A stretch of DNA of 28,215 nucleotides, from positions 1 to 28,215 of the IMG/VR virus record IMGVR_UViG_3300036806_000133. The stretch is one strand, 5' to 3'. The DNA is from a virus. Positions 1-28,215 of this stretch are shown piece by piece (position 1 is the first letter of the stretch; each line of letters begins with the position of its first letter). The notes under the pieces are model-generated. The model was given only the letters and a program-made list of their open reading frames with translations. It did not search any database and had not been told where the DNA came from. The position numbers and the translations under genes are program-made.

Positions 1-174
1 ATTCAAGGGCGAGATCTCCTGATTTTTTTTAAACCTGCCACTGAGCAACGAAATCAACACCAACGCAGCCAGATGTGGAAAGAAATCGAGGATATTCTGG
101 CGGAGAGGGGGGGATTCTTTCCGCTGCTGAAAATGAAGGACTTCGGTAGTAGCCGATTTCGTACCCGCCCATAA
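1..174 (+). CDS. Partial CDS, C-terminal 57 residues of an unrecognised protein
   Basis: Frame 1 is open from the first base to a TAA at 172-174, while the other two plus frames close within the first 35 bases. The visible tail is hydrophilic with mixed charge (a helix-like segment around WKEIEDILAERGG, then an FGSSRFRTRP end), which looks like a real C-terminus. It runs opposite to the late genes and converges on the receiver-like gene that ends at 218. It could be the end of an early or replication gene of the phage, or a host gene if this is a prophage edge. No family can be named from this fragment. Confidence 0.45.
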   Translation: MQGRDLLIFFKPATEQRNQHQRSQMWKEIEDILAERGGFFPLLKMKDFGSSRFRTRP

Positions 175-217
175 TCCCATCAATTTTGGAAAAATGCAAC
201 GATTAAGGTGTAGCCGA

Positions 218-583
218 TTAAACAGGTCTCTGTTTGGAGCGTTGCTCACGCCCTGACAAGATGCCCTCCACCACTTGCAAAAATTTCTCTGGATCGTCTG
301 GCGAAGCGTGAAAATCACACGGCACAAAGTCCTCACCGGGACGCTCAAGCGAGAGGATCGGAGCAGGGCAGTTTTTGCGGAACGTCTCAATAAGGCTCAA
401 CTTGTCGGTGTCGGGTATCGAATGACCAAGTATGAATAAATCGAAATGAGATTGCTGGCATTGCTCGATTGACTTGGTAAAGCCACGAGCGGAGGTCACT
501 TCATGACCTCTCTGCTCAAGCAGCATCTTGCGCGTGTTCAGTAGGCTCGCATCGTATGAAACCGAGAGTATACGCTTGGACAT
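218..583 (-). CDS. Degenerate (non-phosphorylatable) response-regulator receiver-like protein
   Basis: A stand-alone 121-residue receiver-like domain with no output domain. The start is the ATG at 583: it has an AAGGAAAG ribosome-binding site just upstream and opens with a beta-1 strand (MSKRILSVSYD), whereas an in-frame upstream start adds 23 residues with no receiver character. The fold signature is recognisable: beta-1 at 4-10, helix LLNTRKMLLEQRG, VTSARG, beta-3 FDLFILG near 47-53, IP at 56-57, and ILSL near 76-79. The phosphoacceptor Asp position holds Gly53, the acidic pair after beta-1 is reduced to one Asp, and the usual Lys-Pro near the end is Ser-Pro (94-95). It probably acts, if at all, by protein contact rather than phosphotransfer. 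Similar proteins are, to my knowledge, common in Acidobacteriota. It has its own promoter and lies after the tail fibre. It may be phage cargo or the first host gene beyond a prophage. Confidence 0.8.
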   Translation of the reverse strand: MSKRILSVSYDASLLNTRKMLLEQRGHEVTSARGFTKSIEQCQQSHFDLFILGHSIPDTDKLSLIETFRKNCPAPILSLERPGEDFVPCDFHASPDDPEKFLQVVEGILSGREQRSKQRPV

Positions 584-623
584 ATCTTTCCTTTCCCTTG
601 TGGGCCGTCCAAACTGCACATTT

Positions 624-652
624 ATTCTGAGTTGACGAATTGATCGTGTCAA
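624..652 (-). promoter_or_regulatory. Sigma70-type promoter for the receiver-like gene
   Basis: On the minus strand a perfect TTGACA (647-652) is followed by a 17-base spacer and CAGAAT (624-629, four of six matches to TATAAT). The predicted RNA would begin about 30-35 bases before the ATG at 583 and include its ribosome-binding site. This suggests the receiver-like gene is transcribed independently of the late operon. Confidence 0.5.
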
Positions 653-659
653 GTGACAC
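646..659. promoter_or_regulatory. Inverted repeat overlapping the -35 box (operator-like)
   Basis: GTGTCAAGTGACAC is a perfect 6-base inverted repeat with a 2-base centre. It covers the TTGACA box of the promoter above, the usual position for a repressor site. The binding protein is unknown. Confidence 0.4.
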
Positions 660-690
660 TCCGCTATTCGTCATAGGATTTCATTACTCC

Positions 691-719
691 AAAGCAGGCT
701 GGGAGAACGTTCCCGGCCC
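691..719 (-). terminator. Possible terminator after the tail fibre gene
   Basis: Directly after the fibre stop codon the minus strand can fold into a stem of GGC and GGGA pairing with TCCC and GCC (arms 711-718 and 697-704) with one mismatch. Only a short TTT follows, so it is a weak candidate for the end of the late operon. Confidence 0.3.
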
Positions 720-720
720 T

Positions 721-3309
721 TTAGATTTCGACCACCGTCACGAAAGCGATCTGATCTGATGTGCCTGACGAAGCATTCACGCTGATGAAGTCACCAGCAC
801 CGATTGTGAACCCGGTAAGAGTCTGGCTGCTTCCAGCTCCAGTGCTTACGACAACTGATGCAGACATTTGATTTGTCGTTCCCACAGACCCACCGCTTGG
901 CACAACATTCCATTTGTAAGTGACGTTGCCGCCGGAATTATTACCAGCAGTGAACGTTCCCTGAGTTCCGCTGCACATGGTAAGGGTGTTATTGAGAATC
1001 AGCGCAGACTTGCCGTTCGGAACGGTGTAGACGGTGTTGTCGCCAGATGTCAGCGTAGAGGTCGTCAGTTTGGCAGACTTGATATTGGAAGTGTTGTCAA
1101 ACTCCATGATGCTTACAACAACGTTGAATGGCTGCTGCGTCATGTTGAGAGCTAATATCTCTCCTGCTTCAAGAACATAGGTCACTGATCTGCTGCCTGT
1201 TGACTGAGCGAGAATCGTAGTCGAAGCTGACGCGGGGTAATAGACTCCGCCGATCTTCAGCATTGCCACGAGCGTTGATGAGTTTGTGGCATGACCGTTG
1301 AAAACAGTCATTTCAGTGATGATGGCTCGCTTGTTGGCAGGACAGGTGTACAGGTCGCTGTTACCAGTCGCACTGAATGTTTTGATAGAACTTATGAAAG
1401 CCGCATTAGGAGCAATGGTGCCCGCTGGGGTCAAACACATGCTGCCGCTGAAGCTGGAACCGTTGTTGTATTGAATGCTGTTTGTGGCTCCGCCCGGAGT
1501 GCTGCCTCCCCCGCCCGATACTGTAGTGAATGCCAAGACCCCGCTGCTGTTCGTGAGCACTTGACCGTTGGTTCCGATGCTCGCTGGCAGATCGACTCCG
1601 CCCAATTGAATGTGGTTTCCGGTTCCCGCTGTATCAATCGTTTTGTGTGTCAGCGTGTCCGTCGTAGCACGAGCGACAAGCTGATCTGTTGCACCGGGAA
1701 TCGTTATCGTGCCCGATGCTGTTGCAGCGGGCTGCAAAGTCGTAAAGCCCGACGATGACCCTGCGAAAGATGCACCGCCTGAGCCAATCGTTGGAAGTCC
1801 CAGTGTTGCGCTGTTGATAACAGCACCGCTGCTGAGAACAACTGTGCCAGTACCGACGGAGCCGTCTGACAAGTCAGCTACGGATGGTTGCGCTTGTGTG
1901 AAAGCCCCTGTGGTGCTGTTGTATGCCGTAAGGTATTTGTGCGAAACAGCGGTTGTGTTAGCTGGAAGCGTCGGTGTGCCGGAAATATCCGAATACGCTG
2001 GTTGGCTCAAGTGCGGCACACCAGAAGTGGAGATGCTATCAATCCACTGGTGAGTGACCGCTGCTGCGGACTCCACACCTCCGAGAGTTGAAGCCGAAGG
2101 GTTCGGCAACTGCGTAGCAGCTAGCGTTCCGCTGATGTCGCTGAAAGCCAATTGCCCAACGGTGATAGCTGCACCAGTGGAACTTTGCTTTAGGACTTGA
2201 TGTGTCCCACCTGTGGCACTCAGATCAGCCGCAGTTCCACCACGAGCGAGAGCGATCTGCCCGGTTGTGATCTTTGAAGCATCGAGGTTCGGAATCTGAG
2301 CAGTCGCGAACGTGCCTGTCGTGATCTTTGAGGCGTCAAGGTTCGGAATCTGACCTGACACGGCAACGCCGGAAATATCAGAGAAGGACGGCTGAGCTGC
2401 TGTGAGGTTTCCGGTCGTCGCATCATAAGCTGTCAAAAACTCATGGGATACCACGCCGAACGTGTTCGCGAGTTGCGGTCTTCCAGTCAGGTCGGAATAA
2501 TCCGGCTGCGTCGCCGTGAATAACCCGGTGCTCGCGTCGTATGAGACGAGCCACTTGTGCGAAGCAGACGCAATTGTCTGCGCAAGCTGGGGCTTCCCGG
2601 TCAGATCGCTATAGTCCGGCTGCGATAAATGTTGAACACCGTTGGAGTCGATCCAACTAACCCATTGATGCGCTGTTGAGCCGCTTACCGGCTGGATTGG
2701 GTTGCTGTTGGCATCGGGTAAAGTGAAAACCCGCGCTGCCGAGGCGGTGCCAGTGACCTTGATGTTGTTCGTCGCGGAGCTTCCAACATAGACGTTTGAA
2801 AATGGTAGTAATGCCGAGCCGATGTCAGTGCCGCCCGCCGTATGCGGAAGTAAAGGGGCTGTCAGGTCTTGAATCTGTGGCACAGACAAACCGAATGAAG
2901 CAATGGTCTGCAAAGCAGTCGGGTTCTTGACGACGATGTTCGAGATTTGTGGCCCACCGATGCCTCCCTGGTTGAACGGGATGATCTGACTTAAATCCTG
3001 AGTCCCGGTGCCGGTGAACTGATAGGGAATTGTCAGTGACGCTGTGTTGGCGTTGTCCGAGGTGAAAGTCACCAAATAGAAAGTATTCGGAGGCGTGATT
3101 ACATCATTGCCAATCGGCGTGAATGAGAATCCGCCCAAGCCGTCCTGGGCAACGGGAATCTTCGGACTGGAAATGATGCAACTTCCCGGTACACGCGGGT
3201 TGTCCAGACCAAAGTTTGTGAGTCGGACTGATACAGTCGCGCCCACGGCGTTGTTTCCGAGGAAGTCTTGAATCTTGCCGGTGATCGTGATGACAGGTGT
3301 ATATGACAT
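721..3309 (-). CDS. Tail fibre / receptor-binding protein with internal repeats
   Basis: 862 residues. Residues 8-30 (TGKIQDFLGNNAVGATVSVRL) look like a carboxypeptidase-regulatory/prealbumin-type beta domain, a plausible virion-attachment head. Residues about 212-485 hold a repeated unit with an H-x-W/Y/F start, a YDxxTG or ISTSG turn, a QPxYSDLTG or ISG motif and a PxL end. Inside it, NLDASKITTG occurs twice (324-333 and 341-350). The rest is Ser/Thr/Gly/Ala-rich beta-type sequence ending in a VVEI strand, typical of a fibre tip. No peptidase or depolymerase motif was noticed. It lies last in the late operon, after a membrane-protein cassette and just downstream of an AAGGAAAG site. The fibre role is inferred from length, composition, repeats and position. 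Confidence 0.75.
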   Translation of the reverse strand: MSYTPVITITGKIQDFLGNNAVGATVSVRLTNFGLDNPRVPGSCIISSPKIPVAQDGLGGFSFTPIGNDVITPPNTFYLVTFTSDNANTASLTIPYQFTGTGTQDLSQIIPFNQGGIGGPQISNIVVKNPTALQTIASFGLSVPQIQDLTAPLLPHTAGGTDIGSALLPFSNVYVGSSATNNIKVTGTASAARVFTLPDANSNPIQPVSGSTAHQWVSWIDSNGVQHLSQPDYSDLTGKPQLAQTIASASHKWLVSYDASTGLFTATQPDYSDLTGRPQLANTFGVVSHEFLTAYDATTGNLTAAQPSFSDISGVAVSGQIPNLDASKITTGTFATAQIPNLDASKITTGQIALARGGTAADLSATGGTHQVLKQSSTGAAITVGQLAFSDISGTLAATQLPNPSASTLGGVESAAAVTHQWIDSISTSGVPHLSQPAYSDISGTPTLPANTTAVSHKYLTAYNSTTGAFTQAQPSVADLSDGSVGTGTVVLSSGAVINSATLGLPTIGSGGASFAGSSSGFTTLQPAATASGTITIPGATDQLVARATTDTLTHKTIDTAGTGNHIQLGGVDLPASIGTNGQVLTNSSGVLAFTTVSGGGGSTPGGATNSIQYNNGSSFSGSMCLTPAGTIAPNAAFISSIKTFSATGNSDLYTCPANKRAIITEMTVFNGHATNSSTLVAMLKIGGVYYPASASTTILAQSTGSRSVTYVLEAGEILALNMTQQPFNVVVSIMEFDNTSNIKSAKLTTSTLTSGDNTVYTVPNGKSALILNNTLTMCSGTQGTFTAGNNSGGNVTYKWNVVPSGGSVGTTNQMSASVVVSTGAGSSQTLTGFTIGAGDFISVNASSGTSDQIAFVTVVEI
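2267..2353. repeat. Tandem repeat in the tail fibre gene
   Basis: Two imperfect 33-base copies (2267-2299 and 2321-2353), both ending in AGGTTCGGAATCTGA on the plus strand, encode the two NLDASKITTG segments. Such short repeats can allow fibre length change by recombination. Confidence 0.7.
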
Positions 3310-3327
3310 AAAAACTTGAATCTTTCC

Positions 3328-3555
3328 TTATGACTTGCTGGCGTCTGCTTCGGACTGACTTTGGTCAGGGAACTTCTGATATGTCAGTGCATGCCCTGCG
3401 AGAAAGCCGTACCACGCATAGATGGTGTTCTGCACACCTGTGCCGATGTCATGCCCGGTCTTGAAGTGAAATGCGAGGATCGCTGCTTGCGTAGCTCCAG
3501 CGAGAACAACGTGCATTTTATTGATGATGGTGTCGTAAATCTTGTCCCAGTTCAT
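3328..3555 (-). CDS. Small two-helix membrane protein, holin-like
   Basis: 75 residues from the ATG at 3555, chosen because it overlaps the stop of the preceding 38-residue gene in an ATGA junction. The in-frame upstream ATG at 3594 would lie inside that gene. Hydrophobic segments at about 14-30 and 41-60 are separated by a short polar loop (FKTGHDIGTG), and the C-terminus is polar (PDQSQSEADASKS). Size and layout fit a class II-type holin, and it is the third gene of an overlapping membrane cassette. The lysozyme of this phage has no signal and so needs a holin. No family signature is recognised, so the role rests on topology and context. Confidence 0.55.
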   Translation of the reverse strand: MNWDKIYDTIINKMHVVLAGATQAAILAFHFKTGHDIGTGVQNTIYAWYGFLAGHALTYQKFPDQSQSEADASKS

Positions 3556-3668
3556 TGCTTCTTCTTTGGCTTCTTGCCGAAAATCTGTTCCCAAGTTTGA
3601 CCGTGACTATTCTTGCCGTCCTTCAGGACAGGCGCACCGACGCTGAATTTGTCTTCGAGGTACTTCAT
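3552..3668 (-). CDS. 38-residue basic protein in the overlapping membrane cassette
   Basis: A gene below usual size cutoffs. ATG at 3666-3668, TGA at 3552-3554, product beginning MKYLEDKFSVGAPV and ending GKKPKKKQ. An AGAGG ribosome-binding site lies just upstream. Its start overlaps the stop of the coiled-coil membrane protein (ATGA) and its stop overlaps the start of the two-helix protein (ATGA), so all three are probably translationally coupled. It has no membrane segment and a strongly basic C-terminal tail. Function unknown; a regulator or partner of the neighbouring membrane proteins is a guess. The two ATGA junctions and the ribosome-binding site are the main evidence that it is real. 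Confidence 0.6.
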   Translation of the reverse strand: MKYLEDKFSVGAPVLKDGKNSHGQTWEQIFGKKPKKKQ

Positions 3669-3943
3669 TTGCCTCTGGAGATGGCGTCCAACTTGTTTTC
3701 GATACGCTCGACCGTGGTCTTAACGTCATCGACTTCACGCCGGGTAGCAAGATCGTTGCGGATTTCGTCTTCAAGCGCAGTGATGCGCTTTCCCTGCTCC
3801 GTCTGGATGTCGGCAAAGTGCGTTTTTGATGAACTCACATTGACAAGCAACGTTGAAACGAAGAATGCAATGCTGAGCAGCAGACTGACATGCTTCGGCA
3901 GTCTGTCTTTGATAAGGTCGAGAATGGATTGAGTATCTGGCAT
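3665..3943 (-). CDS. Membrane-anchored coiled-coil protein, possible lysis accessory
   Basis: 92 residues. A short polar N-terminus is followed by one hydrophobic segment (about 18-36, VSLLLSIAFFVSTLLVNV) and then a charged heptad-like coiled coil (about 42-88, ITALEDEIRNDLATRREVDDV and onward). This layout is that of a small membrane-anchored periplasmic or cytoplasmic coiled coil, as in some holin-associated or spanin proteins. It opens a three-gene cassette with ATGA overlaps. The ATG at 3943 lacks a good ribosome-binding site (AGGAAA lies 11 bases away). A repeat-rich region just upstream (3969-4037) may control it. Confidence 0.6.
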   Translation of the reverse strand: MPDTQSILDLIKDRLPKHVSLLLSIAFFVSTLLVNVSSSKTHFADIQTEQGKRITALEDEIRNDLATRREVDDVKTTVERIENKLDAISRGK

Positions 3944-3968
3944 TTGGTGGTTTATTTCCTGGTCTTTC

Positions 3969-4037
3969 GCCCTATCCTCTCTATATATATAGGGCAGATT
4001 TTTGAGTTACTTTTGTGACTATTTCCCTTACGTAGGG
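3969..4037. promoter_or_regulatory. Divergent control region with two inverted repeats
   Basis: The gap between the leftward membrane cassette (start 3943) and the rightward small gene (start 4078) contains GCCCTAT (3969-3975) and ATAGGGC (3989-3995) as perfect 7-base arms around an AT-rich centre with the palindrome CTATATATATAG. A near-palindrome CCCTTACGTAGGG lies at 4025-4037. The shared CCCTA/TAGGG half-sites suggest one DNA-binding protein acting on both directions. TATACT at 4053-4058 could be a -10 box for the rightward gene, but no convincing -35 box was found. Confidence 0.4.
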
Positions 4038-4077
4038 CATCAAATATGCGGATATACTTGGCCCGTGGAGGTTAGCT

Positions 4078-4230
4078 ATGAAAAAGCGTGATGGATTTGT
4101 CCGTGACCCGTATTTTGGTTCAACAAGAAAATCAACCCCGCCTCAGGCTTTGGGCGAATGGATAAAAAACCATCCATATCAGTTCTGCGCCCTCGTGGGT
4201 TTTCTTATTGCCTTGCTGCGCTCTTTTTAG
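4078..4230 (+). CDS. 50-residue single-pass membrane peptide, plus strand
   Basis: ATG at 4078 preceded by GGAGG at a 7-base spacing, TAG at 4228-4230. The product starts with MKKRDGFVRD, is polar to residue 34, and ends in a hydrophobic segment (about 35-47, FCALVGFLIALL) followed by RSF. It runs against the late operon, and its stop overlaps the stop of the convergent gene ending at 4227. The good ribosome-binding site, basic N-terminus and membrane segment support a real gene. Function unknown. Small phage membrane peptides on the opposite strand are often accessory, for example lysis timing or exclusion, but nothing here proves that. Confidence 0.5.
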   Translation: MKKRDGFVRDPYFGSTRKSTPPQALGEWIKNHPYQFCALVGFLIALLRSF

Positions 4231-5015
4231 TGTTTGAGTTTGTTGTATAGCCAACGTCCGCCTTCCTCGATACCAGCTCCCGCCCCCAACGTCCCGGCAC
4301 CTTTTAGCCAGCCCGGAGCATTCGGCAGTTGAGAACCAAGCCACTGCATTCCTTGTCGAGCTAGACTCGGCCCCATAATTTCTTCTCCGCCTGCTGTCAA
4401 AACTCCAGTAGCAGTAGGTGCTAGAGCACCCGCTGTAAAAGCAGCCGCTGGCGCAGAAGCCACAACAGCACCGCCCACGGCTTTATCTTTGATCTGCTCC
4501 CTGAACATCGGGGAGTTCGCCAATTCCATAGCCTGCCAATTTTGAATTTTGTCCCTGATTGCTTGAGCCTCTGGCGATTGAGCATCGGGACGCATAGCAA
4601 GAGTCTTTGAAAGCCATCCCTGCTGAGCCTGTCCTTTTTGTGCATCATCAGCCAATATTTTTGCTTCAGCATCAGTCGGTAATGCACGATTACCCGCTTT
4701 CACTAAATCATCGACTTCCTGCGGTGCGGCATAAAATTTTGTGCCTTCCCTACTTGTCGGCGCGATCATAGGACGAGCACCGGGAGTAGAAGGGTCAACA
4801 GAAAAATTCTGCCTGCGCATCACTGCAACATTTTCAGGAGCTACCTGCTGCGTTTCGCCGTTCGGACCGACCATAGTGATGACCGTCGGTTGCGCCTTGC
4901 TGAAATCGAGATTCACAGCGGGTTGCTGAGCTTGAGGGGCACCTTGGGCTTGCGCATTCTGAAGAGGAATCGCTTTGGTGAAATCCAGAGTTACGCTTTG
5001 TCCGTTGTCGCCCAT
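4227..5015 (-). CDS. Internal-virion-type structural protein (262 residues)
   Basis: The N-terminus has two copies of a short motif, VTLDFTKAIPL (8-18) and VNLDFSKAQPT (34-44), joined by Gln/Ala-rich linker. Related DFSKA-type repeats are, as I recall, found at the start of podovirus internal or ejection proteins. A helical middle (100-178) leads to a Gly/Ala-rich hydrophobic stretch (about 180-208) that could insert into a membrane, and the tail is GAGIEEGGRWLYNKL. No enzyme motif was found. It follows the 615-residue protein with adjoining stop and start (TAA-ATG) and is the last of four similar low-complexity proteins. A DNA-ejection or internal-core role is inferred. Confidence 0.55.
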   Translation of the reverse strand: MGDNGQSVTLDFTKAIPLQNAQAQGAPQAQQPAVNLDFSKAQPTVITMVGPNGETQQVAPENVAVMRRQNFSVDPSTPGARPMIAPTSREGTKFYAAPQEVDDLVKAGNRALPTDAEAKILADDAQKGQAQQGWLSKTLAMRPDAQSPEAQAIRDKIQNWQAMELANSPMFREQIKDKAVGGAVVASAPAAAFTAGALAPTATGVLTAGGEEIMGPSLARQGMQWLGSQLPNAPGWLKGAGTLGAGAGIEEGGRWLYNKLKH

Positions 5016-6863
5016 TTACTGCACAACTCCCAAATCTTGCTTGCCGTCGCTCCAGTGCAACTTGCCGTCACTGCCTGGAACCTTCATGGTTGCCCCTGCG
5101 GGAGCACTGCCCACCGCTGGAGTTTCCGGCTGTTTCGTCCGGTTTGTTGGAGTGGAAGCAGCGGTCGCCCAGGACGGAAGCTCGACGCCTAATTTCTGGA
5201 AAGCTTTCGCACCTTCCGGGTAGAGGACATAAGGATGCTCGCCCGTCAGACCGAAGAAAGAATCGTGAACGGCAGACAGCTTGGACATCATCAAATTTGC
5301 GTCTGCTTTCACGACGCCCGAGAGGGCGTCCGGGCCTAAGTCCTTGCCCAGCGTGTCACCGATATGTTCGATTTCCGAGTCGGTAACCTGACCTTTAAAT
5401 ACTTTGCCCAGTTCGCCCGAGACGGCATTGCGGATCGCCTCGAATACAACAGGCGCGGCTTGTCCGGTCGCCACGCCATACTTGTTTGCAATTGTGTTAA
5501 GCATTTTGAGGTCGCCATTGTTCAGCGCCGTGATGGCATCCTGCAATTGCGACAAGTGACCGCTTGCAGTGTTGAATGCAAGAACAGCTTTATGGTCTTC
5601 TCCGCTCGCCAAGCTCTGGCGTGCTGCTTTGATTGCCGGCCCATTAGGTACCAATGCCTGGTTATCGTTGCCTTGCGGCACTCCGTGCGGAGTGTTCGCA
5701 CCTGGAGCCGCATTACCCGCAGCTCCGCTTGGAGCCGCTGAATGTCCTGCAGCACCAGCCGCAGCGCCGCTTTGCAACGCTGAGTTGTTTCCGAAGTCGA
5801 TGCCATACGTGTTGACACCGAAGTTGCGGTATGCGAGATTCACGCGCTCTGTCGCAAGCTGGAACCGCTTCTGCGTCATCTCGTACTGTTTCAGTTTGAG
5901 TTGATAGAGAGGCGAATTTGGATCGTTTGCCGCCTTGTCCAAATCTGCTTTTGCGAGAGCCTGAGCTTGCTGCGCTTCGTAGAGTTCCTTGTGCGATGAA
6001 TCCAGTTCCACTTTTGCATTCTGGGCACGCGAACTCTCTTCTTCCGTCAAAGGCTTTCCAGTAGCGGGATTGAAGCCCGCGCTGAGCATCTTGGGCTGCG
6101 CTGCTGTTTGTGCGACAGCGACTTTCACCGGGATATAACGCCCAGTGTTCGGATCGAATACAAACTGAGAGTTTGCTGCCGCATTCTTTTGCGCGGTCTC
6201 TGCCTGCTTCTCTTTCAGATTTATGTCCGCTTGCTGCTGCATAGCAGGAAGGTTCGTGTCATACTCGCGCTTCGCCGCTTCGCTCTGTAGCCAAGGCTGC
6301 AAGATAGTCATGCCCTCGCCAGGGCGTCCATTGGTTCCCCAAGGATCGCGTCCGCCAAATTCCGCGAGACCCGCTGCTGCAATAGCTAGCGCCTTGCGAA
6401 GATCATTGTGCTGGTTGCGCCAAGAGTCAGCACCCGGCTGACCGTCAGGAATTTTGTCGAACGGCCCACGCGGGCGACCCGGTACTTGAGCGTGCTCCGC
6501 AGGAGCCAACGAAGGTGTATCGGTTGAAGGCTGCCCAAGCCAGCTCGGAACATCGGTATTCGTACCCGGCACACTCAGTGATAGAGGCGGAGGCACCGGA
6601 GCATTCTGATTCTGCTCTGCGGTGTGAAGTTGATCTAAAGCCGAAGGAGCAGACGGAGCGTTCACTGAAGGCAACGGAGCTTGACCTTGCTGCTGCGAGG
6701 CATCCGGAGACACGTTCTGCGGAGCTGCTGTGGGAGCAGGTTCATTGGCAACAGCGGGAGGCACCTGACCGCCCGCTGCTCCACCTTTGATTAAAGCCTG
6801 GAGCCAATCAGGAAGCTGCTGCGTCCCATCGCCGTTATCGTTTTGTAGCCAGTTCATTGCCAT
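5016..6863 (-). CDS. Large internal-virion / DNA-ejection-type protein (615 residues)
   Basis: The first ~170 residues are Pro/Ala/Gln-rich and probably disordered. Residues about 200-345 are helical and charged, including a coiled-coil-like stretch around KVELDSSHKELYEAQQAQALAKADL. A second Gly/Ala-rich linker follows, then a compact helical C-terminal domain (about 420-560) with a TASGHLSQLQDAITAL start and a GEHPY end. This domain style is familiar from phage injection proteins but has no catalytic signature. The start is ATG at 6863 or 6857; neither has a strong ribosome-binding site. It directly precedes the 262-residue protein. The role is inferred from position between tail proteins and fibre in a short-tailed phage. 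Confidence 0.6.
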   Translation of the reverse strand: MAMNWLQNDNGDGTQQLPDWLQALIKGGAAGGQVPPAVANEPAPTAAPQNVSPDASQQQGQAPLPSVNAPSAPSALDQLHTAEQNQNAPVPPPLSLSVPGTNTDVPSWLGQPSTDTPSLAPAEHAQVPGRPRGPFDKIPDGQPGADSWRNQHNDLRKALAIAAAGLAEFGGRDPWGTNGRPGEGMTILQPWLQSEAAKREYDTNLPAMQQQADINLKEKQAETAQKNAAANSQFVFDPNTGRYIPVKVAVAQTAAQPKMLSAGFNPATGKPLTEEESSRAQNAKVELDSSHKELYEAQQAQALAKADLDKAANDPNSPLYQLKLKQYEMTQKRFQLATERVNLAYRNFGVNTYGIDFGNNSALQSGAAAGAAGHSAAPSGAAGNAAPGANTPHGVPQGNDNQALVPNGPAIKAARQSLASGEDHKAVLAFNTASGHLSQLQDAITALNNGDLKMLNTIANKYGVATGQAAPVVFEAIRNAVSGELGKVFKGQVTDSEIEHIGDTLGKDLGPDALSGVVKADANLMMSKLSAVHDSFFGLTGEHPYVLYPEGAKAFQKLGVELPSWATAASTPTNRTKQPETPAVGSAPAGATMKVPGSDGKLHWSDGKQDLGVVQ

Positions 6864-6866
6864 GTG

Positions 6867-7379
6867 TTATCGCCCGAAGAGGTTCCCGCCCGTAGCCATC
6901 GGGCTGGTTATCGGCGTCCCCGCCGCCCCCGGCGTAAACATCGGGGAGGTTATTGGCGGCTGCATCTGGAACCCAGTGGGGCCGGTGTACAGCGGGCTCG
7001 TGATTGGGTGCTGCATCTGGAACCCAGTTGAACCAGAGGGATTTAGCATCGGGCTGGTAATGGGCGAATGCATCTGGAACGTGGGCGGCGTCCCGCCAAA
7101 CAAATTCGGCGTGCCTGTCGGGCTAGTTATTGGCTGCTTCGGTGCGAACTTGTTCACCAAGGCGTTACCGATTCCAGCAATCGCTTGCTCTTCAGGCCCG
7201 CCCTGCTGCGCAGAAAAGTTATTCGACGCCTGCATGATCTGCTGTCCGAGCTTCTGCATACCAGTAGACCCGCTGTCTGTTGCGGGAGCCGGATTTCCGC
7301 CGAATAGGTTCTGGGCATACGGAGTCAGTCCTCCGGTGTATCCGGTGCTGCCCGTCGTGTCTGTTGATTTACCACCCAT
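6867..7379 (-). CDS. PITSP-repeat protein (170 residues), probably virion-associated
   Basis: A short protein dominated by repeats. PITSP occurs at residues 83-87, 106-110, 125-129, 142-146 and 156-160, three of them within an FQMQ/H-x-PITSPM/L unit. NLFGG or NLFGR occurs at 24, 92 and 166. Only residues 40-80 (MQKLGQQIMQASNNF and onward) look like an ordinary helical segment. An AAGGAG site precedes the ATG at 7379 at good spacing. It sits between two internal-virion-type genes and is likely co-packaged or a scaffold or linker for them. No homologous family is recognised. Confidence 0.6.
   Translation of the reverse strand: MGGKSTDTTGSTGYTGGLTPYAQNLFGGNPAPATDSGSTGMQKLGQQIMQASNNFSAQQGGPEEQAIAGIGNALVNKFAPKQPITSPTGTPNLFGGTPPTFQMHSPITSPMLNPSGSTGFQMQHPITSPLYTGPTGFQMQPPITSPMFTPGAAGTPITSPMATGGNLFGR
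6900..7133. repeat. Coding repeats of the PITSP protein
   Basis: Five spaced repeat units encoding PITSP. On the plus strand the sequence TGCATCTGGAAC recurs at about 6961, 7012 and 7069, next to GGGCTGGTTATCGG-like segments, so the repetition is at DNA as well as protein level. Confidence 0.75.
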
Positions 7380-7389
7380 GAAATTCTCC

Positions 7390-8037
7390 TTATGCCGCTA
7401 GCCAGCCGCCGAGTATGCTTCCGCCAGCGCCTAGCGCCGAGCCGAGCAAGCTCGAACCTTGAGCCTGCTTGCCTGCCGTACCGTAGAGGTTTGCGTAAGT
7501 CTGACCAGCCTGACCCTGACCTTGCAGGCTTCCCTGCATTGCCGAAGTACCCTGACCGGAGAGGATTCCAGCAGCAGACCACATGTTGCGGAGAGCGTCC
7601 TGATATCCAGCGTTGGTCATGTCACTGAATAGCTGACCGGTCTGCTGACTCTGTCCTAAGCTCTGCTGCAACGCCTGTGTTGCGCCGAAGCCCGAAGGCG
7701 AGGTCATTCCGAAGCCACGATTCTGCAATGACTGGCTCAATGCTCCGCGTTGCGCCGATTGCGCATTTGCGAGATTGCCGAGCGACTGGTCGTACTGAAT
7801 TTTGTAAGGCCCTGTCGGCCCCATTGAAGCAGTGGTCAAATTGTTCGGATTGAGGAAGCCGCCGAGCGTGCCTCCGCTTGCGCTGTTCGGATCAGTGCCG
7901 AACAAAGTGCCGAATGCCGTCTTTGATTGCGCTGCGAGTTGGTCAGAAAGACGAGCCGATGCTTGCGCCGATGCTGTTGCTCCTGCATCTGCCGCTGACG
8001 CTTGCGGCGCGTTAACTTGTTTTGGGGAACCGCCCAT
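7390..8037 (-). CDS. Ala/Gly/Gln-rich internal-virion-type protein (215 residues)
   Basis: An N-terminal helix-rich segment (ASAADAGATASAQASARLSDQL) is followed by a Gly/Ser/Gln-rich body with repeated SLGQSQQTGQL-like phrases, and a C-terminal glycine-rich hydrophobic end (about 195-215, SALGAGGSILGGWLAA). Phage proteins of this composition between tail genes and the fibre are commonly internal virion or ejection proteins whose hydrophobic end contacts membrane. A TAAGGATG ribosome-binding site precedes the ATG. It is followed closely by the PITSP-repeat gene. Confidence 0.55.
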   Translation of the reverse strand: MGGSPKQVNAPQASAADAGATASAQASARLSDQLAAQSKTAFGTLFGTDPNSASGGTLGGFLNPNNLTTASMGPTGPYKIQYDQSLGNLANAQSAQRGALSQSLQNRGFGMTSPSGFGATQALQQSLGQSQQTGQLFSDMTNAGYQDALRNMWSAAGILSGQGTSAMQGSLQGQGQAGQTYANLYGTAGKQAQGSSLLGSALGAGGSILGGWLAA

Positions 8038-8048
8038 TTAAAACATCC

Positions 8049-8441
8049 TTAGTCTTTCGTGAACCACTTGATTGCTTTGCTCCATGCATGCGTGAAGCCC
8101 ATTTGTTGAACCCACTTCGTAGGCTTGGGCAGATATACCGGGACATGGCAAATCTGCTTCTGTACCGGGTGCCCTGCGATCAACTCCGCGAATTTTTTGT
8201 AGGTCATCAATAAGCCCCGGCGAATCGTGCTATCCGACAAGCCTTCGGTGTTGAAAACCATGTGCGGCTCGATAAACCAAACTTGTTGTGCTGACAAGGA
8301 GCAAAAGGGCTTACCTTCAAACTCCGCAATGACCGTCACGCACTTCGTTAGGTCAACTTCGTCTACGTCCTGAGCTTTCAGTTCCTCGCGCAGAAAAGGG
8401 AAATCCAATTGATCCGCCAAGCGGATCGTTACCTGTCCCAT
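8049..8441 (-). CDS. GNAT-fold-like small virion protein (130 residues)
   Basis: The layout suggests a reduced acetyltransferase-like fold: N-terminal TIRLADQLDFPFL, a central strand region CSLSAQQVWFIEPHMVF, a helix GLLMTYKKFAELIAG, and a C-terminal strand-loop ending in a W-V-Q-Q-M-G-F-T-H-A-W phrase typical of the last motif of GNAT proteins. T7 gp13 and related internal-virion proteins share this style. No convincing acetyl-CoA loop (R/QxxGxG/A) is visible, so catalysis is doubtful. AAGGAAAGAAG lies before the ATG. Its position heading the internal-protein cluster supports a structural or assembly role. Confidence 0.45.
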   Translation of the reverse strand: MGQVTIRLADQLDFPFLREELKAQDVDEVDLTKCVTVIAEFEGKPFCSLSAQQVWFIEPHMVFNTEGLSDSTIRRGLLMTYKKFAELIAGHPVQKQICHVPVYLPKPTKWVQQMGFTHAWSKAIKWFTKD

Positions 8442-8466
8442 GTCTTCTTTCCTTTTTCGTTTTGGA

Positions 8467-8808
8467 TTACGTCCAGTTATGCAGATCGGTCATGCCGTAG
8501 TTGGCATTCTCAGCCGATAGCACATCCAGCAACTCGCCGAGAGACATTCCCGCCGTCGCGCCTTGCGAAGCATACGTCGTCACGGTTTCATCAGTGATCG
8601 TTGCGAACGATGATCTGTAAACCTGCACCCGAGTGTCTTGCGTTGCCGCATCCATCTGGTGAGACGAAGTCAGAATCAGCACCAAGCACCAATCGTCAAT
8701 CGTTGGAGGCTGTGCTGGCATAAGCCAGCGATGCCCGTAGGCTGCGCATATCGGCTTGTACTCTCCCTGCGAATCAATCCAACATTTAGTGAGCATCCAT
8801 CTGGTCAT
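8467..8808 (-). CDS. Hypothetical phage protein (113 residues)
   Basis: A Trp-rich N-terminal half (MTRWMLTKCW, YGHRWLMPAQPPTIDDWCLVLIL) is followed by a soluble helical C-terminus (SLGELLDVLSAENANYG). Five bases separate its start from the stop of the FN3/carbohydrate-binding tail protein, so it is part of the same operon. There is no obvious ribosome-binding site, which suggests translational coupling. No known family is recognised. Confidence 0.6.
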   Translation of the reverse strand: MTRWMLTKCWIDSQGEYKPICAAYGHRWLMPAQPPTIDDWCLVLILTSSHQMDAATQDTRVQVYRSSFATITDETVTTYASQGATAGMSLGELLDVLSAENANYGMTDLHNWT

Positions 8809-8812
8809 ACGA

Positions 8813-11230
8813 TTAGCAAGGGAGAACGAAGGGGTTGTGGATCAGCAAATCCGGCTTACCGTTTTCGTCGAGGAGCCAGTAGTTCGCTTCGTCAAATTCA
8901 TCTACAGCGATCTTGATGTCAACGCGAGTGCCGGGTGTCCCGTCAAATATGTTTCCGGGTACGCGATATGCAGGAGTCCAACGGGTTCCGTCCCAGATCG
9001 GTTCAGCGGGGGAAACCTTGTGACCTTTGACAATGCGCCAAGCGGAAATTTCCGTGCTGCTAGTGAATAGTACTCGCCGAAATACATTTGACTGTGTTTT
9101 GAAGGAGTAGCCCAGAATCATGTCACCAGCGATGACAGTACTTGCCTTGCTCACCTCATTGGTTCTGACCTTTTCGTTTCCTTCAGGACAGGTGTCGCCG
9201 CCGCCGCCCGTTCCACCACCAGGGCTACCACCTGAAGCAGCCGTGGTGACTTTGACCACGGGAATGTCAATGAACCCGTCAAAAGCCGTCTGAGCCGCAA
9301 GTGTTGAGCTTGGCGAAGTTGGAGGCGGACTGCTGTTTACGGCAGTAATCGCTCCTGTAGAGGCGTTGATCCTCAGATAGATGTAATAACCCGTGGTTGA
9401 GGACAAGCTCGTATAAGAAATCGGAGAGCCGCCGCTTGCAGGCACACTGAGCGTGCTTGTGTCTTTCCTTAACAGCGTCTGCCCTGACCAAGTTATGGTG
9501 ATGCTGCTACTGTCAAAAGAAAAACTGAGCGTAATCGCCTGACCGGCAATGATTGACCCTTGCCCGTTCAAAGCCGATGAAACGCTGATCGTATTGCTGC
9601 TATTGACGAACTTCAGGCGGCGGAACGTGCTGCCATCTAGGAGTTCGTTATCCATGTTGGTCTGGCGAATCACATGGATGTCGTCAAACCAGCAGGTCGA
9701 GGATGTAACTGCCGTTTGCTTCAACGCAACCTGACAACTCACGGTGTTAGCCGGAGCCACGCCCTGATTCTCGTAGATGTTCCAAGACGCCGAGGTTGGC
9801 GCACCGCCATCAGCGGCAACACTTCCCACAGAAGCCCCGGTCTTATCCAAGAACACCAGCGCGGTGACGACATCGGAAGTTCCGTCGCCCTTCATAGCGG
9901 CTTGCACGAAGAAGTTATCGCCCGGTGAACAGGGCCATTTGCTCTCGCTCAAAACCGCTTGGTTCTGCGGTGCCGTGGTGATCTTCAAACTCCGATTTCC
10001 AGAGTCCGGCGAGACCGTCTCATAAGAGAGGTTCAGACTGGAGGGGTTGAGCCAGCCCGGTGGAGGCAATATAGAAGATGACGCCTCGAAGTTCGCATTC
10101 GCTACTACAATCTCTCGCCCGGTGAACTGCGGAACCTTCAGGTAAGTTGCGCCCTGCCCGATCTGATCCATGTTCTGCAACGGTGGAATAGCTGCTGCTG
10201 CCGCCGAGGCAGTGGATTCGCCGATATGGTTGACGGCTGTAACGAAGTAGTCAAAATACGCGCCCGCCGCCGCGTCCGAGATTCCGGTTGTGTCCAGATA
10301 GGTGTAGTGACGTGCGCCTGTGGATGTGATGGTGGTCTTCAGCGTTGCCGAGCCGAACCCCGCACCGTGAGGACCGCGATAGACCTTGTACGAAGTGATG
10401 TCCGATTCGAGACCGGCATCGAAGTCCACTTGTACGCCCGTTGTGATGACGGTTACACGGACGTTCTCCAGCTTTGCCGGAGCCGTCTCTGTGCCATTCA
10501 GTGTTACGGTGTGAGTTATGGCGCTTGTCGCGTTGATGCCGTTCTGACTGACTGCGAACGCTTGCAGCGTTACCGTCTCGCCCGTTTGAATCATCGTGAA
10601 GCTAAACGGACTGGAAGCGCCGCTGGACTGTCCGACGATCTGCGGGTTCGTATCGCTCAGATACCCGGTCGCTTGAATCTGGCAAGAGCCAAAGTTCGGG
10701 TCTGCTGGAACCGCGAAGTTCACGCAGACGAGTTGAACGCCATTGCTGCCCGCGCCGAGCGAAACACTCCAATCGGAGATTGCATCGGGCGGAAGTAGGT
10801 TTGCATTTAGAGCCGTGAGATTTAACGGGCCGCTAACGATAGGATTGCCAGTTATCTCTGTCTGAGCAAGACCCGCACGTTCCGGCAATGGAATCGTTTG
10901 CAGCCAGTAAAACTGATCTGCCAATAAAGCTTGATCCGAATCTATGTACTGGAAGTCGCCGTTCGCGTTCTCGGCAGTGAGAGGGTATGTCTGCAAGCAC
11001 GTCGCGGAAGATAGATCGTTGATGCCGTTCCGCATCACGTTGAGTTGCGAGCAGCCGGTTAGATCCGGGCCGAGCGTGAACTTAATAGCCGCTCCAAAGC
11101 TATTTGCCAACGGCGTGACAGTAAAAGTTGCAACCGGATTCTTAGGCAGTTCGGCATTGCGCAGACGCAGCAAGTCAGCCGTGGTTTGAGCACGGAATAG
11201 AGCATCATCAGCCGAGAGGTATCTACTCAC
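8813..11230 (-). CDS. Tail protein with FN3-like domains and a carbohydrate-binding-like module (805 residues)
   Basis: GTG start at 11230 with an AAGGAT site upstream. After a short helical N-terminus there are beta domains at about 35-135 and 150-245, and a clearer fibronectin-III-like domain at 250-348 (DITSYKVYRG through YFVTAVNHIGEST). Residues about 376-530 resemble a CBM_4_9-type jelly roll: NANFEASSS, GNRSLKIT, then WFDDIHVIR. A Gly-rich linker with DTCPEG near 690-700 leads to a C-terminal beta domain. Such modular proteins bind surface glycans or decorate the tail. It follows the stabilisation protein and precedes the internal-protein cluster, so a tail-hub, tail-spike or collar role is likely. 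Confidence 0.65.
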   Translation of the reverse strand: MSRYLSADDALFRAQTTADLLRLRNAELPKNPVATFTVTPLANSFGAAIKFTLGPDLTGCSQLNVMRNGINDLSSATCLQTYPLTAENANGDFQYIDSDQALLADQFYWLQTIPLPERAGLAQTEITGNPIVSGPLNLTALNANLLPPDAISDWSVSLGAGSNGVQLVCVNFAVPADPNFGSCQIQATGYLSDTNPQIVGQSSGASSPFSFTMIQTGETVTLQAFAVSQNGINATSAITHTVTLNGTETAPAKLENVRVTVITTGVQVDFDAGLESDITSYKVYRGPHGAGFGSATLKTTITSTGARHYTYLDTTGISDAAAGAYFDYFVTAVNHIGESTASAAAAAIPPLQNMDQIGQGATYLKVPQFTGREIVVANANFEASSSILPPPGWLNPSSLNLSYETVSPDSGNRSLKITTAPQNQAVLSESKWPCSPGDNFFVQAAMKGDGTSDVVTALVFLDKTGASVGSVAADGGAPTSASWNIYENQGVAPANTVSCQVALKQTAVTSSTCWFDDIHVIRQTNMDNELLDGSTFRRLKFVNSSNTISVSSALNGQGSIIAGQAITLSFSFDSSSITITWSGQTLLRKDTSTLSVPASGGSPISYTSLSSTTGYYIYLRINASTGAITAVNSSPPPTSPSSTLAAQTAFDGFIDIPVVKVTTAASGGSPGGGTGGGGDTCPEGNEKVRTNEVSKASTVIAGDMILGYSFKTQSNVFRRVLFTSSTEISAWRIVKGHKVSPAEPIWDGTRWTPAYRVPGNIFDGTPGTRVDIKIAVDEFDEANYWLLDENGKPDLLIHNPFVLPC

Positions 11231-11239
11231 TAATTATCC

Positions 11240-13870
11240 TTAGGGGTTTGTTGCTGAGACAGGAACCGCTGAAATATCAATCATGGAAATCGAAGCGTCT
11301 CCAGTGTCCGAGGGGAAAGTGATTGCTGTCCGCATCCACTGCCCGTTTGCTGTCTCTGCTTGCGAGAGCAAATTTCCACGGATGAGCGTAGGGTCTATGC
11401 CATAACGGCTAGGCTTAGGCTGCGTCGGGATGGAAACGAGGCTTCTCGCCATATCCACGCCGTCCGTTGAAACCGCCGATACTGAGAAGCTTCCGAGCGC
11501 GTCGCGCCGGTCTGTGGTGATATCCATCCACATGTACTTTTTGCTTACACCCGGCATCTTGTGGTTCAGCCAAATGCTGCCCCATTGCGGTGCATAGAGG
11601 TTGCCGGTCGCCGTTCCAGTGTCTGAGTGCGAGGACACGTTCGCGTGTGTGAAATTCGCAGTAAATGAAGTCGCTGAGGCAGAAGCTACTGTGAGCGTTT
11701 GCCCGTTCAAGAATGTTGAAGTCGTCAGACCAGCCAGCGCGACCTTGCCGCCAGACAAGAAAGAGTTGTTTGCTGTAATCGTCACAACATTGCTTGTCAG
11801 GGAAACGTTAGTGATCGCGGCGATTCCGGCATCGCAGTTTCCGCCGTCGGGCCAGCGATACACATTGCCTGTCATGTCGCCAAAGAACATGTAGGTTGTG
11901 TTGCCTACGTCTACGGGACTCATGGCGAACATGCGATGAGCGAAGTTGAAATCCGATTCGGTTAAGCCAACGTTAGAGCCGTCGCTCAACAGTGTGCGGT
12001 AGCCGCTGGAGCCGACTAAGGAGCTTGCGTCGTACACTTGCAGCCAACTGATGCCAGTGCCGCCGTCTGTTGATACTCCGACAAAAATCAGGTGATAGCG
12101 TCCGAAGTTGAAGACACGGACAATCGCATTCGGCAGTTGCGCATCCGTAATGTCCGCCATTGAGCGAAGACCGGGGATCGGTTGCGCGAGTTTTGCAGAA
12201 AGGTCAACCGGAGCCGAAGCACCGTCGAAGCCCCAGAGCTTCTTGTCTGGGCCGAGCCAAACCATTTGGTTCGGAGAGACGAGGCACACGGCTTGAAAGC
12301 CCGCACAACCCGGCTCGATGATGTCATCATTTTTCTGGAATGTGTTGGCGTCAAAGCCGCTCACTTGGAACCACATCTTCGGAGTGGCAAGCATCAGTGT
12401 TTGGTTGAACACGATGCCGCCTGATACACGCTTTACTTTTCCCGGTACTTGGAAGCGTACTTCCGAGGGAAAGGACTCCTGAGGTATGCCAAGATCAACC
12501 TCACTCAATCCCGAGCAATAGACAGCATCGGGATCAGAGGGCATTCCCATAATTGCAATTCTGCCCTGGTACTCGACCGCCCACTGATATGGAGGCGGAG
12601 GAAGATTGTCGATAGGCAGGACGCGGGTAGAATCCAGTTGCTCAACGGTGAGCGAGTCACCGAAGCTCGTTGTTCCGTTAGAGATTTCGCCGACGAAGAT
12701 CAGGTTTCCGCCCTGACCATCTGCGGCATCCGTCGTGCCGAAAACCCAAATGTGCGTGACGCGGGTATTCGTGGAAGCGGTCAAGCCTCCGACGTTCACA
12801 ACTTTGTTCGTGAAAGGCCCGGTGTCGCCAGAGATTGGTGACGGTGGCCCGACATGGACAAAGTTTGTTCCTTTATCGTCAGTCCATTTGCTGACATAGC
12901 AGAAGGCATATTGCCGACCGAAGTCCAAACTCAAAGTGCCCGAACTCAGGCTGACAGTCGGAGCCGTGAGTGGTGCCTGAAGTCCATGCGTCCAGAGTGT
13001 CTCTGTGCCTGAGACGTTATATTCGGCATAAGCGTTGATGCCGTTGCTCATGTAGAGACCCATGACAGAGCCGTCTATGAAACAGAAGCCATTAGTCGAA
13101 GACTCAGCCGTGGATAAAACAGTCAGACCCGAAGTGCCGTCATTCTTCGTGAAGGCAATTTTGGTTGGCGCATAGGTGGAAGCCGTAGAGCCGATTTCTA
13201 GTTGAGGGTTCGAGAAGACAAGAGGCTGCCCGTTCGCAACGGTGCAGTTGCCTGTATCTGGTAGAGCCACGACTTGAGTAACTCCGGGCGGAACCGTGAA
13301 AGTTCCTGTGATTCTTCCGTTCACGCCCATAGGTTGAAACGCTGCGCCATACTGCGTGATAACTGTAGGGTCGTAAATCAACCAAGACGGCGAAGCCCCG
13401 GCAGATGTGACGTGGGTAGCGTCTATGTATCCCGATAGCGTGTAGGTCGTATTAGGCGTTACGTTGAACACCTTTGATTCACGTACGCGGAAGCCTGATG
13501 CTGAACCAGTGCCGGTGTACGTCCACTTTCCCCCGGCAATTGCGCCGCCCGTCGAGCTGAACACCATTAGCGGATCGCCCGTCCAAGTGAGAGCAGTGCC
13601 GTCGCTGTCGGGAATCATGTTTACGCCATAGTTGAGAACAAGCCACTGCTCGCTATCACTCTGCCGTTGAAAATCAAACATCCTTTGAATCTGAGACCCG
13701 GTGCCCAAAACTTTCGTGTATCCCTTACGCTTGCGAACCATTGAGTCGCCAAGGAACATCACGTCCGAAGCAACAAGGCATGCTTCGGGAATCATGTTGG
13801 TGAGATTGCGTGCTGTTTGACGACCTCCTCGGAAGTCATTCAGAACAGCTCTTTCAAGATTCTGGATCAT
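11240..13870 (-). CDS. P22 gp10-like stabilisation / tail hub protein with inserted glycan-binding-like module (876 residues)
   Basis: The opening (LNDFRGGRQTARNLTNMIPE, then VRKRKGY) matches the pattern of podovirus packaged-DNA stabilisation or tail-tube B proteins, which start with many short beta segments and an xxKRKG/RPG turn. Residues about 83-236 form an extra CBM-like module (NMIPDSDG, TGTGSASGFRV, NTTYTLSGYI, ending NPQLEIGSTASTYAPT). Near 695-780 lies an Ig-like insertion (VSLTSNVVTITANNSF, LNGQTLTVASA). The rest is beta-propeller-like (IAIMGMPSDPDAVYCSG, MVWLGPDKKLWGFDG). The start ATG overlaps the adaptor stop by one base (TAATG), giving translational coupling to the protein it should contact. 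Confidence 0.7.
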   Translation of the reverse strand: MIQNLERAVLNDFRGGRQTARNLTNMIPEACLVASDVMFLGDSMVRKRKGYTKVLGTGSQIQRMFDFQRQSDSEQWLVLNYGVNMIPDSDGTALTWTGDPLMVFSSTGGAIAGGKWTYTGTGSASGFRVRESKVFNVTPNTTYTLSGYIDATHVTSAGASPSWLIYDPTVITQYGAAFQPMGVNGRITGTFTVPPGVTQVVALPDTGNCTVANGQPLVFSNPQLEIGSTASTYAPTKIAFTKNDGTSGLTVLSTAESSTNGFCFIDGSVMGLYMSNGINAYAEYNVSGTETLWTHGLQAPLTAPTVSLSSGTLSLDFGRQYAFCYVSKWTDDKGTNFVHVGPPSPISGDTGPFTNKVVNVGGLTASTNTRVTHIWVFGTTDAADGQGGNLIFVGEISNGTTSFGDSLTVEQLDSTRVLPIDNLPPPPYQWAVEYQGRIAIMGMPSDPDAVYCSGLSEVDLGIPQESFPSEVRFQVPGKVKRVSGGIVFNQTLMLATPKMWFQVSGFDANTFQKNDDIIEPGCAGFQAVCLVSPNQMVWLGPDKKLWGFDGASAPVDLSAKLAQPIPGLRSMADITDAQLPNAIVRVFNFGRYHLIFVGVSTDGGTGISWLQVYDASSLVGSSGYRTLLSDGSNVGLTESDFNFAHRMFAMSPVDVGNTTYMFFGDMTGNVYRWPDGGNCDAGIAAITNVSLTSNVVTITANNSFLSGGKVALAGLTTSTFLNGQTLTVASASATSFTANFTHANVSSHSDTGTATGNLYAPQWGSIWLNHKMPGVSKKYMWMDITTDRRDALGSFSVSAVSTDGVDMARSLVSIPTQPKPSRYGIDPTLIRGNLLSQAETANGQWMRTAITFPSDTGDASISMIDISAVPVSATNP

Positions 13871-14568
13871 TAGAGGTACTCGGCGAGATATGGGGTAACA
13901 GTCGTGGGGTGCTGGAGTTGGCGTTCGCGGATCACAGTTAACGCCATATCGAGTTTCTGGTCAGCCGATGCCGCATATTTTTCTGCGAGGTCATCATTAT
14001 TGCCACGCAGCAATTCGGAAACAGCAAAGTCCAGCACAAAGTCCCTGAGGTCTGTTGGAATCATGTAGGGATCGGTCGCAGCAAAAACCTCTACATACTT
14101 CGCGATGTAGATGAGTTCCACTTGGCGCGTATCCTGTGGGGCCGGCGTCAGGAAAATGCTGAGAGTCTGGTCGTCATTACCGTCCACAGCAGTTGATTGC
14201 TTCAAGTAGGGGCCTTGGTAATTGAACTGCGAAGAACACCCAAACGTCATAGTTGGACTTGGGCTGTCATCGCGACCTTCGGGCGAATTTGTGTCTGCGG
14301 GCTCGATGAGCCGCCATTTGTCTTGAACATTGAAGCGTTCGCGAACGCGAACAAGCTGATTCACCGTAACTGGGAGCGCGTACTCTTGCGTGTTTGGTGC
14401 GATTGTTACGGAGCTAATGTCAGTCGTGCGAAAGTACTGCTGGTCTTCCTTGAGCGCAGCTTGATAAGCGAAACGAGAACCAGCATTGATCGCTGCCCAC
14501 ACTTCGGAGTCGGGTCGAGAGAAGTAGGTCTTAGAGGCAGCAAGATCGTGGATGTTTTGCAGATTCAT
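13870..14568 (-). CDS. Head-tail adaptor (P22 gp4 / T7 gp11 type)
   Basis: 232 residues. The helical N-terminus (DSEVWAAINAGSRFAYQAAL), a beta middle (VTIAPNTQEYALPVTVNQLVRVRE), a central LIYIAKYVEVF strand, and a C-terminal helical bundle (IPTDLRDFVLDFAVSELLRG, then a DQKLDMALTVIRERQ helix) fit the adaptor/tail-tubular-protein-A fold that sits under the portal. An AGGAA site precedes the ATG at 14568. Its stop overlaps the start of the stabilisation protein. A 103-base leader with a long-range stem precedes it. Adaptor and stabilisation genes in tandem are typical of short-tailed phages. Confidence 0.7.
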   Translation of the reverse strand: MNLQNIHDLAASKTYFSRPDSEVWAAINAGSRFAYQAALKEDQQYFRTTDISSVTIAPNTQEYALPVTVNQLVRVRERFNVQDKWRLIEPADTNSPEGRDDSPSPTMTFGCSSQFNYQGPYLKQSTAVDGNDDQTLSIFLTPAPQDTRQVELIYIAKYVEVFAATDPYMIPTDLRDFVLDFAVSELLRGNNDDLAEKYAASADQKLDMALTVIRERQLQHPTTVTPYLAEYL

Positions 14569-14589
14569 TAAATGGTTCCTGAAAATTTA

Positions 14590-14664
14590 GGATCGGACGT
14601 GTTTCATGAGGAAGAAAGTAGAGAACCCGTCCACGCATCTCGCGCAGCACCATGCATCCGACCC
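14590..14664 (-). other. Long-range stem in the adaptor leader RNA
   Basis: On the minus strand GGGTCGGATG (14655-14664) can pair with CGTCCGATCC (14590-14599) over ten pairs, two of them G-U, enclosing about 55 bases. The 3' arm lies roughly 20 bases before the adaptor start. It may be an RNA processing or protective structure. Seen by eye only. Confidence 0.35.
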
Positions 14665-14671
14665 GTCTCTA

Positions 14672-15358
14672 TTACTTTTGAAGTTCTGCCCGCTTGGTAT
14701 TGATCGCTTCGTCGCGTTGCAACATCGCTTGCGCTTCTTTCTCTGCTTCCAGCTTGCGAGCTTTGTTGTTCGCAGCTAATAGCTGACCACGAAGCCTCTG
14801 AATTTCTTTTTCCTTATCGTCGGCATTATTCGTAAGTGCAGGTTGTTCTGCGGGCTTCGCAGAACGGACGACGCTCTGCTCGAAAATTGTTGTTGCGGGA
14901 TCGACAAGGTTCAGTAGCTTAAAAGCGTGGCGTGTGAATGCTGATGCCGCTTTGGGTGCGCCGCCAGCAGCACGAGAGTCAGCGCAATAGTTCACATGCC
15001 GCTGCACAGTGTTCTGCAAATGCTGCTGCCAAAGGCGTTCACCCTTTTCCTGGGCTTCTTCTTCGTTACGAGCAAAAGGGTTGTCATCATCGACATCCGT
15101 TGCCATCTGCTCATCAATCAAAATGATTCCCCGATGTCCGTGCTTAGTCGCGAGGTCAAGGTGAAAATAGACCGGGACGCGAGGGACGCCATGTTGCGGT
15201 GCCGGAATTTCATCCGGCAATGTGAAGAACGAGTGGGCGGGTGCATTGATCTCATAGTGAGCGTTCCAGCCGTGACCGTCTTTCGGGCCTTCGGGCTTGA
15301 TCGTGTAGAGCAGCTTTTCTGCTAACCGATCACCACCGTTGTAAAGTTTGCGATTCAT
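14672..15358 (-). CDS. Hypothetical phage protein with C-terminal coiled coil (228 residues)
   Basis: The N-terminal half is compact and mixed (LYTIKPEGPKDGHGWNAHYEI, VPRVPVYFHLDLATKHGHRGIIL), followed by an acidic loop DVDDDNPFARNEEEAQEKG, a helical region, and a charged C-terminal coiled coil (about 178-228, EKEIQRLRGQLLAANNKARKLE). It lies between the capsid and the adaptor. Its start has an AGGAGAG site embedded in a 47-base element that is duplicated before the scaffold gene. Position would allow a head-completion or assembly role, but no family is recognised. Confidence 0.65.
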   Translation of the reverse strand: MNRKLYNGGDRLAEKLLYTIKPEGPKDGHGWNAHYEINAPAHSFFTLPDEIPAPQHGVPRVPVYFHLDLATKHGHRGIILIDEQMATDVDDDNPFARNEEEAQEKGERLWQQHLQNTVQRHVNYCADSRAAGGAPKAASAFTRHAFKLLNLVDPATTIFEQSVVRSAKPAEQPALTNNADDKEKEIQRLRGQLLAANNKARKLEAEKEAQAMLQRDEAINTKRAELQK

Positions 15359-15363
15359 TGAAT

Positions 15364-15410
15364 TACTCTCCTAAAGAACCGGATAACCGATTGGCTCCGA
15401 TTTCGGATTT
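15364..15410 (-). promoter_or_regulatory. Duplicated leader element, copy 2 (before the 228-residue gene)
   Basis: A 47-base block filling the gap upstream of the start at 15358, matching 18529-18578 at about 39 of 47 aligned positions by hand alignment. Conserved parts are AAATCCGA, GGAGC, GTTATCCGG, TCTT and AGGAGAGTA (the ribosome-binding site). TCCG-AAAT-CGGA can form a tetraloop hairpin. Confidence 0.65.
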
Positions 15411-15413
15411 GGT

Positions 15414-15893
15414 TTAAAAAACGTTGTGGCGTTCGATCAGGGTTACGACTTCGTTGATCTGGCGACGGTTGTCGCGCTTCCTTGCCTGAATCTCGTCGCG
15501 GATGTCCTTGCGCTGCTGGGCGTCGTTCTCCGCCTCGATCTCTTCCATGCGGCGGATGATTCCTTCTGCGCCGCCGAATTTCTTGTTGATATCCATGCCC
15601 TTGACGGCTTCGATCACGCTGCTCTCAAGAGGGCGGTAACTTCCGTCCTCGCCCTGCACCATCCAAACGTAAGAACGGCGGCACAGATGAGAATGTCCCC
15701 CAGACGGGGATTCGATGGCGTGCTCCATGCACTCTTCAATAACCCAGCGATGCTTGCGGCGATTCCATGTGACAATCAGTCGGGCGTCGAGGCTCGAAAG
15801 CTGCTCGACAAAAGATTCTGGTGCTGTCCTTTGCTCTGAAAGGACATCGGTAGGAAGGTAGAGCGTGCCTTGCGTGTACTTTTGAAATTCCAT
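15414..15893 (-). CDS. Hypothetical phage protein (159 residues)
   Basis: ATG at 15893 is preferred; a TTG two codons upstream would add only Met-Lys, and no strong ribosome-binding site precedes either. The N-terminal two thirds appear globular (RLIVTWNRRKHRWVIEECMEH, SHLCRRSYVWMVQGEDGSYRPL). The C-terminus is a highly charged helix (GAEGIIRRMEEIEAENDAQQR, then RKRDNRRQINEVVTLIER). It comes directly after the capsid terminator-like hairpin, so its expression is probably lower than capsid. It resembles unnamed phage proteins found near capsid genes; no function is assignable. Confidence 0.65.
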   Translation of the reverse strand: MEFQKYTQGTLYLPTDVLSEQRTAPESFVEQLSSLDARLIVTWNRRKHRWVIEECMEHAIESPSGGHSHLCRRSYVWMVQGEDGSYRPLESSVIEAVKGMDINKKFGGAEGIIRRMEEIEAENDAQQRKDIRDEIQARKRDNRRQINEVVTLIERHNVF

Positions 15894-15905
15894 TTTCAAT
15901 CTAAA

Positions 15906-15945
15906 GGTGAAATGAGACCTGCCCGGTTTTCCCAGACAGGTCTCA
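15906..15945 (-). terminator. Terminator-like hairpin directly after the capsid gene
   Basis: After the capsid stop the minus strand has TGAGACCTG (15937-15945) and CAGGTCTCA (15913-15921) as perfect 9-base arms. Inner pairs, including two G-U, extend the stem to about 14 around a GAAAA loop, and TTT follows. The short U-tract suggests partial termination or a 3' RNA stabiliser, separating the abundant capsid message from the genes behind it. Confidence 0.7.
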
Positions 15946-15950
15946 AGGGG

Positions 15951-17180
15951 TTAGAACTGGAAGTTGATTGAGTTCGGAACTGCGAGCTGGTCAATGCGAC
16001 CAACAGCAGCAGGAATCTCAAACAGCCAGTTACCGATTTCGCGGGCAACAGCTTCGTACTTGAGGAAGCCCGGAACCTTCTTCAGAATGTGACCGTCCAT
16101 CTCAGACCACTTCAGTGGCGAGACGACGCCTTTCTTCACGGTGCCCTTGTTCATGCCGTAGACAAACTGCGGATGACAGAAGACGTCCTTGCGAAGCGGA
16201 ATTCCGTTGTACTCCAGCTCAGTGAAGCCGCGATCCAGCTTGTTAGTGTTCTGATAACGCTTCAAGCCCTGACCAAGTCCCACATAAGCATTGAGCTGCG
16301 CATCACCAGCGACGATGAAGTCAAGCTCCTTACCGGAGCGAGCCGGAATCTGCGTATCCAGTTGTTGCAAGTGGCTCTCAGTGAGACCGTTGCCGTTCGC
16401 CGGAATAACAGTGCCCTGAATCTGCGGATAAGTGTTACGCGACAAACTTTGGAAGGTGACGCTGGTCGAGTTGTCGGAAGCCAGGTATAGGCCCTGAAAC
16501 TCTTTATTGAGAGAATTGTTACGCACGATAATGTCGCCAGCAGTCAGAGTCTGAGCCGCCGAGACCGTTACGTTCTGCGTGACCGGGTTGATGCCGGTGA
16601 TTGTCAGAATGGAAGACGTGCTGTTACGCTGCGTGGTCTGATCTGAAGACCAGATATCAATTGCGTCGCCGACGCGAAGGTACTTCACACCGAACTTGCC
16701 GAACGTGGAGCCAGTCGCAGCTACGAGCGTGGTCGAGCTGGACGTGTTGGCGTTGACTGAGGCGAGAGTGCCGGAGCCGTCGCCGAAGAGCATGATGTTC
16801 TGGTGCCACTTAAGGTCCTCGACCATGTTTTCGATTTCGTCGTCCAGGAGGTTGACGAAAGCGCGGGCATTGCCCTCGGTGTTCTCAACGTCTTTTTCGT
16901 AGACGGCGATAGTGCCTTCGAGCATGCGGTCGAAGATTTGGAATTTCTGGATGTTCTGACGGGAAGGTGTGGGAGTCGGGTCGTCGGAAAGACGGGCACC
17001 GATACCAGCGGTGTTGCCACCGACGCGAGCTGCCATTTCAAAATGGTCGCCGCCTAATCTCTCAGTGGACTTTTCAAAAATGTCGTAAGTTTGGGCTTTG
17101 CGGTTGAACTGGGTTTCCAGTCCACCGTAAACGTTCTTCAGGAGCCCGCCAATCCTAGTAATGGTATTTGAATCTGCCAA
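15951..17180 (-). CDS. Major capsid protein (HK97-like fold)
   Basis: 409 residues from a TTG at 17180. AAGGAG lies 8 bases upstream (17189-17194), and the product begins LADSNTITRIGGLLKNVYGG. An in-frame ATG at 17246 would add 22 residues of Cys-rich sequence unlike any capsid N-terminus, encoded by leader RNA structure, so it is rejected. Features typical of HK97-fold capsid proteins are the early FEKSTERLGGDHFEMAARVGG segment, the helical stretch with NLLDDEIENMVEDL, IMLFGDGSG, a beta insertion (about 165-230, VGDAIDIWSSDQ through TAGDIIVRNNS), and the C-terminal DFIVAGDAQLNAYVGLGQG and GIPLRKDVFCHPQFVYGMNKG strands. It follows the scaffold gene and is framed by a structured leader and a terminator-like hairpin. 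Confidence 0.85.
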   Translation of the reverse strand: MADSNTITRIGGLLKNVYGGLETQFNRKAQTYDIFEKSTERLGGDHFEMAARVGGNTAGIGARLSDDPTPTPSRQNIQKFQIFDRMLEGTIAVYEKDVENTEGNARAFVNLLDDEIENMVEDLKWHQNIMLFGDGSGTLASVNANTSSSTTLVAATGSTFGKFGVKYLRVGDAIDIWSSDQTTQRNSTSSILTITGINPVTQNVTVSAAQTLTAGDIIVRNNSLNKEFQGLYLASDNSTSVTFQSLSRNTYPQIQGTVIPANGNGLTESHLQQLDTQIPARSGKELDFIVAGDAQLNAYVGLGQGLKRYQNTNKLDRGFTELEYNGIPLRKDVFCHPQFVYGMNKGTVKKGVVSPLKWSEMDGHILKKVPGFLKYEAVAREIGNWLFEIPAAVGRIDQLAVPNSINFQF

Positions 17181-17236
17181 TGTTGAATCTCCTTGCCCAA
17201 TGCAGGGCAAAAACAAGTCAGTTGCTTGTCTTGCCC
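17181..17236 (-). promoter_or_regulatory. Capsid leader RNA with alternative hairpins at the ribosome-binding site
   Basis: On the minus strand three segments read GGGCAA (17231-17236), TTGCCC (17205-17210) and GGGCAA (17193-17198). Segment 2 can pair with segment 1, extended by ACAAG/CTTGT (17225-17229 with 17213-17217) around a 7-base loop. It can instead pair with segment 3, whose last two bases are the first two of the AAGGAG site. The two folds exclude each other, as in translational switches. Confidence 0.5.
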
Positions 17237-17285
17237 CGCATCCCACAAGAAGGTGCAGATTCGTAAGGAGACAAAATCCTGCTAG

Positions 17286-17298
17286 TAGATAGGTACTC
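17286..17298 (-). promoter_or_regulatory. GAGTACCTATCT element between scaffold and capsid
   Basis: Minus-strand CGCGAGTACCTATCTA starting some 15 bases after the scaffold stop, one mismatch from the copy before scaffold. Part of the recurrent late-region element. Confidence 0.35.
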
Positions 17299-17312
17299 GC
17301 GCTTTAGGAAAG

Positions 17313-18524
17313 TTATTGTTTTCCGGTCAAACCTTGGATGGCTTGCGAGATGCGATCTTGTTTCGTCGCGATCTTCTTGGCACCCGGCTTAAGATTGGAA
17401 GCTGCGCCGTTCCCAGGACTGGGCTTTTTCACCACAATCCTTTTCGAGCCCGCCGTGACGGGCTTCATGTAAGCCTTTGCCCGTTCAAGCTGCGCGTTGT
17501 TATGGTTCGTGAAGAACCTGCGCACATCAACAAAATTGCCTTTCGCGATGCGATCCATGATCGCTCTTGAGCCACCCGGATACTGCTTTACCATCTGAAT
17601 GATTGCGGTCTTATAGTCGGGGAAGAACTTCTCATCGACACTCTTGTCTTTCATCAGACGTTTGATTTCATTCTCGAAGCCGGTTTCATGCTTCTGTTCC
17701 TCTGGAGTTAGCTGGCCCAATTGTCCTGGCACTTTCCCGTCCAGGCGTGCCTGTAGCTGTTTGATCTGTTCAACCAAGGGCTGCAACTCGGGATTTCCCT
17801 TCGCCGCGCCATTGACTGCTTGACCGAGGGTTCCAGGAGCCGCTGCTCCCGTCCCAGCTTGATCCTTAGCGACAAGCTTGAATCCACGCATATCGAGATA
17901 TGCTTCAAGGAATCCATTTTTTCCCAAATGGTCTGCCATATTGAGATAGATGGGTTCGACAACTTTCTTTTGGTCGAAGTCCCTCTCAAGATTCGAGAGG
18001 AGTGTGCCGACTGGCAGCGTCTGGTCGATGATCTGGTACAGCATGTGAGCATCGGTACGCTCAAGCCTTAACTGTTGCACTGCTTTCGGAAAATCGGCGG
18101 TATCAATTGCATACCCTTCCGCCAAGGCATCCTTCAGAATATTGATTTGCTCTTCAGTTTCAAGGAGAGCCTGCACGCGAGGTAGTTCCGCGATTTCAGC
18201 GGGGAGGGCATTTGGATCTTCATCTGCAACATTGCCGTCCGCCTCTTTGACTTCATCCTCTTCTGCGGTTTCGTCGGCGGTCTTTTCTTCTTTCTTCCCA
18301 GGCTTTTCTTTTTTGCCTTGAGGAGCTTCATCGACCTGTTGCTCAGCTTGCTCTTCCTGGGGTTGTTCGGTAGCCTCTGCGGCGTTTTCCTGCTCAGCAG
18401 CGAGTTCGTCCAACTGCTCGTCCAAGTTTTCCGTTTCCTGCGTCTCGTCGGTGACGACCTCTGGGGCTGACCCTGTTCTCAGGAATTCTTCCGCTGCGTT
18501 CTTAGTGTTGCCTTTGCTTGCCAT
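17313..18524 (-). CDS. Scaffolding protein (403 residues)
   Basis: The N-terminal quarter (about 20-110) is extremely acidic and rich in Glu/Gln (DETQETENLDEQLDELAAEQ and onward), broken by one basic patch (GKKEKPGKKEEK). The middle is helical (VQALLETEEQINILKDAL, PLVEQIKQLQARLDG). The C-terminal 60 residues are basic (KRIVVKKPSPGNG, GAKKIATKQDRISQAIQGL), like the capsid-binding end of P22-type scaffolds. It lies between portal and capsid, the canonical position. Its start has an AGGAGAG site inside the duplicated leader element. No protease domain is visible, so the scaffold is probably released rather than self-cleaving. Confidence 0.75.
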   Translation of the reverse strand: MASKGNTKNAAEEFLRTGSAPEVVTDETQETENLDEQLDELAAEQENAAEATEQPQEEQAEQQVDEAPQGKKEKPGKKEEKTADETAEEDEVKEADGNVADEDPNALPAEIAELPRVQALLETEEQINILKDALAEGYAIDTADFPKAVQQLRLERTDAHMLYQIIDQTLPVGTLLSNLERDFDQKKVVEPIYLNMADHLGKNGFLEAYLDMRGFKLVAKDQAGTGAAAPGTLGQAVNGAAKGNPELQPLVEQIKQLQARLDGKVPGQLGQLTPEEQKHETGFENEIKRLMKDKSVDEKFFPDYKTAIIQMVKQYPGGSRAIMDRIAKGNFVDVRRFFTNHNNAQLERAKAYMKPVTAGSKRIVVKKPSPGNGAASNLKPGAKKIATKQDRISQAIQGLTGKQ

Positions 18525-18528
18525 TTCG

Positions 18529-18578
18529 TACTCTCCTCAAGAGCCGGATAACAGGAGATTTGCTCCAGCCTCGGATTT
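18529..18578 (-). promoter_or_regulatory. Duplicated leader element, copy 1 (before scaffold)
   Basis: A 50-base block immediately upstream of the scaffold start, sharing AAATCCGA, GGAGC, GTTATCCGG, TCTT and AGGAGAGTA with 15364-15410. TCCG-AGGC-TGGA forms the same tetraloop hairpin as in the other copy, with a G-U pair where the other has G-C, a compensatory-type difference. Confidence 0.65.
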
Positions 18579-18590
18579 TGTGATTTCAAT

Positions 18591-18604
18591 TTAGCTAGGT
18601 ACTC
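18591..18604 (-). promoter_or_regulatory. GAGTACCTAGCT element between portal and scaffold
   Basis: Minus-strand CGCGAGTACCTAGCTAA just after the portal stop, followed by the duplicated leader element. Best match to the consensus of the recurrent late-region element. Confidence 0.35.
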
Positions 18605-18610
18605 GCGAAG

Positions 18611-20974
18611 TTAAGAAGGAACTTGATTTGCGACGCTTGTCCCTTGCGAAACGGCAGCGTGCTCTATCTGTCCGGCAGTTGTGTTTTGGTCAATCACGCC
18701 CCCGAGCGGATTTTGGTTCTGCCCATTCGCCATTGCCTCTGCCATGCCTTTTTCGGCTGGTGCTGCGGGCTGCGATCCGCCCGCTGCTCCCATCTGCGCT
18801 TGGGCGATCTGGCCCATAGCCGCGTTGGCGGCGATTTCTTGAACCTTCTGATTGATAAGGGCGCACAGGTTGAGAAGGAACTGCTGAAGCTGCAACGGCT
18901 GCTCTTCAAACTCCTCACTGAGTGTGTATTCGGTGAAAAGGCGCAAATGGACATCCCACTTGATGAAAGGATTTGCCAGCGGAGGCATTTCGCCGCGCTT
19001 CGCTTTGTCGAGGTCGCGCTCGGCTTTCTCCACATGAACATGATCCTTTGCATCGAGTTCGGACATGCCGAACATCGTGAGCAGTGTCTCTTTCAAATCT
19101 GGGTCTGTCGGGTCGAGTAGCTTGCCTTCAATTGCCATCTGGATGTAGCCCAGCTTGTCGGAAAGCGTTTTCGGCTTCGATGAACCAGCCTTGAGCGTGA
19201 TTTCGTAATTTCCGACTAGATCGGCTTTGGTCAAAGTCATGGCGCGGAACTTGCCGTTCACGCCCGCGACTTTGGCTTTGCGCTCTTCAGTCCAGAACAA
19301 TCGCGCCATCAGCAGCACTTTGCGGTAGCGCAGCTCATGGGAGTCTTCCCAAAGCTGGCGCTGTGTGCTGATCTGCTCTGCGGCTTTCGCACCGAGATAC
19401 GCGATTCCACGGAAGCTGCCTACGCCACCACCTGGCGCTTGCCCTTGCGTAACTGCCTCGGTCAAACCGATAGCCATGATGTCGTTGATGATCTGTCCAC
19501 GGAATTGATAAATGCTTCTGTCCAGCGCGGTCGGCGTGGTGTAAACAGGCGCACTCTTACCATCGCCCTGATTGTCGTACCAAATAACTTCGGTAGGGCT
19601 TCCATCTGGTTTGAAGATGCCTGCTTGTGTCTTAGGCGCAATCCACTTTCCGGTTGAATTGCTCATGTTGGCAAGCAGCATGAGCGAGTCCACCATGTTC
19701 AACATCTTTTGAAGCGGAACAAGATGAAAAGCTGGGGCGTTCGGATATGGCGAAGCTGGGTCTTTCTCCCACATGAAAAATGTGTAAGGGAAGTAGTGCT
19801 GACCATTCTGCTCATCAACGAGGGGATTGATTCCCCATTCAAGCATCAAGCCCTGAGCAGGAAGGTACTTAAAGAAAACACCAGCAGCTTGTGCGCGTTC
19901 AATATCCTCTTCGTTGTAAGAGGAACTGGAGAACTCTTTCTCCAGCATGTCCTGAAGCTTCTTCGGGAGTTCATCCCACTCTGCCCAAACTTCGCAAACC
20001 GTCGCCTGATCCTTCGCGCGGTCCTCTGAGCCGAGCGTGTAGCCCATCATGGAGCGAAGGGTCTGGAGGCGGTACTGAGAAATGTCTAGTGAGGTATCTT
20101 CCTTGATTGCGTCAGCAGCTTCCGGGTGCATCCTGCGAAGTTCGCCTACTGGACGGCGTGTCCGCTCCACAACACACGAAGCAAGATTGGGGTCTTCGCA
20201 TTCACGCGAGACATAAATTTCAAAGCAGGAAATGATGCGGCTTTTGATTTTGCCTTTGCCGTAGCGAGTAACGTTGACTTGGTCAACAACTACTTCCGGG
20301 TAGGCATGCGTATTTGTTTTTCCGCAATATGGGCATGGAGTTCCATCCTGCCAAGGCAGTTGACGTTCGCCATTCTCGGGTTGCTGGATAGATTGTGAGG
20401 CAGTTTCGCCGCAATCGTCGCACCCGAGCGATACATTTTCTGAAGTCTCTGTCTGTTCATCTCGCGTGACGCCATTGGACGTGGATTCGTCCCAGTAATC
20501 CTTTACGCATGCCAGTCCGAAAAGCGGCACATGCTTTGCCAGAATCGGGTTAAGGAAAATCATTCCCGATTCGAGGTCAATGACATCCTTTGCGCGAGAC
20601 GCCATGTCGGCGGCGCGTTCGCTGTCAGGGCTCTCATCCAAGATGATGGTTTCAATCTGAGGCAAGGCTGCGCCGAGCTGGTTTGCGAGGGCATTGACAG
20701 TCTTGGTCAGATAGTTTGTGACAGGCATCGGTCGAGGGCGTTTCTTGTCACCTTTCTGTTCGACCCAGCGACGGGCATCCGCTTCCCAGTCAAGCCATTG
20801 CTTGCCTTGGTAGAAGAGACCCTGCTGCTGCCACAATTTCTCTTCGATGTAGCGCAGTCTGGAAAAACTTTTGAAGCGAGATTCCCCGAACGCCATGAAA
20901 GCTTTGTCCAGCGGACTTGATCCGCTGCCTAAAATTTCATCCATGTATGTTTTCGGGGTAGTGTCAGTTGCCAT
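18611..20974 (-). CDS. Portal protein with inserted zinc-ribbon-like module
   Basis: 787 residues, the length of P22-type podovirus portals. The N-terminal RLRYIEEKLWQQQGLFYQGKQW and VTNYLTKTVNALANQLGAALP, the wing segment SRIISCFEIYVSRECEDPNL, the DPASPYPNAPAFHLVPLQKML region and a Gln/Ala/Gly-rich C-terminus (barrel-like helix LLNLCALINQKVQEIAANAA) fit a portal. Residues 185-217 carry two CxxC pairs (C185, C188, C214, C217), each followed by Gly, a zinc-ribbon pattern not usual in portals. The stop of the preceding 101-residue gene directly abuts its ATG (TAA-ATG). It precedes scaffold and capsid and follows the terminase region, the standard order. Confidence 0.8.
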   Translation of the reverse strand: MATDTTPKTYMDEILGSGSSPLDKAFMAFGESRFKSFSRLRYIEEKLWQQQGLFYQGKQWLDWEADARRWVEQKGDKKRPRPMPVTNYLTKTVNALANQLGAALPQIETIILDESPDSERAADMASRAKDVIDLESGMIFLNPILAKHVPLFGLACVKDYWDESTSNGVTRDEQTETSENVSLGCDDCGETASQSIQQPENGERQLPWQDGTPCPYCGKTNTHAYPEVVVDQVNVTRYGKGKIKSRIISCFEIYVSRECEDPNLASCVVERTRRPVGELRRMHPEAADAIKEDTSLDISQYRLQTLRSMMGYTLGSEDRAKDQATVCEVWAEWDELPKKLQDMLEKEFSSSSYNEEDIERAQAAGVFFKYLPAQGLMLEWGINPLVDEQNGQHYFPYTFFMWEKDPASPYPNAPAFHLVPLQKMLNMVDSLMLLANMSNSTGKWIAPKTQAGIFKPDGSPTEVIWYDNQGDGKSAPVYTTPTALDRSIYQFRGQIINDIMAIGLTEAVTQGQAPGGGVGSFRGIAYLGAKAAEQISTQRQLWEDSHELRYRKVLLMARLFWTEERKAKVAGVNGKFRAMTLTKADLVGNYEITLKAGSSKPKTLSDKLGYIQMAIEGKLLDPTDPDLKETLLTMFGMSELDAKDHVHVEKAERDLDKAKRGEMPPLANPFIKWDVHLRLFTEYTLSEEFEEQPLQLQQFLLNLCALINQKVQEIAANAAMGQIAQAQMGAAGGSQPAAPAEKGMAEAMANGQNQNPLGGVIDQNTTAGQIEHAAVSQGTSVANQVPS

Positions 20975-21280
20975 TTACTTGGTTCCGTCTTTGTGCTCGT
21001 CGTAGCTTTGCTGCAAAATCGCCAGTTCGGCTGAAATGTCTAAATCTTGGTCTGTCGTGATATCGCCAGATTCCGTTTGAAATACAAAATCGTTTTCCTC
21101 AAACGGGATCACAGTTTCCGTAGGCGGAGTCGGATGGGCGAGAACATCAGGCTTGAAAAACTTGTCATCCGACAAAACTTGGACAAGGTTCTCCAGGCGC
21201 TTGATCTCTTTCTGCAAATCCGCGATGTGAGACTTCAGGGAAGCGACTAATTCATGCCAAAGTGAAACCTGTTTGCTCAT
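20975..21280 (-). CDS. Small coiled-coil phage protein (101 residues)
   Basis: The N-terminal half is a coiled coil (SLWHELVASLKSHIADLQKEIKRLENLVQVL) followed by an acidic, mostly disordered tail (PTETVIPFEENDFVFQTESGD, ISAELAILQQSYDEHKDG). Its ATG overlaps the stop of the zinc-ribbon protein (ATGA, 21277-21280) and its stop abuts the portal start, so all three are probably translated together. It could be a portal-binding or assembly factor; no family is recognised. Confidence 0.65.
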   Translation of the reverse strand: MSKQVSLWHELVASLKSHIADLQKEIKRLENLVQVLSDDKFFKPDVLAHPTPPTETVIPFEENDFVFQTESGDITTDQDLDISAELAILQQSYDEHKDGTK

Positions 21281-21579
21281 CTGGTGCGTTTCCTCGTCAC
21301 AGGCACAGCCGGATTGAGAACAACGGACTGATGCCGAGTGAAAATCTTGTCAATGCCATGCGCATAGCACTCTTCTTCAGTGACTGAAACGCCGTCCTTG
21401 CTCCACATGTTTGGAGTGGTGCCGTTCCGCGTAAACCCTTCCGCTTCCAGCCGTGTACGGATGCTGGAGTGATCGTCCGCGTGCTGCCTCTCGCATTCTG
21501 TCCCGCAAAATCGACTGCCGTCGTTTGACTGTTTGGCTCCGCATGCATGACATGCATGAAGCTTTGGTTTTCTGGGCAT
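21277..21579 (-). CDS. Zinc-ribbon-like small protein (100 residues)
   Basis: Residues 10-29 contain C10-x2-C13 and C25-x3-C29, with FCGTEC after a short loop, a typical zinc-knuckle or treble-clef pattern. The remainder (TRLEAEGFTRNGTTPNMW, VTEEECYAHGIDKIFTRH) is soluble, and the C-terminus is basic (VTRKRTR), which would suit nucleic-acid binding. The start overlaps the upstream stop by one base (TGATG) and its own stop overlaps the next start. It precedes the portal gene, suggesting a role in packaging or head assembly rather than replication, but this is inference. Confidence 0.65.
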   Translation of the reverse strand: MPRKPKLHACHACGAKQSNDGSRFCGTECERQHADDHSSIRTRLEAEGFTRNGTTPNMWSKDGVSVTEEECYAHGIDKIFTRHQSVVLNPAVPVTRKRTR

Positions 21580-22046
21580 CAGAACTGCGCCTTCTTTTTT
21601 GATACCGCGATAATTACGTGGTCATTCGTTTCGCCAAGCTGCTTCCAGTCCTTGTATGTGGGCGACTGACCGGATTCTTGCCCTTCAATCTCATCCATAT
21701 TCGTTTTGCCGGTGAGGATGTCGGTGCCCTTTTTAATTCTGGCGTCCTCGGCGGTAGGCTGTGTCTTCTTCTTGCCTGCCGTGTCCTCGCCGCGCAATCC
21801 CTTCGTGAAAAGGGCTGCGAGAGCGGGGCCGAATTCTTTGCTTTGCTGATTGACTTTGGAATCTTCCTGCGGAGTTTCCCCTGCTCCCGCTGTAGTCGTG
21901 CCCTTCATCAGCTTGTCCGTGTCGCGGTTTAACTCAACAGGGGCTTTATCGACCGGGCCCATAACTTTTTTGTTGGTCGCTGATCCCGGCATGTTCGTAC
22001 CAGTCAACGGCTGCTTGGACTTCATCTTCTTGATGTTTATTGCCAC
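21579..22046 (-). CDS. Hypothetical Lys-rich head-region protein (155 residues)
   Basis: GTG start at 22046 with an AAAGGA site upstream. The sequence is hydrophilic and low in aromatic residues (INIKKMKSKQPLTGTNMPGSA, ELNRDTDKLMKGTTTAGAGE), probably largely disordered. One short ordered helix is FGPALAALFTKGLRG, and the C-terminus TYKDWKQLGETNDHVIIAVSKKKA is more structured. It overlaps the zinc-ribbon gene by one base. No family is recognised; proteins of this sort near portals are often minor virion or assembly factors. Confidence 0.6.
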   Translation of the reverse strand: MAINIKKMKSKQPLTGTNMPGSATNKKVMGPVDKAPVELNRDTDKLMKGTTTAGAGETPQEDSKVNQQSKEFGPALAALFTKGLRGEDTAGKKKTQPTAEDARIKKGTDILTGKTNMDEIEGQESGQSPTYKDWKQLGETNDHVIIAVSKKKAQF

Positions 22047-22055
22047 GGGAGTCCT

Positions 22056-22451
22056 TTAGTTGACGATGACAGGGAAAGAGACAGAGCCACTTGAAAGAGT
22101 CATCGTGCCGGAGACTTTCAAGAACTTCACGTATGCCTTGATGTTCTGGACGGTTTCACCATTCGTTGCGTCCCATGCGGGATGCGTGGGCTGGCTCGCC
22201 GTATCGGTTTGCTTAATCTCTGCAAGAAGGATGTCGAATACAGTTCCATCTACAGAGCCCAGAAGTTGTGCGTCAATCGCGGTTACAACCCCATTCCCAC
22301 TTGGGCGGGCTGCAAACGTGATGCGGTACTCCTCAAGTGGCTTTGAGAAAAGTGCGATGACGTCGGAGGCGATGGTTGAGCCAGTGAAGGCTGTGATACC
22401 GGGGCCGTTGGTGAAATGTGAGAGAACGTCGCGTTCAATACCAATGCTCAT
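22056..22451 (-). CDS. Hypothetical beta-rich phage protein (131 residues)
   Basis: The predicted composition is beta-type with regular alternating segments (YRITFAARPSGNGVVTAIDAQL, GTVFDILLAEIKQT, NIKAYVKFLKVSGTMTL, SVSFPVIVN). The pattern of a variable mean plus a VKFLKVSGTMTL strand recalls small virion or decoration-type proteins, but this is a loose resemblance. An AAGGAT site precedes the ATG at 22451. It sits in the run of short genes between terminase and portal. Confidence 0.6.
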   Translation of the reverse strand: MSIGIERDVLSHFTNGPGITAFTGSTIASDVIALFSKPLEEYRITFAARPSGNGVVTAIDAQLLGSVDGTVFDILLAEIKQTDTASQPTHPAWDATNGETVQNIKAYVKFLKVSGTMTLSSGSVSFPVIVN

Positions 22452-22460
22452 TATGAATCC

Positions 22461-22796
22461 TTAAGTGTTCAGGCTCATTTCTTGAACCCAGAACGTATTT
22501 TTGAGTTCTTTGTCATTCACTCGCGACGCCAAATCGCGCTTCATGTTTCGGCGATATTCGCTTATGGTTTCCTGATCGAGGAAACAGTTGTCGCAAATGA
22601 AGCGGTACTTGCCGGGTTTCCCGTCAATTACTTTGAAGAAAAATCCTTCGGCAGATTCTTGCGGAGTGATGTAGCTACGCCCGGAGAGTGGATAAGCATC
22701 TATCCTGACGAGGTGCCGAACAATCGGCTTCATGTCCTTATCGAAACCGTCTACAACCGGAACATCCTCAGCTTTGCAGCGATGACAATGACGCAA
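22461..22796 (-). CDS. Zinc-binding-like small protein (111 residues)
   Basis: TTG start at 22796, supported by a GAGGAG site nine bases upstream inside the end of the preceding gene. CHRC (C4, C7) at the N-terminus and CDNC (C68, C71) near the middle form two CxxC pairs about 60 residues apart, a split zinc-ribbon pattern. Between them lies a region with DAYPLSGRSYITPQESAEG. The C-terminus is helical and charged (ISEYRRNMKRDLASRVNDKELK). Likely a small nucleic-acid- or protein-binding factor of the packaging region; no family name is justified. Confidence 0.6.
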   Translation of the reverse strand: MRHCHRCKAEDVPVVDGFDKDMKPIVRHLVRIDAYPLSGRSYITPQESAEGFFFKVIDGKPGKYRFICDNCFLDQETISEYRRNMKRDLASRVNDKELKNTFWVQEMSLNT

Positions 22797-22799
22797 GAG

Positions 22800-23057
22800 T
22801 TAGTACTCCTCGTCGCTCTCTTCTTCCGGTTCAGCAGCGTCTACGAGCGTGTCAATGCGCTGATCCTTGGAGGCTTTGTGGAGTTGATCCTTGACGCACT
22901 TCAGTACGCCGTCGATGGATTCGTAGACTTCCTTTTTCGTATCGCCAAAATAGGGGTCGTCTTTCTTCGGATTCGTAGGGCGGAAGCGAACATGCACTTC
23001 AAAACCGTTATCTGCTGGACAAACCTCAATGCAATCGAGTCGTTGTTTTCCTGCCAT
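22800..23057 (-). CDS. Hypothetical acidic phage protein (85 residues)
   Basis: A small alpha/beta-looking protein: LDCIEVCPADNGFEVHVRFRP suggests two strands, followed by a helix (TKKEVYESIDGVLKCVKDQLHK) and a very acidic tail (DAAEPEEESDEEY). The last codons carry the ribosome-binding site of the next gene. AAGGAATACGC precedes the ATG. The arrangement is common in unnamed small phage genes between terminase and portal. Function unknown. Confidence 0.6.
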   Translation of the reverse strand: MAGKQRLDCIEVCPADNGFEVHVRFRPTNPKKDDPYFGDTKKEVYESIDGVLKCVKDQLHKASKDQRIDTLVDAAEPEEESDEEY

Positions 23058-23066
23058 GCGTATTCC

Positions 23067-23552
23067 TTAGTACCCGATTGCGAGGGTTTCGATTGTGATG
23101 GAAGAGACATCGGTTGAAGCCGCAACTTCGATGCCCTGTCCACCAGTCAAAGCGGGAGCCGCGAGTGAACCGGAGAAGGTAACGTTCAAAGTCGGTTTGG
23201 CAGCAGAACCAGTCATCGTGGTTGAACCCGTGTCAGGTGTCACCGTGCCCGCGTGAGTGCCGATGCCAGGGGCAGCAGCAACCGGAGCCGTAACTGTCGC
23301 AGGCGCAGATGCGCCGCCAGTCGGATAGAGCAACTTGATCTTTTTGTTAGCGCGATCCCACTGTGCGATAAGTCCGCCGCTCACAGCGAGAATCACAACG
23401 GCATCAACGGCATAGTCCAAACCAAAGTTGGATGGCGTATAGGCGACTCCGCCGCTCGTGTACGAGGTCGGGCCAGTGAGTGTGACTTGAGTCTGGTAAC
23501 GAGCACCGGGAACGGTGCGCGAGTTAACGGTTTGAGTAAAAACTGTGGACAT
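23067..23552 (-). CDS. Possible head decoration or virion protein (161 residues)
   Basis: AAGGAG lies ten bases before the ATG, one of the best ribosome-binding sites in the window, suggesting high expression. The protein is beta-rich and low in charge, with Thr/Ala/Gly/Pro-rich loops (VTAPVAAAPGIGTHAGTVTPDTG) and a core of YAVDAVVILAVSGGLIAQWD and NKKIKLLYPTGG. This matches proteins found with capsid genes in many environmental phages, where a decoration or minor-capsid role is suspected. It is the first gene after the large terminase. Confidence 0.5.
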   Translation of the reverse strand: MSTVFTQTVNSRTVPGARYQTQVTLTGPTSYTSGGVAYTPSNFGLDYAVDAVVILAVSGGLIAQWDRANKKIKLLYPTGGASAPATVTAPVAAAPGIGTHAGTVTPDTGSTTMTGSAAKPTLNVTFSGSLAAPALTGGQGIEVAASTDVSSITIETLAIGY

Positions 23553-23572
23553 TTAAAAAAGCTCCTTGTGGC

Positions 23573-25099
23573 TTACAAATCTCTCTGCTGGATCGCGTCT
23601 TGGAACGGGCTTGTTAGCCCTTGCTGGTCGCGCAGTCTTTGACGAAACAGCAGCGTCGCGTCCTGCCAGTCCGGTTCCATTTGTTCAAGCGGGATAATGG
23701 AAATAGCGGGTCGCGTAATCAAGCCGTAACGCAAAGCGTCAGGCGCGTGATCTTCCAAGCCTTTCCGCTGAACGTCTTCCTGCTTTATCTCGTCGTGAAC
23801 AAGAGCAGGCAGTGTGCGGATCAAATTCCGGCATGTGTTGAAAATGAACAGCCGTGGTTTGATCTTGAGGTTTTCGAGTTTCCGATGTTGATCGGGAATC
23901 GACTCGTCCTCTTCATACGCTAGATACTCGCGAATGCGTGTCCAACCATTGATTCGGTCGCCCGGTGCAGCAGCGGCAGGCGTGCAAGTCCATCCCGCCA
24001 TAGCAAATTCTTCAGCGATAGAGACGCCGGTCTGGGATTCACCCTTCATCCACGACGCCCAGCATTTGGAATCAAGCTTTTTGTATTCGAGAGTTTCGAG
24101 TCCCGTCTCTTCGATTAAAATCTCAGCCCATTTCGACGGTACGGTCTTGCGCCCGTATACCTCGCGATAGACATACACATCCCCGGAAGGGGAGACGGCG
24201 AACCACAGCCCACAGAAATAATCGGGGAAATATCCCCAGTCGCCGGCCCAGAACTTTGTCCAAAACTCTGGGATTTCAAACGGCTCAACAACGTGGTACT
24301 TTTCGCGCCACTCAGAAAAATACTGACCCTCCCACAAATCCCAATCGCCATCCGCCATCGCCCGACGCATTTGGTCAGGCAAAGTCTGGAGGTTCATCTC
24401 GTAATAGTCTTCGGGGTTAAATTTGTTGTCGCTGGCTTTCGCCTGGATGAACTTGAAGCGATCCTTGATTTTCAAAAGAGGCTTGGGAAAATTCGTCCAA
24501 TCGTTTTTAACCAGCGGGTCAATCCAGATGTTTTTGATCCAACCATGCCCCTTGCCTCCGGGGTTAGTACCAGCCATGAATGGGTGAATGAAACCCCTCG
24601 GGAAAGAAGGCTGTCCCGGCATGATGGGCCAGCGAAGGCGTTTGCGAAGCTCGTCAAAAATGTGCTGGTAGTTTTTGCCCAGCTCGTCCACGGCGATTGC
24701 CGCGAATTCAATGGAGTCGTACTTGCCTGGATCGTCGAGGTTGCGGAGCGCGATGTAGCCGCCGCCATATTCGGGTTTGAGCTGCCAGATGAGCCCGAGA
24801 GCGCGGTCTTCTTTCAGCTTGCCAAGCCAGCGGGGAAATTCAGTTTCGATTTTTGCGATTTGCCGGTCTTTCAGCGCGGGATAGTCTTCGCAAAACAGCC
24901 CGACGCGAACATTCCTCACGCCATATTTGAAAAAGGATTCGAGCAGGAAAATGACCAAGCACCAGCGGAGAATCCAGCTCTTACCTCCACCCGCGGCCCC
25001 GCCGTAAAGCACGTACTGATGAGTTTTTGTGGCTTCGTAAAACTCTAGCTGCTTAACCTGTGGGCGGAAGAGCTGCCCAATATCGACGCGCTTACTCAT
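23573..25099 (-). CDS. terL: Large terminase subunit (ATPase-nuclease)
   Basis: 508 residues. The ATPase domain has Walker A GGAAGGGKS (33-41), Walker B FAAIAVDEL (132-140, with D138 and E139) and a coupling-type AGTNPGG (176-182). The nuclease domain has AGDWGY with D287, a further acidic candidate D343 (KLDSKCW), and DHAPDALRYGL (450-460) whose Asp residues complete the RNase H-like site. It translocates DNA into the prohead through the portal and cuts it. Its ATG overlaps the end of the upstream gene by eight bases, the normal small/large terminase arrangement. It lies at the front of the head gene cluster. Confidence 0.95.
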   Translation of the reverse strand: MSKRVDIGQLFRPQVKQLEFYEATKTHQYVLYGGAAGGGKSWILRWCLVIFLLESFFKYGVRNVRVGLFCEDYPALKDRQIAKIETEFPRWLGKLKEDRALGLIWQLKPEYGGGYIALRNLDDPGKYDSIEFAAIAVDELGKNYQHIFDELRKRLRWPIMPGQPSFPRGFIHPFMAGTNPGGKGHGWIKNIWIDPLVKNDWTNFPKPLLKIKDRFKFIQAKASDNKFNPEDYYEMNLQTLPDQMRRAMADGDWDLWEGQYFSEWREKYHVVEPFEIPEFWTKFWAGDWGYFPDYFCGLWFAVSPSGDVYVYREVYGRKTVPSKWAEILIEETGLETLEYKKLDSKCWASWMKGESQTGVSIAEEFAMAGWTCTPAAAAPGDRINGWTRIREYLAYEEDESIPDQHRKLENLKIKPRLFIFNTCRNLIRTLPALVHDEIKQEDVQRKGLEDHAPDALRYGLITRPAISIIPLEQMEPDWQDATLLFRQRLRDQQGLTSPFQDAIQQRDL

Positions 25100-25529
25100 C
25101 GACGGGTTTAATGTCGCCCCAAACGATCATCACCTGCTCGGACTCGTCGTCTTTCGTTGTTCCGGGCTTGCCTTCAATCGTGTCGCGGATTATTTGCAGG
25201 CAAGTGGTTTGGCTAGGCGTAAGTTTCGTCTTGCCGGAGACGCCGTTGAGGATGATCTCTGCCCAAACTTCAGCGAAGGTCTTGCCTTCTGCTTCGGCTT
25301 TCTCTTCGAGCTTCTTGCGCAGTGCTTCAGATAGCGGCTTGAGGCGTGGCTTGTCCGGGCCACTCTCACCAGGTCTGAGTCCGGCTCCACGGAAGTTTTT
25401 CGCCTGTTCGGGGCGCTGACGAGGATCATCCGGACGGACTGCGGGATGGGATTTGTCGAGGTCTATTTCTTTGAAAGTTGTCTGGCGTGCCGATAACGGC
25501 GATTCCAATGGGTTTTTCTTTTCGCTCAC
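25092..25529 (-). CDS. DUF5681-like protein, candidate small terminase subunit (145 residues)
   Basis: GTG start at 25529; no clear ribosome-binding site, but a GAGTAACTAGCT element lies directly upstream. The first 50 residues are polar and probably disordered. A GLRPGESGPDKPRLKPLSEALRKKLEEKAEA-type segment, written here in part (GLRPGESGPDKPRL, then PLSEALRKKLEEK), followed by FAEVWAEIILNG and QIIRDTIEGKPG, matches the general pattern of DUF5681-type phage proteins (KPGxSGNPxGRP, helix, LExxxGKP). Such proteins often sit before large terminases and are thought to bind DNA. It overlaps terL by eight bases. No classical small-terminase helix-turn-helix is evident. Confidence 0.5.
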   Translation of the reverse strand: MSEKKNPLESPLSARQTTFKEIDLDKSHPAVRPDDPRQRPEQAKNFRGAGLRPGESGPDKPRLKPLSEALRKKLEEKAEAEGKTFAEVWAEIILNGVSGKTKLTPSQTTCLQIIRDTIEGKPGTTKDDESEQVMIVWGDIKPVDE

Positions 25530-25531
25530 AA

Positions 25532-25545
25532 TGAGCTAGTTACTC
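25532..25545 (-). promoter_or_regulatory. GAGTAACTAGCT element before the packaging genes
   Basis: Minus-strand GAGTAACTAGCTCA, 16 bases from its first base to the GTG start at 25529, in a gene start lacking a ribosome-binding site. It matches elements near the starts at 26611, 18524 and 17180. Its role is unknown. Confidence 0.35.
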
Positions 25546-25568
25546 AAAGTGAGGAAAAGCCAATGGAT

Positions 25569-26003
25569 TTAAGCGGCGGTGAACTCTTGTTCTTCGGCGA
25601 GGCGTCTACGCAACAGCCCTGCAACGTGTTTTCCGCCTGCCATGTCCCACTTCTCGAACTCTTTTGCTGCCGTCTCGAACTGCTGAGCATTTACGAGCTT
25701 TAGCAGGGTGCTGTGCTGGATGCTTCCGCTTCCGAGGTTGAACGTGAAATCCACGAGCGCGTCGAACTCGCCCTGACTTAGCGGAACTGTCACCAGTGCG
25801 TTTACGACTCTTACTGCCCATGCCATGTCCTCTTGAAGCCACGCTTCAGCTTGTTCTTGTGTGCATGTCTGACCAGCGAACACGTTCAATGTGTGCCCGT
25901 AACCAATCGTCCATTTGCCGACCTGGTCCTGATACGCGGTGAGTTTGCACCCTTCAAATCTTTCTGTCAGTTGAACGCCTGACTTGCTGTACTGCATGTT
26001 CAC
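25569..26003 (-). CDS. Phage lysozyme (GH24 muramidase endolysin)
   Basis: 144 residues. The catalytic block is complete: E17 in RFEGCKL, D26 in AYQDQVGKW, T32 in WTIGYGHT, with the family's E-x8-D-x5-T spacing. The C-terminal helical region includes ALVDFTFNLGSGSIQHSTLLK and GLLRRRLAEEQEF, the usual GH24 ending. It cuts the MurNAc-GlcNAc bond of peptidoglycan at lysis. There is no signal peptide or signal-anchor segment, so release needs a holin. The start is a GTG at 26003 overlapping the spanin-like stop (GTGA); the ATG two codons later is an alternative. Confidence 0.93.
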   Translation of the reverse strand: MNMQYSKSGVQLTERFEGCKLTAYQDQVGKWTIGYGHTLNVFAGQTCTQEQAEAWLQEDMAWAVRVVNALVTVPLSQGEFDALVDFTFNLGSGSIQHSTLLKLVNAQQFETAAKEFEKWDMAGGKHVAGLLRRRLAEEQEFTAA

Positions 26004-26611
26004 AGGTGCTTACCAACCTCGATACCAATGGCAACCAAACCGACCTTCTGTACTCCGCCCCAGAGCTTGCCGAAGAATCCGTGATGCCCAGCGGCTTTCT
26101 TGTATCCCGCGACGACTTTGTCTTTCTCTTTCAGATCGGAATCTTGCTTCGCAACGATCTGCTTTTCAGCGTCGAGGTCTTTCTGTGCAGCGGTGAGTTG
26201 AACTGCGCATGTCTTCCCGTTGGCGAGTTCGGTGAATAGAGGGATGACGTCAGCCTTCGGGAACACAAGGGAGTCATCTGAGGCAACAGTGGGCTGGACA
26301 GGGAGAGTTGGAGCGACAACGGGAATCTCTTTGACTACCTGGGCAGGAGTCTTCACCGTTGCGACCAACTTCTGAATATCAGCTACCTGCGCCTGCGCTT
26401 TCGCGTCGTTGTCCTTGATCTGCTCGTGGAGGTCTGCAATGTCTTTTGCGTTCTGGGCGATGACTTGCGCCGAGGCTTTCTCCTGCGTTTCAGCTTGCAG
26501 CCTTGCATCGTGCTCTCCTCGCCATTGATAGAAAGCAACGACAGCGACCGAGGCAGCCGCAATCCAGACCAGATGGCTGAGAACGAAATGCTTCCAATCG
26601 AATGTGCTCAT
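26000..26611 (-). CDS. Membrane-anchored coiled-coil protein, candidate spanin (203 residues)
   Basis: Type II membrane topology: short N-terminus, one hydrophobic segment (about 9-29, FVLSHLVWIAAASVAVVAFY), then a coiled coil (33-88), a Pro-rich linker (about 90-110, VVKEIPVVAPTLPVQP), a second helical region (132-172) and a partly hydrophobic Gly-rich end (GFFGKLWGGVQKVGLVAIGIE). There is no lipobox. Position directly before and coupled to the lysozyme (GTGA overlap) suggests an inner-membrane spanin-like or other lysis protein; the length is somewhat more than lambda Rz. An alternative is a tail-associated membrane protein. No ribosome-binding site precedes the ATG; an AAGTATCTAGCT element lies there instead. 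Confidence 0.55.
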   Translation of the reverse strand: MSTFDWKHFVLSHLVWIAAASVAVVAFYQWRGEHDARLQAETQEKASAQVIAQNAKDIADLHEQIKDNDAKAQAQVADIQKLVATVKTPAQVVKEIPVVAPTLPVQPTVASDDSLVFPKADVIPLFTELANGKTCAVQLTAAQKDLDAEKQIVAKQDSDLKEKDKVVAGYKKAAGHHGFFGKLWGGVQKVGLVAIGIEVGKHL

Positions 26612-26626
26612 GGAAGCTAGATACTT
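26612..26626 (-). promoter_or_regulatory. AAGTATCTAGCT element before the lysis genes
   Basis: Minus-strand AAGTATCTAGCTTCC ends directly at the ATG at 26611, at a gene start without a ribosome-binding site, and matches elements at other late gene starts. Confidence 0.35.
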
Positions 26627-26652
26627 AGAGGCTTGTATTTATGGCTTATTCA

Positions 26653-26680
26653 GACAATGAAACCCAAAAGCCTATAGATT
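26653..26680 (+). promoter_or_regulatory. Weak promoter candidate for the plus-strand gene
   Basis: In the 154-base divergent gap, CAGACA and TATAGA are separated by 16 bases on the plus strand, each four of six to consensus, about 85 bases before the TTG start at 26766. The remainder of the gap is AT-rich and holds no gene that I can support. Confidence 0.25.
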
Positions 26681-26765
26681 TAATTTCACTTCTATGGCAG
26701 ATTTATATGGATTCGATCCAACCACACGGGCCTCTCTAAACCGCTAGAACCTTCGGGAGGAAATT

Positions 26766-27443
26766 TTGGCTACAGCAGAGATTGGTGCGCCGACGAGTGT
26801 TCTCACCCTCGATGAACTTGCAATTCTTGAAATGACGAGTCCTTCTCATATTGAAGGGACTGAAGAAAACCAGCCGACAATCATCACTACTAAAGACGCC
26901 TATCTATGGGCAGTCCTTTTTTCTCAACTGGTTTCGGACGGAAGAGACAACGATCCAGAATGGTTCCTCAATAGATTCCGATCCGTGCTTGGTAAATACC
27001 GTAACCCCCTTAGAAGTCTGCATCAAAATCTCCTATTTGCTCCTGTACTGCATATACCTTCCAGAATCTTTGTGAAAACAGGGGAGGAGTGCGGCATGAA
27101 TGTTGTTGACCTCCATGATCGGACCGAAATGGCTTATAGAAGCCTCCTCAATAAGGAACTGATAGAGGATCCATTCAAGAAGAAAATTGCATCTTTGGTT
27201 GTGGCGGTTCTTTCAATAATCCCAACTGGATTTACCTCAACAACGGAGAAAGGTGGAGCATATAAAAAAGAAATTCATGCTGTCGCGTGGTCTTACGAGC
27301 ACACGAAGGATAAAAATAAAAAAGAGACGGAGATATTGGACATCAGGCTGCTCAAGTTAATTAAAACTGTTCAGACTAAAATGATAGATGTTTATGATGA
27401 AACCATCAGTGAAAATAAGCCGCCAATTACGAAGAAAAAATAA
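26766..27443 (+). CDS. Hypothetical plus-strand protein (225 residues), accessory (moron) candidate
   Basis: TTG start at 26766 with a GGGAGGA ribosome-binding site at good spacing; TAA at 27441-27443. It is visibly AT-richer than its neighbours and runs against the late operon, both signs of separate acquisition. The product is soluble and mostly helical: DAYLWAVLFSQLVSDG, EWFLNRFRSVLGKYRNPL, a hydrophobic patch KKIASLVVAVLSIIPTGF that could touch membrane, and a Lys-rich C-terminus (ENKPPITKKK). No catalytic motif or known family is recognised. Opposite-strand genes between a regulator and lysis genes are often lysogeny-expressed accessory genes (defence, exclusion, host fitness), but function here is unknown. 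Confidence 0.7.
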   Translation: MATAEIGAPTSVLTLDELAILEMTSPSHIEGTEENQPTIITTKDAYLWAVLFSQLVSDGRDNDPEWFLNRFRSVLGKYRNPLRSLHQNLLFAPVLHIPSRIFVKTGEECGMNVVDLHDRTEMAYRSLLNKELIEDPFKKKIASLVVAVLSIIPTGFTSTTEKGGAYKKEIHAVAWSYEHTKDKNKKETEILDIRLLKLIKTVQTKMIDVYDETISENKPPITKKK

Positions 27444-27508
27444 CTACCCGACGCCTAAAATTCGTAAAAAAGTCTGGCTCACCTGCGCCGCGACCACATT
27501 GACCTTTG

Positions 27509-27530
27509 AAAACTGACCCCCCAGGGGGCC
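27509..27530 (-). terminator. Terminator-like hairpin after the sigma-like gene
   Basis: On the minus strand GGCCCC-CTGG-GGGGTC folds into a six-pair GC-rich stem (one G-U) with a four-base loop, followed by AGTTTTC. An upstream GGGGG (about 27534-27538) can compete for the CCCCC arm. It lies in the 129-base gap between the convergent plus-strand gene and the sigma-like gene; nothing else is evident there. Confidence 0.45.
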
Positions 27531-27572
27531 TATCCCCCGGTGCCTTGAGCCATCCATGCATGCACCCAAGCC

Positions 27573-28115
27573 CTAAGCCACGCGCCGAGCCATGCGTCGG
27601 GCGCTTCGCTTCCATCGCCCGATGATGATGCTTACCGTCTGGTGCGTGTAAGCTCTTCCATTCTTGTGGCGCACCCGCTCCGCGATCTCGCGGTTGTTGG
27701 CTCCAGCCATGTGCATGCGCACCATGCGCCGATGAGAGGGGTTGTCCATGCCATGCATCGCGGCGTCGGCGACAAGCTGCATCGGAACACATTCTGCTGC
27801 CGGTGTGCGCATGTCAGGCAGGCGATCCGCCCAGGTCTCATCTGAATCCGGAGGCTGCGCGTCAAGGGAGATGTGTGTATGCTTCAGGATTTTGCCCAGC
27901 TCAGTGCGGCATGTGTTCGCGATGAGGCTCTTGATGTATGCGTCGTGGGCGGGGTGCTGGAAGTCGATCTTGGAGTAATGCTGGCAAAGGCGCAGACGCG
28001 CTGCGGCGAACAGGTCCTCGCCGTCCTCTGGGGGCAAGCGGTAGGTGTTGCACATGGCGCGTGCGACAGACCAAATCCAGGAGCTATAAGTTTCGAGCAA
28101 TTCTTCAAGGAGCAT
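27573..28115 (-). CDS. Sigma-70-family-like phage transcription factor (180 residues)
   Basis: Two-domain layout of an ECF-type sigma factor. Residues about 8-78 match region 2 (YSSWIWSVARAMCNTYRLPPEDGEDLFAAARLRL in part, an acidic ED followed by LxxAxxRL, then ANTCRTELGKIL). A linker follows (79-125), and a region-4-like helix-turn-helix occupies about 128-172 (HRRMVRMHMAGANNREIAERV, then THQTVSIIIGRWKRSARR). The GANNREIAERV and HQTVSIIIGRWKR phrases are typical of the DNA-reading helices. It stands first in the late-strand order, so it plausibly directs host RNA polymerase to late promoters. Alternatives are a phage antitermination-like factor with the same fold. No ribosome-binding site is obvious at the ATG. 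Confidence 0.6.
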   Translation of the reverse strand: MLLEELLETYSSWIWSVARAMCNTYRLPPEDGEDLFAAARLRLCQHYSKIDFQHPAHDAYIKSLIANTCRTELGKILKHTHISLDAQPPDSDETWADRLPDMRTPAAECVPMQLVADAAMHGMDNPSHRRMVRMHMAGANNREIAERVRHKNGRAYTHQTVSIIIGRWKRSARRMARRVA

Positions 28116-28162
28116 CTACTGGGAGATACTCGTAGCGCAAAAATTTGAAGGATTAGCGGTTG

Positions 28163-28177
28163 CGACGCGCAGCGTCG
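28163..28177. repeat. Inverted repeat upstream of the sigma-like gene
   Basis: CGACGC and GCGTCG are perfect six-base arms around GCA. It lies about 50 bases before the sigma-like start and could be an operator or a weak terminator of an upstream gene; no T-tract supports the latter on either strand. Confidence 0.35.
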
Positions 28178-28215
28178 TTTGGCTGAAACTTTGAAGAAAA
28201 ATCTGTGGTGGGTGC

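Follow-up and report, generated by a model that had tools for sequence, protein, structure and literature searches.

Five genes of a virus whose host is a soil Acidobacteriaceae are preceded by a recurrent GAGTANNTANCT-type element, which probably constitutes a late promoter read by the host RNA polymerase core together with an ECF-type sigma-like protein of the phage itself (positions 27573–28115, minus strand). The element was found in a stretch of 28,215 nucleotides (IMG/VR virus record IMGVR_UViG_3300036806_000133), referred to here as the window, before the sigma-like, spanin-like, small-terminase, scaffold and capsid genes. It is a low-copy, well-conserved element on the coding strand of the phage, upstream of late gene blocks, and each copy either follows the preceding gene by a few nucleotides or stands a few nucleotides ahead of a start codon. 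An earlier note on this DNA had described the elements on the minus strand, and all of its coordinates are correct.

Sites and conservation of the element

The scaffold element, GAGTACCTAGC (18594–18604, minus strand), matches the pattern of the earlier note without mismatch; the portal stop codon lies 6 nt before it and the scaffold ATG 69 nt after it. The capsid element, GAGTACCTATC (17288–17298, minus strand; one mismatch), follows the scaffold stop codon by 14 nt and precedes the capsid start by ∼107 nt. The other three are found close to start codons: GAGTAACTAGC (25535–25545, minus strand; one mismatch) is 5 nt upstream of the GTG of the small-terminase candidate (25092–25529, minus strand), AAGTATCTAGC (26616–26626, minus strand; one mismatch) is 4 nt upstream of the spanin-like ATG, and GAGTATCTCCC (28121–28131, minus strand; two mismatches), the weakest of the five sites, is 5 nt upstream of the sigma-like ATG, so that autoregulation of this gene is possible. 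The best matches were scored with the pattern of the earlier note against shuffles made separately for each noncoding region. None of 2000 shuffles was as good as the scaffold or the capsid site, compared to 1, 3 and 23 for the small-terminase, spanin-like and sigma-like sites, respectively. Elsewhere in the noncoding regions tested, the best match carried at least four mismatches. The spanin-like gene (26000–26611, minus strand) is assigned from a weak match to an Rz-like spanin (phrog_739, E-value 0.02) and is followed by a lysozyme gene (25569–26003; PF00959, E-value 1.6e-46).

Counts over the whole window are mildly high, with 12 matches at up to two mismatches against 6.6 expected (1 of 100 shuffles reached 12). 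A relaxed pattern, GAGTANNTAGC, gave 8 matches at up to one mismatch against 2.5 expected (0 of 100 shuffles). A blind EM motif search of the noncoding regions of the window returned the GAGTAYCTAGC-type element as its top motif; its score for these regions alone was not above that of shuffles (32.0 vs 30.6 ± 2.6), and the window by itself would therefore not settle the motif. CTAG, described in the earlier note as generally rare in bacterial DNA, is rare here (22 occurrences vs 53 expected). Equal frequency inside genes, which the earlier note had named as refuting the element, was not seen for exact GAGTANNTANC matches: three of five lie in noncoding DNA, which makes up 6% of the window.

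Decisive support comes from two relatives, L009, an 18-kb phage contig within a 5-Mb Acidobacteriaceae MAG, and L006 (4 kb); like the window, each is a genome fragment. The structural proteins of L009 are 81–87% identical to those of the window, and its sigma-like protein is 44% identical. L009 carries GAGTACATAGC before the small terminase (5853–5863), GAGTACATAAC before the scaffold and GAGTACATATC before the capsid gene. As in the window, the scaffold element (at 13340) is 6 nt after the portal stop codon; the L009 ATG is 66 nt further on. The capsid element (at 14649) also keeps its window distance from the stop codon before it. L006 has GAGTACATAGC at its small-terminase site (2479–2489), and a tRNA-Phe begins 7 nt after it. 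These small-terminase elements are the counterparts of GAGTAACTAGC, and the homologous proteins (5882–6304 in L009 and 2583–3002 in L006) both start with MSEKK, the conserved N-terminus by which the start in the window was set. The joint mismatch of the orthologous sites in the relatives to the pattern of the earlier note is 6; shuffles average 16.9, and none of 5000 was as good. When both strands of the entire window are scanned with a matrix built from the L009 and L006 sites only, the scaffold site scores highest and the capsid site next. Position 7 is C in all five intergenic sites of the window and A in all four of the relatives, a difference that fits sites read by one diverging factor. 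For the spanin-like and sigma-like sites, the evidence is from the window alone.

Exact GAGTANNTANC matches in L009 are likewise concentrated in noncoding DNA (3 of 4, in 11% of the contig). The phage contig holds 4 of the 27 exact matches in the MAG, where the density in the host would predict 0.08; in the host the pattern is less frequent than its reversed form, and nothing therefore points to a host regulon. The earlier note had asked whether phages with a related sigma-like gene share the motif, and L009 has both, with the motif at three sites; its sigma gene is without a clear upstream element (best match four mismatches), and no sigma gene was seen in the 4 kb of L006. The exact pattern is absent from distant relatives identified by portal or terL (L004, L005, L007, L008, L011 and MW202554.1), and was not found in the first 50 kb of Acidobacteriota phage Tunturi 1; one exact match does occur in the complete 56-kb record to which L007 belongs, at another place. 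The recurrent motif is thus known only from the close group of three. No further close relatives turned up in the scans of viral contigs and genome contigs or among sampled genomes of the family (398), the class (399) and the order (397).

A match inside terL, GAGTATCTAGC (23919–23929, minus strand; no mismatch; GAGTATCTATC in L009), contains the sole conserved CTA codon of that gene. Since C is kept at position 7 in L009, where the other sites have A, this match may be a coding coincidence, and a promoter here is doubtful. Another match, GAGTAGATACC at 11218–11228, is located at the very beginning of the coding region of a tail gene with its own Shine-Dalgarno site and was taken as chance.

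The sigma-like protein and the reader of the element

By profile matches, predicted helices and fold search, the 180-residue protein is an ECF-type sigma-like factor with region 2 and a region 4-like part, in agreement with its earlier description as a phage sigma-like factor. The sigma70-ECF profile TIGR02937 matches it and the L009 protein with E-values of 7.2e-8 and 2.9e-9, respectively, below the curated bit cut-offs; the Sigma70_r2 match of the window protein (E-value 1.5e-4) is also below the curated cut-off. The AlphaFold2 model, of low overall confidence (pTM 0.48), places helices at residues 3–24, 29–45 and 57–80 and then at 112–179, with a low-confidence linker (87–110). This predicted structure has the layout of two helical domains (region 2 and region 4) and a linker, and nothing else. 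The top PDB fold matches are ECF sigma chains, one with an E-value below 0.001.

In the reading that we favor, the late promoters would have the phage-specific consensus GAGTA(C/T/A)(C/A)TA(G/T)CT, with TAnnTA at the −10 position and transcription starting ∼6–8 nt downstream, and would be recognized by the host core enzyme carrying the sigma-like protein. The elements would open late blocks consisting of the spanin-like gene and lysozyme, the small terminase through portal, the scaffold, and the capsid gene onward, with the sigma-like gene possibly forming another. The promoter hypothesis of the earlier note is well supported by the orthologous conservation, strand and placement of the element, the tRNA downstream of it in L006, and its absence from the other noncoding regions tested. 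As to its proposal that the phage sigma-like factor reads this box, the protein is ECF-like, and we infer that it is the reader of the probable promoter.

The only −35-type candidate that stood out is AAT(C), 20–22 nt before GAG. An ECF factor with region 4 is expected to use a −35 element, and this spacing is unusually long. For the window sites, 4 of 400 shuffles were as good (14 of 400 when the terL site was left out), and none of 400 when the small-terminase sites of L006 and L009 were added. AATCC is 20 nt upstream of GAGTATCTCCC and AATAA 21 nt upstream of AAGTATCTAGC. As the capsid site has GAAAA in place of AATC and narrower position windows weaken the support, the upstream element is only suggestive. 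A fuller model, possible but doubtful as a whole, is that a bipartite AATC-(20–22)-GAGTAnnTAnCT promoter is read by a region-4 ECF sigma at unusual spacing, with initiation at the start codon of several late genes making part of the late programme leaderless by design, and with sigma and promoters having shifted their specificity jointly between the relatives (C to A at position 7).

The elements could also be late promoters with a different reader, such as a phage activator acting with host sigma, a single-subunit phage RNA polymerase whose gene lies beyond the window, or a second possible DNA-binding regulator of L009 (sigma-like/winged-helix, 2473–3363; predicted structure of low confidence, pLDDT 39) that adjoins its sigma gene. 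A clear standard −35 is missing, the genomes are incomplete, and a single strong consensus block is seen for some phage polymerases. However, the second L009 regulator is not present in the window fragment, the ECF-like gene is the sole candidate regulator common to the window and L009, and a diverging sigma would account for the concerted C-to-A change. We therefore consider a different reader unlikely.

Message starts and leaders

Shine-Dalgarno sites are present before the scaffold, capsid and most other genes. As the earlier note had stated, none is usable before the sigma-like ATG (28115), the spanin-like ATG (26611) or the small-terminase GTG (25529), where the best match has at most three bases and falls inside the element in all three cases. 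In four sites, start codons or the tRNA are located 6–8 nt past TAnnTA. This geometry supports the proposal of leaderless messages at these three genes: with transcription beginning on the start codon or immediately upstream of it, the messages of the spanin-like and small-terminase genes are predicted to be leaderless, and perhaps also that of the sigma-like gene.

The scaffold and capsid messages are best explained as having leaders of 66–109 nt, which would be conserved and supply the Shine-Dalgarno sites. The scaffold leader (18525–18593, minus strand), with AGGAG, is conserved in L009 by alignment, as is that of the capsid gene (17181–17287, minus strand; 85% mean column identity). The latter contains a hairpin directly before AAGGAG (fold of −43.7 kcal/mol, one compensatory pair). 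A search of Rfam gave no match. The major capsid protein (15951–17180, minus strand; phrog_14242, E-value 2.6e-43) probably starts at TTG 17180 and not in the longer ORF from 17246, judging from this upstream AAGGAG and the MADAN N-terminus of the L009 homologue.

Conserved, folded leaders downstream of an element that is on the genes' strand and always near message starts could point to an RNA-level processing or translation signal, with cutting yielding the leaderless or short-leader messages. This is improbable, given that conserved structure around the element was not seen, its distance to the start codon ranges from 4 to 109 nt, the scaffold and capsid genes already have Shine-Dalgarno sites, and a known nuclease with this motif was not found. 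Still less probable, and disfavored, are host housekeeping promoters of the TAnnnT-type −10, alike by coincidence: the A/T-rich TAnnTA is suitably spaced, but none of six predicted sigma-70-like pairs (TTGACA/TATAAT-like, 16–18 apart) overlaps an element, about nine bases are constrained compared to a loose hexamer, and the host MAG shows no enrichment of the pattern. Chance similarity, consistent with the weak window-wide count at two mismatches and blind search, has a negligible probability overall; at the small-terminase, scaffold and capsid sites, the orthologous conservation in L009 and L006 refutes it.

Comparison with known systems

The closest precedents for promoters read by a phage sigma-like factor are phages phiEco32 and 7-11, whose sigma factors recognize late promoters of the same phage, where transcription starts 6–8 or 6–9 bp from the element (PMC8948821). 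The portal and adaptor of the window match profiles of SU10, a phiEco32-like phage. The gp36 promoters of phiEco32 (tAATGTAtA) are few and precede blocks of middle and late genes, with a single strong element ∼6–8 bp before the start (PMC8948821). The two systems share a phage sigma-like factor and such an element, its distance to the start being predicted in our case. They differ in motif and host phylum, and gp36 is without region 4, whereas the window protein has a region 4-like part; homology between the two proteins was not detected. Late promoters of Salmonella phage 7-11 read by gp47 have the form GTAAtg-16-aCTA, with starts 6–9 bp away (PMC8948821). Here the sigma does have region 4, and aCTA resembles nCTA of the window; the differences are in the upstream element and spacing, since the window block is longer (GAGTAnnTAnCT) and its upstream element is suggestive and further away. 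GAGTAnnTAnCT is thus distinct from both motifs.

The window protein resembles bacterial ECF sigmas, such as SigL and SigH of M. tuberculosis, in length, in its region 2 and region 4 layout, and in its best fold matches; it differs in scoring below the family cut-offs, in a motif and spacing that are not the usual −35/−10 pair, and in its phage context. The strategy is familiar, the signal is new and the host group has been little studied; the promoter is most likely private to the virus. The literature searched contained nothing on transcription of Acidobacteriaceae phages, for which the element offers a promoter code that is concrete and can be tested. From the leaderless geometry follows a sharp prediction on 5′ ends, and the one-base motif change between relatives with diverged sigmas renders sigma–promoter co-evolution testable. 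Late promoters of phage T4 (TATAAATA) similarly rely on a single −10-type element recognized by a divergent phage sigma, gp55, and differ in sequence; they require a sliding-clamp activator.

Candidate late promoters and the sigma-like protein

Nearly all phage genes of the window lie on the minus strand, where elements of the GAGTAYCTAGC type precede the sigma-like gene (28131, GAGTATCTCCC), the spanin-like gene (26626, AAGTATCTAGC), the small-terminase candidate (25545, GAGTAACTAGC), scaffold (18604, GAGTACCTAGC) and capsid (17298, GAGTACCTATC). A further match on this strand lies inside terL (23929, GAGTATCTAGC). All these positions, taken from an earlier note, were confirmed. CTAG is rare in the window (22 observed versus 53 expected). 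That note proposed a promoter box read by the phage sigma-like factor, which is the best-supported reading: the elements are predicted to be late promoters specific to the phage, at which its own ECF-type sigma would direct the host core polymerase. They stand upstream of late blocks, and some of them are kept before the matching genes of two relatives found by scanning with terL, namely L009 (an 18-kb Acidobacteriaceae MAG contig) and L006 (a 4-kb IMG/VR contig). They would start the spanin-like gene and lysozyme (25569–26003), the genes from small terminase through portal, scaffold, and capsid onward.

The sigma-like protein (27573–28115, minus strand) and its L009 homologue match the ECF sigma profile (E 7e-8 and 3e-9), both below curated cut-offs, and the protein also matches Sigma70_r2. 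In its predicted model (mean pLDDT 74.9, pTM 0.48), three helices of region 2 are followed by a disordered linker and a helix-turn-helix resembling region 4. Among PDB entries it is most similar to ECF sigma factors, for example SigL, SigH, RpoE and AlgU, with only one match passing E 0.001. Homologues in the phage collection were limited to one weak match. The main rival is that another phage regulator reads the elements; L009 carries a second possible regulator (2473–3363, plus strand) directly 3′ of its sigma-like gene. The N-terminus of this protein resembles sigma region 2 by eye and it has weak winged-helix matches, but it is not seen in the window.

Spacing, leaders and an upstream element

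The starts of the spanin-like gene (ATG, 26611), small terminase (GTG, 25529, fixed by a conserved MSEKK N-terminus) and sigma-like gene (ATG, 28115) fall 6–7 nt after TAnnTA. As the earlier note observed, all three lack a Shine-Dalgarno, which most other genes have. In L006, a tRNA-Phe(GAA) gene (2496–2571, plus strand), present in this relative only, begins 7 nt past the element and separates it from small terminase; the corresponding stretch of L009 is a short leader containing AGGT. The scaffold and capsid elements are followed by conserved leaders of 66–109 nt, each with a Shine-Dalgarno at its end. This geometry fits transcription start 6–8 nt past TAnnTA better than a signal acting directly on the start codon. 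RNA processing at the elements is a possible alternative.

The capsid leader (17181–17287, minus strand; L009 14660–14768, plus strand) contains a strong hairpin, GGGGCAAGACAAG...CTTGTTTTTGCCC, immediately 5′ of the Shine-Dalgarno and conserved in L009. Next to AAGGAG, another short helix (TTGCCC/GGGCAA) would form in competition with this hairpin. The leader may act in translational control or in message stability.

AAT(C) occurs 20–22 nt upstream of GAG at the window sigma, spanin, small-terminase, terL and scaffold sites and at L006 small terminase; L009 small terminase has ATTC there, and capsid sites have GAAAA. Its score was equalled in 0 to 14 of 400 shuffles, depending on the site set (position window of three; each shuffle scored by its best word at any position). 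It is suggestive of, and may be, a −35-type element, with a spacing exceeding the usual.

Conservation in relatives

L006 terL is 84–85% identical to that of the window; for L009, identities are 83% (terL), 81% (portal), 87% (capsid) and 44% (sigma-like protein). GAGTACATAGC precedes small terminase in both relatives. The L009 scaffold and capsid elements (GAGTACATAAC and GAGTACATATC) lie six bases past the portal stop and fourteen past the scaffold stop, offsets identical to those in the window. The consensus of the nine intergenic sites is GAGTA(C/T/A)(C/A)TA(G/T/A)CT, with bases 2–5, 8 and 11 invariant. Position 7 is C at 5/5 intergenic window sites and A at 4/4 in the relatives; such a change, common to three separate L009 loci, would be expected from one trans-acting reader with altered preference. 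The terL-internal match, despite its conserved CTA codon, is doubtful as a true element because it retains C in L009, where leucine coding requires C.

Host sigma-70 promoters are disfavoured as an explanation. The 5-Mb MAG shows no sign of a host regulon for GAGTANNTANC, since this pattern is rarer there than its reversed control (27 exact sites versus 72) and 4/27 lie on the 18-kb phage contig, where 0.08 would be expected at the density of the remainder.

Chance similarity is likewise disfavoured. Mismatches to GAGTAYCTAGC divide the noncoding regions tested into two classes, with 0–2 at the five sites and at least four in the other seven window regions. Judged from the window alone, the recurrence is not overwhelming: the whole-window count with two mismatches is 12 versus 6.6, and a motif search of the kind suggested in the earlier note, run blind on the window, returned the element as top motif, with a score within the shuffle range. 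As the pattern is window-derived, the four L009/L006 regions form an independent test; their summed mismatch is 6, compared to a shuffle mean of 16.9 and minimum of 11 (n=5000). A matrix from the L009 and L006 sites only ranks the window scaffold, capsid and small-terminase sites first, second and fifth (whole window, both strands). A further exact GAGTANNTANC match (11218–11228, minus strand; GAGTAGATACC) is probably due to chance; it falls shortly after the start of a large tail gene, which has a Shine-Dalgarno of its own.

Known phages and neighboring genes

Encoded sigma factors of phiEco32 and 7-11 read low-copy late promoters, respectively a single element, tAATGTAtA, with starts 6–8 bp downstream, and a bipartite GTAAtg-16-aCTA (PMC8948821). 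Late promoters in both precede gene blocks similar to those in the window. Profiles from SU10, a phiEco32-like phage, match the window portal and adaptor, but no sigma homology was detected. The phage-sigma late-promoter strategy is already known; what appears to be new is the motif, the host group and the predicted leaderless geometry. In our literature search, a paper describing phages isolated on Acidobacteriota mentions neither sigma nor promoter (PMC11924767).

Upstream of their lysis regions, all three phages share a G-rich stretch with inverted repeats, of the GGCACCGGGGG type (27500–27560, minus strand; L006 about 1120–1170; L009 about 4000–4060), possibly a terminator or packaging site. 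An opposite-strand gene within the lysis region (26766–27443, plus strand; L006 1223–1897, minus strand), 55% identical between the two phages and matching nothing in Pfam or NCBIfam, is a possible cargo or defence gene. The protein encoded at L009 4915–5226 (plus strand), beside the lysozyme, has the Acb2/Tad1 hairpin domain (PF24729, E 5e-14) of the anti-CBASS/anti-Thoeris sponge family. In L006, a gene for a DUF7019 protein (83–766, minus strand; PF22880, E 6e-55) lies upstream of the lysis region on the opposite strand.
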